A stretch of 64,000 nt of DNA from Mangrovibacterium diazotrophicum (GTDB lineage: Bacteria; Bacteroidota; Bacteroidia; Bacteroidales; Prolixibacteraceae). A program made the translations under genes and the position numbers. Numbering within the stretch: position 1 is the stretch's first letter; every line of letters starts with the position of its first letter. Shown here in pieces: positions 1 through 64,000 of this stretch. The notes under the pieces were generated by a model. The model searched no databases, was not told where the DNA came from, and saw only the letters and a program-made list of their open reading frames with translations. Where the stretch lies: assembly GCF_003610535.1 (NCBI RefSeq), contig NZ_RAPN01000001.1:186001-250000 (forward strand). Direction: 5' to 3'.

Positions 1-2409
1 CAGGTATTGAAAGATGCTTCGGCTGCTGCAATCTACGGTTCGCGTGCTGCAAACGGTGTAATCATTATCGAGACTAAAAAAGGCTCGGCAGGCGAAATGA
101 AGGTGAACTACACCGGTAAAGTCAGTATTGACAATCTGCCGATGATGGATTTGATGAGCCGGGACGAATGGATTGACATTACCACACAAGCTTACGAAAC
201 CGCAATTGCAGATGGTGTGCCTGATGTACATGCTGTTCCGGATTGGATGGATGGTAATACCGATTGGAATGATGCGGTATTTCAAACTGCGATTGTGCAG
301 GATCACAACCTGTCATTTTCCGGTGGAAGCAAGGATGGGAGATACCTGGTGTCGACCAACTACTACGATAATCCGGGTACCGTTTACGGAACGTCGATGG
401 AGCGGTACAGCTTCCGCGTTAACACGGAAGGTAAAAAGGGAATCTTCACGATCGGGGAGAACCTGGCGGTGAGCAATACCTTTGTTGAAAATCAGAACTC
501 AGTTTTTTCGAAGCACATCGACGTGTTGCGGATGCTCCCGATTATACCGATCTACAACGAAAATAACCCCGGTGGTTACGGGTACGGTGATGAAGCAACA
601 GCCAGAACTTTTGGTTCGAACCCGATTGCTACGGAAGATTTGATGTACAACAGCGACGAAAACCTTCGATTGAGAGGTAATTTGTACGCTACCCTGGATA
701 TTATAGATGGCTTGCAGTACAAAGTGAATTTGGGTTACGAAACAAGCCAGGACAATCACAAATGGTTGCGCAAAGTCGGAAACTTTACCCTGAACCAACC
801 TTACGAGCCGTCAACCCGCTACGAGAACAAAGGCAAGTACGTCAACAAATTGATTGAAAATACACTGACCTACAAAAAACAGTTTGGCAAACACGATATC
901 AATGCTGTAGTTGGTAATTCCTACCAGAGTACCTACTACGAAATGATTGCTGCTCAAAAGAAAAACCTGGTACAAGTGGGTGACTATTATTTCGATGTGA
1001 TTGACGCCGGTACAACCGACCCGAATGCCTGGGGAAATATTGGCGAATCGTCATTGATTTCATACTTCGGGCGTTTGAACTACACCTTTGCCGAAAAGTA
1101 TTTGTTGAGTGCTACTTTCCGTGAGGACGGTTCTTCAAAATTTGCTCCTGACAACAAGTGGGGTTTCTTCCCTTCAGTTTCGGCAGGTTGGAGAATCAGC
1201 AAAGAGAACTTTTTCAATGTTCCCTGGATCAACGATTTGAAATTGCGCTACAGCCACGGTACATTGGGTAACGTGAACATTGGAAACTGGGATTATGTCG
1301 CTGTATTGAACTCGTTCCCGATTGCAGTATTTGGAGCTGATCAGCACCTGGAAACTGGGATGACCCAGATAAAACTGGTAAACAGTGATCTGAAATGGGA
1401 AGAACAAACACAGGAAAACTTTGGGCTTGATATTGCTGTACTGGAAAACAAACTGCAGTTCAGTGCTGAATACTTCATTTCGACAACGAAAGATGTATTG
1501 ACACCGATGCAGATTTTAATGACCACAGGTAATGATGGTGGCAACCCACCGGTGAATGCTGCCAGTCTTCGGAATAAAGGTTTCGAGCTGACCGGAACAT
1601 GGAGAGATAAAAAAGGCGACTTTTCGTATTCAATTGGCGGTACATTTACCCGTTTAAGAAACGAAGTGCTGGAGTTTGGCTACGGTAAAGTGGAGCAATA
1701 TACCTGGATTACAAAAACCGAAATCGGTCAGCCGTTGGCTATGTTCTACACGATTAAAACCGATGGTCTTTTCCAAAGCCAGGAAGAAGTGCTGGCTCAT
1801 ACCAATTCAACCGGAACAGTTATTCAACCCAATGCCAAGCCTGGTGATATTCGCTATGTGGATGTGAACGATGACGGACAAATCAACAATGAAGACCGCA
1901 CAATCACCGGTAATCCATGGCCAAAATTTGAAATTGGCTTAAACGGTCAGGTATCATACAAAAACTTCGATTTCAGCTTTGCCGGATTTGGTTCATTCGG
2001 ACAAGATGTGTTTAACGGGGCGGCCAGCTGGATGGGTGGTTTCTCGGATAACACCAACCACTTGTCTGGTTACAAAGGATGGACGGCTGAAAATCCGAAT
2101 ACCAAAAATCCTCGCGTCATTTACGCGGATAACCGCAACGCCCGTGGCGATCAGGACCGCTGGATTGAAAAAGGTTCCTACTTTAAAATCAGACAAATGA
2201 CCTTGGGATATACGTTTGATATTCCGAAGTTGAAACAGGTTTTTGATGACCTGCGCGTTTCTGTAACAGGCCAAAACCTGGTTACATTTACGAACTACAG
2301 TGGACTCGATCCCGAGTTTAAATCACCGGATATTTGGGTTAAAGGACAGGACGATGCGGCCTATCCGTCACCAAAATCAGTTGTATTCTCACTTTCATTT
2401 CAATTCTAA
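1..2409 (+). CDS. SusC/RagA-family TonB-dependent outer-membrane transporter, 5'-truncated by window edge
   Basis: This is the C-terminal 802 residues of a SusC-type glycan importer. The reading frame is open from base 1, so the signal peptide, carboxypeptidase-like domain and most of the plug lie upstream of the window. The visible part begins in the plug with the typical DASAAAIYGSRAANG stretch, then runs into a long beta-barrel rich in Tyr/Gly/Asn turns, and ends in Phe (SLSFQF) as outer-membrane barrels do. It is followed after 12 bases by a SusD gene, which is the standard order. The pair should import oligosaccharides released at the cell surface, powered by TonB. The substrate cannot be read from the transporter itself; the downstream enzymes point to a rhamnose- and possibly arabinose-containing polymer. 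Confidence 0.96.
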   Translation, partial: QVLKDASAAAIYGSRAANGVIIIETKKGSAGEMKVNYTGKVSIDNLPMMDLMSRDEWIDITTQAYETAIADGVPDVHAVPDWMDGNTDWNDAVFQTAIVQDHNLSFSGGSKDGRYLVSTNYYDNPGTVYGTSMERYSFRVNTEGKKGIFTIGENLAVSNTFVENQNSVFSKHIDVLRMLPIIPIYNENNPGGYGYGDEATARTFGSNPIATEDLMYNSDENLRLRGNLYATLDIIDGLQYKVNLGYETSQDNHKWLRKVGNFTLNQPYEPSTRYENKGKYVNKLIENTLTYKKQFGKHDINAVVGNSYQSTYYEMIAAQKKNLVQVGDYYFDVIDAGTTDPNAWGNIGESSLISYFGRLNYTFAEKYLLSATFREDGSSKFAPDNKWGFFPSVSAGWRISKENFFNVPWINDLKLRYSHGTLGNVNIGNWDYVAVLNSFPIAVFGADQHLETGMTQIKLVNSDLKWEEQTQENFGLDIAVLENKLQFSAEYFISTTKDVLTPMQILMTTGNDGGNPPVNAASLRNKGFELTGTWRDKKGDFSYSIGGTFTRLRNEVLEFGYGKVEQYTWITKTEIGQPLAMFYTIKTDGLFQSQEEVLAHTNSTGTVIQPNAKPGDIRYVDVNDDGQINNEDRTITGNPWPKFEIGLNGQVSYKNFDFSFAGFGSFGQDVFNGAASWMGGFSDNTNHLSGYKGWTAENPNTKNPRVIYADNRNARGDQDRWIEKGSYFKIRQMTLGYTFDIPKLKQVFDDLRVSVTGQNLVTFTNYSGLDPEFKSPDIWVKGQDDAAYPSPKSVVFSLSFQF

Positions 2410-2421
2410 ACCCGGATCATT

Positions 2422-3972
2422 ATGAAAAAGATATTAATATATAGTTTATTGGCGGTGGTACTCTCACTGGCCTCCTGTAACGAGGATCTGATCGATATTC
2501 CGAACCCAAACTTTCCAACCACCGATACATTCTGGAAATCACCGGATGATGCGCAACTTGGTTTGGATGCGGTTTATACCATGTTTTACAAACCAGGCAG
2601 CTGGACCCGTTGGATTTACTTCCGCTACGATTTGACTTCAGACGAAGGATACAGCCAAAGTCCATGGAACGAGTTGAAAGAATGGACACGCTTTATCTAC
2701 TTCAATTATAACTTCTGGGAAGGTAACGCCTGGATGTGGCGCGACCACTACAAGGCAATTTTCCGTTGTAATCAAGTTTTGGATTTCGTTCCTGAAATTG
2801 AATTTGACAATCAAACAGATAAAGACCAGATTTTAGCACAGGCTAAATTTTTACGCGCGTTCTATTACTATAACCTGGCCATCATGTTCGATAATGTGCC
2901 ACTGGTATTGAATGCCTCAAGCCCGGATGATACGCCTGCACAAAATACCGAAGCTGAGGTTTATGCACAGATCAAGCTTGATTTGCAGGATGCAGTTGCG
3001 TCGCTGCCTGACCAATGGGATTCGAGCAACATGGGACGTCCGACCAAAGGGGCTGCCCTGGCATTATTGGGCAAAGTGCACATGCAATTGCACGAATGGC
3101 AGGCTGCCAAAGATGCGCTTTCGTGGTTGGTTGAAGGAGCCGGTGCAAGCTATTATGATTTGGTGTCGAATTACAAGGATAATTTCATGCACACAACCGA
3201 GAATAATATGGAATCGGTTTTCGAAATTCAGTTTTCGGATGTGAACCCTTCCGGCGATGGTGACGAGCCCAATCAGAATGTTGGGTCGAACCGGGCACAG
3301 TTTTTTGCTCCTCGCGGTATTGGCTGGTGCGATGGCCAACCTCGGAGCTGGCTGGTTGATGAGTACAAGAAAGAAGCTACTGTAGATGGGGAGATCGATC
3401 CGCGATTGAGAGCAAGTCTTTTCTATCCTGAAATTCAAACAGACTACCCGGATGAAAAAATTTATGGTCGCGACTGGCAAGCCGGTTGGGGAACCGATTG
3501 TTTCTTCCGGAAATACCAGGGTGACTATTATCGCGATCACGAAGACTACTATTCACCAATTAACTTCCGTGTGATTCGTTATGCCGATGTGCTGTTGCTT
3601 TATGCTGAATGTTTGACCGAACTAGCCAGCGGTACTCCTCCAGCACTGGCTATCGAGTGTGTGGATCGCGTGAGAGAACGGGTGAACCTGCCAACATTGG
3701 AGAACAGCACGTTGTATGCTTCTGTCGTAACATCGAAAGATGCATTCCTGAAGCGCCTGCAAATGGAGCGTTCTTTAGAACTTTGTCTGGAAGGCGTGCG
3801 TTGGGCCGACCTGAAACGTTGGAATCTTTGGGATACTGCTGAAGGTTTGAACGAACTGATCGGACGCGACCCGGACTTCAGCAACTTCGTTGTGGGTAAA
3901 TCCAGCAGGCTGCCGATTCCACAATCGGAAGTGGACAACAACCCGAACCTGGATCAAAATCCGATGTACTAG
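2422..3972 (+). CDS. SusD/RagB-family surface glycan-binding lipoprotein
   Basis: The 516-residue protein starts with a lipoprotein signal (LSLASC, Cys about residue 19) followed by acidic residues, a common surface-export context in Bacteroidota. The body shows SusD features: an N-terminal FWKSPDDAQLGLDAVY-type segment, TPR-like helices (QAKFLRAFYYYNLAI), and a C-terminal RyaDVLLLYAE...RWADLKRW region. SusD proteins cap the SusC barrel and deliver glycans to it. It lies 12 bases after the SusC stop, so the two are almost certainly co-transcribed. Family assignment is firm; ligand is unknown. Confidence 0.96.
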   Translation: MKKILIYSLLAVVLSLASCNEDLIDIPNPNFPTTDTFWKSPDDAQLGLDAVYTMFYKPGSWTRWIYFRYDLTSDEGYSQSPWNELKEWTRFIYFNYNFWEGNAWMWRDHYKAIFRCNQVLDFVPEIEFDNQTDKDQILAQAKFLRAFYYYNLAIMFDNVPLVLNASSPDDTPAQNTEAEVYAQIKLDLQDAVASLPDQWDSSNMGRPTKGAALALLGKVHMQLHEWQAAKDALSWLVEGAGASYYDLVSNYKDNFMHTTENNMESVFEIQFSDVNPSGDGDEPNQNVGSNRAQFFAPRGIGWCDGQPRSWLVDEYKKEATVDGEIDPRLRASLFYPEIQTDYPDEKIYGRDWQAGWGTDCFFRKYQGDYYRDHEDYYSPINFRVIRYADVLLLYAECLTELASGTPPALAIECVDRVRERVNLPTLENSTLYASVVTSKDAFLKRLQMERSLELCLEGVRWADLKRWNLWDTAEGLNELIGRDPDFSNFVVGKSSRLPIPQSEVDNNPNLDQNPMY

Positions 3973-3988
3973 TTGTTATTTCTATATC

Positions 3989-4074
3989 AAAGGCTGTGCT
4001 GTACGTATGCGATGAATTTCCGGGGAAGACCATTGAGTTAATCCGGAATACATCGAGGCTGCAGTACAGCCTTT
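3989..4074. other. Nested inverted repeat after susD
   Basis: Outer arms at 3989-4004 and 4059-4074 are complementary with three mismatches (core AAAGGCTGT against ACAGCCTTT). An inner pair CCGG-containing stem (about 4018-4023 with 4043-4048) sits inside. No clear U-run follows, so it may be an attenuating or mRNA-stabilising hairpin that lowers expression of the enzymes relative to SusC/D rather than a full terminator. That role is inference. Confidence 0.45.
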
Positions 4075-4155
4075 AAAACTAATTTCAAGACAAAAGCAGT
4101 CGATTTTTGCTCAAATGAGTGTGTGTTTTTGTCGGTTAAATGGTATTACTATAAA

Positions 4156-5160
4156 ATGATAAAATTTATAACCTACAGACCAATGAATCTATTTCTTCAG
4201 CTTGCCCTGTTTCTTTCGATTTTCGCCTGCAATAAGTCTTCGGACGATGGAGCAATTGTCGATGAAAAGCCGAATCCTGTGACCTTTGGTGATCCGTTCA
4301 TTCTGGAGCATGACGGAACCTTTTACATGTATGGAACATCGAATGCTGAAATCGGAATTCAAGTTTTCCAATCTACTGATTTGAAACATTGGAGTGGACC
4401 AGCCGGAGAACGCTATGGTTATGCTCTTTACCGTGACGACGTTTGGGGTAACTATGGCTTTTGGGCGCCTGAAATTTATGAATTAGATAACCGTTTTTAC
4501 ATGTTTTTCTCGGTGCAGGAACACATTGCTGTTGCTGTTAGCGATAGTCCGCTGGGGCCATTCGTTCAGGAAAATAAAACACCGCTGCTCACAACCCAGG
4601 CCATCGATACCCATTTGTTTATCGATGAAGATGGTCGCAAATACCTTTACTACGTCGCCTTTACGGATGGTAACGTGATCTGGATGTGCGAAATGAATGA
4701 CGACTATTTGTCGATCAAGGAAAATACAATTCAGGAATGTTTTGGTGTTAGTCAGCCTTGGGAAAACAGTCAGAAAGAGCCGGTTGCCAAAGTAACGGAA
4801 GGTCCGTATATCCTGAAACACAACGGACTTTACTACCTTGTTTATTCGGCCAACCATTTTGCCAGCCCCGACTATGGCATCGGTTACGCAACGGCACCTT
4901 CGCCAACCGGACCGTGGACGAAGTATGAGGGAAATCCGATTGTTGCATCAGATAGTGATATTGTAGGAACCGGGCATTGTGCCTTTTTCACCGATTTGGA
5001 AGGAAATCTGAATGTGGTGTACCATTCCCATTATAGCAAGACCAGCGTACAACCCCGTTTGGTGCACATCAACCAATGTCGTTTTGTGACCAATCCGAAC
5101 GGTGGTCCCGATATTCTGGAAATCGTTGCTCCAAGGATTGATCCAATCCTGGAAAACTAA
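4156..5160 (+). CDS. GH43-family glycosidase (arabinosidase/xylosidase type), lipoprotein
   Basis: About 334 residues forming a five-bladed propeller of family 43. The three acidic signatures are visible: FGDPFIL near the start (catalytic base Asp), AIDTHLFID in the middle (pKa-modulating Asp), and EGPYILKHNG (general acid Glu). The family removes alpha-L-arabinofuranose or beta-xylose, and some members act on galactose. A start at 4123 would add a charged, unlikely leader; ATG 4156 or ATG 4183 gives a hydrophobic lipoprotein signal ending in IFAC, so one of these is preferred. Exported and probably surface- or periplasm-anchored. The specific activity within GH43 cannot be told from sequence by eye. 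Confidence 0.88.
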   Translation: MIKFITYRPMNLFLQLALFLSIFACNKSSDDGAIVDEKPNPVTFGDPFILEHDGTFYMYGTSNAEIGIQVFQSTDLKHWSGPAGERYGYALYRDDVWGNYGFWAPEIYELDNRFYMFFSVQEHIAVAVSDSPLGPFVQENKTPLLTTQAIDTHLFIDEDGRKYLYYVAFTDGNVIWMCEMNDDYLSIKENTIQECFGVSQPWENSQKEPVAKVTEGPYILKHNGLYYLVYSANHFASPDYGIGYATAPSPTGPWTKYEGNPIVASDSDIVGTGHCAFFTDLEGNLNVVYHSHYSKTSVQPRLVHINQCRFVTNPNGGPDILEIVAPRIDPILEN

Positions 5161-5190
5161 ACTTTCCGCTTAACCTAACGAACCAACACA

Positions 5191-6222
5191 ATGAATTTCA
5201 ATAAAATTAAAATATTCCTTTACGCAGCTTTACTGCTGTTTGCTTGTACCAGGGTGAGGGCACAGCAACCTGATCCACCGGGACAAGTGGATAATCCGAA
5301 TGAAGCAGTGAACCAAGCCTATCTTTTTGCGCATATGATCCACGAAGATTATGGGCGGTTGTATTACACGGTGAGCCTGGATGGTTTACACTGGCATGCA
5401 CTCAACAACATGAAGCGTGTGTTTGAGGATTACAAAGGACACCCTGATATTTGCAAAGGCCACGACGGAAGATATTATATTGTTGGTAACAGAAGCGACG
5501 CTTCACCGGATATCAACATCTGGGTTTCCGACGATCTGATTAGTTGGGAATTGTACAATACGTTTACCCCGGATTTAAAGAGTACTCCTGACTATTCGTA
5601 TGCACTGCAGCGAATTGGGGCCCCAAAGCTTTATTTCGACGAAGACTCAAAACAATACGTGCTCAGCTGGCACACGCCGCATAAAGAAGGGGGCGAGACG
5701 TATTGGGCCAGCCAACGTACGTTGTACGTTCTGTCCAAGGATTTGAAAACATTTTCCGATCACCCAACCCGTTTATTCGATTGGGACATGGGAACAATCG
5801 ATGTGTTTATCCGCAAGATCGGGGAGAGCTACTATGCAATCTTAAAAGATGAAACTTACCCCACGCTTTACTGGACGACCGGGAAAACGATTCGTATCGC
5901 GAAAGCCCCGTCGTTGTTGGGGCCTTATTCAGAACCCGGACCGTCAATCAGCCCGAATTTTCGCGAAGCTCCCATGCTCATTCCTTCTCCAGATGGGAAA
6001 ATCTGGTATATGTACTACGAACAGTACCCGGGAGTTTCCTATGGGCTTTCCATTGCCGATAATATGAACGGCCCTTGGTTCCAGGCGTCTGGCTATACAT
6101 TTTACAGCGATTGGGACAAGTACAGTCTTCCGGCAAAAGTTCGCCACGGCTGCATGATTACCATTTCGAGGACTGAGTATGACAAGCTGGTCGAGCATTT
6201 TGGAATAGAAGAAGAGGATTAA
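5191..6222 (+). CDS. GH43-like five-bladed beta-propeller glycosidase
   Basis: A 343-residue exported protein with an N-terminal hydrophobic signal (FLYAALLLFACTRVRAQ). The fold signature is propeller-like: AYLFAHMIHEDYGRLYYTVS at the N-terminus, GHPDICKGHDGRYYIVGN (candidate catalytic Asp), MGTIDVFI in the middle and REAPMLIPSPDGKIWYMYYEQ (candidate general acid Glu). It lies 30 bases after the preceding GH43 gene and 16 bases before the next, inside the PUL operon. It is clearly not a recent duplicate of the preceding GH43, as the blades differ throughout. It could instead belong to a sister propeller family (GH117- or GH130-like); the GH43-clan fold is likely, the specificity unknown. Confidence 0.75.
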   Translation: MNFNKIKIFLYAALLLFACTRVRAQQPDPPGQVDNPNEAVNQAYLFAHMIHEDYGRLYYTVSLDGLHWHALNNMKRVFEDYKGHPDICKGHDGRYYIVGNRSDASPDINIWVSDDLISWELYNTFTPDLKSTPDYSYALQRIGAPKLYFDEDSKQYVLSWHTPHKEGGETYWASQRTLYVLSKDLKTFSDHPTRLFDWDMGTIDVFIRKIGESYYAILKDETYPTLYWTTGKTIRIAKAPSLLGPYSEPGPSISPNFREAPMLIPSPDGKIWYMYYEQYPGVSYGLSIADNMNGPWFQASGYTFYSDWDKYSLPAKVRHGCMITISRTEYDKLVEHFGIEEED

Positions 6223-6238
6223 TGCAATTGACAGTTAA

Positions 6239-8011
6239 ATGATTCAACCAGGATATAAAAAACAAAAAACGAAATTGTTGACGGTGCTGATCGGTTGCTT
6301 TGTCAGCCTGTCGTCCTCCTGCTCGTCCGGTGGCGGTGATGACATTGTGCCGAAAACTGAACCTGCCATTCACGAAAATATAGATGGTATTCGGATTGCC
6401 TGGGATTACAGCACGCGAGTGAAAATTGCGCCGGCTGATGATCAGTCTGCAGGCTATTACGGATATGCTCGAATGAGGGAGTTGCATGACGGGCGTCTGG
6501 TTTGTGTGTACGAAACTTCATACGGTAATATTGAACTGGTCTTTAGCGATGATAAAGGAGCCAGCTGGGGAGAGCGTCAAACCATATTTGCGACCGAAAA
6601 TAATATTGCGATGGCGGTGCCCGATCTGATTGAGTTGACCGATCACTCGCTGTTGGTCGCTTGTAATCCGCGTCCGCGACAACCATACTCGGATGACCGG
6701 AAATTTGGAATCAAAGTATGCAAAAGTCCGGATGGCGGTCAAAGCTGGGACGAGGAACAAGAGATTTACCAGGCACAGTCGATTTTTGAAGATGGTTGTT
6801 GGGAACCGTCGTTTGTACAGCTACCCAGCGGCGAAGTTCAGCTATTCTTTGCGAACGAAGGTTTTTTTACCAGTAGTTCGGAGCAAAATATTTCCATGTT
6901 CCGATCGCTCAACAACGGAGACAGTTGGGCCGCGGAGCCTGTTGTGGTCGGATTTCGGCCGGGACGGCGTGATGGAATGCCTGTGCCTCTTCTTTTGGAA
7001 GACAAAGGCGAAATTCTGGTTGCTGTCGAGGACAATAAAGTCGGCGAATTCAAGCCAACGATTTATCGGGAGAAAATACCAAACAATTGGAATGACGTAT
7101 TTATTTCAGCGGATGATTCGCGCAGATCGTATCACCCTATGACTGACCGGCTTGCTGATGACATTTATGCAGGTGCTCCGTATTTGGCTCGCCTGGAAGC
7201 AGGGGAGGTGTTGCTTTCTTATCAAACCACACTCAATCGGAGCAAACAGTGGGATTTATCTTCAATGGCAGTCGAAATAGGCGATGAGAGCGGTTTACTT
7301 TTTGGCAACCGAACCATTCCTTTCGATATTCCCATTACAAGAAGAGGGCTGTGGAACTCACTCGCGGTAATCGATGGCAATACGCCTGTAGCAATAACTT
7401 CTACTGATGCCTGGTCTACGAATTCTGTTCAGGTATGGATGATCAAAGGGCATGTCATTCCTGAGTTTGTAATTCGCCAGGGAACGGCTAGCGTGGACGG
7501 TCAGCTGGATGATGCTTGCTGGGATGGCGAATGGCCGTATTTTGTTGGGCATAAGGGTGTTTTGCGCATGTATGCTAGCTTGAGTAAAGATCAGGAGAAC
7601 CTGTACTTGGCGGCCCGGATTGAAGACACTGATTATTCTTCATCGAATACAAATGAGCTTGTTTTTCAATTTGATACCGAACGGAAAGGTTACGAAAAAC
7701 CACACCAGGGTATTTTTGCGGTTCATTGCCAAAGGGACGGTGCCATTTCGATTGAAGAAGGATCGTTTGGAGAATGGGAACCGGTTGAAAGTGTTTCGGG
7801 TGTTGCTTACAAGGTCGTTCAATCCGGAAGCAGCTATTTCATAGAATTGGCAATCCCGTTAAGCCTGTTTCATTCTGAATTCACGACTGGCAAGCATATG
7901 GGGATCAACTTCCAACTCAATTATAGAACGAAAAGCGGTTCCTTGATTCAGGAATCTATGGCAACAGACGACCCGGGAAAACCATACAGCTGGAGCCCGT
8001 TAAGATTTTAA
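6239..8011 (+). CDS. BNR/sialidase-fold exoenzyme with C-terminal CBM9-like domain
   Basis: A 590-residue lipoprotein (signal ending SLSSSC, then Gly/Asp-rich linker). Residues about 60-400 carry repeated Asp-box motifs of the S-x-D-x-G-x-x-W type (SDDKGASW, SPDGGQSW, SLNNGDSW), marking a six-bladed sialidase-type propeller. The C-terminal part from about residue 420 (SVDGQLDDACWDG, LYLAARIEDTDY, ELAIPLSLF) looks like a CBM9/DOMON-type sugar-binding sandwich. In PULs such proteins often act as exo-glycosidases or unsaturated-uronate enzymes rather than true sialidases. The arrangement propeller plus CBM9 and its place between GH43 and GH-A genes support a role in trimming side chains; the bond cleaved is unknown. 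Confidence 0.78.
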   Translation: MIQPGYKKQKTKLLTVLIGCFVSLSSSCSSGGGDDIVPKTEPAIHENIDGIRIAWDYSTRVKIAPADDQSAGYYGYARMRELHDGRLVCVYETSYGNIELVFSDDKGASWGERQTIFATENNIAMAVPDLIELTDHSLLVACNPRPRQPYSDDRKFGIKVCKSPDGGQSWDEEQEIYQAQSIFEDGCWEPSFVQLPSGEVQLFFANEGFFTSSSEQNISMFRSLNNGDSWAAEPVVVGFRPGRRDGMPVPLLLEDKGEILVAVEDNKVGEFKPTIYREKIPNNWNDVFISADDSRRSYHPMTDRLADDIYAGAPYLARLEAGEVLLSYQTTLNRSKQWDLSSMAVEIGDESGLLFGNRTIPFDIPITRRGLWNSLAVIDGNTPVAITSTDAWSTNSVQVWMIKGHVIPEFVIRQGTASVDGQLDDACWDGEWPYFVGHKGVLRMYASLSKDQENLYLAARIEDTDYSSSNTNELVFQFDTERKGYEKPHQGIFAVHCQRDGAISIEEGSFGEWEPVESVSGVAYKVVQSGSSYFIELAIPLSLFHSEFTTGKHMGINFQLNYRTKSGSLIQESMATDDPGKPYSWSPLRF

Positions 8012-8038
8012 ATTTGAGTATACTAACATATTTACCTA

Positions 8039-9145
8039 ATGCATATGAACAACATGAATAAAAAAATCTACTTAGGTGTAGTCGTACTGATGATGGCTTT
8101 TACGGCTTGCCAAAATTCACCGAAGAAGACGCAGGAAGAAGCGGAACCAGTTGCAAAAATCTGGACGAAAGAACAGGCTCAGGCCTGGCAGAATGAGAAT
8201 GGTTGGTTGCGTGGTTCTAACTTCAACCCCAGTACCGCCATTAACCAGTTGGAAACCTGGCAAGCTGAATCTTTTGATACGGCCACGATCGATCGCGAGC
8301 TGGGTTGGGCCGAGAACATTGGGATGAACTGCATGCGTGTTTACCTCCACCACGTTGCCTGGGAAGTTGATAAGGACGGTTTCAAAGGTCGAATGGATAA
8401 ATACCTGGATATCGCCGACAGTCACGGTATCAAAACAATCTTTGTAATTTTTGACGATTGCTGGAATCCAACTTACCACGCCGGTAGACAGCCCGATCCG
8501 AAACCGGGCGTACATAACTCGGGATGGGTACGCGATCCGGGAGATTTGCTGTACGAAGATTCTACTTTGGTCGATGAGCTGGAAGTGTACGTGAAAGATG
8601 TTTTGACGACTTTCAAAGACGACAAACGTATCGCGCTTTGGGATTTGTACAACGAACCTGGCAACTCGAATTACGGAAACCGCTCGATGCCGTTGCTGAA
8701 AAAAGTGTTCGATTGGGGATGGGAAGTGCGCCCGTCACAACCCTTGTCGGCTGGCGTTTGGAATCTCTCTTTGTCTGATTTGAATAAATTCCAGGTTGAA
8801 AATTCTGACGTCATCACTTATCACAACTACGAAGGGCCGGAAAAGCACCAGGCAGCAATCGATACGCTCAAGTTGTACGGTCGTCCGTTGGTGTGTACCG
8901 AGTACATGGCTCGCCGCAACAACAGCTTATTCACCAACATTATGCCAATATTGAAGAAGGAGCATATTGGCGCCACCAATTGGGGATTGGTAGCCGGAAA
9001 ATCGAATACCAAGTATGCCTGGGATGAGCCGATTTCGGATGGATCAGAACCACCATTGTGGTTCCATGAAATTTTCCATACGGACGGAAAGCCTTACAAG
9101 CAAGAAGAAGTTGATTTGATCAAGAGCCTCACACTCGGAGAATAA
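8039..9145 (+). CDS. Clan GH-A (beta/alpha)8 glycoside hydrolase, cellulase-like lipoprotein
   Basis: A protein of about 368 residues (in-frame ATGs at 8039, 8045 and 8054; the last gives the most typical lipoprotein leader ending FTAC). The barrel shows clan GH-A landmarks: GMNCMRVYLHH on an early strand, ALWDLYNEPGN with the Asn-Glu acid/base pair, and LVCTEYMAR with the likely Glu nucleophile. Such proteins are usually labelled cellulase or 1,4-beta-xylanase by similarity, but the substrate here is not established. The PUL context suggests an endo- or exo-acting retaining enzyme on the same polymer as its neighbours. A strong terminator follows, closing the transcription unit. Confidence 0.82.
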   Translation: MHMNNMNKKIYLGVVVLMMAFTACQNSPKKTQEEAEPVAKIWTKEQAQAWQNENGWLRGSNFNPSTAINQLETWQAESFDTATIDRELGWAENIGMNCMRVYLHHVAWEVDKDGFKGRMDKYLDIADSHGIKTIFVIFDDCWNPTYHAGRQPDPKPGVHNSGWVRDPGDLLYEDSTLVDELEVYVKDVLTTFKDDKRIALWDLYNEPGNSNYGNRSMPLLKKVFDWGWEVRPSQPLSAGVWNLSLSDLNKFQVENSDVITYHNYEGPEKHQAAIDTLKLYGRPLVCTEYMARRNNSLFTNIMPILKKEHIGATNWGLVAGKSNTKYAWDEPISDGSEPPLWFHEIFHTDGKPYKQEEVDLIKSLTLGE

Positions 9146-9195
9146 TATTGAAAAAGTTTAAGCACAGCCGCAATGCTTGCTTGAAAACGTCTGTT

Positions 9196-9246
9196 ACTGC
9201 ATGTATTTCGCCGGATGTATAAGGTGAGTTACATGCAGTTTTTTTA
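9196..9246 (+). terminator. Rho-independent terminator after the GH-A gene
   Basis: Perfect 10-base arms ACTGCATGTA (9196-9205) and TACATGCAGT (9230-9239) are followed by a seven-T run. This separates the susC-to-GH-A transcription unit from the downstream rhamnosidase gene. Confidence 0.85.
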
Positions 9247-9294
9247 ACTTGTAGAAGCCTGCAAACATTCAATAATAAAATCGAATACAGCAAA

Positions 9295-12021
9295 ATGAAG
9301 ATTACCAAATTTTGGACGAAGCATTGGCTATTCGTCCTGTTGCTTGCCGGTTTGTCCATACCGGCATTAGCAAAAACAGAAGTCACAAACTTGGTGTGTG
9401 AATATCACGTCAATCCGATTGGCTTGGATGTACACCAGCCGCGTTTAAGCTGGAAACTTCTATCAGACGATACGGATGTGATGCAAACCGCTTACGAGAT
9501 CCGGGTAACCGACGGTAGTGCAAACGGAGATCTGCTGTGGACTTCCGGAAAGGTAGATTCTGACCAATCAGTCAATCTTGTTTATGAAGGTCCTGAATTG
9601 AAATCGGGGCAGCGTGTTTATTGGCAGGTGCGCGTTTGGGATCAAAACGGAAAAGCAAGTACCTGGAGTGATACCGCCTTTTGGGAAATGGGGCTTCTGA
9701 GTCCTTCGGTATGGACTGCATTCTGGATTACGGGTGACATGGTAATGAAAAATGCTAAAGAAAGACCAAGTCCATATTTACGTAAAGAATTCCCTGTTGC
9801 GAAAAAGGTAAAATCAGCACGGGTGTATGTCACTGCTTTGGGGCTTTACGAGCTCTATTTGAACGGCCAAAAAGTGAGTGCCGATCTTTTTACGCCAGGC
9901 TGGACCAGCTATAACAAACGACTGCAATCCCAAACATACGATGTTACCGGTATGCTTCAATCGCAGAATACCATCGGAGCGATTTTGGGAGACGGATGGT
10001 ACCGGGGCAACATTGCCTGGAGAGGGAATAACTATTTTGGCGATCAAATTGCACTTTTATGTCAACTTCGGATTGAATATACGGATGGAACAAGTGAGAT
10101 TGTGAAATCGGATGATAGCTGGAAAGTGGCTACCGGTCCGATCATTTCTTCTGATATCTACAATGGCGAAACCTACAATGCAAATTTGGAAATACTAGGT
10201 TGGGCAAGCGCCGGATTCGATGATGCAAAATGGCAACCGGCAGCAGTAATCGACTACACGAAAGAAACTTTAATCGCACCGCAAGGAGAAGTGGTGAAAG
10301 TTTGTGACGAAATAAAGCCTCTGAAATTGATTACTACGCCAAAAGGCGAAATCGTTTTTGATATGGGACAGAATATGGTCGGCTGGGTGCAATTGAAAGC
10401 AGAAGGTGTGAAAGGCGATACGATTACCCTGAAATTTGCCGAGGTACTGGATAAAGACGGCAACTTCTACACGGCAAACCTTCGGGCCGCAAAAGCTACG
10501 GATAAATTTATCTTGAAAGGAGAAGGGGAGGAAACCTTTGAGCCTCATTTTACCTTTCACGGTTTCCGCTATGTGCAGCTGATTGGTTACAAGAAGGAGG
10601 CAGAGTTGAGCATGATCACCGGGAAGGTTATTCATTCGGATATGAAGCCAAGTGGATCATTTAGTTGTTCCAATCCACTGATCAATCAATTGCAACATAA
10701 CATTCAATGGGGACAAAAAGGCAATTTTCTGGATGTGCCGACTGATTGTCCGCAGCGTGACGAACGATTGGGCTGGACCGGTGATGCACAGGTTTTCAGC
10801 ATGACTGCGGCTTTCAACTACAACGTGGCAGCTTTCTTTACAAAATGGTTAGGTGATGTAGCGGCCGACCAACTTCCCTCGGGAGCAGTTCCTCATGTTA
10901 TCCCCGATGTTTTGAAAGGGGAAGGCGGCTCAACTGCCTGGGCTGATGTGTCAACAGTCATTCCCTGGAATATGTACCTGGTTTATGGCGACAAGCGGAT
11001 TTTGGAACGACAATACACGAGCATGAAGGCTTGGGTTGACTACATGCATAACATGGCTGGCGATGATAATTTGTGGACAGAGAACTGGCATTTTGGTGAT
11101 TGGCTGGCTTTTGCAACAACAAATTCAGACTATCCGGGAGCAACAACCGAGAAAGATTTGATTGCAACCGCTTACTATTCGTATTCGTCGGGAATCCTGG
11201 CAAAAACTGCCCGACTTCTGGGTAAGGAAGATGATGCTGCGAACTATCAAAACCTTTCGGATGATATTAAATCAGCATTTGTTCAGGAATACGTGACTCC
11301 GCACGGGCGCTTGGTCTCGCATACCCAGACTGCATATTCTATGGCGCTGTCCTTTGATCTTTTGCCCAAAGATTTAATTCCGAAAGCTGCTGCATATTTG
11401 GTGCAGGATGTCAGCAAATTTGGGCACCTGACAACCGGATTTGTAGGAACACCATTGCTTTGCAAATCTTTGTCGGATAATGGGTATTCCGATCTGGCCT
11501 TTATGTTACTGAACCGAAAAGAATACCCGTCGTGGTTGTACCCGGTTACGCAGGGAGCAACGACAATCTGGGAACGCTGGGACGGTCAAAAGACTGACGG
11601 AACATTTCAGGATGTTGGTATGAACAGTTTTAACCATTACGCCTATGGAGCCATCGGCGAATGGTTATACAGCTATGTGGCGGGGATCAATGTCGATCCG
11701 CAAAATCCGGGATACAAGCACATCATTTTAAGTCCACATGTGGGAGGAGACCTGACGAATGCTTCAGCTAGCTACAATTCCGTGTACGGTGAAATTAAAT
11801 CCGACTGGAGAATCGAGGATCATGATTTTGTTTACAATGTTTCAATTCCTGCTAATACAACAGCAACTGTCGTTCTGCCAAAAGCCAAAGGAAAAGAATT
11901 GCTTGTTAATTCAAAACCGGTGAATGACGAATTCAAAGCGCGGATTGATTCGGAAAATGATCAAATGCAGATTCATTTAGGATCTGGAGGCTATTCATTT
12001 AGGTATCCTTTATCAGACTAA
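9295..12021 (+). CDS. GH78 alpha-L-rhamnosidase
   Basis: A 908-residue exported enzyme with a cleavable signal (LLLAGLSIPALA). Domain order follows the family: an N-terminal fibronectin-like module (NPIGLDVHQPRLSWKL), the Bac_rhamnosid N sandwich (YVTALGLYELYLNGQ), a second sandwich (FDMGQNMVGWVQL), an (alpha/alpha)6 barrel, and a C-terminal sandwich. The GH78 hallmark DCPQRDERLGWTGD sits near residue 484 and carries the general acid Glu. It releases terminal alpha-L-rhamnose with inversion. It is probably a separate transcript after the terminator at 9196 and is the only rhamnosidase directly attached to the SusC/D locus, so the imported glycan is likely rhamnosylated. It is only distantly alike to the second GH78 at 60860. 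Confidence 0.95.
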   Translation: MKITKFWTKHWLFVLLLAGLSIPALAKTEVTNLVCEYHVNPIGLDVHQPRLSWKLLSDDTDVMQTAYEIRVTDGSANGDLLWTSGKVDSDQSVNLVYEGPELKSGQRVYWQVRVWDQNGKASTWSDTAFWEMGLLSPSVWTAFWITGDMVMKNAKERPSPYLRKEFPVAKKVKSARVYVTALGLYELYLNGQKVSADLFTPGWTSYNKRLQSQTYDVTGMLQSQNTIGAILGDGWYRGNIAWRGNNYFGDQIALLCQLRIEYTDGTSEIVKSDDSWKVATGPIISSDIYNGETYNANLEILGWASAGFDDAKWQPAAVIDYTKETLIAPQGEVVKVCDEIKPLKLITTPKGEIVFDMGQNMVGWVQLKAEGVKGDTITLKFAEVLDKDGNFYTANLRAAKATDKFILKGEGEETFEPHFTFHGFRYVQLIGYKKEAELSMITGKVIHSDMKPSGSFSCSNPLINQLQHNIQWGQKGNFLDVPTDCPQRDERLGWTGDAQVFSMTAAFNYNVAAFFTKWLGDVAADQLPSGAVPHVIPDVLKGEGGSTAWADVSTVIPWNMYLVYGDKRILERQYTSMKAWVDYMHNMAGDDNLWTENWHFGDWLAFATTNSDYPGATTEKDLIATAYYSYSSGILAKTARLLGKEDDAANYQNLSDDIKSAFVQEYVTPHGRLVSHTQTAYSMALSFDLLPKDLIPKAAAYLVQDVSKFGHLTTGFVGTPLLCKSLSDNGYSDLAFMLLNRKEYPSWLYPVTQGATTIWERWDGQKTDGTFQDVGMNSFNHYAYGAIGEWLYSYVAGINVDPQNPGYKHIILSPHVGGDLTNASASYNSVYGEIKSDWRIEDHDFVYNVSIPANTTATVVLPKAKGKELLVNSKPVNDEFKARIDSENDQMQIHLGSGGYSFRYPLSD

Positions 12022-12029
12022 AAGGTATG

Positions 12030-12108
12030 AAAAACAACTTTTGAGAAGACCGGAGCGTTGCCAAACTGGCGATTGGAGCGGCTTTTATTGCGTTCAAAGT
12101 TGGTTTTT
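12030..12108 (+). terminator. Possible terminator-like stem after the GH78 gene
   Basis: A/T-rich arms around 12030-12044 and 12093-12108 (AACAACTTTTGA against TTCAAAGTTGGTTTTT) are complementary with bulges, and the right arm ends in five Ts. The 278-base gap up to the next start shows nothing else but the promoter listed next. Confidence 0.35.
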
Positions 12109-12240
12109 AGCCTCGCTGAAAACATGATTTTTGGCAGGTCTCTTGTTTGATGCTTTTCGGCAGATCGTTCATTTCAAGACTTTTGTAGTAGAAAAGTGCC
12201 CGAAAAGCCCGAAAAATAAGGAATAATAGCTGTTAAGCAG

Positions 12241-12270
12241 TTTGGAGTTATCAATAAAATTCTATTTTTG
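12241..12270 (+). promoter_or_regulatory. Bacteroidota-type promoter for the histone-like gene
   Basis: TTTG (12241-12244), an 18-base spacer and TATTTTTG (12263-12270) match the -33 TTTG and -7 TAnnTTTG consensus of the primary sigma factor in this phylum. The start codon lies 30 bases downstream. Confidence 0.65.
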
Positions 12271-12299
12271 AGGAAACAAATACTTAAGAGAATTACATT

Positions 12300-12476
12300 A
12301 TGAAAGAACTTTTGGAAAAAATCAATGCCGAGATCGCATCTTTTCAGGAAAATGCAACTGCACAATCAGAAAATGGTAACAAAGCTGCAGGTACTCGTGC
12401 ACGCAAGGCTAGCTTGGAACTGGGTAAACTTATGAAGGAGTTCCGCCAGGTTTCATTAGAAGAGTCTAAAAAGTAA
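12300..12476 (+). CDS. Histone H1-like (Hc1-type) small DNA-binding protein
   Basis: A 58-residue protein, MKELLEKINAEI at the N-terminus and NKAAGTRARKASLELGKLM in the core, ending EESKK. It matches the short Hc1-like proteins that are widespread and abundant in Bacteroidota: an amphipathic helix followed by a basic GTRARKAS segment and a second helix. The likely role is binding and compacting DNA. The gene has its own consensus promoter 30 bases upstream and a perfect terminator 7 bases downstream, so it is a well-expressed single-gene unit. Its small size makes it easy to miss. Confidence 0.88.
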   Translation: MKELLEKINAEIASFQENATAQSENGNKAAGTRARKASLELGKLMKEFRQVSLEESKK

Positions 12477-12482
12477 TTCCAT

Positions 12483-12522
12483 ATTCTCCCTGCTCTGATA
12501 ACCCGGGCAGGGAGAATCTTTT
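12483..12522 (+). terminator. Rho-independent terminator of the histone-like gene
   Basis: Perfect 11-base arms ATTCTCCCTGC (12483-12493) and GCAGGGAGAAT (12507-12517) with a 13-base loop, then CTTTT. Confidence 0.88.
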
Positions 12523-12652
12523 ATAATTCGGTGGATGGACAATGATTGTTTGCTGACAAAGATCCAGATCCGTTTTCTGCTTTCCCTTTTCAACTCGTAA
12601 TACCTGCATCAATCCAATATCAGGCTTTCTCACTACGAGTAATTTATTTCGA

Positions 12653-14050
12653 CTAATTCTTCTCCTTATTTCTGACGTTCAGTCCGTCATATTTATTAAT
12701 TGAAAAATATTCCACCACACTAATCAATGCCATGATTGCTGTGATTTTCAAGGCCAGCTGAAAATCGACTACGGCGTAATGTCCGCTCGCTGTATTGTGA
12801 AAGGAAGCTGCTAAATGTAACAGAATTGCACCTGTTGCAACTCCAATAGCGATGCTAATTTGCTGCATGGTGTTGGCAAGTGTATTGGCATGACTCATGG
12901 ATGCCTTCGGTACATCGGCAAAAGCCAGTGTATTAAGACTGCTAAATTGCATGGAACGGGTCATGCCGGAGAAAAATAGTAAAGGGATCAGAATCAGGTA
13001 GGGCGTTTCCGGCTGCAGGTACGATTGTAGAAATACTGCCAGAGCAAGCAGGATACCGTTCACAATAAGCACCACCCGAAAGTTGAATTTGCGCGTTATC
13101 CAGATCGTTGCAGGCTTCATCGCTAAGTTACCGGTCATGCTGGCCATGTACAACAGACCAGCATCGAAGGCATTCAAGCCAAATCCAAGTTGAAAAAACA
13201 GCGGTAACAGGTAGGGAGCCGTGTTCATGACAATACGGATCAGGCCGCCGGAGAGAATATTGACCCGAAAGGTTTTTATTTTCACAACCGAAAAATCGAT
13301 CAGCGGCGAATCAATGTTGATGGAGCGCCATACCGACAAACCAATAAGAACTGCAGACAGCAGAAACAAGGCCAAAATAGTCAGTTTCCCGGTAAGTTCT
13401 TCTGCTGTCAATTCGAATACCAGTATCAGGCTCAGCAGGCCCAGACTGCTCAGCAAAAATCCTTTCCAGTCGAGTTTTCGCTGGTTTGTTTCGGTGCGGC
13501 TGGGAATATACTTGAATGCCAATAACAAGGCAATGGCACCTAAGGGGATGTTAATGAAAAATATCCAGTGCCACGATTGGTAGGTCGTGAAATAGCCACC
13601 GATGAAAGGCCCTAAAATAGGACCGATAAGTCCCGGCCAGGTGATCAGTGCAATTGCAGTAACCAGGTCTTTCTTATCGGTGTGGCTCAGCACAGCCAGT
13701 TGTCCGACCGGAACCATTAAAGCACCAGCAATGCCCTGCAAAACCCGTGATGCAATAAATGTAGGAAACGAATTGGAAAAGCCGCACAAAACAGAGCTCA
13801 GCACAAAACCAACAATGGCTGCGCTAAACACCTTTTTGACACCAAAGCGATCTGCCACCCAGCCACTGACCGGAATAAAAATAGCGACCATAATAACGTA
13901 AGCCGTGATGCCCATGCTCATTGATGCAGTGCTCACACCAAAATCCTCAGCCATCTGCGGAATGGCGGTTGTAATTGCAGTGCCGTCGATCGTTTGCATC
14001 AGGAAAGTGCCCCCGACGATGAGTGATATAATAAGTGATAATCGTTTCAT
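12653..14050 (-). CDS. MFS multidrug exporter, DHA2 (EmrB/QacA) family
   Basis: About 465 residues with some 14 hydrophobic spans, as in 14-TM DHA2 exporters. Visible signatures include LMQTIDGTAITTAIPQMAEDF in TM1 (motif D type, residues 12-32), GWVADRFGVKKVF (motif A loop 2-3) and TWPGLIGPILGPFIGG (motif C, antiporter type). It is a proton-driven drug or metabolite exporter in the inner membrane. Translation probably starts at 14050, where AGAGAAAGGAAATTAATC precedes the ATG; an extension to 14107 would add a charged leader not seen in the family. No MFP or TolC partner is adjacent, so substrate and regulation are unknown. Confidence 0.9.
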   Translation of the reverse strand: MKRLSLIISLIVGGTFLMQTIDGTAITTAIPQMAEDFGVSTASMSMGITAYVIMVAIFIPVSGWVADRFGVKKVFSAAIVGFVLSSVLCGFSNSFPTFIASRVLQGIAGALMVPVGQLAVLSHTDKKDLVTAIALITWPGLIGPILGPFIGGYFTTYQSWHWIFFINIPLGAIALLLAFKYIPSRTETNQRKLDWKGFLLSSLGLLSLILVFELTAEELTGKLTILALFLLSAVLIGLSVWRSINIDSPLIDFSVVKIKTFRVNILSGGLIRIVMNTAPYLLPLFFQLGFGLNAFDAGLLYMASMTGNLAMKPATIWITRKFNFRVVLIVNGILLALAVFLQSYLQPETPYLILIPLLFFSGMTRSMQFSSLNTLAFADVPKASMSHANTLANTMQQISIAIGVATGAILLHLAASFHNTASGHYAVVDFQLALKITAIMALISVVEYFSINKYDGLNVRNKEKN

Positions 14051-14365
14051 GATTAATTTCCTTTCTCTCTGACTAAATTTTGTGGCATTTTTCCCTGCAG
14101 ACAGCACGAATAGATGTCATCCACAATGAGGACTGTGACCTGTCGGTTAATATTCAATATTAGAATCGTTGGACAGATCGCCTAATCACAGATGTTGGGG
14201 ATTAGCCTTTCATAAGGTTGGGATCCCTGGGTGTCGGGAGTTTTAATGGAAGTAGACTGTAAAAGTATCTTATATGCGACACTAGTCTTTGCACAATTCG
14301 AGGAAAAAGTTGTACAATTCCGGTAGCTCTTTCTGTGGGGCAGGGCGTTGGTCTATCTGCTTGTC

Positions 14366-15046
14366 CTATTTCTGTTTTAGGATCAGCATTTCGTTGCCGC
14401 CTTTCTGAAATTCGTAGTCAACCTTTTCAATATGGACGAGGAAGTCCTTTTCAAAATGGTGAATTAGTTCATGCAGCAGTGCTGGTTTTTGGGCGTCCAG
14501 ATCCAGGATCGGGAAAATGCGGATTTCGCGGGCAACCCGCAGCATTTCGGTAATTGAGGCGCGGTGAAATTCAAATCCCAGCTGCGCATATAAAATCAGG
14601 AAGTGGGAGCTGAGTGCCAGGTCGAACGATTGATCTTCAAATACAGTTTGATTGGGTAGCTCGTGGTTGATGTATCGGCCTGACTTTCTACCGTTCTCAA
14701 AATCTTCCAGAAAATCGTTCATGGCCGACAGCCGAGTGCGTTCCAACTCGTCGATATTCCTGATCTTCGTCCAAACGAAATTATCGAGGTTGTTTCGGGT
14801 TTGTTTCAGAACGACATCTTTGGTTTCGGCTATGCGCTGGCGCAAATCCGAAGCGGAGAACCGGTAGATAGGATCAATGGATACAACCTGTTTGTTCTGC
14901 GCAGTCATTTCCTTGTTGAAGCTGGCCGGTCCGTCGCCAAAGCTGATGATCCGTTTATCCAGATCAGATTCAGTTAGGCTGAATAGGCTTTTATATTCAG
15001 CTAAAGTGCGTCCCCAAGGGACAGTTTGCTTTAATTCGAAGGGCAT
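14366..15046 (-). CDS. SAM-dependent methyltransferase-like protein
   Basis: A 226-residue soluble protein starting at ATG 15046 (MPFELKQTVPWGR); an upstream in-frame ATG at 15106 would add 20 residues with no family support. Motif I-like RIISFGDGPASFN (degenerate GxGxG) and an acidic VVSIDP at the end of strand 2 suggest a class I methyltransferase Rossmann fold. Later blocks FDLALSSHFLILYAQLG and EMLRVAREIRIFPILDL match the motif IV/V region of such proteins. Substrate is unknown. The neighbour at 15127 is a lipoprotein on the same strand 80 bases upstream, with no obvious functional link. Confidence 0.7.
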   Translation of the reverse strand: MPFELKQTVPWGRTLAEYKSLFSLTESDLDKRIISFGDGPASFNKEMTAQNKQVVSIDPIYRFSASDLRQRIAETKDVVLKQTRNNLDNFVWTKIRNIDELERTRLSAMNDFLEDFENGRKSGRYINHELPNQTVFEDQSFDLALSSHFLILYAQLGFEFHRASITEMLRVAREIRIFPILDLDAQKPALLHELIHHFEKDFLVHIEKVDYEFQKGGNEMLILKQK

Positions 15047-15126
15047 GAGGTATTCGGTCTTATTTTTGGGTTTGAATAAAATATTTGGAGGTGACAATCC
15101 ATACAAATCTGCTTTAGAGGTATAAG

Positions 15127-15699
15127 CTATTCATTTACCAGATTCCATTTCTGTTGCGATTTGCGATCGTAGAACTCGATGACTCCTAAGTCGGCTGCCT
15201 TTATAAAATACGAGATCCTGGGCGAGAGATTGGCAGTATCTTTCGAAATAACAAATACTTCTGAATATTGAAAACCATTGATCAAAGTATCTTGCATGTA
15301 TGCAACCTTAATTGAATCAGCAAGAGAGCTTTGGCTAGGGATGTGGAACTTGAAAAAATCACTTTTGGTAATGTTGACGTTCATTCCCCAATTATCAGAG
15401 TTATCACTGTAATCCTCGCGTATTTCGTAGCCGTTATCTGCTTGTGAGGTTGAATAGTAACTTTCGGCTTCACACCAAACATCCATAATTAGGACGCCTC
15501 TAAATGAATATGGCTCGGTCATGTAATAATCGACCACACTTAATTCGATTGTATCGCTTTTGTTTGTGTATTTTAGTGTTTCACCGATCGAGTAAGGAAC
15601 CCATTTCATTTCGGATTCGTCAAAACCAGGACATTTGTACTTGCAAGCAAAACTGGTCAATATTAGCAAACTAATTAGAAAATATTTTAGTTGTTTCAT
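15127..15699 (-). CDS. Hypothetical lipoprotein
   Basis: A 190-residue exported protein with a lipoprotein leader (ISLLILTSFAC, Cys19). After the Cys it is rich in polar, aromatic and Ser/Asp residues with beta-strand periodicity (SIGETLKYTNKSDTIELSVVDYYM). I recognise no family. Two further Cys residues (KYKC and WCEAES) could pair. It stands alone between the methyltransferase-like gene and mprF. Confidence 0.6.
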   Translation of the reverse strand: MKQLKYFLISLLILTSFACKYKCPGFDESEMKWVPYSIGETLKYTNKSDTIELSVVDYYMTEPYSFRGVLIMDVWCEAESYYSTSQADNGYEIREDYSDNSDNWGMNVNITKSDFFKFHIPSQSSLADSIKVAYMQDTLINGFQYSEVFVISKDTANLSPRISYFIKAADLGVIEFYDRKSQQKWNLVNE

Positions 15700-15841
15700 G
15701 CGCTGGCAGTTTTGTTTGAGGATGCATTTAGATCATCTTTAGTCGCCCTTTGTCTTTCTCAAAAACGTTTCAAATTACGAAACATAAATGAAGAATAGTT
15801 CAGTTCGAAGCAATTTGGAATCAATCTGCAAAAGAGTGGTT

Positions 15842-18469
15842 TCAGGGTTTCACAACCTTTTTCAATGCTGCGGGAACGCTGAACAGGTCGTAGTCGTTGG
15901 TGTAAATCAGGTATTTGTTTTGCCACTCGGGTCCGAACTTGTCCTTGAATTCCTTCAGGCCTTTGTAGTGTGCAAACGAGCGCATTTTTTCGTAGGCAAA
16001 ACGGATGCCGCGTTCGGGGAAGTTTTTACCTTCTTCAATGCCGGCCATGGCGGCAAAACCCAGGTTAGCTGTTTTGTAGCCTTTGTCTTTCAGGTAGAAA
16101 AACAGTTCGGCCATCAGGTACTCCAGCAAGCCGTTAGGGCTGTCTTTGGCATTGCGAATCAGGTCGTAGGTGGTGTCGCCCGGCTGGTAGTCGGGGATGA
16201 TGTTGGCAAAAGCGAGAATTTTTTCTTCTGCATCTTCGACGGTAATCACAGTTTGCTTTTTTAGCTCATCGGTATCGAACAAGCCTTGCGAAAATACCAG
16301 CTCGTCGTAATTCCGTTCCTTTTGCCATTCCACCGAGACAGCGTTCAGTTTTTGCAGCAAACCTGCTTTTAATGGTGGCTCGTAAACCTTGGCGACCAAT
16401 CCCAATTCTTTCTGTTTGTTGGACGAGGTGCGAATGGACTTCTTCGCTTTGCCCTCAATGGTAAACGTTGTTAGGTCGAGTACCGCTTCCTGCCCAATCA
16501 GCAATGCTTTCTTTTTTAATTGCTCGTAGACGGGCAGGCTACTTTCAGACACACGGTAAAACAGGCTCTTCATGCCGTTGGCCGTGCAAAAGCTATCGAA
16601 CTCGCGAATGACCATCGCTAGTTTCTCGGTGTCGGCACAAACGGGGTCTTCCAGTACGACGGCGTAATTCCCTGCCGGGCGGTAGGCCACAAAAGCTTCA
16701 CCTTCGGCACTGAAAAAAAAGCTTTTGTCGTAATTGGTTTTGAAGTAGTCGAGCGGTGAGTGGCCGTACTTTTGCACAAGTTCCAGTGCCGCTTCCCGCT
16801 CATGTTCTTCAGCTTTGGCTTCGAAAAAGTAAGGGCGAACCAGGGTGTAAAGCAGAAAGCCAATGGTGAGGCCGCCTGCTGCATTCAGCGAATACAAAAA
16901 GTTGAGCGCGAATTTATCAGCCGGAACCAGTGCATCGCTTTGATAAAAGAAGAAGTTCTGAATGGTGTATCGAAGCGACTGTGCCAGACTAAAATCAGTA
17001 TTGAAATGTTGCTTATCGAGAAAATAGAAGCCGATGACGCCGTACAACAACATTGCTCCGGCAGCAATGAATGCCGCATTGATCCCAATATTGGCCAGTT
17101 TGGGATTGCTGCGCACAAAATACTGGCGGCGTGTGAGGAGCAACGACTCCATGGTAAACAAGGCCAGCGACGCTTCTTCATAATCAATGGCTTTCGTGAG
17201 GTGGCCTATCGCCGAAATGGCTGCAAGGACAACCGTGATGTACCAGGCCGACCGGACACCCTTCAGCAAAAAGGCGGAAATGAGCAGCAGGAAAATTCCA
17301 ACGACAAACACGGCATAGTTCGACAGGTTGATCGCGTACCACGGCAGAAAATCGAGCAGCAAGTGTAACCGGTAATGAATGGCTGGCGTGAGCACCGACG
17401 CAATGTTGACCAAGCCGAGAGAGAAGGTGAGTACAACCGGTACGATGCGCAACAAAATGTTGTTGCGGACAAACACGAAACTGAATCCGCCAATGAACAG
17501 CAGCAGCCAGAACTCGAAAAAACGGTAAAGGAAGGTGACCGAAACAGCTTCGAGGGTTGAAAAACCGTAGCGGGTGAGGATGAAACCCATCGACAGTTCG
17601 ATGGCGCCCAGCCCGCGCAGGAACGGGGAGATGAGCAGGAACATCACCGAAACAATGTAGCCGATTATTGCTCCTTCGACCGACAGCGGATACCCCAGCG
17701 CACGCATGGCAATGAGCAGGTGCGCAATACCCACAAACTCGATAACAATGGAGATGAGCACCGTACGCATAAAATGTTTGCGGTTAAACCGAATGGCCTT
17801 TAATTCGGCATATTGGGCTTCGAAAGGTGGATGCAGTTTCACGATGAGCTGATACAACCATCCTTCGCTGGTGACCGAACGAACAGCAAGCACGATGCCA
17901 CCGACAAGCAGCAGCAGTCCGACAAAGGTGTAAATCACTTTGGACGAAAGGCTGTTAATCAACAGCGAGTAAGCCAGCGCCGGAATGGCCACAATCACGA
18001 CCGACAGGATACCCACAAAAGCATAAATGGAGGAGGCGACATGGATTTTCGATTTCGAAACCTGTTGCTTTTCAATACTCCGCGTGAAGAAGGCCAGTGA
18101 CGAAATCCCCCCGGCCGGCAAAAATACGCTGATAAAATTTCGTTTCACAAACAACAGCATGGCACTGCGCAAAGTCACGCGTTCGCCCACCGCACGGAAA
18201 CTGTATTGGTACATCACCCCCTGCAGGAAAATAAAAAAGCTCGTAATAGAGATTCCGATTAGTACCCAGATAACTGAGGCGTGTTGCAGTGTTGTTTTTA
18301 CCTGCGACAGTTCCGTCTTCTCGTGCTTGATGAAATACAGGGCCAGTGCAATAAACAAAAAGGCCAGGATGCCTTGCAGAATGATGGTTCGGTTTTCCCG
18401 AATCCGGCTGACGTCGAGAATTTTTGAGCGCTTGATTTTCTTTGCTTCCCGGGTATTGCTTGAACTCAT
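15842..18469 (-). CDS. mprF: MprF-like phosphatidylglycerol lysyltransferase/flippase
   Basis: About 875 residues. The N-terminal two thirds has many transmembrane helices, including a UPF0104/LPG-synthase TM block (FVKRNFISVFLPAGGISSLAFF and ISPFLRGLGAIELSMGFIL). The C-terminal about 320 residues form the cytosolic DUF2156 transferase domain (GEAFVAYRPAGNYAVVLEDP, ...NLGFAAMAG...NFPERGIRFAYEK). MprF transfers lysine or another aminoacyl group from tRNA to phosphatidylglycerol and flips it outward, lowering surface negative charge. Length matches two-domain MprF. ATG 18469 is preferred; a TTG lies three codons upstream. Whether the amino acid is Lys cannot be read by eye. Confidence 0.88.
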   Translation of the reverse strand: MSSSNTREAKKIKRSKILDVSRIRENRTIILQGILAFLFIALALYFIKHEKTELSQVKTTLQHASVIWVLIGISITSFFIFLQGVMYQYSFRAVGERVTLRSAMLLFVKRNFISVFLPAGGISSLAFFTRSIEKQQVSKSKIHVASSIYAFVGILSVVIVAIPALAYSLLINSLSSKVIYTFVGLLLLVGGIVLAVRSVTSEGWLYQLIVKLHPPFEAQYAELKAIRFNRKHFMRTVLISIVIEFVGIAHLLIAMRALGYPLSVEGAIIGYIVSVMFLLISPFLRGLGAIELSMGFILTRYGFSTLEAVSVTFLYRFFEFWLLLFIGGFSFVFVRNNILLRIVPVVLTFSLGLVNIASVLTPAIHYRLHLLLDFLPWYAINLSNYAVFVVGIFLLLISAFLLKGVRSAWYITVVLAAISAIGHLTKAIDYEEASLALFTMESLLLTRRQYFVRSNPKLANIGINAAFIAAGAMLLYGVIGFYFLDKQHFNTDFSLAQSLRYTIQNFFFYQSDALVPADKFALNFLYSLNAAGGLTIGFLLYTLVRPYFFEAKAEEHEREAALELVQKYGHSPLDYFKTNYDKSFFFSAEGEAFVAYRPAGNYAVVLEDPVCADTEKLAMVIREFDSFCTANGMKSLFYRVSESSLPVYEQLKKKALLIGQEAVLDLTTFTIEGKAKKSIRTSSNKQKELGLVAKVYEPPLKAGLLQKLNAVSVEWQKERNYDELVFSQGLFDTDELKKQTVITVEDAEEKILAFANIIPDYQPGDTTYDLIRNAKDSPNGLLEYLMAELFFYLKDKGYKTANLGFAAMAGIEEGKNFPERGIRFAYEKMRSFAHYKGLKEFKDKFGPEWQNKYLIYTNDYDLFSVPAALKKVVKP

Positions 18470-18586
18470 AGTTGACAATTCGTGATTCGTACCGGTTTCC
18501 GATTCCGAATTTAGTAAAAATATATGGCAACAAAACAGGGGCTGGAAGAGGGAGTATTCTTAGTCCGGATCAGCAGTATCAGCCTG

Positions 18587-18618
18587 AAAAAAGTGGCGCG
18601 GATATAGTCCCGCGCCAC
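18587..18618 (-). terminator. Rho-independent terminator of the reductase gene (minus strand)
   Basis: Perfect 9-base GC-rich arms GTGGCGCGG (18593-18601) and CCGCGCCAC (18610-18618) lie just downstream of the minus-strand stop at 18634. The A-run at 18587-18592 is a U-run in the transcript. Confidence 0.88.
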
Positions 18619-18633
18619 GAGTATGATCTAGTT

Positions 18634-19365
18634 TTAATTACTGGTTAATCTCCAATCTGCATTCCAACCTAATGTGCCGGTTGCTTTTTCGGTAGAGAGT
18701 GATGCGTCGGCCTCCGCTACATTATAGATACCTGTCTGTCCTTTTGTAACTGCTATTTCAGCAGCTTTTGCTGCGGCTTCAACATGAACTGAAGCCGGGG
18801 CAATTGGGTTTTCGAAACCTGTTTTCGGACCATAAAGGAGTCCATATCGAAGCACAATCCCTTCAACACCCGATTCCAATACTTGGCGCTCCAGGTTTCG
18901 GATACCCTCGGCTGTTTCACCATACACCGGATGCGCAGCCGGTAATAAGGGGTCTTCTTCTACATGTGGTGTTTCACCCTCGTCGTAAATAAAGGAGATA
19001 CTTTGTGCGATAATTCGTTTGCAGCCTGCCTGTACGGCCGCATCAACTAAATTTTTGGTTCCCTCTGTTCTCAGGCGCGCATTGCGAACCAATGCGGCAG
19101 TCATTTCCAGCTCGTTAAGTGCGTAGGGGAGGTCGGTCAGCTGATTGATAACGACTTCCGGTTGAATTTCTGCAAGTACGCTTTGCAAACGTTCTGTATC
19201 ATATACATCTACGACAACTGGTTCTACGCCCATTTTTTGAAGAAGTGCAGCCTTCTCTTCAGAGCGGGTTGTTCCGTAAACTTTCCATCCATTTTCAATC
19301 AGTAGCCGGGAAAGCGGCTGGCCAATGGCTCCTGCTGCTCCTGCTAAAAAGATTTTTTTCGACAT
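18634..19365 (-). CDS. NAD(P)-binding epimerase/reductase, atypical SDR
   Basis: A 243-residue cytoplasmic Rossmann protein with the nucleotide-binding loop IFLAGAAGAIGQPL (GxxGxxG, residues 5-18), VVVDVYD at the end of strand 3 and a VYGETAEG segment where extended SDRs carry the YxxxK pair. The Lys of YxxxK is not evident, so it could be a binding protein or an atypical dehydrogenase. Just 55 bases upstream on the same strand lies a 58-residue winged-helix protein, and a strong terminator follows, so the two probably form a two-gene operon. Confidence 0.82.
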   Translation of the reverse strand: MSKKIFLAGAAGAIGQPLSRLLIENGWKVYGTTRSEEKAALLQKMGVEPVVVDVYDTERLQSVLAEIQPEVVINQLTDLPYALNELEMTAALVRNARLRTEGTKNLVDAAVQAGCKRIIAQSISFIYDEGETPHVEEDPLLPAAHPVYGETAEGIRNLERQVLESGVEGIVLRYGLLYGPKTGFENPIAPASVHVEAAAKAAEIAVTKGQTGIYNVAEADASLSTEKATGTLGWNADWRLTSN

Positions 19366-19420
19366 GTTTGTATGTTTTAAATTTTGAATAATGTGAGTTG
19401 TGGCTTCCTTGGAGGAAGAA

Positions 19421-19597
19421 TTATTTGGCCTGCCAGTAACAGCGTTTGGGAGAGATAATGGCTTCCTCCTTTTTTAATTGCTCCATGGCTTTGTCGACTT
19501 GCTTGCGCGGCAGACCAGTCAGTTCGACGATCTTTCCGGCGTTTAAGGGAGTAGCCTCTTTTTTGATGACTTCCAGCACCTGTTCTTTTGTGTCCAT
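19421..19597 (-). CDS. Small winged-helix (MarR-like) DNA-binding protein
   Basis: A 58-residue protein starting [15 protein letters not shown] and ending [10 protein letters not shown]. The pattern of helix, [30 protein letters not shown] (helix-turn-helix) and [12 protein letters not shown] (wing strands) is that of one-domain winged-helix regulators with the same length in Bacteroidota and archaea. A longer overlapping frame at 19377-19631 has poor composition and is rejected in its favour. The gene lies 55 bases before the NAD-binding reductase on the same strand, so it may regulate its own operon. Target and signal are unknown; CYW near the end could sense a ligand or redox state, which is speculation. 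Confidence 0.78.
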
Positions 19598-19802
19598 TCT
19601 GTTTGTTTTTGTTGTTAATTGATGGAAACAAAGGTATTTCGTGGCCGATTCAAAAAACTTAAACTGGTTTAAGAAAAGCAGGACATGTAGCGTTGGTCAC
19701 CGCGATTCATTGGATTTAAATCAGAGGATTGTTTTAAATAGTGGCAGGCCGAAACCGAGCAATGGAAGCGGTGATCAATGAATTTGGAAAATCAGACCGA
19801 AA

Positions 19803-20375
19803 TTAAGAATTCTTTTTTCGCAGTTCGCTGAGATATTCTGGTGTTAGGCCCAGGTATGAAGCCACCATGTATTGGGGCACACGTTGAATAAAATCCGGAA
19901 AGCTGGCGGCGAAATGCTGGTAGAATTCCTCCTTGGACATTTCGTAAACGTATTTGGATCTTAACTGCGACGCTGCGAGATTCCGCTGCATGACTATTCT
20001 AAAATACCGTTCCAATTGAGGCAGTGCTTCCAGCAACTCATCATACACCTGTCGATCGATTGAAACGACGCGGGAAGTCTCTATAGCCTGAATAAAATAA
20101 TCAGAAGGGGTGTTGTCCATAAAACTGAAAAAGTCGGTTAGCCACCAACCTTCAAGGGCGAACTGCGTAATTTGTTCCGCTGATTTTTCATTGATGAAAT
20201 ACATTCGTAAACAGCCTTTTTCGACGAAGTAAAGCGATTTGCTAACATTGCCGTTCAAAAGGATCAGCTCCTTTTTCCGGGCTGTTTGGTGTTTGATAAA
20301 GGTGTTCAGAAGCAGGACTTCGTTCTCACTTAGGTTCACCAATTTGCGGATATGCTCAACGAGTGTGATTTGCAT
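19803..20375 (-). CDS. Crp/Fnr-family transcriptional regulator
   Basis: A 190-residue protein with an N-terminal cyclic-nucleotide-binding beta-roll (KELILLNGNVSKSLYFVEKGCLRMYF, residues about 35-60; EGWWLTDFFSF), a long dimerisation helix and a C-terminal helix-turn-helix (RVPQYMVASYLGLTPEYLSELRKK). The phosphate-binding cassette of true cAMP receptors is not intact, as is usual for this large Bacteroidota subgroup, so the ligand is unknown. It is not clearly linked to its neighbours, although it could control the adjacent winged-helix/reductase pair 206 bases away. Confidence 0.88.
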   Translation of the reverse strand: MQITLVEHIRKLVNLSENEVLLLNTFIKHQTARKKELILLNGNVSKSLYFVEKGCLRMYFINEKSAEQITQFALEGWWLTDFFSFMDNTPSDYFIQAIETSRVVSIDRQVYDELLEALPQLERYFRIVMQRNLAASQLRSKYVYEMSKEEFYQHFAASFPDFIQRVPQYMVASYLGLTPEYLSELRKKNS

Positions 20376-20428
20376 CGTAATTTTCCTTCTTTTTGAACGA
20401 TTGAACAGGTTTTAGTCCGATTTACCTC

Positions 20429-20623
20429 TTATTCCGAATCGCCAGCTTTCTTATTCGAGCGGATAAGTAAAACCAAAAAGTAAAGGGTACCAATGCCAAT
20501 GCAAACACTGCCGGCAATTTCAAGGACTCTGCTTTTATTGTGCAAAATACCAAAGCCCAGAATGACCAGCAGAACCGCAACAACATCCCAAACCCGCAAC
20601 AGCGGTTTTTCTTTTTTCGTCAT
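20429..20623 (-). CDS. Small two-TM membrane protein
   Basis: A 64-residue protein with a basic N-terminus (MTKKEKPLLR) and two hydrophobic helices (about 11-28 and 34-55) joined by a short polar turn, ending in a charged tail. The topology suggests both ends face the cytoplasm. No family recognised. Coding nature is supported by amphipathic layout and typical leader; function unknown. Confidence 0.6.
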   Translation of the reverse strand: MTKKEKPLLRVWDVVAVLLVILGFGILHNKSRVLEIAGSVCIGIGTLYFLVLLIRSNKKAGDSE

Positions 20624-20716
20624 CCTGCAAATATAGAATTATTGCCGGCATTGCGGCGTCCTTTCTGAAGCAGGAAACAAATCCGTTGAATTCTCGAAGA
20701 TCACTGAAATCAGCTT

Positions 20717-22018
20717 TTATTTCTGCTTTTCAAATTCCAGGCAGGCCATGATAAACGGGCCGAGCACTTTCCCTTCGGTGATGTTATTGATCATCACATC
20801 CTGGCCGCACAGGTAATAGTCGGCGTCGCCCTTGCGGGTGCTGCTCAGGCCTGCTGATTCGCAACTTTGAATGATTTTGATTTTGCCGTCCGGTTCCTCT
20901 ACAACAAACTGGTCAATCAAGCCTTTGTAAGCCTTTAAGGCAACCGGTTTGTAGGTGTCGCTATCCAGAACTCCCAGGCGGATTCCCTTGAAATAAGCAT
21001 AGGTGAACATCGACGAAGCGGATGATTCCAGGTAGTTGTTCACACCGCACGAACTGGCCAGGCTATTGTCGTACTGCAGCAGTTGGTACCAGCAACCCGA
21101 CTGCTGATCCTGGCGGGCAGCCAGTCCGTCGGCCACGAGGTTGACATAGTTAATCAACCGAGGGCGGGCAGGATGATCTTTGGGCATGTATTCCAGCACA
21201 TCAACCAGGGCGGCAAAGAACCAGCCTTCTCCACGGCCCCAGAACTCCTGCGAACGTCCGGTCTCCGGATCAGCCCAGTGCGAAGAGGCTGCATTACCCG
21301 GCTCAGCCGCCCAGGCATGGTAGTTCAGTTTCTTCTTTGCGTCCCAGGTATGGGCAAAAATGGTGTCGAACTGCATGGCAATGTCATCCCACGATTGGGC
21401 GTTTTTCGTTTCACCTTCTTCCAATCCAAAGTTTCCCTGCCATTCGGCATACAAGGCCGGTCCCATGTACAAACCGTCCAACCACATTTGGTTGGTGTAT
21501 TGCTTTTTGTGCCAGAAACCTCCTGCTCCGGGAAGGGGAGACTCAATTCGTCGGTGATCATATTTTAGCTTGTTCCGGCAGATGGTGACGTTCTCTTTAT
21601 AGGTTGCCGCTTTGCAGTCTTCTCCCCGGGCTTTGGCTGCCCGATACAGTTCGAAATAGATTTTCCCGGCGTTCAGATCGTCAATGTTACTTTCTCCCAA
21701 ACGCATTTCAATGTGGTCGGCATAGTCTTCCACGGCGTTGTAAAACGGAGCGCTCCACGCTTCTTCCTGGTAATACTCCCAGGTCATTAATATTGCTTTG
21801 GCAACCAGGCCGGGAACATAGTCCCATTCAATATTTCGTTCTGTTGTGGCTGTTTTAAAGTGGGTAGTCGCCGACTTGTTTCTGAAATCACCCATTCGCG
21901 AGTTAATAATCCAGCGCGAATAAATGGTGTCAGGCTCAAAATCAGCAGCCTGGCTTTGGCTCAAAGTTAATAAACCGATCAGGCTTAAGGCGAGAAGTTT
22001 TAGTTTGTCTGTTTTCAT
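20717..22018 (-). CDS. GH105 unsaturated rhamnogalacturonyl/glucuronyl hydrolase
   Basis: A 433-residue exported protein (signal LLALSLIGLLTLSQSQA). The (alpha/alpha)6 barrel is recognisable from WDYVPGLVAKAILMTWEYY, FWHKKQYTNQMWLDGLYMGPAL (catalytic Asp in MWLDG) and EFWGRGEGWFFAALVDVLEYMP, all standard in family GH105 (YteR/YesR type). The reaction is hydration of the 4,5-unsaturated uronate that polysaccharide lyases leave at the non-reducing end of rhamnogalacturonan or ulvan oligosaccharides. This implies that a lyase for an acidic rhamnose-containing polymer exists elsewhere in the genome. The gene stands away from the SusC/D locus and faces an esterase gene on the same strand. Confidence 0.92.
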   Translation of the reverse strand: MKTDKLKLLALSLIGLLTLSQSQAADFEPDTIYSRWIINSRMGDFRNKSATTHFKTATTERNIEWDYVPGLVAKAILMTWEYYQEEAWSAPFYNAVEDYADHIEMRLGESNIDDLNAGKIYFELYRAAKARGEDCKAATYKENVTICRNKLKYDHRRIESPLPGAGGFWHKKQYTNQMWLDGLYMGPALYAEWQGNFGLEEGETKNAQSWDDIAMQFDTIFAHTWDAKKKLNYHAWAAEPGNAASSHWADPETGRSQEFWGRGEGWFFAALVDVLEYMPKDHPARPRLINYVNLVADGLAARQDQQSGCWYQLLQYDNSLASSCGVNNYLESSASSMFTYAYFKGIRLGVLDSDTYKPVALKAYKGLIDQFVVEEPDGKIKIIQSCESAGLSSTRKGDADYYLCGQDVMINNITEGKVLGPFIMACLEFEKQK

Positions 22019-22156
22019 GGGTTTAGCAGTATTTCGTTCGATTGCTGCAAATTAGCACAAATATCGCAGATAAACCTAGTTGATTGCAGGGAATCACCAG
22101 CAGGGACGAAAGTAAACGAATAAGAATGACTTTTCATAATTGAGGAGAAGTTGTGA

Positions 22157-22300
22157 TCCGATTGGCCTATTTTTCTCGAGACCGGAATCAAACGGAAAGC
22201 TTAGTGAAACCGGGAAGCTCCGACTTCAGGAGGAGATCACCCGGCTGAACTTGGCTTTCCGGAAGATGGAGGTTGAAGATAAAAATCAGCCTTGCGTTTT
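22157..22300 (+). repeat. Structured intergenic repeat, copy A
   Basis: Diverged match of the element at 36717-36852: shared blocks GGCCTATTTT, CTTAGTG.AAAC.GGGAAG, ATCACCCG.TGAACTT and AAAATCAGCCTTG. Nested stem CCGGG (22210-22214)/CCCGG (22240-22244) encloses CTCC/GGAG. It fills most of the 415-base gap 22019-22433; no gene is supported there. Confidence 0.65.
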
Positions 22301-22433
22301 CTGTTTCGTCTTTGGGGCAAGCCAAAGATGAAAACCTGTCCGGTAGGACAAAATATTCGTTTTGAACAAAAGTAGGAGTGAATACAGCAAGGTTGTGCCA
22401 GTCACGAATTTTAATTCCGAGAACAGCTTCGTT

Positions 22434-23303
22434 CTAGCGAAACTGATCTACCCAATGGACGAAAGCTTTCTTCCAGTTCGAGACTTCCAGACTTTCGTCG
22501 TAGGCCAGGCCAAAGCCGTGGTGACCATCGGGATAGACCCACAATTCGGAATGAGGCACTTTCTGCTCAACCGTTTCCAGGTAGGAGATCACTTTATCAA
22601 AGGGTAGTTTCTCATCGTTTTCAGCAATAGCCATAAAAACGGGAGGAATCTTTTCCGGATTGTCTGCACTTTTGATCAGCCGGGCGTTGTTACCATGATA
22701 AATCAGCGCCACAAAGGCCGGGTTCCATTCGTAGGCGCCTTCGTAATATTTGTAAATCATGCGTTCGGCCAGCCAGCCACCGGCCGAAAAGCCCATCATT
22801 CCAACTTTGTCGGCATCGAAGTTCAAACTGTCGGCCAGCGCTTTCAATGTTAGCATACTGGTGCAGGCATCCTGGTAAACAGCTCCTTTGTAATCGTCGA
22901 AGTCGATGATCCAGTCATTATCTTCATCCCGCCAGTTGGTTCGGTATTTCACCACCATGCAGGTAATGCCCTGCTGGCTAAGCCACAAAGCAATATCGGT
23001 TCCTTCTTTATCGAGCCACACATTGCGCAGGCCGCCACCGGGAAAAATAACCACAGCCAGGTGTCGGTTCAGTTCGGGTTTGGCCGGAAAGATTAGATAA
23101 CTGGGCGTTGTAACGAATCGGTAAACACGGTTTAAACCCGACAATGACTGCGCAGGAACACCCGAGTCGACGAACATCTCCGCCTCCGGGTATGTGACCG
23201 GATTATCGGTAATGCCGTTGGGATACAAGAGTTGTTCGGTGGGAAGTTGGGCCAGCAGTTGCATCGTGAACAGCAGGCCGAAGAGTGGTAGTAGTCTTTT
23301 CAT
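22434..23303 (-). CDS. Exported alpha/beta-hydrolase, acetyl-xylan-esterase-like
   Basis: A 289-residue secreted protein (signal LFGLLFTMQLLAQ). The alpha/beta-hydrolase signatures are an oxyanion-loop VVIFPGGGL, the nucleophile elbow MMGFSAGGW (Ser), AENDEKLPF (acid region) and DGHHGFGLAY (catalytic His). Proteins of this type in PULs remove acetyl or methyl groups so that exo-enzymes can proceed. It lies 415 bases upstream of GH105 on the same strand, supporting deacetylation of the same acidic polymer, but the gap makes co-transcription uncertain. A peptidase or dienelactone-hydrolase role is less likely. Confidence 0.8.
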   Translation of the reverse strand: MKRLLPLFGLLFTMQLLAQLPTEQLLYPNGITDNPVTYPEAEMFVDSGVPAQSLSGLNRVYRFVTTPSYLIFPAKPELNRHLAVVIFPGGGLRNVWLDKEGTDIALWLSQQGITCMVVKYRTNWRDEDNDWIIDFDDYKGAVYQDACTSMLTLKALADSLNFDADKVGMMGFSAGGWLAERMIYKYYEGAYEWNPAFVALIYHGNNARLIKSADNPEKIPPVFMAIAENDEKLPFDKVISYLETVEQKVPHSELWVYPDGHHGFGLAYDESLEVSNWKKAFVHWVDQFR

Positions 23304-23506
23304 GAAGCTGTAATTTAGTTAGTTGAGTCAGCTGCCTAAATTACAAATTGTTTCAATTCGGGCGATTCCAATTCAGCCTGATTGTCAGCGAATAAAGCTA
23401 ATCTGGAATTGTTCTGCATAAGCGGGTTTCGTCTGTTCTTGAAAAGAGGATGTCCCAAAATTCGAAGGAATATTTTTATAACAAATTGAAAACCGCACTG
23501 AAGTTT

Positions 23507-23566
23507 ACCCCTCCCGACCTCCCCTAAAGGGGAGGCTTAAAGTCCCCTTCAGGGGATTTAGGGGTC
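23507..23566 (+). repeat. GC-rich double-hairpin intergenic repeat, copy A
   Basis: Two adjacent perfect stems, CCTCCCCTAAAGGGGAGG and TCCCCTTCAGGGGA, in an otherwise unremarkable 369-base gap (23304-23672). An inverted copy lies at 46411-46468. Confidence 0.75.
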
Positions 23567-23672
23567 ACAGCCAGGAATGGACTTATAACTTGCTTTTTTA
23601 GAAAAAATTCCGATCGGCCTTTGGAACATCCTCCATATGGGTGATCAATCTTTCACACCCCCAATTCAATGT

Positions 23673-24431
23673 TTATTCAATTTTTCCAACTTTCACGTAA
23701 AGCTGAGTTTTCAGCACGCCGCTTACCGATTCTGGGATGCTGTCGGCCACATTGTTGAAAGCGTCGCTGTCGTGAATTATTTTGTAGATCTCCGGATTTT
23801 TCCAATTTCCGCGAATGAAATAGTTGTACGTATCACTCTTGTCTTCTTTTATTTGCAGCAGCTTGTAGCCGCAATCCCAGTAACCAAGTGAAGAAATCGC
23901 TTCGTTTAGTTTTCCGATTGTTCCGCTTAGTTCATCCAGCGCAGCATCGTCAGGTACTTTTAACAGGTGAACACTGGCGTAGTCGGTATCTTCGGGATTT
24001 GGTAAATGAGAGCTGTGGAAGTAGCTCAACAACCATTTGTTATTTACCTTTTTCAGAATGTAATCTTCATAGGTCAGAAAGTGAATGACCGCCGGCCCGT
24101 TGGTGAAGCTGGCATCAAACTCCACGATTGAACTTGCCATGTTGCCGGATACATCTGTGCTGACAAAGTTGAGCTTCATTACAACGGTTGAACCTTCAAT
24201 ACCCTTAAATAACCCCATGAAATCGTCCAGGCTTTCAAACTTCATCCCGTCTTCGAAAGCAGAAAAGTCGGGCGTGCAGAATGTCTTCATCGTTTCATAA
24301 TCGAATTTTTGCGCTGCGGAATAAAAGTCGTTGATGGCAGCTTCTACATTGGCCTTTTCTGCCTCCGGATTGGGCTGCTGACAGGCAACGAGCAAAGTTG
24401 CCATGACCACGAATAGGAAAAACTGTTTCAT
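23673..24431 (-). CDS. Lipoprotein with SnoaL/NTF2-like domain
   Basis: A 252-residue lipoprotein (VVMATLLVAC, then QQPNPEAEK). Residues about 25-145 fit a SnoaL-like cone: VEAAINDFYSAAQKFDYETMKTFCTPDFSAFEDG opens it and YILKKVNNKWLLSYFHSSHL closes it. The C-terminal 100 residues (DELSGTIGKLNEAISSLGYWDCGYKLLQIKED) are not recognised and resemble a substrate-binding extension. Function is unknown; such proteins can bind small hydrophobic ligands. Confidence 0.65.
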   Translation of the reverse strand: MKQFFLFVVMATLLVACQQPNPEAEKANVEAAINDFYSAAQKFDYETMKTFCTPDFSAFEDGMKFESLDDFMGLFKGIEGSTVVMKLNFVSTDVSGNMASSIVEFDASFTNGPAVIHFLTYEDYILKKVNNKWLLSYFHSSHLPNPEDTDYASVHLLKVPDDAALDELSGTIGKLNEAISSLGYWDCGYKLLQIKEDKSDTYNYFIRGNWKNPEIYKIIHDSDAFNNVADSIPESVSGVLKTQLYVKVGKIE

Positions 24432-24672
24432 GATGAATCAAAGTTTTGGTTAATACCGTGGTTACGATATCTGCGCTTGTAGGGTTCGCATGGAGCTGAT
24501 GCGACCACTGGCGCTCTTCGCAGCTTTGGTTTTTCCTCTAAGCTCAACTCTGGCAGTTAGGACTTATTTTCTTCGTGATTGGAGAGATCGAGGGTGGTTT
24601 TTGGTAGGCTATTTATGCAGATCCTGACGAATGAACGTAAAATTCGGGGGCGCAAAAATAGAGACCAAACAT

Positions 24673-24996
24673 CTATTTAAAGCGGATAAAGACATCGATG
24701 TTGTTTTTGTCAATCATGGTTAGTGTATCATTGCGAACGAGATACTTAGCCTTGTAGATCGAACCATCGTAGTCAATAAAAATCGAGTCACCTTTGGTTG
24801 TGTATTTCACGTAGGCAAAGTCATCGGGGTAGTAGATGGAATCTTTCAGGATTTCAAAATTTGCATTTTCATTGGGCGAGCTTCCCCAAATGCCCAGCAG
24901 TCTGTCTTGATCCTGTCCTTCTGATCTTGTTTGGTATGCAATAAGTAGAATCACAAGGAACAGTGAGAGCGGGATTAGTTTTCGAAATGAGTACAT
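24673..24996 (-). CDS. Hypothetical exported protein
   Basis: A 107-residue protein with a hydrophobic leader (LIPLSLFLVILLIAYQTRS) and a beta-rich domain (LLGIWGSSPNENANFEILKDSIYY, KGDSIFIDYDG, NDTLTMID) like small lipocalin-type or copper-resistance-type barrels of Bacteroidota. There is no Cys for lipidation. Family and role are unknown. It stands alone, with 240 featureless bases after its stop. Confidence 0.55.
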   Translation of the reverse strand: MYSFRKLIPLSLFLVILLIAYQTRSEGQDQDRLLGIWGSSPNENANFEILKDSIYYPDDFAYVKYTTKGDSIFIDYDGSIYKAKYLVRNDTLTMIDKNNIDVFIRFK

Positions 24997-25085
24997 GGTT
25001 TTAGTTTTTATTCGTTCGTGCAGATTTCAAATCTATTTCTAAAAATGGAAATGTTATAACATGACTGAAGAACTCCCTGCAAGTG

Positions 25086-25565
25086 CTACTTTCTGACGAT
25101 ATAATAAGCAGCGTCTAAGGTTGGTCTTCTCCAAATCTCCACTCCGTTGTACCATAGGCACGTTTTTCTTATTCCGTTTGGCAATTTGTCGAAAGTTGCA
25201 ACAATGGTGTCAGTATCATTTTCATCCCACTCAATAAAAGTAATGCTGGTCGTTTTATAGTGGTTCAGCACAACGCCGAGCTGATATTCGTTCTCGTGTT
25301 TTACAACTCTCGAACTGCGGGGATTGGCGTGATTTGAGCTGATAGCTTCTGTGATTTCTCCATTGGCGACATACCATATTTTTATTTGAGACGCGTCGAA
25401 ATGACCTGTTACTTCAGGGTCTAACAGGTCTTCGTTTTGCGCGTTAAATACTGAAAATTGAAAGCCGTAATCATAGAGGGAATTGTTAATTGTATTTTCT
25501 TCTTCTTTCTCACAGGCCGTAAGGCTAATGATAGCGAATAAAAAGAGGCTAATCATTTTTTTCAT
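25086..25565 (-). CDS. Hypothetical lipoprotein
   Basis: A 159-residue protein with a lipoprotein leader (LFLFAIISLTAC) followed by an acidic EKEEENTINN surface-export-like stretch. The rest is beta-rich with Trp/Tyr pairs (QIKIWYVANGEITEAI, SITFIEWDEND). No family recognised. Confidence 0.55.
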   Translation of the reverse strand: MKKMISLFLFAIISLTACEKEEENTINNSLYDYGFQFSVFNAQNEDLLDPEVTGHFDASQIKIWYVANGEITEAISSNHANPRSSRVVKHENEYQLGVVLNHYKTTSITFIEWDENDTDTIVATFDKLPNGIRKTCLWYNGVEIWRRPTLDAAYYIVRK

Positions 25566-25611
25566 AGGGTTTGGTTGAATTTAGTGATCAGTGAATTAGT
25601 TGCAATACGGA

Positions 25612-26163
25612 CTATTCTGCTTGCCTGACAGTTTTATCCGAATTAATCATTTCCGAGCTGATTAAATAGCTGTTTATTCGTTTGCATTCATTCATGCATA
25701 GAAATATGATCTCTCTTGTTAAAGTTTGTTTGTCGCCGACGCCAATTCTCCAGCGATCTACGATTTCATTTTGTAGCCACTTAATTTCGTAAACCGCTTT
25801 GATCTGTAAGTTGCGCATGGTGCCCCTGGGAAACAACCCGTCAATTAAGATGCATAAACTGGATATACTCCCCAGAATCGCGGCTAAAATATTAAACTCC
25901 AACAAAGCTAAAATTCCGGTGGTTGCAGAAAAAACTATTGCCGGAATCTTTAAAATCCAGAACCAAAGCAGGTTTCGTTTGGCTTGCTTTGAATTGGAAT
26001 TCGCCCAGTTTTCCAATTCCTGGATTTTGTTTTGAATCTCTATTGGTAATTCTTCCAGCTCCTTTTTTTGATTGTCAGTGCCGTATCTGCCATCACTTCC
26101 TCCTATGTCGTAAAAAGCATAGTCAATAGCATCATAGTCGAAGTCGTCTGTTTTTTGCTGCAT
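25612..26163 (-). CDS. Two-TM protein, SLATT/DUF4231-like
   Basis: A 183-residue protein. After an acidic N-terminus and a helix (QNKIQELENWANSNSKQAKRN) come two close hydrophobic helices (about 65-85, LKIPAIVFSATTGILALLEF, and 90-108, LAAILGSISSLCILIDGLF), then FPRGTMRNLQIKAVYEIKWLQNEI and a helical tail. Polar helix, 2TM hairpin, then a helical region with conserved Arg/Glu is the plan of SLATT-type membrane effectors, some of which act in nucleotide-signalled antiviral systems. No cyclase or SLOG gene is adjacent. SLATT assignment is by pattern only. Confidence 0.5.
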   Translation of the reverse strand: MQQKTDDFDYDAIDYAFYDIGGSDGRYGTDNQKKELEELPIEIQNKIQELENWANSNSKQAKRNLLWFWILKIPAIVFSATTGILALLEFNILAAILGSISSLCILIDGLFPRGTMRNLQIKAVYEIKWLQNEIVDRWRIGVGDKQTLTREIIFLCMNECKRINSYLISSEMINSDKTVRQAE

Positions 26164-26254
26164 ATATTGATGTTTGGTTTGTTAATTCAATTCGTTCAAA
26201 ATTTGATTGGGTTTCTTAGTGAAGCTGATATCTGTTTTAATTCGAGTCAAAAAA

Positions 26255-26307
26255 CGTCGGGATTGCAAATTATTGCTGGATCGGATTTGTAATCCTAACG
26301 AGCTCGG
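26255..26307. repeat. GGATTTGTAATCC-type palindromic repeat, copy A
   Basis: Contains GGATTGTTAATCC-like stem GGATT-TGT-AATCC (26283-26295) preceded by GCTGGATC and followed by TAACGAGC. A related element lies at 28881-28945, just outside the RAYT gene. Confidence 0.6.
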
Positions 26308-26312
26308 GAATG

Positions 26313-27038
26313 CTAATAATACAAGCTATTTAAAAATAGTTCGATATTGGCTCTTGTTCTTTTTTTCGGGTTGATAATTGTTTCAGATTGCCTGTTTTCG
26401 ATGTTTGCAAGAATCCATAACTCACCGTTTAGAAATTTCAATCCAAACCGGCTTTCATCGTACCAGCCAAATTCTTTTATTTTCTTGTCACGGGAAATAA
26501 TTTGTTCGTTAATGGTCAATAAATCAATGCTCAAAACTTCTTCCGGAGTTGTGGTTTCAACTTTGGCGGTTAAAGTCGCGGCACTTCCAAACAAGGATAA
26601 CTCAATGCATCCTCGGGCTTGATGACTGCGATGACTCATGAAATCAGTTTGATATGAAAACTGAAGATTCCCGCTGATCGATTTTTGATAGGCGTCCTGT
26701 ATGATGTCTTTGTCCCAATCGTTTTCGCTCGCTAGTTTCATAAAACTATCGAAAACGATTTCCAAAAGAACTGCCCGCTTGCTATTTTCATCCAGCCGTT
26801 CAAAGTCTTCGCTGTTCAGATAGACCCGGTTTTCTGATATACTACCAAAGCGCAGGATACCTGTTGCTGATTCAGAATCTAAAAATACAATGTTAAGTCT
26901 CCGCCTTGAGCCTTTTAAACGATTGTCAAGGTTTTTCAGGAACAACCAGAAAATTTCCTTATAAAATGGAAGGGTATAGTTTTCCCACAGGTGCTCGGGA
27001 CTGTAATAGATCTCCAGGTAAGGATTTACAAAGTTCAT
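26313..27038 (-). CDS. Uncharacterised cytoplasmic protein
   Basis: A 241-residue soluble protein with no signal or TM segment. It begins MNFVNPYLEIYYSPEHLWEN, carries a basic RLKGSRRRLNIVFLDSES segment near residue 43, a helical central part (FERLDENSKRAVLLEIVFDSFMKLASENDW) and ends with paired Tyr. I recognise no domain. It starts only 12 bases after the stop of the 27051 gene, so the two are co-transcribed and may work together. Confidence 0.6.
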   Translation of the reverse strand: MNFVNPYLEIYYSPEHLWENYTLPFYKEIFWLFLKNLDNRLKGSRRRLNIVFLDSESATGILRFGSISENRVYLNSEDFERLDENSKRAVLLEIVFDSFMKLASENDWDKDIIQDAYQKSISGNLQFSYQTDFMSHRSHQARGCIELSLFGSAATLTAKVETTTPEEVLSIDLLTINEQIISRDKKIKEFGWYDESRFGLKFLNGELWILANIENRQSETIINPKKRTRANIELFLNSLYY

Positions 27039-27050
27039 TTTGTGGAAGGT

Positions 27051-27413
27051 CTAGTTTGTTATCAGTTTATTGATTTCGGCTAAGAACTCCCGAATTTCTC
27101 CAATATCGCCATCTTTCACTTTCCGGGACAATACGCGATGGTCGGTCAGCTCAATCTCCAATTCGTAGATATCCCGGTAGTCTTCCATTTCAGTACTAGG
27201 GACGACAAAACCATTGACCTCCCGTTGAGCGAAAAGTTTGTTGAACCAAAAGCCTACTTTGGTCTCTACCGGTGCGTAAGCTTTGTCAAACGAAATGCTT
27301 TTGATGGTGCTGAACTCCAACACATGTTCTTCCGAGTCGTCGTCGAAGAAAATAATGTGCTCATCTCTGATTTCAAGCCCCAGGTATTTCAAGATATCGT
27401 AATCGTCCAGCAT
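27051..27413 (-). CDS. Uncharacterised small acidic protein
   Basis: A 120-residue soluble protein, acidic at the N-terminus (MLDDYDILKYLGLEIRDE), with beta strands (HIIFFDDDSEEHVLEFSTIKSISF) then a helix (DIGEIREFLAEINKLI). The strand-rich front with a C-terminal helix is PH-like in layout, which is only a guess. It is directly upstream of the 26313 gene (12-base gap). Confidence 0.6.
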   Translation of the reverse strand: MLDDYDILKYLGLEIRDEHIIFFDDDSEEHVLEFSTIKSISFDKAYAPVETKVGFWFNKLFAQREVNGFVVPSTEMEDYRDIYELEIELTDHRVLSRKVKDGDIGEIREFLAEINKLITN

Positions 27414-27511
27414 CGCTTCTTGTGTTCGAATATGTATAGAAAATTCTATTTTCCAATAACGCTTTTAATCGGTGCAGATTGTAAATGCACACGAGTATTT
27501 TATATAATCTT

Positions 27512-28078
27512 TCAATAGTATTTTTCAATCCCTCCAAATCCTTTAATCGGTTTATTTTCCCGGGTTTTGGCGATAAAGTTGTTTAGCCGCTTTTCAAATT
27601 CTTCCGGTCTTTTCCGGGCACTGTCAATGTAGGCAATCCGAATTCGTTTATAGGGTTCCGAAAAGTTTTGATAGTTTTCCCAAACGGCTTTCTTCGATTT
27701 TAACTGCGCGATGATGTCTTCGGGAAAAACGAATTCTTGTTGAACTCGTTTTGAAACATCATCCCGAATGGAGTCGTGAATCAGCTTGTTTTCAAACAGC
27801 CATTTTAAGCGCTCCAGGTTCGGTTGCGAGAACGATGAGTTCTTGCGTCGTTTGCAAAAACGTTGAATAGCGGTCTCTTCGTCGAGCGACTTTATCGTCG
27901 TGTCAATCCAGCCAAAGCACAAGGCTTCTTCAACGGCATCGTTGTACAAGATCCGTTTTCTGCCCGTCTTCTTTAAAGGGTATTCCAACCAGATATCATC
28001 AGCGGTCTCAAAATTGGCTTCGAGCCATTTTCTCCAGTCTGCCCGGTCGGTAAAATAGATCGTTGTTATTTCATGCAT
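27512..28078 (-). CDS. YdeI/OmpD-associated family protein
   Basis: A 188-residue cytoplasmic protein. It has the family start (YFTDRADWRKWLEANFETADDIWLEYP), the signature LYNDAVEEALCFGWIDTTI, the FCKRRKNSSFSQPNLERL block and a C-terminal FSEPYKRIRIAYIDSARKRPEEFEKRL segment. YdeI-family proteins occur widely; some were linked to stress or peptide resistance, but the molecular activity is unknown. Length and motif order are normal for the family. Confidence 0.88.
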   Translation of the reverse strand: MHEITTIYFTDRADWRKWLEANFETADDIWLEYPLKKTGRKRILYNDAVEEALCFGWIDTTIKSLDEETAIQRFCKRRKNSSFSQPNLERLKWLFENKLIHDSIRDDVSKRVQQEFVFPEDIIAQLKSKKAVWENYQNFSEPYKRIRIAYIDSARKRPEEFEKRLNNFIAKTRENKPIKGFGGIEKYY

Positions 28079-28091
28079 GGCTTTATCCTCC

Positions 28092-28186
28092 GCTACCGCG
28101 CGATTGCATCGCGTTGTTTTTCAATAGGCTATTATTAGGTCTTTTACGATTCCCTGTCCTCCCGCATAATCAACGGCGCTGCTATA
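28092..28186 (-). pseudogene. REP palindrome plus 3' remnant of a RAYT transposase gene
   Basis: This 95-base stretch is about 95% identical to 28946-29040, which covers the REP and the last codons of the intact RAYT gene. It retains the reading frame YSSAVDYAGGQGIVKDLIIAY and stop (28121-28123, minus strand) and breaks off abruptly at 28186. The three differences inside the coding part are all synonymous third-position changes. The REP stem CGCGATTGCATCGCG is at 28099-28113. Confidence 0.8.
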
Positions 28187-28194
28187 TTTGCTTT

Positions 28195-28845
28195 TTATTG
28201 CCAGTTTTTTATTCTCATTTTTAATATGATTTGAAAATATCGATTAGTGTCTTTCGATTCATCGGGATTTTGTATTTCAGAATTTGTCCAAATGAAGTCT
28301 TTTGATACTTCAGTCAAACCATGACTATATCTTAAGCTAGTCGTAACAAATTCATTAATTTTGAGGCTAATTCCAATCATACCAGATAATTCGAATCGAT
28401 TAAGATATTTCACAATATCCTGTGTGTTGGAATCATACTTGTTTTTGGCACTTATCAGATAGTCGATTTCCGGTCCAATGGATATAAAGAACCTATCTGA
28501 TAAATAAAAGTCGGATAAAATAGGTATTTGAAGATAGTATAATCTCAATTTGTTTTTTTGGTCATTTGAATTGTAAGATTGGTTCCAACCTTTTCGAATT
28601 ATACCAGGCTCTACTGATAATCCCCAAAAACCGTTATCCTTAAAACTTAGATAACCATTTATATTGTAGGTGCCAATCGATGAAATCTCGTATGTAAGAT
28701 TGTTCTCTGCAGAATTTGAGAGGTGTAAACTTGCACGGTCAAAACCTGCTGCAATTCCTAAATCAAAATTCTGAGCATTTAAATTCATGCACGAGAAGAA
28801 TAGTATTCCTATGAAGGTTAGTTTTAATTTCAGTTTTTTATTCAT
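28195..28845 (-). CDS. PorT-like outer-membrane beta-barrel protein
   Basis: A 216-residue exported protein (signal LTFIGILFFSCMNLNAQ). Alternating strands (FDLGIAAGFDRASLHL, WGLSVEPGIIRKGWNQSY, LRLYYLQIPILSDFYL, RFFISIGPEIDYLIS, GMIGISLKINEFVTTSLRYSHG) fit an eight-stranded barrel of the Bacteroidota PorT/OMP_b-brl type. Function is unknown; some family members aid the type IX secretion system, which cannot be claimed here. The gene is A/T-rich and is enclosed by the outer REP pair, so it may have arrived with that element. Confidence 0.8.
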   Translation of the reverse strand: MNKKLKLKLTFIGILFFSCMNLNAQNFDLGIAAGFDRASLHLSNSAENNLTYEISSIGTYNINGYLSFKDNGFWGLSVEPGIIRKGWNQSYNSNDQKNKLRLYYLQIPILSDFYLSDRFFISIGPEIDYLISAKNKYDSNTQDIVKYLNRFELSGMIGISLKINEFVTTSLRYSHGLTEVSKDFIWTNSEIQNPDESKDTNRYFQIILKMRIKNWQ

Positions 28846-28880
28846 GCTATTCTAGTTTAGTTTTTAATCTTAGGTTACAT

Positions 28881-28945
28881 TTTGCTGGATCGGGTTTGTA
28901 ATCCGATCCGTTCTGATTCAGGATTGCAAATCCTGACGAGCAGGG
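28881..28945. repeat. GGATCGG...CCGATCC / AGGATT...AATCCT palindromic repeat, copy B
   Basis: Two perfect stems lie side by side: GGATCGG (28887-28893) with CCGATCC (28903-28909), and AGGATT (28920-28925) with AATCCT (28929-28934). It abuts the REP at the 3' end of the RAYT gene and resembles 26255-26307. Confidence 0.65.
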
Positions 28946-28971
28946 GCTACCGCGCGATTGTATCGCGTGGT
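28946..28971. repeat. REP palindrome at the 3' side of the RAYT gene
   Basis: GCTACCGCGCGATTGTATCGCGTGG contains the hairpin CGCGAT-TGT-ATCGCG. It is the inverted partner of the copy at 29583-29608. Confidence 0.8.
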
Positions 28972-28974
28972 TTT

Positions 28975-29529
28975 TCAATAGGCTATTATTAGGTCTTTTA
29001 CTATTCCTTGTCCTCCTGCATAATCAACGGCGCTGCTATATAGATAGTCTTCTGCCCGAGATACCAATCCCGCTTCAATCGGATTTTGGTGGATGTAATC
29101 TATTTTCTCATCCAAAACTTTATTGCTCCATAGTTCAATTGGATGATTATCATGTCTCCAAAACTGATATTCATTTACATTTGATGCATTATTTCCCGCC
29201 TTCCTAAATTGAGCGAGTAAAAACTCTTTCCGGCTCTCCTGTGGATTTTCGATTATGGCCCTTACGATTGCTTTGCTGGTAAACCGTTTGAAATCGCCAA
29301 TTAATAATTCAGGCTTTTGCGTCCCACCACTTTTGAAAATTAAATGCACATGACTCGACATGATGCACCAGGCATAAACCTGCATCCGCTTTTCTTTTTG
29401 ACAATATTGCAGGCTATCGACGATGATGTTTTTGTACTCGTTGCGAATAAAAACATCCAACCACTCTACAACAGCGAAGCTTATAAAGTAAACTCCTTCA
29501 GGATTATGAAATTTGTAGTTGCGGCTCAT
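28975..29529 (-). CDS. REP-associated tyrosine transposase (RAYT, Y1 family)
   Basis: A 184-residue single-domain HUH nuclease. The metal-binding HUH pair is in CIMSSHVHLIF (His60, His62) and the catalytic Tyr145 lies in the hallmark EKIDYIHQNPIEAGLV. The N-terminus (MSRNYKFHNPEGVYFISFAVVEWLDVF) and FWRHDNHPIELWS are also standard for the group. RAYTs nick and move or spread REP palindromes; exactly such palindromes flank this gene as an inverted pair (28946 and 29583), with two more copies further out. All catalytic residues are present, so the protein is probably active. Confidence 0.93.
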   Translation of the reverse strand: MSRNYKFHNPEGVYFISFAVVEWLDVFIRNEYKNIIVDSLQYCQKEKRMQVYAWCIMSSHVHLIFKSGGTQKPELLIGDFKRFTSKAIVRAIIENPQESRKEFLLAQFRKAGNNASNVNEYQFWRHDNHPIELWSNKVLDEKIDYIHQNPIEAGLVSRAEDYLYSSAVDYAGGQGIVKDLIIAY

Positions 29530-29582
29530 ATCTGCATCTTATATCTAAGGTCTGTTAAATTTAACTACCTGCTACCTATTTA

Positions 29583-29608
29583 ACCACGCGATGCAATCGC
29601 GCGGTAGC
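29583..29608. repeat. REP palindrome at the 5' side of the RAYT gene
   Basis: ACCACGCGATGCAATCGCGCGGTAGC, the reverse complement (few changes) of the copy at 28946-28971, with hairpin CGCGAT-GCA-ATCGCG. Confidence 0.82.
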
Positions 29609-29622
29609 GGGGGAGTGCGAGA

Positions 29623-30210
29623 CTATTTCTCATAGCGGTAATGCCCGATTATCCGGTAACGAAACAAGCAATCTTCCAAAACCTGCCCCTGGCCAATGTT
29701 GTGGATGATGAGGTGCCTCGTTTTGTCGGCCGATTGTTTACGGCTCACAATGCCGATATGCGTGATGCTTCCTCCAAGGTTCCAGCAAACCAGGTCGCCG
29801 GGTTCATAATCGCTTGGGTTGTTGGTTATTTCTTTTTGTTCTCCAAATTTCGCGAAAAAGCACATCAGGTTTGGAACCCGCCGGTGATCAATATTTTTAT
29901 CCGGGCGGCTTAATCCCCAGAGCTTCGGATAGCTGTCAAAATGTTGAAGCATATCCTCGTGAACCTCTTTTTGTAAGTCGATGCCAAGTTTGCGGTACGC
30001 CCGGATCACTACATCGGTACAAACGCCTTTATCATTTGGAACGTCGCCATTGGGGTAAGCGATGGTGAAATACGCCGGATCATAATGAACCGCTTGTTGG
30101 GTGAGCGTTAAAGCCGAATCTGCCAATTGGCTATAAAAGCTGTCTTGCCCATTGGCTGAGTTCAACGCCAGGCAGATGAGAAAGAGTTTTAGGAATAGGC
30201 GAGGCGTCAT
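29623..30210 (-). CDS. DUF1287 exported protein, NlpC/P60-like
   Basis: A 195-residue secreted protein (signal LKLFLICLALNSANG). The DUF1287 signature AYPNGDVPNDKGVCTDVVIRAYRKLGIDLQ holds the candidate catalytic Cys, and SITHIGIVSRK plus LIIHNIGQGQVLED supply candidate His residues. The family belongs to the papain-like cell-wall hydrolase group, so a role in periplasmic peptidoglycan or amide hydrolysis is likely but unproven. It lies between the inner and outer REP copies on the 5' side of the RAYT gene. Confidence 0.85.
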   Translation of the reverse strand: MTPRLFLKLFLICLALNSANGQDSFYSQLADSALTLTQQAVHYDPAYFTIAYPNGDVPNDKGVCTDVVIRAYRKLGIDLQKEVHEDMLQHFDSYPKLWGLSRPDKNIDHRRVPNLMCFFAKFGEQKEITNNPSDYEPGDLVCWNLGGSITHIGIVSRKQSADKTRHLIIHNIGQGQVLEDCLFRYRIIGHYRYEK

Positions 30211-30266
30211 AGCTACGGGTTGATTTGGTTATTTCTTAATTCACAACTGCAGGGCGTTGCTTTATC

Positions 30267-30291
30267 TACCACGCGATACAATCGCGCGGGA
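30267..30291. repeat. Outer REP palindrome
   Basis: TACCACGCGATACAATCGCGCGGGA, same orientation as the copy at 29583 and inverted to the copy at 28092. It lies in the short gap between the DUF1287 and ion-channel genes. Confidence 0.78.
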
Positions 30292-30302
30292 GTATGGCAT
30301 TT

Positions 30303-31277
30303 TTATAATATTAAAATCAGACCAATAACTATTGCTATAGGATATAAAACACGCCCAGAGTATTCTAGAATATTTGCGAGTTTTATTTTCTCATTTTTTT
30401 CTAATCTGTATGTATATACTGTTTGAATTAGTGCCAAACAGATCATTGTATAAAATAAGTAAAAAATGAGATCAGACTTGGTGATATAACCGATATTGGG
30501 AATATCACCTACGGTAGAAAGTTGAACTGCAATGCATGCAAGTAAAGCAGTGACCGTACATCCAACAGCTACATCTAGTTTATTCGCAGGGATATAAAAT
30601 ACTAAATAAGCAATTAATGAAAGTAGCACACAGGGTATGATAATCTTGAGCAAATAGGATCGGGAATTTCGTTTTACCGTTACTTCATAATTTAGTCTGG
30701 AATAATTTGCAGAAAGTGAATAATCAGGATCGCCAAATGTAGTTTTATATATTTTAGTTGATTTATTAAACTTAGATGAAGCCAGTTTATATTCGTCTAA
30801 GGTTATTCTGTCATCAAACCCCTGAAAAGCAGAATTTGCATAGGATAAAGTATCTGGATTTAATACTAGAAGATCTTCCGGCAAGTTCGCACTTTCAATT
30901 ATGATGGGGATAACTTGTCTGTCTTTGGGGTAGTCTCTAAAATTCGGAGTATAGTTGAATTCACCTTTGCAAGTGCCTGAAACTATATAATAGAAAATTG
31001 TCTTTCTTGTATCTCCAATAACAATTTCAGCATCCGGTCTGGCATTAATAAATTCCAACGTTGAATATTCACTAATGAGGCTATCCGGAACGCTTAAAGG
31101 TATTTTACACCACCAGTAAAAATTCACATAAAAGATAGCATCAGAACTATTGATAGAAAAATCGTTGATATGTAATCCCACATCTAAGTTTATAGCTTGG
31201 TTTTCATCATTACTGAAGCAATTTAGTGTCATAAATACTGAAATAATTAAAAACGATGCTTTTAAACCTTTTTTCAT
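30303..31277 (-). CDS. Bacterial pentameric ligand-gated ion channel homologue (Cys-loop superfamily, GLIC/ELIC type)
   Basis: A 324-residue protein with a signal peptide (1-22), an extracellular beta-sandwich of about 185 residues and four TM helices near 208-229, 235-256, 266-290 and 306-324. Superfamily marks include LDVGLHINDFSIN at strand 1, FYVNFYWWCKIP, the Pro-loop NFRDYPKDRQVIPIII (113-127, without a flanking Cys pair, as in prokaryotes), a pore-like M2 (DVAVGCTVTALLACIAVQL) and the M2-M3 link DIPNIGYITKSD. It would assemble as a pentamer in the inner membrane and gate ions on ligand or proton binding. Ligand and ion selectivity are not readable. It lies 119 bases downstream of the HEPN gene on the same strand. 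Confidence 0.85.
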   Translation of the reverse strand: MKKGLKASFLIISVFMTLNCFSNDENQAINLDVGLHINDFSINSSDAIFYVNFYWWCKIPLSVPDSLISEYSTLEFINARPDAEIVIGDTRKTIFYYIVSGTCKGEFNYTPNFRDYPKDRQVIPIIIESANLPEDLLVLNPDTLSYANSAFQGFDDRITLDEYKLASSKFNKSTKIYKTTFGDPDYSLSANYSRLNYEVTVKRNSRSYLLKIIIPCVLLSLIAYLVFYIPANKLDVAVGCTVTALLACIAVQLSTVGDIPNIGYITKSDLIFYLFYTMICLALIQTVYTYRLEKNEKIKLANILEYSGRVLYPIAIVIGLILIL

Positions 31278-31396
31278 GACAAGGGAGCGTTAAATTGTTA
31301 GGTATCTGGTTAGTTGTTTGGTAAGGTGATGGATTCGATAATGAATTTTTTCCTGTAGCCAGCAAGTGTTCGTGTATTCTAAAAAGCGAGAGATAT

Positions 31397-32629
31397 TCAA
31401 TTCTTCATCTCTTGTTTTAATTTAGCCAAACCTTCTTGACCAGCGAGACTGCCTTTTAAACGTCTTATGGCAGTCACAGGATAGAGATTGTTTGGACCTT
31501 TAAATTCCCAAAGTTCTACAAGTCCTTTTCTTTCAAGAAGATTTATCAGGTCGTAACTCGATCGATAATCATATCCTTGTGAGCCAAGAAAGTTAGTGAC
31601 GAAGTGTTTGAGACTGACAAAGTTGTCTCTTGTTTTTGCTGCCCAACTTTCCGATTCATCAAGTTTTTCTAGTAATTTCTCTTCAGAGATCACGTTGTAG
31701 CTAGCGAAATTTTGTGTAATGTTTTCCTTAATTAGATCTTTTTCATCGAGGCTAAATGATATGTTATCTATTTTTTCATTTGCTTCTTTGATGATGTCGA
31801 ATAGATTTTTGCAAATTTCTTCAGATCTTTCAAGGTCTTTAGCTGTAAATAAATTATTGTGGGCAACCTTGTGCCTTATCTTTTCAAGCTCTTCCCATTT
31901 TTGCTGGAATTCTTTATCCTTAAATGTATCTTTAAAGAACTTTGTATAATTACTTTCAAGCTCCCTTTTTAGAGTTTTAATCGCTTCAGGAGTTTCCTCT
32001 AAAGCAAGTACTTTATTAGCGATGTCATCTCTACTCAAAAAGCCAGAAGATTGAGAATGGACAATTTTTCCAAGCTCATTAAAGTCAATTAAATAGGCCT
32101 TATTATCAATATACTCAGAAAAGTCAGTTTCATTATTTTTTCTTTGAATGACCTTTTTCTTCATTTCCGCATCTGCAGTAACATTCCACCAACTAACCCC
32201 TAACTTAGTTATGAAAAATTTGATGAGGTACTTTCTTAACTGATTTTCAACCTGATTTATTTTTGGATAAATCTCACATGAAATTTTAGCAGATACATCG
32301 TCCGATAAAATGTATAGGTAACTATATCCCTGATTTTTTAAGTGAGCTAAAATTCTCAATCTAAAAACTTCTAGTGGTTCATAGTCTCCCTTACATTTTA
32401 TTAAAAAAGTGTTTTTTAAGCTAGTATCACTTTCTTCTTCTCGACTCAGCTGCTTAATTCCTAGTGTCAAGTTTTGTTTTTCATCAGAAATTGAGGCCTC
32501 ACGTTGTTTGGGTTCTATCCATAAATCCCCATTAGCCATCAATGAGTAAGCAAGATTCTTTTCGTTCTTTATTACAGATTTCTCAGAAGAGTCTAGACAA
32601 AGAACTTCAAATACATAGTTTGTTTTCAT
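31397..32629 (-). CDS. HEPN-domain protein with RxxxxH ribonuclease motif
   Basis: A 410-residue soluble protein. The central region (about 120-285) fits a Swt1/Apea-like HEPN domain: QVENQLRKYLIKFFITKLGVSWWN, a KAYLIDFNELGKIV segment and EELEKIRHKVAHNNLF, with Arg252 and His257 forming the RxxxxH catalytic motif. The N-terminal 115 residues and C-terminal 125 residues (SLKHFVTNFLGSQGYDYRSSYDLINLLERKGLVELWEF) are not recognised; the last part resembles a winged helix. HEPN proteins with this motif usually cleave RNA in toxin-antitoxin or abortive-infection systems. No nucleotidyltransferase antitoxin is adjacent. Its A/T-rich composition fits an acquired gene. Confidence 0.72.
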   Translation of the reverse strand: MKTNYVFEVLCLDSSEKSVIKNEKNLAYSLMANGDLWIEPKQREASISDEKQNLTLGIKQLSREEESDTSLKNTFLIKCKGDYEPLEVFRLRILAHLKNQGYSYLYILSDDVSAKISCEIYPKINQVENQLRKYLIKFFITKLGVSWWNVTADAEMKKKVIQRKNNETDFSEYIDNKAYLIDFNELGKIVHSQSSGFLSRDDIANKVLALEETPEAIKTLKRELESNYTKFFKDTFKDKEFQQKWEELEKIRHKVAHNNLFTAKDLERSEEICKNLFDIIKEANEKIDNISFSLDEKDLIKENITQNFASYNVISEEKLLEKLDESESWAAKTRDNFVSLKHFVTNFLGSQGYDYRSSYDLINLLERKGLVELWEFKGPNNLYPVTAIRRLKGSLAGQEGLAKLKQEMKN

Positions 32630-32943
32630 ATAAGGCGATAATTATAATTGACGATTGTATAAGGCATGCTGTTATTATTTATTTTTCGAATCATATATAA
32701 GTCACCACCTTATAATTATTAGACGATTTATAATATTGGCTTTATTTTCTATTTAAGGAATTACTAATAATCGAATTTTGAAAATACCAATAATTTCTAA
32801 TATTGATAACAGGTGTTGATAAAATGTGGATAATGAGAGCTTAAAAGGAATGAGTCTAGTTAACTAGTATGTGATGAAATGAACGAAATAGCGATAACAA
32901 AAAAGAAAAAGTGCCTGCGTAGTAGCTGTTCGCGGGGAACGGC
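32630..32943. other. A/T-rich gap without genes
   Basis: About 310 bases upstream of the HEPN gene (and downstream of the fibronectin remnant). The stretch is strongly A/T-rich and shows no open frame or clear stem. It may hold the HEPN promoter. Confidence 0.5.
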
Positions 32944-33162
32944 TTAGAGAACGTAGCTGCTAACCGGATCGCTCCATTTGCGGGAAGGGTTGGAGCCGGC
33001 ATAAGCGGCGCGGAACAGGTATTCTTTCCCGGGAGTGAGGTCGTCAATCTGGATCATATGCCTGGTGCTGGTCGTTTCGCGCCAAATGCGTTGCAATCGG
33101 TTGCGCAAACGCTTCGCCCTTCCCGTTAATTTTTTATTTTTGTAGACTTGCAGCCTGCCCGT
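32944..33162 (-). pseudogene. C-terminal remnant of a fibronectin type III protein
   Basis: The minus strand is open from 33162 to a stop at 32944 and encodes IDDLTPGKEYLFRAAY followed by AGSNPSRKWSDPVSSYVL, the last strands of a fibronectin III domain at a protein C-terminus. The only ATG (33057) lies inside the domain, and upstream codons (before about residue 27) look non-coding. It is best read as the leftover 3' end of a gene whose body was lost, perhaps when the A/T-rich island to its left arrived. Confidence 0.5.
33093..33142 (+). promoter_or_regulatory. Candidate operator and -7 element before the GH106 gene
   Basis: GCAATCGGTTGC (33093-33104) is an imperfect palindrome with the central AAnCGnTT pattern of LacI-family operators. 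TATTTTTG (33135-33142) matches the -7 element, with only a weak TTCG at the -33 position. The start codon is 73 bases further on. Confidence 0.35.
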
Positions 33163-33215
33163 TTAACTACTCAAGACAAGATCGTTTCCGGCAGGGGGAA
33201 CAAAAACTACTAATT

Positions 33216-35954
33216 ATGAAACAATTAAGCCGTTTTCTGCTGGCTCTTCTCCTTGTGGGTGCCGGCCTCAGTTCGAAAGCACAAACACAATCCGATTCAA
33301 ACACGTATTGGCCTGCCATCAAGCAGGAAGCCAAACCCTGGACCCGCTGGTGGTGGATGGGGAGCGCCGTTGATAAGCCCAACATCGATCGCCTGGTAAA
33401 AGAATATGCCGGTAAAGGCATTGGCGGGGTAGAAATTACTCCGATTTACGGGGTGAAGGGCGATGAAGCCAATTACATCGATTTCCTGTCGCCCGAGTGG
33501 GTAGCCATGCTGAAGGAAACGGTGGAAGCCGGAAAGGCCAACCAACTGGGTGTGGATATGAATACCGGAACGGGCTGGCCTTTTGGTGGCCCCATGGTCA
33601 CCGACGAATATGCCGCCAAAAAGATGCTGTTTCACCAACTGGGCGAATTGACCGACGACGAAGTGAAGCACTATCTGGAAACCGTGAAAAGCTCGGAAAC
33701 AGAAGATTTGATTGCGTTGTCGGCTTACAACGATGCCAACCATCGGGTTGACCTGTTAAACGAAGGCAGCTCACTGTATGATATTTCGGCTGAACACCGT
33801 CAGGTGATTGCCATTACCGAAGCCAACACAGGCCAAAAGGTAAAGCGTGCTGCTCCGGGCGGCGAAGGGCTGGTGTTTAACCACTTCTCGAAAAAAGCAA
33901 CCGACCATTACCTGGAGACTTTTGATGCCGCTTTCAAGGGTGATCCGGGCGTTCGCTGTTTCTTCAACGACAGTTACGAGTTGGAGTCTGCCAGTGCAGC
34001 CAGCGAGTTGTTCGATACCTTCAAGGCGTTAAAAGGCTACGACCTGGCGTTGTATGCCAAAGAGCTGAGTGGCGAGGGAGATGAATCGACCATTGCTCGT
34101 ATTAAATCGGATTACCGCGATGTGCTGGGTGATATGCTGTTGCACAACTTCACCCAAACCTGGACCAACTGGGCGCATTCGCACAACGCTATTACCCGCA
34201 ACCAGGCACACGGCTCGCCAGGTAACCTGATTGATTTGTACGCGGCGGTGGGTATCCCGGAAGTGGAGACTTTTCAGGCAACAAGCTTCCCGTTTCTGCA
34301 GGATTTCATCGATAGCAGCGATGCCAAACATACCGAAAGCAACAAGTTGTTTAAGAAGTTCGCTTCGTCGGCGGCGCACATGAAAGGAGAGGCGTTAGTG
34401 TCGAGCGAAAGCTTTACCTGGTTGAATGAGCACTTTAAAACACCGCTTTACCAATGCAAGGCCGAGCTGGACGAGTTATTTATAAAAGGGGTGACGCACC
34501 TGTTTTTCCACGGAACGGCTTATTCGCCTGAACGCGCCGGATGGCCGGGATGGTGTTTTTATGCTTCGGTCCACATGGATCCGAACAATCCGCAGTGGGA
34601 GCACATGGATGCGATGAACGAATACATTGCCCGCTGCCAGTCGGTATTGCAACAGGGACAGCACACCAATGATTTCCTTGTCTTCTGGTCGCCTGATGAT
34701 TACAACACGGATGCTAAATCGCTGGATAAAAAGCTGACACTCCACAATTCAGAGAGCTGGGTGAAGATGCCGGAAATTGAAAAGCTGCTGGACAAAGGCT
34801 ACCTGTTCGATTTTGTAACCGACCGCATCATTGCCAATGCCAAGGTTGACGGTAAAAATGTGCTGACTTTCGGCAAGGTGCCTTACAAAGCGATTGTAAT
34901 GCCGGGCATTGAACGCATCAAGCTGGAAACCTTTAAAAAGCTGTTGCAGCTGGCCGAGGACGGAGCAACTATCATCTTCAGCAATCTGCCTGAAGAGGTG
35001 ACCGGCTTTAAAGATTACGAAGAGAAAGAAGCAGAGATGGCCGAATTGGTGGCTGGTCTGAACTTCGAGGACAATGGCCGCTTCCAGGTGGCTGCCACCG
35101 GCAAAGGTGCTATTTATGTGGGCGACCCGGAAGCTGCTTTGACCGACGATGGTATCACCCGCGAAACCCTGATGGATCATCACATCAAAAGCATTTCGCG
35201 CAAAACGGATTCGGGGTACTACTATTTTATTGCCAACCACGAAAAAGAAGCGGTGAACGACTGGCTTCCGTTTAAATATTTCGCGAAGAATGCGCTGTTC
35301 ATGAACCCGATGGATGGTAGCCTGGCTGTTGCTGAAACCGATGGCAATAAAGTGAATGTGCATCTCCGCCCCGGTGAGTCGATGATCGTTTATTTCACCG
35401 ATGATGATTTGACCGGTGTTCCGGCTTACCAGTCGCTGACAGAGGGTAACACAACGGTGCTGTCGAACGACTGGAAACTAAAAGCTTTATCGGGTGGCCC
35501 GGAACTGTTCCCCGCGGCAACCATGGCCGAACCTACTTTCTGGACCGATCTGCAAGGCGACGATTACAAGAACTTCTCGGGATCGGCCGAATATTCAACC
35601 ACCTTTAAAATGGGCAAGCCCAAAGCAGCGAACTACTTGTTGCGTTTGGACAAAGTTGAAGCATCGGTAAAGGTTTTTGTGAACGACAAAGAAGTGGGTA
35701 CTCTGTGGAGTTTCCCCTTCGAACTGGAAGTTGGCCCGTACCTGAAGAAAGGGGAGAACACACTGCGCCTGGAAGTTTGCAACCTGGCTGCCAACCGCAT
35801 TCGCTACATGGATCGGGCGGGTATTGAGTGGAAGATTTTCACCAACATCAACATTGTGAACCTCGACTACAAACCGCTGGACGCATCGAACTGGGACGTA
35901 CTGCCCTCGGGCATCAGCGGCAAAGTGAAACTGATTGAGCAAAACGCCAAATAG
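33216..35954 (+). CDS. GH106-type alpha-L-rhamnosidase
   Basis: A 912-residue secreted enzyme (signal FLLALLLVGAGLSSKAQ). It opens with PWTRWWWMGSAVDKPNIDRLVKEYAGKGIGGVEI, the start of the family 106 (beta/alpha)8 barrel, continues with LGVDMNTGTGWPFGGP, and has acidic blocks such as FFNDSYELES and LVSSESFTW that may hold catalytic Glu/Asp. The C-terminal 120 residues form a GH2-like sugar-binding sandwich (FKMGKPKAANYLLRLDKVEASVKVFVNDKEVGTLW). GH106 removes alpha-L-rhamnose with inversion, complementing the two GH78 enzymes. It is a lone gene with its own terminator and higher G+C than the island on its left. Confidence 0.82.
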   Translation: MKQLSRFLLALLLVGAGLSSKAQTQSDSNTYWPAIKQEAKPWTRWWWMGSAVDKPNIDRLVKEYAGKGIGGVEITPIYGVKGDEANYIDFLSPEWVAMLKETVEAGKANQLGVDMNTGTGWPFGGPMVTDEYAAKKMLFHQLGELTDDEVKHYLETVKSSETEDLIALSAYNDANHRVDLLNEGSSLYDISAEHRQVIAITEANTGQKVKRAAPGGEGLVFNHFSKKATDHYLETFDAAFKGDPGVRCFFNDSYELESASAASELFDTFKALKGYDLALYAKELSGEGDESTIARIKSDYRDVLGDMLLHNFTQTWTNWAHSHNAITRNQAHGSPGNLIDLYAAVGIPEVETFQATSFPFLQDFIDSSDAKHTESNKLFKKFASSAAHMKGEALVSSESFTWLNEHFKTPLYQCKAELDELFIKGVTHLFFHGTAYSPERAGWPGWCFYASVHMDPNNPQWEHMDAMNEYIARCQSVLQQGQHTNDFLVFWSPDDYNTDAKSLDKKLTLHNSESWVKMPEIEKLLDKGYLFDFVTDRIIANAKVDGKNVLTFGKVPYKAIVMPGIERIKLETFKKLLQLAEDGATIIFSNLPEEVTGFKDYEEKEAEMAELVAGLNFEDNGRFQVAATGKGAIYVGDPEAALTDDGITRETLMDHHIKSISRKTDSGYYYFIANHEKEAVNDWLPFKYFAKNALFMNPMDGSLAVAETDGNKVNVHLRPGESMIVYFTDDDLTGVPAYQSLTEGNTTVLSNDWKLKALSGGPELFPAATMAEPTFWTDLQGDDYKNFSGSAEYSTTFKMGKPKAANYLLRLDKVEASVKVFVNDKEVGTLWSFPFELEVGPYLKKGENTLRLEVCNLAANRIRYMDRAGIEWKIFTNINIVNLDYKPLDASNWDVLPSGISGKVKLIEQNAK

Positions 35955-35987
35955 GCGAGAAAGATATTTCAACTGAATTTTCAAAAG

Positions 35988-36020
35988 TCCCCGTCAGCAG
36001 CTGTTGGCGGGGATTTTTTT
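35988..36020 (+). terminator. Rho-independent terminator of the GH106 gene
   Basis: TCCCCGTCAGCAG (35988-36000) pairs with CTGTTGGCGGGGA (36001-36013) with two non-Watson-Crick positions, followed by seven Ts. Confidence 0.85.
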
Positions 36021-36030
36021 ATTTGTTTAG

Positions 36031-36266
36031 ACTCACCCCAAGCTCACTTCGTTCTCTTTTCCCCTCTCTACCCGTTGAGAGGGGATCGGATCGTCCATAT
36101 CCTTTAGGATTGTGACGATTCAGAGGAGAGTTTATTCAGTTGAACGATGCCAGCGGCATCACATGTTTATAGAAAATAAGGTAATGTGAGCAATTCGACT
36201 CCAGCCGGAGTCGAATGGTTAGAAGCGTCTTCTAAGTGCTAAAAACATTTGAATCCTCCGGATTCT
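36031..36266. repeat. Composite palindromic repeat, unit 1
   Basis: About 235 bases repeated at 36361-36595. It is a chain of short hairpins: CCCCTCTC/GAGAGGGG (36061-36084), ATCC/GGAT, GATGCC-AGC-GGCATC, CGACTCC-AGCC-GGAGTCG and GAATCC-TCC-GGATTC. The gap 35955-36995 (1,041 bases) contains no supported gene. Confidence 0.85.
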
Positions 36267-36360
36267 ACGCAAACCCGTCACAGGAACGGTCCTCCTTCGT
36301 TCAATTGCTCCACCAAACGGACTGTCTATTCTGTATGTTTTTAGAGTTTTCCGGTAGTTG

Positions 36361-36595
36361 ACTCACCCCAAGCTCACTTCGTTCGCTTTTCCCCTCTCTA
36401 CCCGTAGAGAGGGGATCGGATCGTCCATATCCTTTAGGATTGTGATGATTCAGGGGAGAGTTTCTTTAGCTTGAACGATGCCAGCGGCATCACATGTTTA
36501 TAGAAAATAAGTGAATGCGAGTTGTGCGACTCCAGCCGGAGTCGAATGGTTAGGGGGCTCTTCTCAATCTATAGACATTTGAATCCTTCGGATTC
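36361..36595. repeat. Composite palindromic repeat, unit 2
   Basis: Second copy, offset exactly 330 bases from unit 1, with all hairpins kept although single bases differ (for example the first stem lengthens to CCCCTCTCTA/TAGAGAGGGG and the last loop changes from TCC to TTC). Confidence 0.85.
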
Positions 36596-36716
36596 GATTT
36601 CCATTTATCAAGCAGTTTTGATTTCTAAACGCTTCAACCACCGATTTTCATAACGCAATTTTCAAAAGGCGGATAGTGCTCCTAAGATGCTTTGGTACGA
36701 AAGAAGTCTTTTGAAG

Positions 36717-36910
36717 GATCGGCCTATTTTCAGCAAGAGAGAGAAGCGAAATGAAAACTTAGTGGAAACGGGAAGTTCCGGCGATAGCCGGAAATCACCC
36801 GTTGAACTTAGTTTTTGTAAGCTGAAGCTCGTCGGTGAAAATCAGCCTTGATTTTTTTGACTACTTTTTGTGTCAAGACAAAAAGTAGTTGGGGGTTGGG
36901 GCGACGCCCC
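36717..36910 (+). repeat. Structured intergenic repeat, copy B, with long 3' hairpins
   Basis: Match of 22157-22300. The nested stem here is CGGG...CCCG enclosing TTCCGGC-GATA-GCCGGAA (about 36776-36793). Beyond the shared AAAATCAGCCTTG it carries CTACTTTTTG (36861-36870)/CAAAAAGTAG (36879-36888) and a GGGGCGAC-GCCCC stem. Confidence 0.7.
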
Positions 36911-36995
36911 ATAAAAAGACTTGTATTATAGGCAGAAGTCTTTTGTTTTATCGCTGGCGGGAAAGCACTTTCCTTGGAAGCGAGAGTATCCTCGT

Positions 36996-38030
36996 TTACT
37001 TAGCTAAGGCACGCTGTTCATCCGCTTGTGTTGCTTTCTGAATCAACGCTTTGCCGGCTTCGGTGTATTCGGCTGCGTACTCCAAATCGCCAGCCAGGCA
37101 TTCAATATTTAAGTTCAGGATATTCGAGCTGTTATCGTCGTCGGTTGCATCCATGTGAACCCGCAGCGTCTTTAGACGGGGGAAATACATCAGCTCGGAA
37201 GCCAATCCGGTGTTTACATTTCCAGCGGTGCTGAGCAGTTCATTTTCGATGTACTTGATAAAGTCCACCGAGGGATTTTTTTTGCCGTACTCCCAGCTTC
37301 TGTTCCTAACATAAACGTCCACCAACGAATCGGACCAGCTTGCATTTTGGGCATACAGGTAAGTGGAGTAGGATTTGTAACCGTTTCGGGCCATGATGTA
37401 ATTCCCGAGCGCATTTTGGTGCTGGCGAATTGCTAATTCGAGGTAGGGCGAGAAAATAGCAGGGAGTTCTTCATATGTCGACTTTTTCGTGAAGACTCCG
37501 CGAACAGCACCATTCAGCGGGATTTCAACTTCTCCGCTTTGAAGATCGGCAACTTTCACAAACCGGTCGAGGCGGCACAACTCGAAAACACCTGTATTGA
37601 TGTATCCTTTCTCTGCATCGGCTTCAAGTACATCTTTGGCCCCGTTTTTCCCGGGGTTGGAGTGTATTTCCACGACATTGTCAAAAATGTAGGCATGCCC
37701 GGAAAAGAACTCCCTTTGGGGAGCCTTTGCTGCTTTTTTATCCTGGTAAAACACCTCTTTGTAAACTAAAACAGGATGGGCAAATACCTTTTGCTGAGTG
37801 TTTTCATCAATCTTGACGGGATAATTTGCTTTAAAATCGTAGATGAACAGATGAAACCGAACAAGTGATTTCTTCGATTTCGACCAGTTGGGTTGCAGGT
37901 CGACAACTGATTCATACATACCATTCAAGTCACTCGTTGCCACTGCAGAAGCATTGGCTTTCTCCGGACTATTAGCATACAGCACATTGACTATCAATAA
38001 AATGATAAATAGGGGGATAAATCTTCTCAT
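36996..38030 (-). CDS. Hypothetical exported protein
   Basis: A 344-residue protein with a signal peptide (MRRFIPLFIILLIVNVLYANS) when started at 38030; a longer frame to 38129 is unlikely. The mature part has a beta-rich front (SLVRFHLFIYDFKANYPVKID, ENTQQKVFAHPVLVYKE) and a helical back with EGGKALIQKATQ-type residues near the end. No family recognised. It faces away from the iron operon at 38470 across a 440-base gap and ends next to the repeat-filled 36 kb gap. Confidence 0.6.
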   Translation of the reverse strand: MRRFIPLFIILLIVNVLYANSPEKANASAVATSDLNGMYESVVDLQPNWSKSKKSLVRFHLFIYDFKANYPVKIDENTQQKVFAHPVLVYKEVFYQDKKAAKAPQREFFSGHAYIFDNVVEIHSNPGKNGAKDVLEADAEKGYINTGVFELCRLDRFVKVADLQSGEVEIPLNGAVRGVFTKKSTYEELPAIFSPYLELAIRQHQNALGNYIMARNGYKSYSTYLYAQNASWSDSLVDVYVRNRSWEYGKKNPSVDFIKYIENELLSTAGNVNTGLASELMYFPRLKTLRVHMDATDDDNSSNILNLNIECLAGDLEYAAEYTEAGKALIQKATQADEQRALAK

Positions 38031-38413
38031 TGGTCGACTTGTATTTGAAATTAAGAAATGGATACTCCTCAATTCGCGGTAAAAAATTCTAAGGACTGAT
38101 TCGCTTATCGCAAAATACAGCACCGACACATCTGTTAAGATGGTTTGTTTAGAACCCGATAAATAATGTTTATGGAACCCGAATCGCGTTAAAATGAACG
38201 TTTTGTTCAGCCTGTAAGTTAATTTACGACTAAATCACCAAAATCGAAACATGCGAAATCGAAAAAAGATTGATGCCATGTAAAATTTAATCGGAAAGTA
38301 TTATCTATATCAATCTTAGACAAAAGCTGTTTTGCATCCGGCAGTTCTATCGGGGGAGAACCACATCTGAAAATCCTGAACATAAAAAGATTTGAATATC
38401 CCAATTAATGGGG

Positions 38414-38445
38414 ATTGATGGGCGGTTGTTGGCTGGGTATTTTTG
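38414..38445 (+). promoter_or_regulatory. Candidate promoter of the di-heme/porin/imelysin operon
   Basis: ATTG (38414-38417), a 20-base spacer and TATTTTTG (38438-38445) fit the Bacteroidota -33/-7 consensus, 25 bases before the preferred start codon. The rest of the 440-base gap (38031-38469) shows only a 9-base inverted pair, AAGATTGAT (38266-38274)/ATCAATCTT (38309-38317), of unknown meaning. Confidence 0.45.
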
Positions 38446-38469
38446 ACCCCGAACACAACCAATCTCTCT

Positions 38470-39849
38470 ATGAAAAAATTGAATGCAAAGATTTGCTTTG
38501 CCTTACTCTGCTTTGTCGTGGCCTCATGTGCCAGCAAAGACGACGAAAATCTACCCTCGACACTTGATGGAGAAGCAGCCGGAGGCGACATGACTGTTTA
38601 CCTGAGTACCAGTCAGGCTTTTGGTACACCGGCGCCGAACTTAAGTGCTGAAAATCTGTCTCTTCATCAAAGTGGTGACATTGCCTTTGAGGCAACTTTC
38701 GTGTCCAATCCTTCGCCCCGAAACGGTGGCCTGGGCCCTGTTTTTAACAACAATGCCTGTAACTCTTGTCATCCGGCTGATGGGCGTGCTTCGTTCCCTT
38801 CGAATGTGAATGCCATGAGCGGCTTTTTCTTCCGCATCAGCCTTCCCGGAACTGGTGAGCACGGTGGTCCCAAACCAGTGCCCGGCTTTGGAACCCAGCT
38901 GCAGCACCAGGCTTTGTACGGTTACGAACCTGAAGCGAAGCTACAGGTAACTTACAGCGAGCGGATCGTGGAATTGGCGGATGGTACAGAAGTGAGTCTG
39001 CAGGTTCCCGAGTACGAAATCATTAACCCCTACATGGAACTGCCTGTCGATGTGCAGCTCTCGCCACGAATTGGGATGCCGGTGTTTGGGCTGGGTTTGC
39101 TCGAGGCTATCCCTGCTAAAGCTATTCTGGCCAATGCTGATCCGGACGATTTGGATGAAGATGGAATTTCCGGAAAAGCCAACTATGTGTGGGACGTTGT
39201 CACGCAATCGATGCAATTGGGACGCTTTGGCTGGAAAGCAGGAGCGGCAAGTATTCTGGCACAGTCGGCCGGTGCTTACAGTGAAGACATGGGCTTGACG
39301 ACCTACCTGCATCCGATACCCGCAACTTATGGCCAGACCAACGGCGATACTGCAATCACAACCATTGAAGTGGCCCGCGAAGAGCTGGAGAAAGTCGTTT
39401 TCTACGGCCAAACGCTTGGGGTTCCCGCAGCCCGTAATTTCGATGACGTGCAGGTGATCAAAGGCCGGCAGGTGTTCGACAAGTTGAATTGTAAAGCTTG
39501 CCATGTACCCTCGTTCACAACCGGCGCCGATTACACCCTGGCCGAAGCCCGCAGTCAGCAAATTTATCCCTACACCGATATGCTTTTGCACGATATGGGT
39601 GATGATTTGGCCGACAATAGAGGCGAGTTTGAAGCAAACGGAAAAGAATGGAAAACCCGCCCGCTGTGGGGAATTGGGTTGACCAAGCTGACTAGTGGAC
39701 ACACAAGCTTTTTGCACGACGGACGTGCCCGCAACCTGACTGAAGCGATTGTTTGGCATGGTGGCGAAGCTGAAGATTCGCGCAACGGTTTTATCGAACT
39801 TTCTGCTGCCGATCGGGAAGCATTGCTGGCTTTTTTGAACGCCCTGTAA
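38470..39849 (+). CDS. Di-heme oxidoreductase (DUF1111, thiol-oxidoreductase-like c-type cytochrome), lipoprotein
   Basis: A 459-residue lipoprotein (LLCFVVASC) from ATG 38470. Two CxxCH heme-attachment motifs, CNSCH (about 97-101) and CKACH (about 341-345), define a di-heme cytochrome of the MauG/CCP-like superfamily. LLHDMGDDLADNRGEF and KTRPLWGIGL near the C-terminus are typical of DUF1111 proteins. The family accompanies imelysin proteins in several phyla, for example in the Pseudomonas aeruginosa IcmP region, and is thought to handle iron redox state. It leads an operon with a porin and an imelysin here. Act in the periplasm or at the outer membrane; requires cytochrome c maturation. Confidence 0.9.
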   Translation: MKKLNAKICFALLCFVVASCASKDDENLPSTLDGEAAGGDMTVYLSTSQAFGTPAPNLSAENLSLHQSGDIAFEATFVSNPSPRNGGLGPVFNNNACNSCHPADGRASFPSNVNAMSGFFFRISLPGTGEHGGPKPVPGFGTQLQHQALYGYEPEAKLQVTYSERIVELADGTEVSLQVPEYEIINPYMELPVDVQLSPRIGMPVFGLGLLEAIPAKAILANADPDDLDEDGISGKANYVWDVVTQSMQLGRFGWKAGAASILAQSAGAYSEDMGLTTYLHPIPATYGQTNGDTAITTIEVAREELEKVVFYGQTLGVPAARNFDDVQVIKGRQVFDKLNCKACHVPSFTTGADYTLAEARSQQIYPYTDMLLHDMGDDLADNRGEFEANGKEWKTRPLWGIGLTKLTSGHTSFLHDGRARNLTEAIVWHGGEAEDSRNGFIELSAADREALLAFLNAL

Positions 39850-39971
39850 TTCAGATTGAAATATAAGAAACGCAACTGTCAAATCTGAAAATCCCTAGAA
39901 ATTGGGATTGTAGGTCAAAATTGAAGGACGTTGCTTTGCATAATAAAATACACACTTACAGATCCTATTGT

Positions 39972-41240
39972 ATGAAAAAATTGATTTTACCGGTCATGGT
40001 CATCGTATGCTTGTTTGTTACAAACAGTGCGAATGCCCAGGTTCAGGATTCAACCTTTACCGGAGGTTTTAGCAAGTATCGCTTTGGCGGCTATGGCGAA
40101 ATCTTGTACCAGCACATGGACTACGGTGCCGACCGCTACAACGATCCGGCAGGGGCGCCCAGCGAGAACCGCGCTTCAATCACTATTCCTCGTGTGGTCT
40201 TTTCCTTCGACTATAAATTCACCCCCGATATTGTACTGACGTCAGAAATTGAATTTGAATACGGCGGAACCGGTTCTGCGTTGGAGCTGGAATACGAAGA
40301 GTTCGGCGAGTATGAAATGGAGGTGGAAAAAGGCGGTGAAGTGATGTTGGAACAATTGCACCTGACCAAATCGTTCAGCCCTTACTTTAATGTTCGCATC
40401 GGGCATATGATTCTTCCGATCGGGCAAACCAACAACCGTCACGAGCCGATTCTTTACTACGGAACTGTTCGCCCGGAAAGCGAAAGCAGCATCATTCCAC
40501 TTACTTGGCACGAAACCGGTCTGTCTGTTTTGGGTCGGTACCGAGCCTGGACATACCAGTTGTTTGTGGTGAATGGTTTGGACGCGAATGGCTTTTCGTC
40601 GGGCTACTGGGTGCGTGATGGTAAGCAAGGCATTTTCGAAAATGTGAAAATGACTGACCCTGCTTTTGCCTACCGCATCGAAAATACCCGCATTCGCGGA
40701 TTACGACTAGCCTCGTCGGGTTATTGGGGAAACAGCACCGGAAACACGCAAAAGCCTGCCAAAATGGAACATCTGGACGGTCGCGTAGCTATCATAACGG
40801 GGGAGTTTGAATACAACACCCGCAGACTGTCTGCCCGCGGTAACGTGATTTACGGCGACCTGACTGACTCGCGCGAAATCTCGTCGATCAACCAAACGAT
40901 TTCTTCAAACATCCAGTACCAGCGCACGCCGGTGGCTAAAAATGCCTTGGCTTACGGCGGTGAGTTTGGTTACAACTTCTACTTGAAACAGCCGGGCTCA
41001 CGCGTGACTCCTTTTGTGCGTTACGAGTACTACAACTCGATGGAAAATACCGATGGTGATCAGTTGGCCGACGAGCGCTACCAGCGCGATATTGTTACCT
41101 GTGGCGTCAATTATTTCCTGAATCCGGCTATTGCGCTGAAAGTGGATTACAGCCACCGTCGCATCGGTTTGGGCGACTACAACAGTGAAAATACCCTTGG
41201 ACTGGCCTTGGTTTACACGGGCTGGTTCCTATCCAAATAA
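39972..41240 (+). CDS. Porin-like outer-membrane beta-barrel
   Basis: A 422-residue protein with a signal peptide (LILPVMVIVCLFVTNSANAQ) from ATG 39972. Many alternating strands (FGGYGEILYQHMDYG, RVVFSFDYKFTPDIVLTSEIEFEYGG, FNVRIGHMILPIGQTNNRHEP) resemble phosphate-selective porins O/P, and the last strand (LGLALVYTGWFLSK) closes the barrel. An acidic insertion (residues about 90-105, LELEYEEFGEYEMEVEKGGE) could bind cations. Its place between a di-heme oxidase and an imelysin suggests passage of iron rather than phosphate; this is inference. Confidence 0.82.
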   Translation: MKKLILPVMVIVCLFVTNSANAQVQDSTFTGGFSKYRFGGYGEILYQHMDYGADRYNDPAGAPSENRASITIPRVVFSFDYKFTPDIVLTSEIEFEYGGTGSALELEYEEFGEYEMEVEKGGEVMLEQLHLTKSFSPYFNVRIGHMILPIGQTNNRHEPILYYGTVRPESESSIIPLTWHETGLSVLGRYRAWTYQLFVVNGLDANGFSSGYWVRDGKQGIFENVKMTDPAFAYRIENTRIRGLRLASSGYWGNSTGNTQKPAKMEHLDGRVAIITGEFEYNTRRLSARGNVIYGDLTDSREISSINQTISSNIQYQRTPVAKNALAYGGEFGYNFYLKQPGSRVTPFVRYEYYNSMENTDGDQLADERYQRDIVTCGVNYFLNPAIALKVDYSHRRIGLGDYNSENTLGLALVYTGWFLSK

Positions 41241-41265
41241 TCTCAAATCCCATTAATCTCACATC

Positions 41266-42372
41266 ATGAAAAAAATTGGAATTTTTATTTTATCACTTTG
41301 CTTGTTGAATAGTTGTTCGGACAACGACGACTCAATCGGCGGCGAAGAAAGCTACGACTACACTGAAATTATTGAAGACTTTGTCGACAATACAGCCATC
41401 CCGACTTATGCGGATATGAAAGATAACTCGATTGCCATGTTGAGCTCGGTGGAAGCCTTTGTTTCAACTGGTGCTCAAGCTGATTTGGATCAGGCTTGTC
41501 TGGACTGGAAAGCTACACGTAAAGCCTGGGAATCGAGCGAAGCCTTCCTGTTCGGACCTGCTGACTATCAAAACCTCGACCCGTTATTGGATTCATGGCC
41601 ATTGGATCAGGCGCAGCTGGATCAGGTGTTGGCCGGAAATCAGGAATTGACAGCCGATTTTGTTCGCGAAGGACTGGGCGCATTGCTGCGCGGTTTCCAC
41701 ACGCTGGAATATTTGTTGTTCCGCGACGGAGCAGCGCGCACGGCAGCTGATGTGACCGACCGCGAAAAAGAATACCTGGCAGCTGTAACCGAAGTATTGC
41801 GCGACGACTGTATCACCTTGTGGGCGCTTTGGGCTGGTGTTGAAGACGGAACGCTGGAAGCAGAAGTGATGGATGACCTTGGCGTTGATGTGAGCAGTCC
41901 GTTTGGAACGCAGTTGAAAAACTCCGGTCAAGCCGGAAGCAGCTACCTGTCGCAAATCAATGCCGTTGAAGAAATCATTGAAGGTATGATTGGTATCGCT
42001 GACGAGGTGGCCAACGGTAAGATTGCTGAGCCGGTGGGTAGCGGAAACGTGTTGGATGTTGAATCGTGGTTCAGCTGGAACTCGCTGACCGACTTCAAAA
42101 ACAACATTCGCAGTATTCAAAACAGTTACATCAATGGTTACGACGGAAGCACGCCGGGAGCAAGCCTTTCTGCTTATGTGGCAGAAATGGATGCGTCGGT
42201 TGATGCGTCAGTAAAAGCAAAAATCCAGGTTTCGCTGGACGCCTTGAATGACATTCCGGAGCCATTCCGTAATAACCTGAATAACGAGGAAAAAACAACA
42301 GCAGCCATCAATGCCATCAACGCGTTGGCTACGGCGCTGCAGAACGAGTTAAAACCCTTGGTTGTGCAATAA
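41266..42372 (+). CDS. Imelysin (M75/EfeO-like) iron-regulated lipoprotein
   Basis: A 368-residue lipoprotein (LSLCLLNSC). The imelysin GxHxxE motif is present as GFHTLE (about 143-148), with RKAWESSEAFLFGP earlier and a helical-bundle layout. Imelysins bind iron or act in its uptake; despite the old peptidase M75 name, proteolysis is not the accepted role. It starts 25 bases after the porin stop, so the three genes form one operon that ends at a terminator just after this gene. Confidence 0.92.
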   Translation: MKKIGIFILSLCLLNSCSDNDDSIGGEESYDYTEIIEDFVDNTAIPTYADMKDNSIAMLSSVEAFVSTGAQADLDQACLDWKATRKAWESSEAFLFGPADYQNLDPLLDSWPLDQAQLDQVLAGNQELTADFVREGLGALLRGFHTLEYLLFRDGAARTAADVTDREKEYLAAVTEVLRDDCITLWALWAGVEDGTLEAEVMDDLGVDVSSPFGTQLKNSGQAGSSYLSQINAVEEIIEGMIGIADEVANGKIAEPVGSGNVLDVESWFSWNSLTDFKNNIRSIQNSYINGYDGSTPGASLSAYVAEMDASVDASVKAKIQVSLDALNDIPEPFRNNLNNEEKTTAAINAINALATALQNELKPLVVQ

Positions 42373-42412
42373 CGACCAGTCTCCGAGTTAACTGTGATTT
42401 TTTATTTTGAAA

Positions 42413-42450
42413 AACTCTTTCCGGATCCCATGTCCGGGAAGAGTTATTTT
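42413..42450 (+). terminator. Terminator after the imelysin gene
   Basis: AACTCTTTCCGG (42413-42424) pairs with CCGGGAAGAGTT (42434-42445) with one G-U-type position, followed by ATTTTGGTTTT. It lies upstream of ATG 42476 and argues against a longer start for the next gene. Confidence 0.72.
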
Positions 42451-42475
42451 GGTTTTAAACAATTCCCTTCGAAAC

Positions 42476-43387
42476 ATGAAATTGAATTTCAGATCGGTTT
42501 TTACCAAGCATCTCATCGCGGCAGTAGCCCTTGGCTTGATTCTTATCCTGCCTTCTTTTGTACCCACCGGAAAGGAAAATTTAACCGTTGAGCAAATCAG
42601 CTATACCAGCGGATCTGAAGAGTTGGCTTTCTTTCAGGTGCGCAATGCGAAGGGCGTTCCGGTGTATTACTACCGCGATATTGATCAGTACCCCTGTAAC
42701 GATTCGGTTTGTGCGCGGATGGTCTTGCGTTTGTACTGGGACATTTGGGGAAATTTTCTGAAGATCGGCTTAGCCGATGGACAGCAGTTGACAAAGATCG
42801 GGCATCAGCCGTTTACCGACAAGGATTACGAGCGCCTGCATCGTTTGCTGAACGACCCGAAATGTAACCTGCAGTACTATAAGATGGATGACCTGACCGA
42901 TAAGGAATCCGAGCATGCCTATTACAATGTTGATGCCGTTTCGGCGGCAACGGTCGTCAATTTCACCTTCGATTCGGTAAAGGGAGCTGTGAAAACCTGT
43001 TACACGCTTTGGAAGATTGTGCATGGCGATATAGTGGCTCAAATTCGGAAAGAAACCGCTGCTGATTTGAATGAGATGATGGGGAACGAGAATCTGAAAA
43101 AGTTGGTGATGCTGGTTGAAACCGAAAAAGTGGGAGATGACACACTTGATTCGTTAAATGCAGAATTGGATCTGCAGCAGGAAGCCGGGTTTTTCAGCCT
43201 GATTGAACTGAACCGCAAAAATCCTTCCTCCTCCAAAGAATTCATGGAGCAGCTGAGCCTGAGCTTTACCCAATCCGGCTCGGTGAAAGAGGTGGCAAGC
43301 TACAATTATCTACTGCTCGAAAAGTACATGAAGAAGTCGGTTCGCAACTACGAACTGTCGCTGGATTATTTCGAAAGCGAGCTTTAA
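42476..43387 (+). CDS. Uncharacterised exported protein with DAVSAAT motif
   Basis: A 303-residue protein from ATG 42476 with an N-terminal membrane anchor or signal (HLIAAVALGLILILPSF). The middle has VYYYRDIDQYPCNDSVCARM, a PFTDKDYERLHRLLNDP segment and then VDAVSAATVVNFTFDSVKGAVKTCYTLWKIVHG. The latter recalls the DxxSGAT site where RnfG/NqrC-type FMN-binding domains are flavinylated, but Gly is replaced and the match is weak. The C-terminal third is helical. It follows the iron operon after a terminator. If flavinylated, it could be an extracytoplasmic electron carrier; that is speculation. Confidence 0.6.
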   Translation: MKLNFRSVFTKHLIAAVALGLILILPSFVPTGKENLTVEQISYTSGSEELAFFQVRNAKGVPVYYYRDIDQYPCNDSVCARMVLRLYWDIWGNFLKIGLADGQQLTKIGHQPFTDKDYERLHRLLNDPKCNLQYYKMDDLTDKESEHAYYNVDAVSAATVVNFTFDSVKGAVKTCYTLWKIVHGDIVAQIRKETAADLNEMMGNENLKKLVMLVETEKVGDDTLDSLNAELDLQQEAGFFSLIELNRKNPSSSKEFMEQLSLSFTQSGSVKEVASYNYLLLEKYMKKSVRNYELSLDYFESEL

Positions 43388-43454
43388 AAACCGCCTTCAT
43401 TTTTCGAATTCTGCCTCTTGCATCGAATGATAATCTTGTATTATCTTTCAGCCT

Positions 43455-44336
43455 ATGACTGAAAGCATCATCAATTATCTGGAAGAGGAACTGGTTGAAA
43501 TGTTGGGCTCCGGGTTTCAGGTTCAACGCCGGGAACCGGTTGGCGGAGGCTGTATCAGCCACGCTTTTCGACTTTACACCACCAAAGGGACGTTTTTTCT
43601 CAAATGGAATCATTCTTGTGCCGACGATTTATTTGTTCGTGAGGCGGAATGTTTGCGCGAATTAAAGAAGTTTGCCGGAGGTGAGTTGATTGTGCCCGAA
43701 GTGATTTTAGCCAGCGAAGCCGATGAGCTCAGTGGCTTCATTTTGCTGGAAAACCTGGAAAACGGCAGTGTCCCTTCACAGGATGTGAAGCTGGGCAGAG
43801 GGCTGGCACATTTGCATCGTTACCAGGAAAAGGATTTTGGTTTTGATCATGATAATTATTGCGGTGCTACTGCTCAAATGAACGAACGGAAAGAGTCGTG
43901 GCTGGAGTTCTTTATGGAAAACCGCCTGGGTTTTATTATCCGCCTCATTCAAAATAGCCGAAACATTTCTGCTGCCGATTTGCGGACATTTGAATCGCTG
44001 ATTGAGCGCCTGGATCGTTTCATTTCGTCTGATTCGCGCGCCTCGTTGATTCACGGTGATTTGTGGTCGGGCAATTATTTGTACACCGCGAAAGGCCCGG
44101 CAATTATCGATCCGGCATCTTATTATGCAGACCGGGAAATGGAGCTGTCAATTATGCAGATGTTTGGCGGTTTCTCGCCCAAAACATGGGCTGCTTATAA
44201 AGAAGCTTTTCCGTTGAGCTCGGGTTGGGAAGATCGGGTGCAGATATACCAGCTTTATCACATCCTGAACCACTACTACCTGTTTGGTGGCGGTTACCTG
44301 CAACAAGCAGTTAATGTAGCCAGAAAGTATCTTTGA
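43455..44336 (+). CDS. Fructosamine/ketosamine kinase family protein
   Basis: A 293-residue cytoplasmic protein with an aminoglycoside-phosphotransferase-like fold. Signatures include VGGGCISHAFRL (nucleotide loop), TFFLKWN (ATP-binding Lys), LLENLENG hinge, SLIHGDLWSGNYL (catalytic loop with Asp) and PAIIDPASYYADREMELSIMQMFGGF (metal-binding Asp). The order and length match fructosamine-3-kinases, which phosphorylate sugar-amine adducts so they can decompose, a protein repair role. It is a single gene; the 390 bases after it form a degenerate repeat array. Confidence 0.92.
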   Translation: MTESIINYLEEELVEMLGSGFQVQRREPVGGGCISHAFRLYTTKGTFFLKWNHSCADDLFVREAECLRELKKFAGGELIVPEVILASEADELSGFILLENLENGSVPSQDVKLGRGLAHLHRYQEKDFGFDHDNYCGATAQMNERKESWLEFFMENRLGFIIRLIQNSRNISAADLRTFESLIERLDRFISSDSRASLIHGDLWSGNYLYTAKGPAIIDPASYYADREMELSIMQMFGGFSPKTWAAYKEAFPLSSGWEDRVQIYQLYHILNHYYLFGGGYLQQAVNVARKYL

Positions 44337-44725
44337 TAGATTTCTGGATACCTGGATTATCGGATTTCTGGACGAGAAGACAGTTCTATGTTTTTAGTCT
44401 GATAATCTGAATATCGAGCAATCTGAAAATCTAAAAATAGATCTCTAGATTTTGGGATACTGAATTTCTGGATGATCGATTTCTGGACAAGAATAAACGT
44501 CTTTAGTCTAAGAATCTGAATGTCCGGTAATCCGAATATCTGAAATAGATCTCTGGATTTCTGGATGATCGATTTCTGGACAAGAAGGTACGTCCGCGTC
44601 TTTAGTCTGATTATCTGAATATCTGTCGTCTGACTATCTGAAGCAGATTGCAGGACAAGAAAACAGATCTCTTATGATCTTATAATCCAATAATCTGAAG
44701 ATCCGAGTATCTGGTAATCTGATCA
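44337..44725. repeat. Degenerate tandem array of TCTGGAT / ATCTGAATATC words
   Basis: The whole 390-base gap is built from variants of TTTCTGGA(T/C), GACAAGAA, GTCTTTAGTCT and ATCTGAATATC. Clear longer units recur at about 44366, 44481, 44574 and 44651 (spacing near 115, 93 and 77 bases). No gene is supported. Confidence 0.75.
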
Positions 44726-44726
44726 T

Positions 44727-45377
44727 CTAAATCTCCACCAGCTTATTTTTGATGGCGTACATCACCAGCTGAGCGGTGTTTTTACATTCGCTTTTTTCGA
44801 GGATGTTGGCACGATGCTTGTCAACAGTGCGTTTCGAAATGAACAGTTGGTCGGCAATTTCCTGGTTCGAGAATCCCTGGCAAATCAGGATCAGAATTTC
44901 AATCTCACGCTCGGATAATTCCGCTTGTGGTTCCCGGTTTTTGGAGCTTGTTCGCAAGCTGTTCACCAGGTTCTGCAAAAGTTCGGTCGAGAAGTAGTTG
45001 CCACCTTCATAAACGGTTTCGATGGCTGTTTTCACTTCGTTCATGTCCGAGTTTTTCAGCAAAAAGCCCTTCACCCCGGCATCCACCATTTTGTAATAGT
45101 AGTCTTCTTCGCCGTACATGCTGAGGGTAATAATTTTCAGGTCCGGGTATTTTTCAAGCGCCAGGTTGGCTGCTGCAATTCCATCCATTACCGGCATTTC
45201 AATATCGAGCAACACAATGTCCGGAACTTCCGTTTCCAGCAGTTCCAAAAATTCCTGCCCGTTGGCTGCTTCGCCGGCAACTTCGTATTTGTCGATGGTA
45301 TTCAGTAAAATCCTTAGCCCGTTTCGAAAAAGGGTGTGGTCGTCGACCAACATGATCTTACAAGTCGAATCATTCAT
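44727..45377 (-). CDS. NarL/FixJ-family response regulator
   Basis: A 216-residue protein. The receiver domain has the acidic pair VDDH (residues 11-13), phospho-acceptor Asp58 in IVLLDIEMPVMDG, LSMYG (Thr/Ser switch) and a conserved Lys in VKGFLLK. The C-terminal LuxR-type helix-turn-helix is LSEREIEILILICQGFSNQEIADQLFISKRTVDKHRANIL. The start overlaps the end of the histidine kinase gene by eight bases, so the two are translationally coupled. Target genes are unknown. Confidence 0.95.
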   Translation of the reverse strand: MNDSTCKIMLVDDHTLFRNGLRILLNTIDKYEVAGEAANGQEFLELLETEVPDIVLLDIEMPVMDGIAAANLALEKYPDLKIITLSMYGEEDYYYKMVDAGVKGFLLKNSDMNEVKTAIETVYEGGNYFSTELLQNLVNSLRTSSKNREPQAELSEREIEILILICQGFSNQEIADQLFISKRTVDKHRANILEKSECKNTAQLVMYAIKNKLVEI

Positions 45378-46329
45378 TTGCAGTACCTACTTTAATATTT
45401 ACCTGGGTTCCTTTTCCGGGGGTGCTGTCCACGTGTATTTCCCCTTTCAGCGAGTTGATTCTGGAGAAAATATTGGAGAATCCCATTCCGCCATTGTTGG
45501 CCTGGTTCAGGAGTTTGTCCATTTGGAAGCCTTTCCCGTCGTCTTTATACACAATGGTAAGATTTTTTTCCTCGATGTTCAAATCGATTTCAATCTTTTT
45601 CGCTTTCGCATGCTTGATGGTGTTGTTGATTAACTCACAGATAACACGGTAAAGTACCACCTCGGTATTGGTCTCGAAACGCTCGTCACCCAAATTCGAT
45701 TTCAATTTGATATGAAGGGCTTTGGTAGCGTTTATTTTGTTGATGAAGTTGCGAATGGCCCGCGCCAGCCCGAAATTATTCAGCACGTGCGGACTCAGGT
45801 TGTCCGAAATTTCTTTCAGCGATTTGATGGCTTCGTTGATCACCATTTCGGTGTTGTTGACAATCTCCTTCGAGCTTTTATCGTGCTCTAGTTGAGACAG
45901 GGTTGAAACCGACATTTTCACGGTCGAAAGCAGCGGACCCAAACCATCGTGCAGGTCTTTGGCAAAACGTTTCCGTTCTTTCTCTTCCGTTTGAATAATG
46001 GCATTCAGGAACATTTTCTCCGTTAACCGCCGCGAATCTTCCACCCGTTTCATGTACTTGAAGATTTTCTGAATGAAGAAAACCCCGGTCGCGAAAGTCA
46101 GTGACATGATCACCCCCGACCAAACCATAAACTCGCCCAGTTCCTGCGACTTGAAGTTGCTCACGTAGGGCAGCAGTTCCACTAGCAGGCGGACGGCCAT
46201 TACCAGGAAGCCGATGGTGAGCAGCACCCACGAGAAGTTGTATTTGGTTTCTTTAATCAGCTTAATGGCGACCCCCACGGCAAATACCTGCAGAATGATC
46301 GCGATAACCAATAGAATCTGGAGAATCAT
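45370..46329 (-). CDS. Sensor histidine kinase, NarX/DesK-type (HisKA_3)
   Basis: A 319-residue membrane kinase. Three TM helices (about 2-24, 34-56, 67-90) with short loops suggest sensing within the membrane rather than by a large domain. A coiled coil leads to the dimerisation domain with phospho-acceptor His127 in RFAKDLHDGLGPLLS. The HATPase region carries ICELINNTIKHAKA (N box), YKDDGKGF (G1) and GGMGFSNIFSRI (G2), as in HisKA_3 kinases that phosphorylate LuxR-type regulators. It overlaps the response-regulator gene by eight bases. Signal unknown. Confidence 0.94.
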   Translation of the reverse strand: MILQILLVIAIILQVFAVGVAIKLIKETKYNFSWVLLTIGFLVMAVRLLVELLPYVSNFKSQELGEFMVWSGVIMSLTFATGVFFIQKIFKYMKRVEDSRRLTEKMFLNAIIQTEEKERKRFAKDLHDGLGPLLSTVKMSVSTLSQLEHDKSSKEIVNNTEMVINEAIKSLKEISDNLSPHVLNNFGLARAIRNFINKINATKALHIKLKSNLGDERFETNTEVVLYRVICELINNTIKHAKAKKIEIDLNIEEKNLTIVYKDDGKGFQMDKLLNQANNGGMGFSNIFSRINSLKGEIHVDSTPGKGTQVNIKVGTANE

Positions 46330-46410
46330 GTTTTTCGGTTTTCGATTGGGATTGCTTAATGTTTAACGCGTTTATCCTATTCAATTTTAAAGCACCGATT
46401 GTCGAATTGC

Positions 46411-46468
46411 CCCCTAAATCCCCTGAAGGGGACTTCGCCTCCCCTTTAGGGGAGGTTGGGAGGGGTAA
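46411..46468 (-). repeat. GC-rich double-hairpin intergenic repeat, copy B
   Basis: Inverted copy of 23507-23566, about 90% identical, with both stems CCCCTGAAGGGG and CTCCCCTTTAGGGGAG kept. It lies in the 355-base divergent gap (46330-46684) between the kinase and the helicase genes; nothing else was seen there. Confidence 0.78.
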
Positions 46469-46684
46469 TATCAGAATCGGTAGTTCCATTCATTATGAAA
46501 ATGAAAAGGATTCGTTTTTACGTTCAAAGGTAAATCCCTAATCCGTTGAGCTACAAATGTACAAACATTCGTTACTTTTCAGAATGAATAGGCGGCTCAA
46601 AAAAGCGCTTTTCCGGAGATCAAATTTTTGTACTTTTAGCTTTCGGAACCCTTCTGGGAAAACTCATCAACTCGAATTGTACGC

Positions 46685-49600
46685 ATGTCTCAACTTCAAA
46701 TTTACAAAGCTTCTGCCGGCTCCGGGAAAACATTCCGACTGGCTGTTGAATACCTGAAAATCGCGCTTTCCGGCGATTGGAATTACAAAAACATCCTGGC
46801 GGTGACCTTTACCAACAAGGCGACAACGGAAATGAAGGAGCGGGTAATTGAGGAGTTGTACAAGCTGGGAAAAGGCGAGCAATCGGCTTACCTGGACGTG
46901 CTGCAAAACGAAATGGGACTGGCAGCTCCGGAGATTGTTGTTCGGGCGCAGAATGCGCTGAAGCACTTGTTGCACGACTATTCGCGCTTTTCTATCAGTA
47001 CCATCGACAGTTTCTTTCAGCGAGTGATTAAAGCTTTTAATCGTGAGCTGGGCATCAACACGGCTTACCAGGTTGATTTGGAAGACGACCGCATTCTGGA
47101 TGAAGCTGTAGACCAGTTGTTGCTGTCGATTGATGATGATCCTGATTTGCTGTCGTGGCTGAAACAGTTTGCCGAAGACAAGATCCGCGAAGGGGGAGGC
47201 TGGAGCCTGAAAGGAGACATTCTATCATTGGGACGACAGATTTACAATGAGACCTTTCGTCAGTTGAGCCCGGTACTGAATGAAAAACTCAGCGACAAAA
47301 AATTCATTCGTCGTTACCGAAAGGAGTTGCGTCAGATCATCGTGAACTTTGGAGACACACTAAAGGCGCTCGGTGAGCAAGGCGTTGAGATCATGCGGCA
47401 GGGCGGTGTTTCGGTTGACGATTTTAAATACAAAAAATCGGGCGCTGCATCAGCTTTCGATAAAATGACCCGCAACGAATTTGAGCCCGGCAAACGGGTG
47501 CTCGATGTGGTGGAAGACGTGGCGGCGCTGCACGACAAGAAAGCTTCGGCTCATGTCATCAATATTGCCCATCAGTTGCAGCCGCTTTTGGCGGAAGCAG
47601 TGACTTTTCACACCGAAAACATTTCGAATTACAATACAGCCGGCTTGATTGTCGATCAACTTTACACCCTGGGGATTTTGGTCGATTTGCAGGAAACCGT
47701 GCGCAAGCTGACCCGCGAAAAAGGCGTGATCCTGATTTCGGAATCGGGAAACCTGCTGAAGCAGATCATCGACGAGTCGGACACACCTTTTATTTACGAG
47801 AAAACCGGTGTGTACTACAAACATTTCATGATCGACGAGTTTCAGGATACCTCGGGTTTGCAGTGGGGCAACTTTCGCCCGCTGGTGGGCAACTCGCTGG
47901 CCGAAAACAACCTCGGCATGTTGGTAGGCGACGTGAAACAAGCAATCTATCGCTGGCGTAACGGCGACTGGAATCTGCTGGCCACGGAAGTGGGACAGGC
48001 GTTCCCCGCGAATGGCGCGGAGGAAAAGGCTTTGACGCAAAACTGGCGTAGTTCGGGAACAGTGATTCGTTTCAACAACCGGGTGTTTCAGGTGGTGCCG
48101 CAGCTGATGCAAACACATTTCTCAGGCCAGGTGCAGGAGGCAGGCATTCCCGACGATTTGTTTGGCGATGCCATTCTGAAAATCTACCAGGAAGGTTTAC
48201 AGGAAATTGGTCGCGAGAAGACGATTGACGCCGGCTACATTCACATGCGTTTTCTTGAAAAGAAGAAAAGCGGCGAAGAGCCTACCAACGAAGAGCAGGT
48301 GCTCGAAGAACTGGTTGAAGCCATTAAAGCGGCACAGGACCGGGGAGTGGTTGCCCGCGATATGGCTATTTTGGTGCGTACCAAGGCCGAAGCGAAAGTC
48401 ATTGCCGATTGCCTGTTGACCGAGAAAGCGACAGGCGAAGGACACTACAATTTCAATGTGTTGTCGGGCGAAAGTTTGTATGTGAAAAATGCGGCTTCGG
48501 TATCATTTCTCGTGTCGATGTTGCGCCTGTTGAAAGACCCGGACGACGAGCTGTCGCTGTCGTTTGCCAATTACCAGTATTACGCTACCATCGACCCGGT
48601 GTTGCGAGACATGAACAAACAGGTGGATTGGGCAGTGGAGCAGGAGGTTGCCCAATTGCAAATGGACTTTGCACCGCGTTACGAGCCGGAGTTGACCGAA
48701 CGTTTTGAAGATTATCGAAATAAAGATAACAAGCTGTTTGAGTTCCTGAAGAGTGGTTATTTCAACAACCACCTGGCAGCACAGAATCTGCAGGAAGTGA
48801 TTTTCAGCCTGAGCAACCGTTTCTGCTTGTTCGACTTTAACGATGAACTGGCTTATTTGCAGGCCTTCATCGATCACGTGTCGAACTACATGAAAAACCG
48901 AAGTGCCGATTTGGCTGGTTTCCTCGACTGGTGGGACGAGCAGGGACAGCGCAAAACCATTGCTGTTTCCGAAGAGCTGGACGCGATTCGCATTCAAACC
49001 ATCCACAAAGCCAAGGGGTTGGAGTACGATTGTGTGTTTATTCCTTTTTGCGATTGGTCGCTGGGTATTTCGGGCCAGCACGCACCTATGCTGTGGTGTC
49101 GCCCGGCTGTGGCTCCTTTTAACCAGTTGGAACTGGTGCCCGTGAAATACGGAAAGTCCATGGGGATGTCGCATTTCTTCCGCGAGTATTTCAGTGAGAT
49201 TCGTAACAACTACATCGACAACCTAAACATGTTGTACGTGGCCTTCACTCGGGCGAAAACGGCACTGTACACCTGGTCGGAATACGGAAAAAGCCTCGGC
49301 ACAGTCGGCGATTTGCTGAAGATGTGTGTCAATCTGGAGGAAGGCTTTTCGTTTAACGGGCGAGAAGATATTTGCAGCCCGCTAACCAGCCATTTCGACG
49401 AGGAAAAGCAACTGCTGGAAATTGGTGCGTTAACAGCCAGCGAAGCCAAAGTTGCAAAAGAGAACCGGGCATTAACGTTGGATGCTTTCAAGTTTAAAGA
49501 TTTCAGCGCTTATCTGCGTTTGCGGAAGAATCACGAGAACTTCTTCGAGCCGGGTGATTCATATGATAAAAAGATCAATCGCGGACGCTTGGTACACGAG

Positions 49601-49999
49601 GTGCTGTCGCGTATTGAAACGGCCGATCAGCTGGAGCAGGCTTGCGACGAGCTTGTTTTTAAAGGGATGATGAACGAAGAGGAAGCCGATGAAATGACTG
49701 AACAATTGGCTACATTGCTCGAGGATCCGGAAGTGTCGTCGTGGTTTGATGGTTCGTACCGGGTGCTGAACGAGCACAACATCATTACTGGCGTGGGCTA
49801 CATGGGCGTAAAACGCCCTGACCGGATTATGCTCTCGCACGACGAAGTAATTGTGGTAGACTACAAGTCGGGTGAGCACGAATCGGAAAAGTACGTGAAA
49901 CAGGTAAGCGAGTACATCGAAGCCATTGAAAAATGTGGTTACCCGAATGTAAAAGGCTTTATCTGGTACACCCGGATGAATAAGCGGGTGAGGGTATAG
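46685..49999 (+). CDS. RecB/AddA-like UvrD helicase-nuclease
   Basis: A 1104-residue SF1A helicase. Motifs in order: I KASAGSGKTFRLA (about 8-20), Ia VTFTNKATTEM, II MIDEFQDTSGLQW, III LVGDVKQAIYRWRNGD, IV LTQNWRSS, V IQTIHKAKGLEYD and VI MLYVAFTRAKTALY. The C-terminus holds a RecB-type nuclease domain: RGRLVHEVLSRI, DRIMLSHDEVIVVDYKSGE (the D...D-x-K core) and KQVSEYIEAI. It should resect double-strand breaks for recombination repair and degrade foreign DNA. In Bacteroidota the partner PD-(D/E)XK nuclease is often adjacent, but none is seen here. Confidence 0.93.
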   Translation: MSQLQIYKASAGSGKTFRLAVEYLKIALSGDWNYKNILAVTFTNKATTEMKERVIEELYKLGKGEQSAYLDVLQNEMGLAAPEIVVRAQNALKHLLHDYSRFSISTIDSFFQRVIKAFNRELGINTAYQVDLEDDRILDEAVDQLLLSIDDDPDLLSWLKQFAEDKIREGGGWSLKGDILSLGRQIYNETFRQLSPVLNEKLSDKKFIRRYRKELRQIIVNFGDTLKALGEQGVEIMRQGGVSVDDFKYKKSGAASAFDKMTRNEFEPGKRVLDVVEDVAALHDKKASAHVINIAHQLQPLLAEAVTFHTENISNYNTAGLIVDQLYTLGILVDLQETVRKLTREKGVILISESGNLLKQIIDESDTPFIYEKTGVYYKHFMIDEFQDTSGLQWGNFRPLVGNSLAENNLGMLVGDVKQAIYRWRNGDWNLLATEVGQAFPANGAEEKALTQNWRSSGTVIRFNNRVFQVVPQLMQTHFSGQVQEAGIPDDLFGDAILKIYQEGLQEIGREKTIDAGYIHMRFLEKKKSGEEPTNEEQVLEELVEAIKAAQDRGVVARDMAILVRTKAEAKVIADCLLTEKATGEGHYNFNVLSGESLYVKNAASVSFLVSMLRLLKDPDDELSLSFANYQYYATIDPVLRDMNKQVDWAVEQEVAQLQMDFAPRYEPELTERFEDYRNKDNKLFEFLKSGYFNNHLAAQNLQEVIFSLSNRFCLFDFNDELAYLQAFIDHVSNYMKNRSADLAGFLDWWDEQGQRKTIAVSEELDAIRIQTIHKAKGLEYDCVFIPFCDWSLGISGQHAPMLWCRPAVAPFNQLELVPVKYGKSMGMSHFFREYFSEIRNNYIDNLNMLYVAFTRAKTALYTWSEYGKSLGTVGDLLKMCVNLEEGFSFNGREDICSPLTSHFDEEKQLLEIGALTASEAKVAKENRALTLDAFKFKDFSAYLRLRKNHENFFEPGDSYDKKINRGRLVHEVLSRIETADQLEQACDELVFKGMMNEEEADEMTEQLATLLEDPEVSSWFDGSYRVLNEHNIITGVGYMGVKRPDRIMLSHDEVIVVDYKSGEHESEKYVKQVSEYIEAIEKCGYPNVKGFIWYTRMNKRVRV

Positions 50000-50035
50000 T
50001 GGACTTTTGGGTGACTTACCTTTTTCAGTCTTTGC

Positions 50036-50941
50036 TCAGTATTTCTGGTTATTTTTAGGGGTGAAAGGAATAATCAGTCCCAGCCATGGAACGGCGATAA
50101 AACCATCCATATCCTCGACAATTGGAATCAGCGCTCCATAGTCCAGTGAAATTTTCCGCCAAACTGTTCGTCCGCCAATGAGGAGGGTAACGACAAATTC
50201 ATCGCCGTCGTTTATAAAATAGTTTTCCGTCAGGAAATAGCCCTTTTTACTTACTCTTCTGATGGCCGAAAAAGAAAATACCGGAGTTTCGCCCCAGCCG
50301 TCGCCGGTAAAACCGTAGCCCAAACCCAGGCTGATGTTTTTGTCCTTTTTCCCGAAGGTGAGATTTCCGTATGCCAGTCCAAAAAAGCTGTCACTCTCTC
50401 CAATGACGTCACCAATCAAGGCGCCGGCTGCCAGGTTCAATTTGTTCTCAACCAACGGGATTGAAAACTTCGGCGTGATCCAGAGCGGATTGGCATCGCC
50501 ACCCATCAGCATGATGGGGATGGTACCGATTCCGATGGAAAAGTTTTTTGAAATGCCGGCGCTGAACTGGTTAAAAAAGATCCAGACGTTTTGATAGTAA
50601 GCTTCACCTTTGCCAAGCGAATAGCCACTGGGAGCCCAAAAATAACGGGTCGATTGCAGGTGATCCGGCATGTATTCCTCATTGACCATCTTGTTGGTAT
50701 CTATCCGGATCATGCGTGAAATATTAGCTCGCGAGATTTCAATAAGGCCGTAAGTTTCGGTTTGCAGCTTAATTGCTGCCGGAGTTTCTTCAGTAATGGT
50801 TCCGATAAATTCGTTATCGTCGACAGTAATGATTTGCCAAACGGTGGTCGTATCGCTAGCCGTCTGATTGACCTGGGCCTGCACTGACAAGATACTTAGA
50901 ATAAATACCACGATCAGTATCCCAATAGAACGAGTTTTCAT
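50036..50941 (-). CDS. Hypothetical exported protein, probable outer-membrane barrel
   Basis: A 301-residue protein with a signal peptide (GILIVVFILSILSVQAQ). An N-terminal domain (TVWQIITVDDNEFIGTITEETPAAIKLQTETYGLIEI) looks like a small beta-roll. From residue 100 there are barrel-like strands (WIFFNQFSAGISKNFSIGIGTIPIMLM, SFFGLAYGNLTFG, ISLGLGYGFTGDGW). Function unknown; it converges on the helicase gene, with 36 bases between stops. Confidence 0.65.
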   Translation of the reverse strand: MKTRSIGILIVVFILSILSVQAQVNQTASDTTTVWQIITVDDNEFIGTITEETPAAIKLQTETYGLIEISRANISRMIRIDTNKMVNEEYMPDHLQSTRYFWAPSGYSLGKGEAYYQNVWIFFNQFSAGISKNFSIGIGTIPIMLMGGDANPLWITPKFSIPLVENKLNLAAGALIGDVIGESDSFFGLAYGNLTFGKKDKNISLGLGYGFTGDGWGETPVFSFSAIRRVSKKGYFLTENYFINDGDEFVVTLLIGGRTVWRKISLDYGALIPIVEDMDGFIAVPWLGLIIPFTPKNNQKY

Positions 50942-51121
50942 AGGTTAGAATTGAAGTTTGGTATTGAATAGTGAAATTTACGTAACATAACCCTAAAGGT
51001 TTATGCCTTGGATCGTCATGCCTGTATTTTGGTTTGAAACATAAGATTTGCTACATTTAGGATTTAGCTTTGTGTTAATTTTAAACGACAAATTTTATTG
51101 GAATAACTAAATCGAACACTT

Positions 51122-51409
51122 ATGGGAGGAATGTGGGGCGCCATTGCAGCCATGAAACAGAGTCTGGATCAGAACCGGGCGCAGTTGAAACATCACCGGT
51201 CGATGAAAAAGCAGCTGGACGACAAGGGCCTGACGACAAAGATCGGAATGGACCTTGAATTTAAAAAAGTAAGCGACAAAGAGCTGGAGCAAATAAAGGC
51301 GAAGATTCGGAAAGATGCTAAAGCGGCTACTATTCGGGCGACCATTGCAGGTGTCATCCTAAGTCTTATTATCGCCGTGATATGTTATTATTTTTTGTTT
51401 AGCACCTAA
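51122..51409 (+). CDS. Small single-pass membrane protein, uncharacterised
   Basis: A 95-residue protein beginning MGGMWGAIAAMKQSLDQNRAQLKHHRSMKK, with a basic cytoplasmic helix, and one TM helix near the C-terminus (about 72-92). MGGMWGA-type short proteins recur in Bacteroidota with no known role. TACATTTA and TAGCTTTG words 50-70 bases upstream could be part of a promoter but are not compelling. Confidence 0.7.
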   Translation: MGGMWGAIAAMKQSLDQNRAQLKHHRSMKKQLDDKGLTTKIGMDLEFKKVSDKELEQIKAKIRKDAKAATIRATIAGVILSLIIAVICYYFLFST

Positions 51410-51432
51410 TTTTCTGTGCAATAATAGATTCT

Positions 51433-51801
51433 CTATCTTTCCAGACTTCCCCCAAAGGTCAGTAAATTGTTGTCGGGGTCAAGAATCGAAAACTCGCGTT
51501 GGCCCCAGGGCTTGTTTTCTAATCTTCCGTTTGGGTGAATCGGTGTTCCCCGATCCAACAGCGATTGATAATATTCTTCAATTTGGTCGACCCGAATGTA
51601 AATCTGTCCGTAGTTTTCGGAGGGATCCAGTTCTTTAAATTCAAAAAAGTGAATCTGGATCTGATCTTTTTCCAGCATCAAATAACCGGCAAAATCAGCA
51701 CTCCCGAATTCTTTAAACCCCAATTGATTGAAGTAGAATGCACGCGTAACAGCTTTGTTGCGCACCGGTAATTTAGGGTGAACGGCGGTTAGCATGGGCA
51801 T
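51433..51801 (-). CDS. VOC/glyoxalase-superfamily protein (bleomycin-resistance-like)
   Basis: A 122-residue cytoplasmic protein starting at ATG 51801. The paired beta-alpha-beta units are evident: AVHPKLPVRNKAVTRAFYFNQLGF, YLMLEKDQIQIHFFEF, QIYIRVDQIEEYYQSLLDRG and PWGQREFSILDPDNNLLTFG, the last being the usual end of the fold. His/Glu metal ligands are partly present. It starts five bases after the metallo-hydrolase stop, so the two form an operon. A longer start at 51861 would overlap that gene and is rejected. Substrate unknown. Confidence 0.85.
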   Translation of the reverse strand: MPMLTAVHPKLPVRNKAVTRAFYFNQLGFKEFGSADFAGYLMLEKDQIQIHFFEFKELDPSENYGQIYIRVDQIEEYYQSLLDRGTPIHPNGRLENKPWGQREFSILDPDNNLLTFGGSLER

Positions 51802-51806
51802 TGTGT

Positions 51807-52640
51807 TTATTGGCCAATTGCTTTTTCCATTAAGATACGCCAAACATTCATATGCAGCCATTCGTCGTAATTCATCAACTCTTCGTGCTGGGGCATTTGC
51901 ACTGTTTTGGGGATTTCAAAAAACGGAGTGCCGTTTTTCATGGCGCTATCTACAGCGGCGTATAAATCTTCGAAATACTGGATTTGCAGATCCAGATCTT
52001 TTCTGGTTCCGATTGGGCGGACGTGCGCCATGAGCAACTGGTCAAAATCCAGTTTTTCCATTTCGTACAAGGTTTCAAGCCAAAGTTGGGGTTTCGCATC
52101 CGGAAGATAGGCGTACAGCACACGGTCAGGAACTACCAGGTCTACCGTGAAAACTGTGTTATATTCCGGAAATCGAAAAACGGTCATGCCGTCGCCGTGA
52201 TTTTTACTGTAGTAGTACAGTTCGATATCTTTCCCTCCAAGTGAAAAAACACTTTGATGATCGTTCCAGAGAGAATCCGGACTTACCACTTTCTCGTTTG
52301 GCGACATATTTTGAGCAGCTAATGTATGAGCGATAAACTTAGCTCCCTGATCTTTGTAAATTTTGCCGCCTGAATTGTGATCCCAATGATTATGGCTGTA
52401 TATCACATATTTGACTGGCAAATTGGTGTGCCTGCGAATGGAATTCATGGTTTCAGCAGCAATGCGGTCGTTTATGGGGTCAATCACAACAACACCTTCC
52501 GGAGTAATGTAATACAAGGAATAGACGCGATCGCCAACCATATAAAGGCTGTCTTGCGCCTGGTATTCTTTGATTTCAGTCTGGGCAAATACACTGTTTA
52601 CCAGGAGCAACAGCAATACTAAACAGCTATATTTTATCAT
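51807..52640 (-). CDS. Exported MBL-fold metallo-hydrolase
   Basis: A 277-residue secreted or periplasmic protein (signal LVLLLLLVNSVFAQ). The metal-binding motif HxHxDH is present as SHNHWDH (83-88), a later His in KNHGDGMTVF and an Asp in FTVDLVVPD complete the site, and LMAHVRPIG provides the last His. Metallo-beta-lactamase fold enzymes include lactamases, lactonases and phosphodiesterases; nothing here chooses among them. It is the first gene of a pair with a VOC protein. Confidence 0.88.
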   Translation of the reverse strand: MIKYSCLVLLLLLVNSVFAQTEIKEYQAQDSLYMVGDRVYSLYYITPEGVVVIDPINDRIAAETMNSIRRHTNLPVKYVIYSHNHWDHNSGGKIYKDQGAKFIAHTLAAQNMSPNEKVVSPDSLWNDHQSVFSLGGKDIELYYYSKNHGDGMTVFRFPEYNTVFTVDLVVPDRVLYAYLPDAKPQLWLETLYEMEKLDFDQLLMAHVRPIGTRKDLDLQIQYFEDLYAAVDSAMKNGTPFFEIPKTVQMPQHEELMNYDEWLHMNVWRILMEKAIGQ

Positions 52641-52937
52641 TTTACTTTTGTCTTTACAGAATAATTGAATTTGATTTCTGAAGCTTAGAGAATTTCTATG
52701 CTTTGTCGAATTTTAGGATTGAACGAAGCTTTTAGTTTCTCTAGTCCCTGATACCAACGAAAAACACTCCTGATTGTTCTGCAAAAATTTTCGCTTGTTT
52801 ATAGCACAGTGCAGACTCTACACTTGAATTCGTTAGCGCAGCCAGTTGATTTGGTTGCTTAAAAGACGCTAGGGAAAAAAAGTAGCCCGACAGGCTTGCC
52901 GAATTTGTGATTGTAGAACCGATTCGTTGCAGAGCGA
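52641..52937. other. Intergenic gap, nothing recognised
   Basis: 297 bases without a supported gene, hairpin terminator or repeat. It presumably carries the promoter of the MBL gene. Confidence 0.5.
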
Positions 52938-53516
52938 CTATTTCTTTACAAAATTGATCGTGTAGTTTTTATCGTTTCCATAAATTTTGTAGAATTCGAA
53001 ACCTGAATTTTCGAATAAGTCTTTGACCTCAGAAATCGTCAATTTATCCGGATCTCCTGCCAACTCCGATATCGAGATTATCCCGTCTTTTTTCATCAGC
53101 CGATAGAACTCCCTGATGTAGTCTTGTTTGTTTTCAATTTCACCGATGACGGTTACCATAAAGATTCTGTCGAAAGACTCGTCCTGCAGGTCAATTTTTT
53201 TCCCGTCGCACAGGTAGTAGTCGACGTTTTCAATTCTCTTTTTCTGGATGCGTTTTCTGGCATATTCGAGCATTTCTTGTTGAATATCAGCCAAAACCAA
53301 TCTGCCTGTTTGCAGTCGTTTGGCTATTGGAATGCTGAAATAACCGGGGCCGGGCCCAACTTCCAGTACACTTGAGTCTTCTTTTAATTCGAGCCTCATT
53401 ATCAGTTGCTTTGGCGAAAGAAAAATATTCCGCAAGGGAAGCAATAATGTAAAGGCCATTTGGTGCGGAAAAACTCCTTTAGATGCAAATCGGTCTACGA
53501 CATTTTTTGTTGTCAC
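52938..53516 (-). CDS. Class I SAM-dependent methyltransferase
   Basis: A 192-residue protein. Motif I VLEVGPGPGYFSIPIA (GxGxG, about 54-69), acidic LVLADIQQEML after strand 2, YYLCDGKKIDL (motif II) and FDRIFMVTVIGEI (motif III) define a small-molecule or lipid methyltransferase of the UbiE/Methyltransf_11 kind. N-terminal residues (FPHQMAFTLLLPLRNIFLSPKQL) are hydrophobic and may contact a membrane substrate. Single gene; substrate unknown. Confidence 0.9.
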   Translation of the reverse strand: MTTKNVVDRFASKGVFPHQMAFTLLLPLRNIFLSPKQLIMRLELKEDSSVLEVGPGPGYFSIPIAKRLQTGRLVLADIQQEMLEYARKRIQKKRIENVDYYLCDGKKIDLQDESFDRIFMVTVIGEIENKQDYIREFYRLMKKDGIISISELAGDPDKLTISEVKDLFENSGFEFYKIYGNDKNYTINFVKK

Positions 53517-53619
53517 TTTATTCTAATTTGGCTGTTACTTTATTTTATGACGGATTGGCAAACCTGTGTAAGTGTGCACATGTTTAATCCCCACAATACG
53601 GTGTCGTCCCTACCTTGCT

Positions 53620-54330
53620 TCAGTTTCTCTTGAGCTTATTTTTTTTCTTCGTTTGTATCATTTCCCCGGTTTTATAGGTCTCCCTGAACTGAATTATCCG
53701 CAATTTCGCCAGGTTGGAAATTTGATAAATATAGTCGATGAATGCGATGAATTCTTCATGCTCTTTTGTCGGCAGACCAGCTTTAATTAACTTATCGAGG
53801 TAGGAGTGAGGGTTATTGTATTGAATCGTTTGATGGGTTTTATTGTCAAAAATTTCAACGGTATAAACGCCCCCGTCCAGGATGGAGGAGAAGAAATCCC
53901 GGTTCTTAAAACGATAAGTGTATCCATCTTTGGATAGTAATAATTCGATCTCATCCTGATTCGGAATTTTTGCGTCAATAAAATGGTTCAGTTTATTTTC
54001 AAATTCTTTCCAGTCAATTGATTTCTTTATTGAATCCTGAAACGCGAACGTGGTTTGGTCATCGAGGAACTTGAAATAGCCTAGCCTGTAATTCCAGTTG
54101 TGGTCAAAATTCCGCGTAATTTGAACGAGCTTGTCCGGATAGAAAAAGTCGCAAACCCACAATCGTAGTTCATATTGAATAGAGTCTGAGATAATTTCCC
54201 GTTCCAGTTCAGTTCCTTTGGCACAGTCCAAAAGAAGCTCTTCATCGCTTTTGGCGGTAAACGTGTTCTGCCCGTTAACTGTTGCCGAAAACAGAACTAG
54301 GATAATTACGATGTAGTTGGTTACATTCAT
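53620..54330 (-). CDS. Hypothetical exported protein
   Basis: A 236-residue protein with a signal peptide (YIVIILVLFSATVNGQ) when started at 54330; the frame upstream to 54420 has no leader and is rejected. The mature part is charged, with aromatic-rich strands (YELRLWVCDFFYPDKLVQITRNFDHNWNYRLGYFKFL) and a helical, Lys-rich C-terminus (QTKKKNKLKRN). No family recognised. Base composition is A/T-rich like the next three genes. Confidence 0.55.
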   Translation of the reverse strand: MNVTNYIVIILVLFSATVNGQNTFTAKSDEELLLDCAKGTELEREIISDSIQYELRLWVCDFFYPDKLVQITRNFDHNWNYRLGYFKFLDDQTTFAFQDSIKKSIDWKEFENKLNHFIDAKIPNQDEIELLLSKDGYTYRFKNRDFFSSILDGGVYTVEIFDNKTHQTIQYNNPHSYLDKLIKAGLPTKEHEEFIAFIDYIYQISNLAKLRIIQFRETYKTGEMIQTKKKNKLKRN

Positions 54331-54450
54331 TGAGTTGTTGTATGCGGTAGGATGTTGTTTTGAACTTCGTAGAGCATTTTGAGAATCTGCAGACGGTGCA
54401 TCACTAAACCCGGGCAGCAATATTTACTTTGTTTGGGGTGGATTTTTTAT

Positions 54451-54831
54451 TTAATCAGAATTTTGGTTTTGATCTTTCAAATTTCTTTTGTCTTTCCACT
54501 CGCTATATTCACTATTTGTAAAATAAACAATTGTTTCAGCGATACGCCCTGTTATGGCTAGTAATAGGAATAACAAACCTAATCCTATTATTAGAAATAT
54601 ATTCTCATACTCTTTAATTGATTCAATATTTGAAATGTATTCTCGGATTTGAGAAATAAGAAGACCACTAACAAAAAATGATGGTAAAAAACTGAATAGT
54701 CCGAAATAAATAGACTTTTTTCTATAACTGATTATTTCATCAGGACAAAAAAAGAAAGTTATGGTTTTTCTCATCCTGTAAATTGGAATCAAACAAATTG
54801 CCACAAATAAGTATCCCAGAATTTCCATCAC
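54451..54831 (-). CDS. Hypothetical membrane protein, three TM helices
   Basis: A 126-residue protein with hydrophobic helices at about 3-20, 43-60 and 78-98 and a charged, Asp/Lys/Asn-rich tail. Between helices 1 and 2 lies a basic stretch (SYRKKS) that should be cytoplasmic. No family recognised. A/T-rich. Confidence 0.55.
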   Translation of the reverse strand: MMEILGYLFVAICLIPIYRMRKTITFFFCPDEIISYRKKSIYFGLFSFLPSFFVSGLLISQIREYISNIESIKEYENIFLIIGLGLLFLLLAITGRIAETIVYFTNSEYSEWKDKRNLKDQNQNSD

Positions 54832-54872
54832 CAGCGAATTTTTTACTTAAGACAAAATTTACCTCTCGTTTT

Positions 54873-55061
54873 TTAATTGTTTTTTTCAATTGCTCTGTCT
54901 ACTGCATCTACAAGTCTTGTTTTCAACTCCTGATTCATTTTAGCTTGTGAAATTTCTTTTTTGGTCGATTTGAAAATAATGTTTCCAAAATCATTGGTTT
55001 GCATTATCTCTTTGGCTTTTACACCAATCCAATTCCAAGCTTTATTTATCGTAGTAAGCAT
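54873..55061 (-). CDS. Short protein, possible truncated DUF1851/Tdi1-like immunity domain
   Basis: A 62-residue protein. Its first 32 residues (INKAWNWIGVKAKEIMQTNDFGNIIF) resemble the start of DUF1851/Tdi1-type proteins, which protect against type VI effectors and are normally about 130-150 residues. After KST the sequence changes to a basic helix (QELKTRLVDAVDRAIEKNN) and stops. It may be a remnant fused to a new tail, or a short protein in its own right. The resemblance is from pattern memory and needs a search. Confidence 0.4.
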   Translation of the reverse strand: MLTTINKAWNWIGVKAKEIMQTNDFGNIIFKSTKKEISQAKMNQELKTRLVDAVDRAIEKNN

Positions 55062-55097
55062 GTTTTCTTATTTAAGTACAACGAAAAATTGGATGTT

Positions 55098-55164
55098 GCG
55101 TGGCGTTTGCGGTGAGGGTCAGTGTCGACCGAAGGAAGACCTGACGCGGGATGCAACGCTACGC
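55098..55164. repeat. GC-rich imperfect palindrome (cassette-end-like)
   Basis: GCGTGGCGTTTGC (55098-55110) pairs with GCAACGCTACGC (55153-55164) with one G-U pair and one bulged T; GTCAG/CTGAC lies inside. This about 100-base G/C-rich block interrupts an A/T-rich stretch. Confidence 0.5.
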
Positions 55165-55198
55165 ACACGCGGACACCCGCCATTCAATATTCCAAAAT

Positions 55199-55208
55199 GT
55201 TACCGTTA
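55199..55208. repeat. 10-base inverted repeat, left copy
   Basis: GTTACCGTTA, the perfect reverse complement of TAACGGTAAC at 55887-55896. The two enclose exactly the lipoprotein gene 55217-55873. Confidence 0.5.
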
Positions 55209-55216
55209 GTTATTTT

Positions 55217-55873
55217 TTATTCTTCCCAATCGCCAAATGTAATTATGGAAAGTGTGTCGTTTTTAAATTTATATTTGGTGTAATTATCACCTCGCTCATC
55301 TTTACAAACAGAAATCTGGTTGATTTTATTAATCGTTGAATCAGTGAATTGAAAGTAGTAATTAATTAACTCTGTTTTATTCATTCCTATTTTAATTCCA
55401 CTTTTTAGTCTTATGTGAGGATTAGTAACTTGTCCCTTCCCAAGGAAAAGTTCTAAATGGTCAGAATATTCTGATTTCCATTTTACTAGTCTTACCGTGT
55501 CTTTGTCTTTACTAAAAATAATTGTTTTCGACCCTCCTTCAGTCACTTTTGTAATTTCATAACCTGTCAAGTAACTTGAAATGTCATGCTCAATTAAGAA
55601 TCCAAACGGGTTGTACAATTCGTCTAAACAGCATAAGCTAACTGTAGAATCCTTAAAGGCCAAGAAATATCGGTTGAATTCTCCTTCAGGAGGGTTCTCT
55701 TTTATTTTCTCTGATTTTAAAGGTGCTGTTTTAACGTTTTCGTTTATTAATTCTACCTTTTCCATTATGGCTGTGTTATACAGGTTTGTATCACTTAAAG
55801 ATTTATTCGATTTCTTTTCTTCACAACCTATAAAAAGAAGCAATATGGATATGAATAAAATGGTCTTTTGCAT
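55217..55873 (-). CDS. Hypothetical lipoprotein
   Basis: A 218-residue lipoprotein (ISILLLFIGC, then EEKKSNKS). The mature part has strands (NRYFLAFKDSTVSLCCLDEL, YEITKVTEGGSKTIIFS, DTVRLVKWKSEYSDHLELFLG) and a KSGIKIGMNKTELINYYF segment like the regulatory loop of Bacteroidota exported unknowns. A Cys-Cys pair occurs at CCLDE. No family recognised. The gene is A/T-rich and bounded on both sides by a perfect 10-base inverted repeat. Confidence 0.6.
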   Translation of the reverse strand: MQKTILFISILLLFIGCEEKKSNKSLSDTNLYNTAIMEKVELINENVKTAPLKSEKIKENPPEGEFNRYFLAFKDSTVSLCCLDELYNPFGFLIEHDISSYLTGYEITKVTEGGSKTIIFSKDKDTVRLVKWKSEYSDHLELFLGKGQVTNPHIRLKSGIKIGMNKTELINYYFQFTDSTINKINQISVCKDERGDNYTKYKFKNDTLSIITFGDWEE

Positions 55874-55886
55874 CTTGGTTTTTAAT

Positions 55887-55896
55887 TAACGGTAAC
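55887..55896. repeat. 10-base inverted repeat, right copy
   Basis: TAACGGTAAC, partner of 55199-55208, lying 13 bases upstream of the lipoprotein start. Confidence 0.5.
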
Positions 55897-55969
55897 GTTT
55901 CAGTAAACGCAATTGTCTTTATTTTCCTTAGATCTGTTTTATGCTATTGTTCTTTCCATGCCAAATTGG

Positions 55970-55996
55970 AGTGGAAAAGCAAAATTCCACTTTTTT
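55970..55996 (+). other. Orphan terminator-like hairpin
   Basis: AGTGGAA (55970-55976)/TTCCACT (55985-55991) followed by six Ts on the plus strand, although no plus-strand gene precedes it. It could end an unannotated short transcript or be chance. Confidence 0.3.
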
Positions 55997-56093
55997 GTTT
56001 TCCAATTTACAAAACGTTACAAAAGATATAAGTCGGTCAGTACAATTTGACATCGTTCCAAATAAGCGAAGCGGTTGGTTTGTTGGAGTAGTG

Positions 56094-57110
56094 TTATTGG
56101 GGTTTCTCGGAAGATTCCCGTTCGACCAGTTTGGTTTCAAGGATCACGGTTTCGGAAAGTGCGGCCGAGTGCAGGCGTTTGAAAAACAATTCAGCGGTTT
56201 TTTGGCCCATCTCAAAAGTGGGGTGGGTGACCGAGGTTAGCGGCGGATCGACAACGGTGGAGTGAAACTCGTCGGTGAAACCCACAACACCCATGTCGTG
56301 CGGGATGCGGAGCCCTGCAGTTTTGATCGCTTTCATGAGGCCAAAGGCAACCGTATCGTTAATGCCGAAAACAGCATCCGGTGGAATGGGAAGCTGCAGC
56401 AGTCGGTTCATCGCCGCCTGTGCCGACTCGAAGGTTAAGTCACAGGTTTCAATTAGCGCAGCATCAATTGGCAGTCCGCAGGCTTCGAGACCGGTCAGGT
56501 AGCCAGCCATGCGCTCTTTGGAAATACTCAGGTTATCGGGCCCCGAAACGTAAGCAATCCGTCGATAGCCTTTCGAATAAAAATGGGCAACTATTTTCTG
56601 TGAAGCGTCTGCATTGTCGGCAATTACCGCCGAAATCTGATTCGTCAGGCAAACCCGGTCAAACATCACCAGCGGAATATCAGCCTTCAGCAACTGCTCG
56701 AGATGTTCGGTGTTCGTGGTTTCTCGGCTCATGCAGATGATCAGTCCTTCAACCCGGGCCTGCAACAGGTTAGCGATCGATTCCTTTTCCTTTTCGAGCT
56801 TTTCGTTCGAGCTGGCAATCACCACGAAGTATCCCTTCTCTTTGGCAACACTTTCAATGCCCGAGATAATCGACGAGTAAAAGTGCGTCACCAGGTCGGG
56901 CACGATAATGCCAATCATTCGTGTGGCCTGTTTCAGCAGTCCCATTGCCAGTGGATTGGGGCTGTAGTTACGCTCGGCAGCCAAACGTTTCACCTTCTTC
57001 CGGACTTCCTCGCTGATGTCGGGATGGTCTTTCAAAGCCCGGGAAACCGTTGAAATGGATACATTCAACTCCCGGGCCAGATCTTTCAGTGAAACGTGTC
57101 TTTTACTCAT
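56094..57110 (-). CDS. LacI-family transcriptional regulator
   Basis: A 338-residue repressor. The N-terminal helix-turn-helix and hinge (SLKDLARELNVSISTVSRALKDHPDISEEVRKKV, about 6-39; YSPNPLAMGL) are canonical. The ligand domain is a periplasmic-binding-protein fold (IGIIVPDLVTHFYSSIISGIE, PLVMFDRV, GVVGFTDE). It is divergent from the deoxyhexose-catabolic genes starting at 57301, and the 190-base gap holds a perfect 20-base palindrome. It most likely represses that operon until an L-rhamnose or L-fucose catabolite binds; the effector is inferred from context only. Confidence 0.95.
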   Translation of the reverse strand: MSKRHVSLKDLARELNVSISTVSRALKDHPDISEEVRKKVKRLAAERNYSPNPLAMGLLKQATRMIGIIVPDLVTHFYSSIISGIESVAKEKGYFVVIASSNEKLEKEKESIANLLQARVEGLIICMSRETTNTEHLEQLLKADIPLVMFDRVCLTNQISAVIADNADASQKIVAHFYSKGYRRIAYVSGPDNLSISKERMAGYLTGLEACGLPIDAALIETCDLTFESAQAAMNRLLQLPIPPDAVFGINDTVAFGLMKAIKTAGLRIPHDMGVVGFTDEFHSTVVDPPLTSVTHPTFEMGQKTAELFFKRLHSAALSETVILETKLVERESSEKPQ

Positions 57111-57200
57111 GTCCGAATTCTTGTTTCACAAAAATAATCTTTTCGACCTTTTAGCCGATCGAAAGTCGTAAAGGTGCTGTGTTTTAGAACATTTTTTCAG

Positions 57201-57228
57201 TTCCGCAAAGCTTTGCGGAAAGCTTTGC
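57201..57228. promoter_or_regulatory. Candidate LacI-type operator in the divergent gap
   Basis: TTCCGCAAAGCTTTGCGGAA (57201-57220) is a perfect 20-base palindrome. It is followed at once by a second AAAGCTTTGC half-repeat (57219-57228), giving overlapping sites between the divergent regulator and the mutarotase gene. Confidence 0.65.
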
Positions 57229-57300
57229 ATGAAAACGACTTGTGTTCAAAGCTTGGTAAACGAGCGGATTTCAGCCACATTTGCAGGAAGAAGAACATGA

Positions 57301-57693
57301 ATGATGAAATTTAAACGCTACTGTAAAACGCTCATGCTTCAGAATGATCCTCAGTTGATCGAAGCATACCTGGCTGTTCACGCCAAAGGAAATACCTGGC
57401 CAGAAATCGGACAGGGAATGAAAGAAGTCGGAATCCTTGATATGGAAATCTACCGGCACGAGAACCGCCTGTTCATGATTATGGATACCGTCGCTGATTT
57501 TGATCACGACAAAGCCATGGCCGAGTTGGCGACAAAACCGCGTCAGGGCGAGTGGGAGGCTTTTGTGTCCCGTTTTCAGGTGACTTCGGAGTCGGCAACG
57601 GCAGATGAAAAGTGGCAGCTCATGGAACGAATTTATGAACTGGACCAACAAGAGGACTACAAGGCAGAAGATGGCCAGCAAAAAGAAATTTAG
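57301..57693 (+). CDS. L-rhamnose mutarotase family protein (RhaM/DUF718)
   Basis: A 130-residue dimeric alpha/beta-barrel-type protein, a little longer than the usual 104 residues. Family marks are YCKTLMLQNDPQLIEAYLAVHA (N-terminal strand with YxxxH), WPEIGQGMKEVGILDMEIYRHENRLFMIMDTV and the C-terminal EWEAFVSRFQ. The catalytic His in VHAKGN and Tyr residues are kept. The family interconverts alpha and beta anomers of L-rhamnose or L-fucose. It is the first gene of the catabolic operon; its stop is one base from the next preferred ATG. Confidence 0.85.
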   Translation: MMKFKRYCKTLMLQNDPQLIEAYLAVHAKGNTWPEIGQGMKEVGILDMEIYRHENRLFMIMDTVADFDHDKAMAELATKPRQGEWEAFVSRFQVTSESATADEKWQLMERIYELDQQEDYKAEDGQQKEI

Positions 57694-57694
57694 C

Positions 57695-58735
57695 ATGAAA
57701 CCAACGACACTAGGCTCAACTGATCTGATTTGTCCCCCGATTATTTACGGTACCAGCTACCTTGGGAACCTTTACCGCGAATTATCGTGGGAGGAAAAAC
57801 TCTTGCTGATGCAGGAATGGTTCCGGGTTTCGGATGGTAAGGTGATGATCGACAGTGCCGGTAAATATGGCGCCGGTCTGGCTTTGGAGGTTATTGGTAA
57901 AGGTTTGCTCGAATTGGGCATTTTACCACGACAAATTACCATCAGCAATAAACTGGGCTGGTACCGGGTACCGCTTGAAACGGAAGAGCCAACGTTTGAG
58001 CCGGGAGCCTGGGCAAATTTGGAATACGACGCCGTGCAGCGCATCAGCTACGATGGTATTCTGGATTGCTGGAAGCAGGGATGCGAGTTGCTGGGAGGCA
58101 TTTACAAGCCCGAAGTGGTTTCGGTGCACGATCCCGATGAATACCTGGCTGCGGCTTCTGATGAAGCAGATCGTGAAAAGCGGTTGGAAGATATTTTGGG
58201 AGCCTACAAAGCTTTGTTCGAACTGAAGGAAAAAGGCGAAGTGAAGGCGGTTGGGATTGGCTCCAAAGATTGGCTGGTCATCAAAGAATTGTACGAGAAC
58301 GTGAAGTTCGACTGGGTGATGTTTGCTAATAAATTTACCGTTTATCACCATCCGAAGGCCATTGTCGATTTTCTGAAACAGCTCGGTGACGACGGCGTTG
58401 GCGTGATTAATTCAGCCATTTTTAACGCCGGCTTTTTAACCGGAGGCGACTATTTCGATTACCGGCTGGTGAGCACAGAAAACCCGGATGACAAGCCTTT
58501 GTTCGACTGGCGCGAGAAGTTTTTCGCTGTTTGCGAGCAATTTGATGTTACTCCCGGCGATGCTTGCCTGAAGTTTGCCTTGTCGGCTCCTCAAATCCAA
58601 GCGGTTGCTTTAAACCCAAGTAAACCGAGACGCATGTTGCACAATAAAGCGCTGCTTGATATGGAGTTTCCGGCTGCATTTTGGGAGGAACTAAAAGCGC
58701 AGGGAATTGTCGACTCTGAATATCCTTACCTCTGA
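57695..58735 (+). CDS. Aldo/keto reductase, probable L-fucose/L-rhamnose 1-dehydrogenase
   Basis: About 346 residues from ATG 57695 (MKPTTLGSTDLICPPIIYGTSYLG), one base after the previous stop; ATG 57671 is an in-frame alternative that would overlap the mutarotase. The AKR catalytic tetrad is visible: Asp in MIDSAGKYG, Tyr in KYG, Lys in ITISNKLGW and His in VVSVHDPDEYL. Relatives include D-threo-aldose/L-fucose dehydrogenase, which oxidises the anomeric carbon to the lactone with NAD(P). Position between a mutarotase and a lactonase-like amidohydrolase fits that step well. Sugar specificity (rhamnose or fucose) is not decided. Confidence 0.87.
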   Translation: MKPTTLGSTDLICPPIIYGTSYLGNLYRELSWEEKLLLMQEWFRVSDGKVMIDSAGKYGAGLALEVIGKGLLELGILPRQITISNKLGWYRVPLETEEPTFEPGAWANLEYDAVQRISYDGILDCWKQGCELLGGIYKPEVVSVHDPDEYLAAASDEADREKRLEDILGAYKALFELKEKGEVKAVGIGSKDWLVIKELYENVKFDWVMFANKFTVYHHPKAIVDFLKQLGDDGVGVINSAIFNAGFLTGGDYFDYRLVSTENPDDKPLFDWREKFFAVCEQFDVTPGDACLKFALSAPQIQAVALNPSKPRRMLHNKALLDMEFPAAFWEELKAQGIVDSEYPYL

Positions 58736-58793
58736 AGATCTGTATTCTGAGAATTAGAAAGGAGAGCGAACAAATTGATGCTGAATATTTAAA

Positions 58794-58816
58794 CTCGAAA
58801 CTCGAAACTCAAAACT
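58794..58816 (+). repeat. CTCGAAA micro-repeat before the amidohydrolase
   Basis: Three tandem copies of (A)CTCGAAA/ACTCAAAA. The same words reappear at 59657-59700 between the next two genes. Confidence 0.5.
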
Positions 58817-58836
58817 GACGACAGCCAACTAAATCT

Positions 58837-59679
58837 ATGATTATTGATACACACCATCATTACTGGAATTACAATCCGATCGATTTCGACTGGATTGACG
58901 ATGACATGGCTGCTATTCGGCGCAGCTTTCTGCCTCAAGATTTAAAGTCGACCTTGAAAGACACCGGCGTAACCGGTGTTGTTTCGATTCAGGCTCGGCA
59001 GTGTATGGAAGAAACAGATTGGCTTTTGAAAATGGCTGCCGAAAACGAATTCATGAAAGGAATTGTTGGCTGGTTGCCTTTGGCTTCCGAAAACATCGAT
59101 GAACTCTTGGCTCAGTATAGCCCGAATAAATGGTTGAAAGCCGTTCGGCATGTGGTGCAGGGAGAACCCGATCCCGAGTTTATTCTGGGAATGGATTTTA
59201 ACCGCGGCATTTCTCAGCTGAGAAACTACGGATTGGTGTACGATATCCTGATTTTCGAACACCAGTTGCCGAACACCATTCGCTTTGTCGATCAGCATCC
59301 CGATCAGCAGTTTGTGCTCGATCATAATGCCAAACCGCGAATCAAGGCGAATGAACTGGAGCCTTGGGCAAAAAATATCCAAGAGCTGGCGAAGCGCGAA
59401 AATGTGTGCTGTAAAATCAGTGGCATGGTAACTGAAGCTGATTTTAAAAACTGGACGGAAGCACAACTGCAACCATACCTGGATGTGGTGCTGGACGCTT
59501 TCGGCCCGGAACGTCTGCTCTATGGCTCCGACTGGCCGGTGTGCTTGGTCGCTTCCGAATACGCTAATTGGCTAGACTTGGTCAAGCGAAATCTGGCTCG
59601 TTTGAGTGCTGACGAGCAACAAATGATATTCTGTAAAAACGCCGAAAAGGTGTATCAACTCGAAACTCAAAACTTATAA
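58837..59679 (+). CDS. Amidohydrolase-family lactonase (L-fuconolactonase-like, COG3618)
   Basis: A 280-residue TIM-barrel metal hydrolase. It starts [21 protein letters not shown], with the HxH metal pair, has [12 protein letters not shown] (third His region) and [12 protein letters not shown] with the catalytic Asp, the standard layout of PF04909 sugar lactonases. It should open the L-fucono- or L-rhamnono-lactone made by the preceding aldo/keto reductase. The last residues QLETQNL are encoded by the CTCGAAACTCAAAACTTAT micro-repeat, so the C-terminus seems to have grown into an intergenic repeat. Confidence 0.88.
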
Positions 59680-59703
59680 CTCGAAACTGATAAACTGAAA
59701 CTG

Positions 59704-60720
59704 ATGAAAGCAATTGAAATAACCAAAGCAGGCGAGATGCAGCTGGTTGAGCGCGAAATGCCTCAAATGGCTGCCGGCGAAATTCTGCTCAAGCTAAAAT
59801 ATGTGGGCTTTTGCGGCTCCGATTTAAGTACTTACCTTGGCAAAAATCCGCTGGTTCAATATCCACGCATTCCGGGGCACGAGATTTCGGCTGTCATTGA
59901 AAAAATTGGGGATGCGGTTCCCGATTCGTTCACTGTAGGACAATCGGTGACAGTTGTCCCATATACCAATTGCGGGCAATGTACGTCGTGCAAGCAGAAG
60001 CGTTTCAACGCCTGTCGCTACAATCAAACTCTGGGAGTACAGCGTGACGGCGCGATGGCTGAATACATTACAGTACCCTGGCAAAAAGTGTTGAAGGATG
60101 AAGCGCTTTCTGATGTCCAGTTGGCTTTGGTTGAACCAATGACTGTTGGTTTCCATGCCGTTGACAATGGCAAAGTAACCGATTTGGATACGGTGATGAT
60201 CTTTGGATGCGGAATGATCGGAAGCGGTGCCATTGTGCGTGCCAAACTGCGTGGGGCAACGGTAGTTGCTGTCGATATTGATGATTCAAAATTGGCAATC
60301 GCCCAGCAATTGGGTGCCGACTATGTCATCAATTCAAAAGACCAGATTTTACATGAAGAACTGGAGAAAATCACGAATGGTGATGGACCGACCGTTGTGA
60401 TTGAAGCCGCCGGGAATCCGATCACTTATAAATCGGCAATCGAGGAAGTGGCTTTTGCAGGCCGGGTGGTTTGCATCGGTTATGCCGGAAATGAGGTGGC
60501 TTTCCCAACCAAGTTGTGGGTGCAAAAAGAAATGGAAATCATGGGCTCCCGCAATGCCAATCCAACAGACTTTGAGGCGGTAATGAAATATTTGAAGCAG
60601 AGTAGTCTGGATGAGAATGTGTTGATTTCGCGGACTGTGGAGCCGGAACAAGCGCCGCAAGCCATGAAAGACTGGTCGGAAGCACCGGGAAAAATCCTCA
60701 AAATTTTAGTGAAGTTTTAA
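59704..60720 (+). CDS. Zn-dependent medium-chain alcohol dehydrogenase
   Basis: A 338-residue MDR enzyme. Catalytic zinc ligands are in YVGFCGSDLSTY (Cys) and IPGHEISAV (His, Glu). Four Cys of the structural zinc lobe are in NCGQCTSCKQKRFNAC, and the Rossmann loop is IFGCGMIGSGAIV, with Asp in VVAVDIDDSK selecting NAD. It resembles sorbitol/L-threonine/galactitol-phosphate dehydrogenases. In this operon it may oxidise a 2-keto-3-deoxy-L-aldonate or a side product; the exact substrate is unknown. A terminator follows the gene. Confidence 0.9.
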   Translation: MKAIEITKAGEMQLVEREMPQMAAGEILLKLKYVGFCGSDLSTYLGKNPLVQYPRIPGHEISAVIEKIGDAVPDSFTVGQSVTVVPYTNCGQCTSCKQKRFNACRYNQTLGVQRDGAMAEYITVPWQKVLKDEALSDVQLALVEPMTVGFHAVDNGKVTDLDTVMIFGCGMIGSGAIVRAKLRGATVVAVDIDDSKLAIAQQLGADYVINSKDQILHEELEKITNGDGPTVVIEAAGNPITYKSAIEEVAFAGRVVCIGYAGNEVAFPTKLWVQKEMEIMGSRNANPTDFEAVMKYLKQSSLDENVLISRTVEPEQAPQAMKDWSEAPGKILKILVKF

Positions 60721-60733
60721 AAATTAATTTATG

Positions 60734-60780
60734 AAAATCGGGTATCCTTAAGCAGAGAAAGGATCACCGATTTTTATTTT
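60734..60780 (+). terminator. Rho-independent terminator of the deoxyhexose operon
   Basis: AAAATCGGGTATCCTT (60734-60749) pairs with AAGGATCACCGATTTT (60759-60774) with two central mismatches, followed by a T-rich tract. Confidence 0.82.
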
Positions 60781-60794
60781 GTAAACGTTTTCAC
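60779..60794 (+). promoter_or_regulatory. LacI-type operator-like site before the second GH78 gene
   Basis: TGTAAACGTTTTCAC contains the symmetrical AAACGTTT core with central CG typical of LacI-family sites. It lies 66 bases upstream of the start codon. It differs from the palindrome at 57201, so a different regulator may bind. Confidence 0.35.
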
Positions 60795-60859
60795 GCTCTC
60801 GTCTTGTTGCAGCAGATTTAATTCAATAATTTCGAAAGCGGATTTTAACGGTTTTAGCA

Positions 60860-63610
60860 ATGAACGATAAACAAACGCTTACTCTTTTACTAATTCTATT
60901 TTTGTCAGCTACTACTTTTGGACAGGTTTCGGTGGGAGGACTCACCTGCGAACTACTGAAAGATCCGGCGGGAATTGAAATACTTCAGCCTCGTTTGGGC
61001 TGGAAAATAGAAAGTGATCAGCGGGATATCCATCAAACAGCTTTCCAGATTTTGGTAGCATCCACAGCCGAAAAGTTAGCTGCGGACGATGCTGATTGCT
61101 GGAATTCAGGGAAAATAGACAGTGACCAATCGCAGCTAATTTCTTATTCAGGGAAGGAGTTGCAAAGCGCTGACAATTGCTTTTGGAAAGTGAAAGTTTG
61201 GACGAATAAAGGTGAAAGCGAATGGAGCGAGCCTGCCCAATGGAGCATGGGCTTGCTGTATTTTAAAGACTGGCGCGCCCGCTGGATCGGATTCGACAAG
61301 GCTTTCCCCTGGGATGATGACTCATTCCATGCTCGTCTTTCGGCCCGCTATTTCCGCAAAGAATTCAATCTGAAAAAGGCTATTCAGGAAGCCAAAGCCT
61401 ATATCATTGGCCTGGGGCTTTACGAGTTGTCGCTGAATGGTGAGAAAGTTGGTGAATCGGTTTTGGCACCTTCGCCTACCGATTATCATGAAAACATCAA
61501 ATACAATATTTACGACCTGACGGATGAGTTGAAGAAGGGCGAAAACGCTCTTGGTGTTGTGGTTGGAAACGGTCGCTACTACGCGACACGTCAGCACTAC
61601 AAAGGCTATAAAATCAAAAATTTTGGTTTTCCGAAATTGCTGTTCCAGTTAGTGGTGAAATATACCGACGGGACAACTGAATACGTTATTTCGAACAACA
61701 GTTGGAAAGGAACAGCTGATGGCCCTATTCGTTCCAACAACGAATACGACGGCGAAGAATACGACGCGCGCAAAGAAATGCCGGGATGGGATACGGTTGG
61801 TTTCGATGATAGCAACTGGCTCGAACCGGAATACGTAGAGCAGCCGGATGGAAAATACGAGGCGCAGCTCAATACGAATATGAAAGTGCTAAAGGAAATC
61901 AAACCAGTTTCGGTTCGCGAGCAAAGCCCTGGAAAATACATCCTTGACTTGGGACAAAACTTTGCCGGCTGGCTGCACCTGAACGTGAACGGCAATGCCG
62001 GAGATACGATTACGATGCGCTTTGGTGAAATTCTGCAAGACGACGGTGAGCTTTTCACCACGAACTTGCGCGATGCACAGGCAACAGCGCAATACATTGT
62101 GAGGGGAGCAGGCGTCGAAAGCTGGGAACCTAAATTTGTTTATTACGGATTCCGCTATGTTGAAATTACCGGCTGGCCCGGCAAACCGACAGTCGATGAT
62201 TTCATCGGGAAAGTGGTTTCGGATGACATGGCGGTTCACGGAACGTTTTCAACATCGAATGCAATGATCAACCAGATTTACCACAACGCATACTGGGGCA
62301 TTCTCAGCAATTACAAAGGTATGCCGGTTGACTGCCCGCAGCGCAACGAGCGCCAGCCCTGGTTGGGCGACCGAACCGTTGGGTGCTACGGCGAAAATTT
62401 CATCTTCGACAATGCCGCTTTGTACCGGAAATGGGTCGATGACATTGCATACTCGCAAAAGCCAGATGGAACCGTCAGCGATGTGGCGCCGGCTTACTGG
62501 CGCTACTACAGCGATAACATGAGCTGGTGCGGAACCTTTTTGATGGTTGCCGACATGCTCTACCAACACACGGGCGATACCGAACCAATCATTAAGCATT
62601 ATGCAGGCATGAAAAAGTGGCTCAGCTACATGGAAGCGCGTTACCTGGAAGATGGCATCATGACCAAAGACAGCTATGGCGACTGGTGCGAACCGCCCGC
62701 AACCATTGAAGAAGGGCGGGGTAAAAGTGCTGACCAAAAGTACCCGAGTGCATTAATTTCAACCGCCTATTATTATCATTATTTGGAGCTGATGCAGCGA
62801 TTCGCAAAACTAAGCGGTAATGAGCAAGATATTGCAGGCTATCAGGAGCAAGCTGGAAAAGTGAAAGATGCCTTTCAAATAACCTTCTACAAAGCAGAAC
62901 AGAAAGGTTACGGCGATAATAAATTAACCGAAAATATTCTGGCTGTGGCCATGGGCTTGGTTCCGGATTTGAAGAAAGAAGAAGTCGTTGGAACCATCGT
63001 GAAAACCATTGAGGAGACCAACAACGGGCACCTGAGCACGGGTGTGATTGGTACGCAGTGGATCATGCGCACACTGACCGAAAACGGCCATGCTGATTGG
63101 GCCTGGAAACTGGCAACAAATACCACTTATCCAAGCTGGGGGTACATGGTGGAGAATGGTGCGACAACAATTTGGGAGCTTTGGAACGGCAACACTGCAG
63201 CGCCCAAAATGAACTCGTACAACCATGTGATGATGCTGGGCGACTTGCTAATCTGGTTTTACGAAGATCTGGCAGGAATTAAATCCAGCGACCAAGCGGT
63301 TGGCTATAAGCAAATAGAGATGAAACCGCAGCTAATTGAAGGACTGGATTCTGTAAATGCCTCATATAAATCGCCTTACGGAACCATTGCCAGCAGTTGG
63401 ACGAAGACCAAGAAGAAATTTGAGTGGAGCATTTCGGTTCCGGCTAATACAAGCGCTTTGGTGTCTATTCCGGCCTCTTCGCTGAATGACATCAAGGAGA
63501 GTGGAAAAGCAATTGCCGGTAATGCTGCTTTCAACGTTGTGAAAACAGAGGATGGCCGTGTTGTACTGGAAGTTGGATCAGGCAGCTACCACTGGACATC
63601 AAAATTGTAG
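60860..63610 (+). CDS. GH78 alpha-L-rhamnosidase (second copy in window)
   Basis: A 916-residue exported enzyme (signal LTLLLILFLSATTFGQ). Domain order is the same as in the first GH78: GGLTCELLKDPAGIEILQPRLGWKI at the N-terminus, YIIGLGLYELSLNGEKVGES, LDLGQNFAGWLHL, and the catalytic VDCPQRNERQPWLGDRTVG near residue 490 with the general acid Glu. DMLYQHTGD and NGATTIWELWNG lie in the barrel, and a C-terminal sandwich closes it. It shares family motifs with 9295-12021 but differs at most positions, so it likely cleaves a different rhamnosyl linkage. It is next to the deoxyhexose operon, linking release and catabolism. Confidence 0.95.
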   Translation: MNDKQTLTLLLILFLSATTFGQVSVGGLTCELLKDPAGIEILQPRLGWKIESDQRDIHQTAFQILVASTAEKLAADDADCWNSGKIDSDQSQLISYSGKELQSADNCFWKVKVWTNKGESEWSEPAQWSMGLLYFKDWRARWIGFDKAFPWDDDSFHARLSARYFRKEFNLKKAIQEAKAYIIGLGLYELSLNGEKVGESVLAPSPTDYHENIKYNIYDLTDELKKGENALGVVVGNGRYYATRQHYKGYKIKNFGFPKLLFQLVVKYTDGTTEYVISNNSWKGTADGPIRSNNEYDGEEYDARKEMPGWDTVGFDDSNWLEPEYVEQPDGKYEAQLNTNMKVLKEIKPVSVREQSPGKYILDLGQNFAGWLHLNVNGNAGDTITMRFGEILQDDGELFTTNLRDAQATAQYIVRGAGVESWEPKFVYYGFRYVEITGWPGKPTVDDFIGKVVSDDMAVHGTFSTSNAMINQIYHNAYWGILSNYKGMPVDCPQRNERQPWLGDRTVGCYGENFIFDNAALYRKWVDDIAYSQKPDGTVSDVAPAYWRYYSDNMSWCGTFLMVADMLYQHTGDTEPIIKHYAGMKKWLSYMEARYLEDGIMTKDSYGDWCEPPATIEEGRGKSADQKYPSALISTAYYYHYLELMQRFAKLSGNEQDIAGYQEQAGKVKDAFQITFYKAEQKGYGDNKLTENILAVAMGLVPDLKKEEVVGTIVKTIEETNNGHLSTGVIGTQWIMRTLTENGHADWAWKLATNTTYPSWGYMVENGATTIWELWNGNTAAPKMNSYNHVMMLGDLLIWFYEDLAGIKSSDQAVGYKQIEMKPQLIEGLDSVNASYKSPYGTIASSWTKTKKKFEWSISVPANTSALVSIPASSLNDIKESGKAIAGNAAFNVVKTEDGRVVLEVGSGSYHWTSKL

Positions 63611-63651
63611 TAGAAAGATTTCCTTATTGGCAAAAGGTTGAATTGACCCAG

Positions 63652-64000
63652 ATGAAAATGAAGAAGATAAATATAAAAACGACTTTCACAGCGGGAATAC
63701 TTTTCCTGCTGACAATTAGTTGTTGCAAAAGCGACCGGACCTGGAGAGAAGGAATCGTCAAAGATGAATTTGTATTTACTTTCCAGGGAGCTCCGTTCCG
63801 CTCGCCACATGCGGCAACCATTGCCGAGACCACCGATGGAACTTTGGTTTGTTCGTGGTTTGGCGGAACATACGAGGGACAGCCGGATTGTAGCATTTAT
63901 GTCACCCGCTTTGTGGACGGACAGTGGACGCCTCCCGAAAATGTGGCTAATGGAATTCTGAATGACTCGACCCGTGTTCCTGCCTGGAATCCGGTATTGT
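63652..64000 (+). CDS. Sialidase-fold (BNR repeat) exoenzyme, 3'-truncated by window edge
   Basis: The first 116 residues of a lipoprotein (AGILFLLTISC, then CKSDRTWREG) that continues past the window. After the leader it has FVFTFQGAPFRSPHAATIAE and TTDGTLVCSWFGGTYEGQPDC, followed by SIYVTRFVDGQWTPPENVANG and RVPAWNPVL, the first blade of the BNR_2 sialidase-like propeller family. The FRSPHA Arg corresponds to the first arginine of the sialidase triad position. In PULs such proteins can act on non-sialic-acid substrates. The gene starts 41 bases after the GH78 stop and is probably co-transcribed. It is not the same subfamily as 6239-8011. Confidence 0.82.
   Translation, partial: MKMKKINIKTTFTAGILFLLTISCCKSDRTWREGIVKDEFVFTFQGAPFRSPHAATIAETTDGTLVCSWFGGTYEGQPDCSIYVTRFVDGQWTPPENVANGILNDSTRVPAWNPVL

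Follow-up and report, generated by a model that had tools for sequence, protein, structure and literature searches.

A two-domain pentameric ligand-gated ion channel in Mangrovibacterium diazotrophicum: superfamily membership, relatives and probable horizontal origin

Results

The channel gene and its neighbours

The stretch of DNA analysed here (the window) comprises 64,000 nucleotides of Mangrovibacterium diazotrophicum contig NZ_RAPN01000001.1 (186,001 to 250,000); coordinates are positions within it unless preceded by the handle of another locus (Table 1). It holds an intact open reading frame – ATG start, 324 amino acids, no internal stops – for a subunit of a pentameric ligand-gated ion channel (pLGIC), the sole pLGIC copy in its genome. 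The gene lies between a HEPN gene upstream and a DUF1287 gene downstream. The HEPN protein carries an RX4H motif, RHKVAH, at residue 252.

Table 1. Coordinates of features in the window and of related gene sets at other loci
Feature	Position	Strand	Basis or remark
pLGIC subunit gene	30303..31277	-	ORF, library matches, PDB matches, model, fold match
N-terminal signal-like helix	residues 2-16	-	
Beta-sandwich ligand-binding domain, predicted periplasmic	about residues 29-203	-	
Channel protein helices	M1 206-228, M2 234-256, M3 267-294, M4 298-323	-	model
Pro-loop YPKDRQ	30915..30932	-	residues 116-121, computed from ORF
M2 pore helix	30510..30578	-	residues 234-256; D235 (-2') right at helix start
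HEPN (Swt1-like) protein, 410 aa, upstream neighbour	31397..32629	-	PF18731, 3e-8; GC 0.332
DUF1287 protein, downstream neighbour	29623..30210	-	GC 0.480, like rest of chromosome
REP-associated tyrosine transposase (RAYT)	28975..29529	-	NF047646, 9.9e-27, above cut-off
REP hairpin just beyond channel gene 3' end	30269..30289	+	hairpin/pattern search
Synteny break (left end of stretch collinear with congener G002)	33162	.	nucleotide match start
pLGIC + HGSNAT-like pair	L047:8001-10078		
pLGIC + HGSNAT-like pair	L086:2892-4969		
pLGIC + HGSNAT-like pair	L046:1-2102		
pLGIC + HGSNAT-like pair	L019:1369-3470		
pLGIC + HGSNAT-like pair	L020:388-2478		
pLGIC + HGSNAT-like pair	L028:1477-3458		
CASTOR/POLLUX-type channel gene	L047:6052-7995		PF06241
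CASTOR/POLLUX-type channel gene	L086:970-2886		PF06241

The initial annotation placed the channel next to a HEPN gene and a REP/RAYT element. Both are present, but the channel gene is not bracketed by REPs: hairpins at 28096, 28950, 29584 and 30269 surround the RAYT, and the channel gene adjoins the HEPN gene and one REP, with the RAYT two genes downstream. The REP pattern gave eight matches (four sites on both strands) against none in 100 shuffles; its exact form has three copies in the genome, all in the window, where the fourth site differs by one mismatch. REP-bounded transposition of the channel gene was considered and rejected, because the gene falls outside the 28.1-30.3 kb interval that the REPs span.

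Superfamily membership and fold

Library profiles recognised the protein below their curated cut-offs: PF02932 (Neur_chan_memb) at 7.9e-6 (26.7 bits, cut-off 28.1), NCBIfam LGIC_1 at 1.2e-18 (67.6 bits, cut-off 500) and LIC at 1.2e-14 (53.9 bits, cut-off 280.2), while PF02931 (Neur_chan_LBD) gave no match at E up to 1. Such cut-offs are annotation thresholds, not defining residues. As a single query the protein matched 310 distinct PDB sequences at E up to 1, the best being 6fl9 ('Cys-loop ligand-gated ion channel'; 4.5e-11), a match confined to the channel domain (residues 190-321). We take 6fl9 to be sTeLIC. The channel domain is also homologous (1.1e-8) to that of DeCLIC and related multidomain pLGICs (6v4a, 9ftg), although the protein lacks the extra N-terminal domain of that type. 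A profile built from the channel protein and 34 relatives (35 rows; A3) matched GLIC over positions 27-316 of 320, thus both domains, at about 1e-34; its top PDB row was a GLIC-glycine receptor chimera (1.1e-35), and 239 distinct PDB sequences scored 1e-10 or better. With 4.5e-11 for the single sequence and about 1e-34 for the profile, both to solved pLGICs, the superfamily match is not due to chance.

All seven positions that Jaiteh 2016 (PMC4795631) gives as conserved superfamily-wide hold an allowed residue: Y116, P117 and D119 provide the [F/Y]PxD of the beta6-beta7 loop (Table 1 of that paper), Y163 the beta9 core aromatic (27 W, 7 Y and 1 S among the 35 A3 rows), R203 the pre-M1 arginine, P215 the M1 kink proline and P260 the M2-M3 proline. 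P117, D119 and R203 are present in 35/35 A3 rows and P260 in 34; P215 aligns with GLIC's proline pairwise, and proline stands there in just 10 of the 35. The Pro-loop without cysteine and the IPNIGYIT link after M2, both noted in the initial annotation, are as described. Of the seven cysteines (20, 57, 103, 216, 240, 248, 280) none falls in the Pro-loop or between 103 and 216, so that the animal-type Cys-loop is lacking, as it is from the Pro-loops of prokaryotic members.

An AlphaFold2 monomer model computed on the A3 alignment (pLDDT 90.4, pTM 0.78) predicts a beta-sandwich extracellular domain followed by four transmembrane helices, the layout proposed at the outset. At E up to 0.001 Foldseek returned 1018 matches, GLIC ranking first (E 7.1e-20, TM 0.75, rmsd 5.4 A, 16% identity); the 50 matches listed were all GLIC, GLIC chimeras, or receptors of the GABA-A, RDL or glycine type. 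The protein is a two-domain prokaryotic pLGIC – a new, largely ordinary member of the superfamily of nicotinic and GABA receptors – as the initial annotation had held.

Distribution

Besides its own genome the channel matched 3/148 near genomes and 8/392 genomes of the order (E up to 0.001); a more sensitive profile from a three-row alignment (A2) matched 31/394 genomes of the class at the same threshold, many of these matches being multidomain proteins of larger size or members of other pLGIC groups. The patchy bacterial distribution proposed earlier thus holds. Single-sequence scans of viral contigs and genome contigs found no relative; the A2 search of genome contigs found 30. Carriage by plasmid or phage was discarded: just 3 of 72,556 plasmid records matched, all distantly (23-26% identity), and no phage record did. 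Prokaryotic pLGICs, their sporadic distribution, members in Cytophaga and fusions to PBP-I or Cache domains have been known since 2004, and a role in chemotaxis was then proposed from gene context (Tasneem 2004, PMC549065). In the open-licence literature we found nothing on the clade to which the window channel belongs.

Clade, pore and putative ligand site

A quick 76-row tree groups the channel protein with six Bacteroidota sequences (SH-aLRT 98), to which it is 28-34% identical; L017, L046 and L047 are near copies, so the six stand for four lineages. The tree left out identical rows and L048, L049 and L050 (repeats of G837, G255 and G070), and five long rows entered it poorly trimmed. The branch leading to the channel protein is long (1.47), and the tree program cautions that placements of this kind are uncertain.

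Aligned to GLIC by profile, M2 reads D at -2', V at -1', A at 0', G at 2', T at 6', L at 9', C at 11', A at 13' and L at 16'. The acidic residue at -2' (D/E) is found in 7/7 clade rows and 25 of the 28 other A3 rows, a set that includes four rows from other groups. At three further pore positions clade and other rows read as follows: 0' is A or S in the clade (A237 in the channel protein) and R in 28/28 others, 6' is T or S as against G in 26/28, and 9' is L or F as against F in 25/28. The main Bacteroidota two-domain pLGICs (e.g. L021-L041) share with the channel protein its length, W56, the Pro-loop and a Y-x-T-x-F/Y-G loop C, but have Arg at 0', mostly Gly at 6' and Phe at 9'. Placement of D235 at -2' is probable, not certain, because the pairwise alignment to PDB gaps the stretch from -2' to 0' differently: a two-residue gap there pairs GLIC's Glu with K233 rather than D235. 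A basic residue occupies 0' in 79% of the superfamily (Jaiteh 2016, PMC4795631), and a Glu just before M2 has been tied to cation channels (Tasneem 2004, PMC549065). An acidic residue before M2 together with a non-basic 0' suggests a GLIC-like cation pore.

The likeness to GLIC, the proton-gated channel of Gloeobacter violaceus, extends to the two domains, the fold, the acidic -2', Ser/Thr at 6', Ile/Leu at 9', Ala at 13' and the Cys-free Pro-loop. There are differences. GLIC's His at 11' is Cys in the channel protein, so GLIC-style proton gating is not implied; some 15 residues fewer separate beta2 from beta3 (judged from alignment and lengths); and loop C is longer, with Y-x-T-x-F-G. Residue 54 is aromatic in 35/35 A3 rows; it aligns with the beta2 aromatic of GLIC and presumably corresponds to the nicotinic receptors' loop D Trp. 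In loop C, Y177 and G182 are invariant in the same 35 rows, each of which has F or Y at 181. These conserved aromatics suggest a putative ligand site lined by an aromatic pocket; they name no ligand.

Acyltransferase-linked relatives

In 6 of the 34 non-window A3 rows an HGSNAT-like acyltransferase gene is adjacent to the channel gene on the same strand, a count made with the downstream genes of L008 and L023 outside the visible sequence. The two genes overlap by 4 bp (L046, L047, L017/L086) or stand 56 bp (L019) or 3 bp (L020) apart, and in L028 the acyltransferase gene is upstream with a 76 bp overlap. PF07786 was confirmed in five of the six linked acyltransferases, that of L046 being identified by alignment; in G513 and G616 the linked enzyme is the genome's only PF07786 match. 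The linked channels are spread over three lineages of the channel tree. In a tree of the acyltransferases – without L046 and two of the 13 unlinked loci (G070 C52 and C91) – five linked proteins stand on one side of a branch (98/98) from 11 unlinked paralogues. A profile of the linked subfamily found 7/395 genomes at E up to 1e-25, four linked ones having contributed to the profile; in the remaining three (E 2e-55 to 3e-73) no pLGIC was seen within 1.5 kb, which counts against a strict partnership of channel and acyltransferase.

Directly upstream of the pLGIC in L047 and L086 lies a CASTOR/POLLUX-type channel gene, and the two three-gene sets are 96.2% identical over 4154 bp. The channel of L018 (L087) begins 5 bp after a BBP2 porin gene. 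The window channel has no acyltransferase, CASTOR/POLLUX or BBP2 porin gene beside it, and a search for a CASTOR/POLLUX partner elsewhere in its genome gave 0 matches. We found no paper on an association of pLGICs with acyltransferases or CASTOR/POLLUX in the open-licence literature.

Origin of the gene

The initial annotation suggested horizontal arrival in an accessory island. The channel gene has a GC of 0.321 and a GC3 of 0.255, and the HEPN gene 0.332 and 0.292, as against 0.466 +/- 0.039 and 0.527 +/- 0.071 for 34 other ORFs of the window; low GC is nonetheless not unique to the pair, the ORFs at 28195 (0.313) and 55217 (0.314) being lower still. None of three congeners (G001-G003; G003 is 85% complete) has a match to the channel, and a DNA search of 13300-33200 against them found nothing between 29609 and 32780 (40/179 first-look candidates scored in G001, 40/48 in G002). 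To the right of the synteny break, G002 is collinear at 9/10 of the ORFs tested between 33216 and 49999, and left of 33 kb 0/19 window ORFs match the 30-kb piece of G002. The break is no island boundary, because ordinary genes further left are also unmatched in the piece and lie elsewhere in G002. Low GC, absence from 3/3 congeners and the synteny break support the view that the channel gene, with the stretch it lies in, was probably acquired horizontally, short of proof; the congener comparison gave no clean island with an empty site, no donor was found and the neighbouring DUF1287 gene is ordinary in GC.

Two further features of the window were recorded. An intergenic dispersed repeat at 22115-22394 has most of its 66 matches in G001 (the longer ones at 76-87% identity) and a few in G002 and G003. 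At 23673-28078 extra genes amounting to about 3 kb (25086-27413), among them a weakly SLATT-like one, stand between a SnoaL-like and an OmdA gene; in G002 these two adjoin, 161 bp apart.

Discussion

Homology spans the ligand-binding and four-helix channel domains, the coupling residues are conserved, and the monomer is predicted to have the pLGIC fold. Beyond this, the protein is most likely a cation-selective homopentamer gated by a periplasmic solute – pentamer, ligand and selectivity being what we infer – and to the joint reading of a two-domain pLGIC of this kind, encoded by a gene that was probably acquired horizontally, we assign a probability of about 0.8. The subunit would be secreted to the inner membrane with its beta-sandwich in the periplasm, and would assemble with copies of itself, as expected where a genome has a single pLGIC gene. 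A small periplasmic solute would bind between subunits and open the channel, the signal passing, we suppose, through the contact of the Pro-loop's Asp119 with Arg203 and through the M2-M3 loop. With Asp at -2', Gly at 2', Thr at 6', Leu at 9', Ala at 13' and Leu at 16', the pore appears GLIC-like and is predicted to select cations. The gene itself probably came by horizontal transfer, together with the low-GC HEPN gene or close to it.

A true pLGIC by descent might yet be anion-selective or unselective: A237 stands at 0' and Gly at 2', and a missing basic 0' and a single acidic ring do not settle the matter. Both selectivities are expected among prokaryotic members (Tasneem 2004, PMC549065), and the expected cation selectivity of DeCLIC is tied to two acidic rings (PMC9897478), where here there is one. 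In the profile alignment, however, GLIC's Glu stands opposite D235, a position acidic throughout the clade, and 0' has neither Arg nor Lys, unlike in anion channels; on balance we consider a pore of either other kind improbable.

The long terminal branch could reflect relaxed constraint on the channel gene, and together with atypical GC and GC3 and absence from the congeners it might mark a decaying or non-functional acquisition. The 119 bp upstream of the gene also lack a Bacteroidota-type promoter motif. Yet the frame is full-length and all seven superfamily positions are retained, which makes decay very unlikely. Least credible of all, and to our minds barely worth entertaining, is the reading that the channel and the HEPN gene together form an anti-phage defence locus in which the channel depolarises the membrane. 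The HEPN protein is a PADLOC candidate-defence match (PDC-M34B, 6.3e-12), its gene is 119 bp away and shares the low GC, and the SLATT-like gene, weakly matched (0.00042, below cut-off), is 4 kb off. But a HEPN homologue was found in 0/4 other clade-channel genomes searched, so that the HEPN gene is no conserved functional partner, and in 0/3 congeners; PADLOC does not match the channel, no match to it was found in viral contigs or phage records, and its sensing domain is predicted to face the periplasm.

Returning to the solute-gated cation channel, the relatives offer a more speculative extension. The window gene may be a solo member of a Bacteroidota system of a pLGIC and an HGSNAT-like acyltransferase – joined in one lineage by a CASTOR/POLLUX-type RCK channel – in which the channel would sense an acylated envelope sugar that the enzyme produces or alters in the periplasm. 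We regard this as unlikely on present evidence; if true, the module would couple envelope chemistry to cation flux. To our knowledge work on prokaryotic pLGICs has covered few of them and has said little on natural ligands and roles. The recurrent acyltransferase neighbour is a clue to a natural ligand that experiments can follow, and in this clade a compact channel combines a GLIC-like pore with the lack of the 11' His and of a basic 0', which makes it useful for working out what selectivity and gating each demand.

Two other arrangements came to light among the relatives. L006:4280-6498 carries a tandem pair of dissimilar pLGIC genes whose products, with 24% and 32% identity to the channel protein, could form a heteropentamer. 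Proteins of 1171-1255 aa (L051:6495-10262, L052:328-3906, L059:258-3809, L061:4234-7749) combine an N-terminal Peripla_BP_6 domain, a pLGIC and, at the C-terminus, SBP_bac_1, which, following M4, would lie in the periplasm; in the passages of PMC549065 the forms described are PBP-I fusions and PBP-II neighbours that stand alone, and the triple form does not figure.
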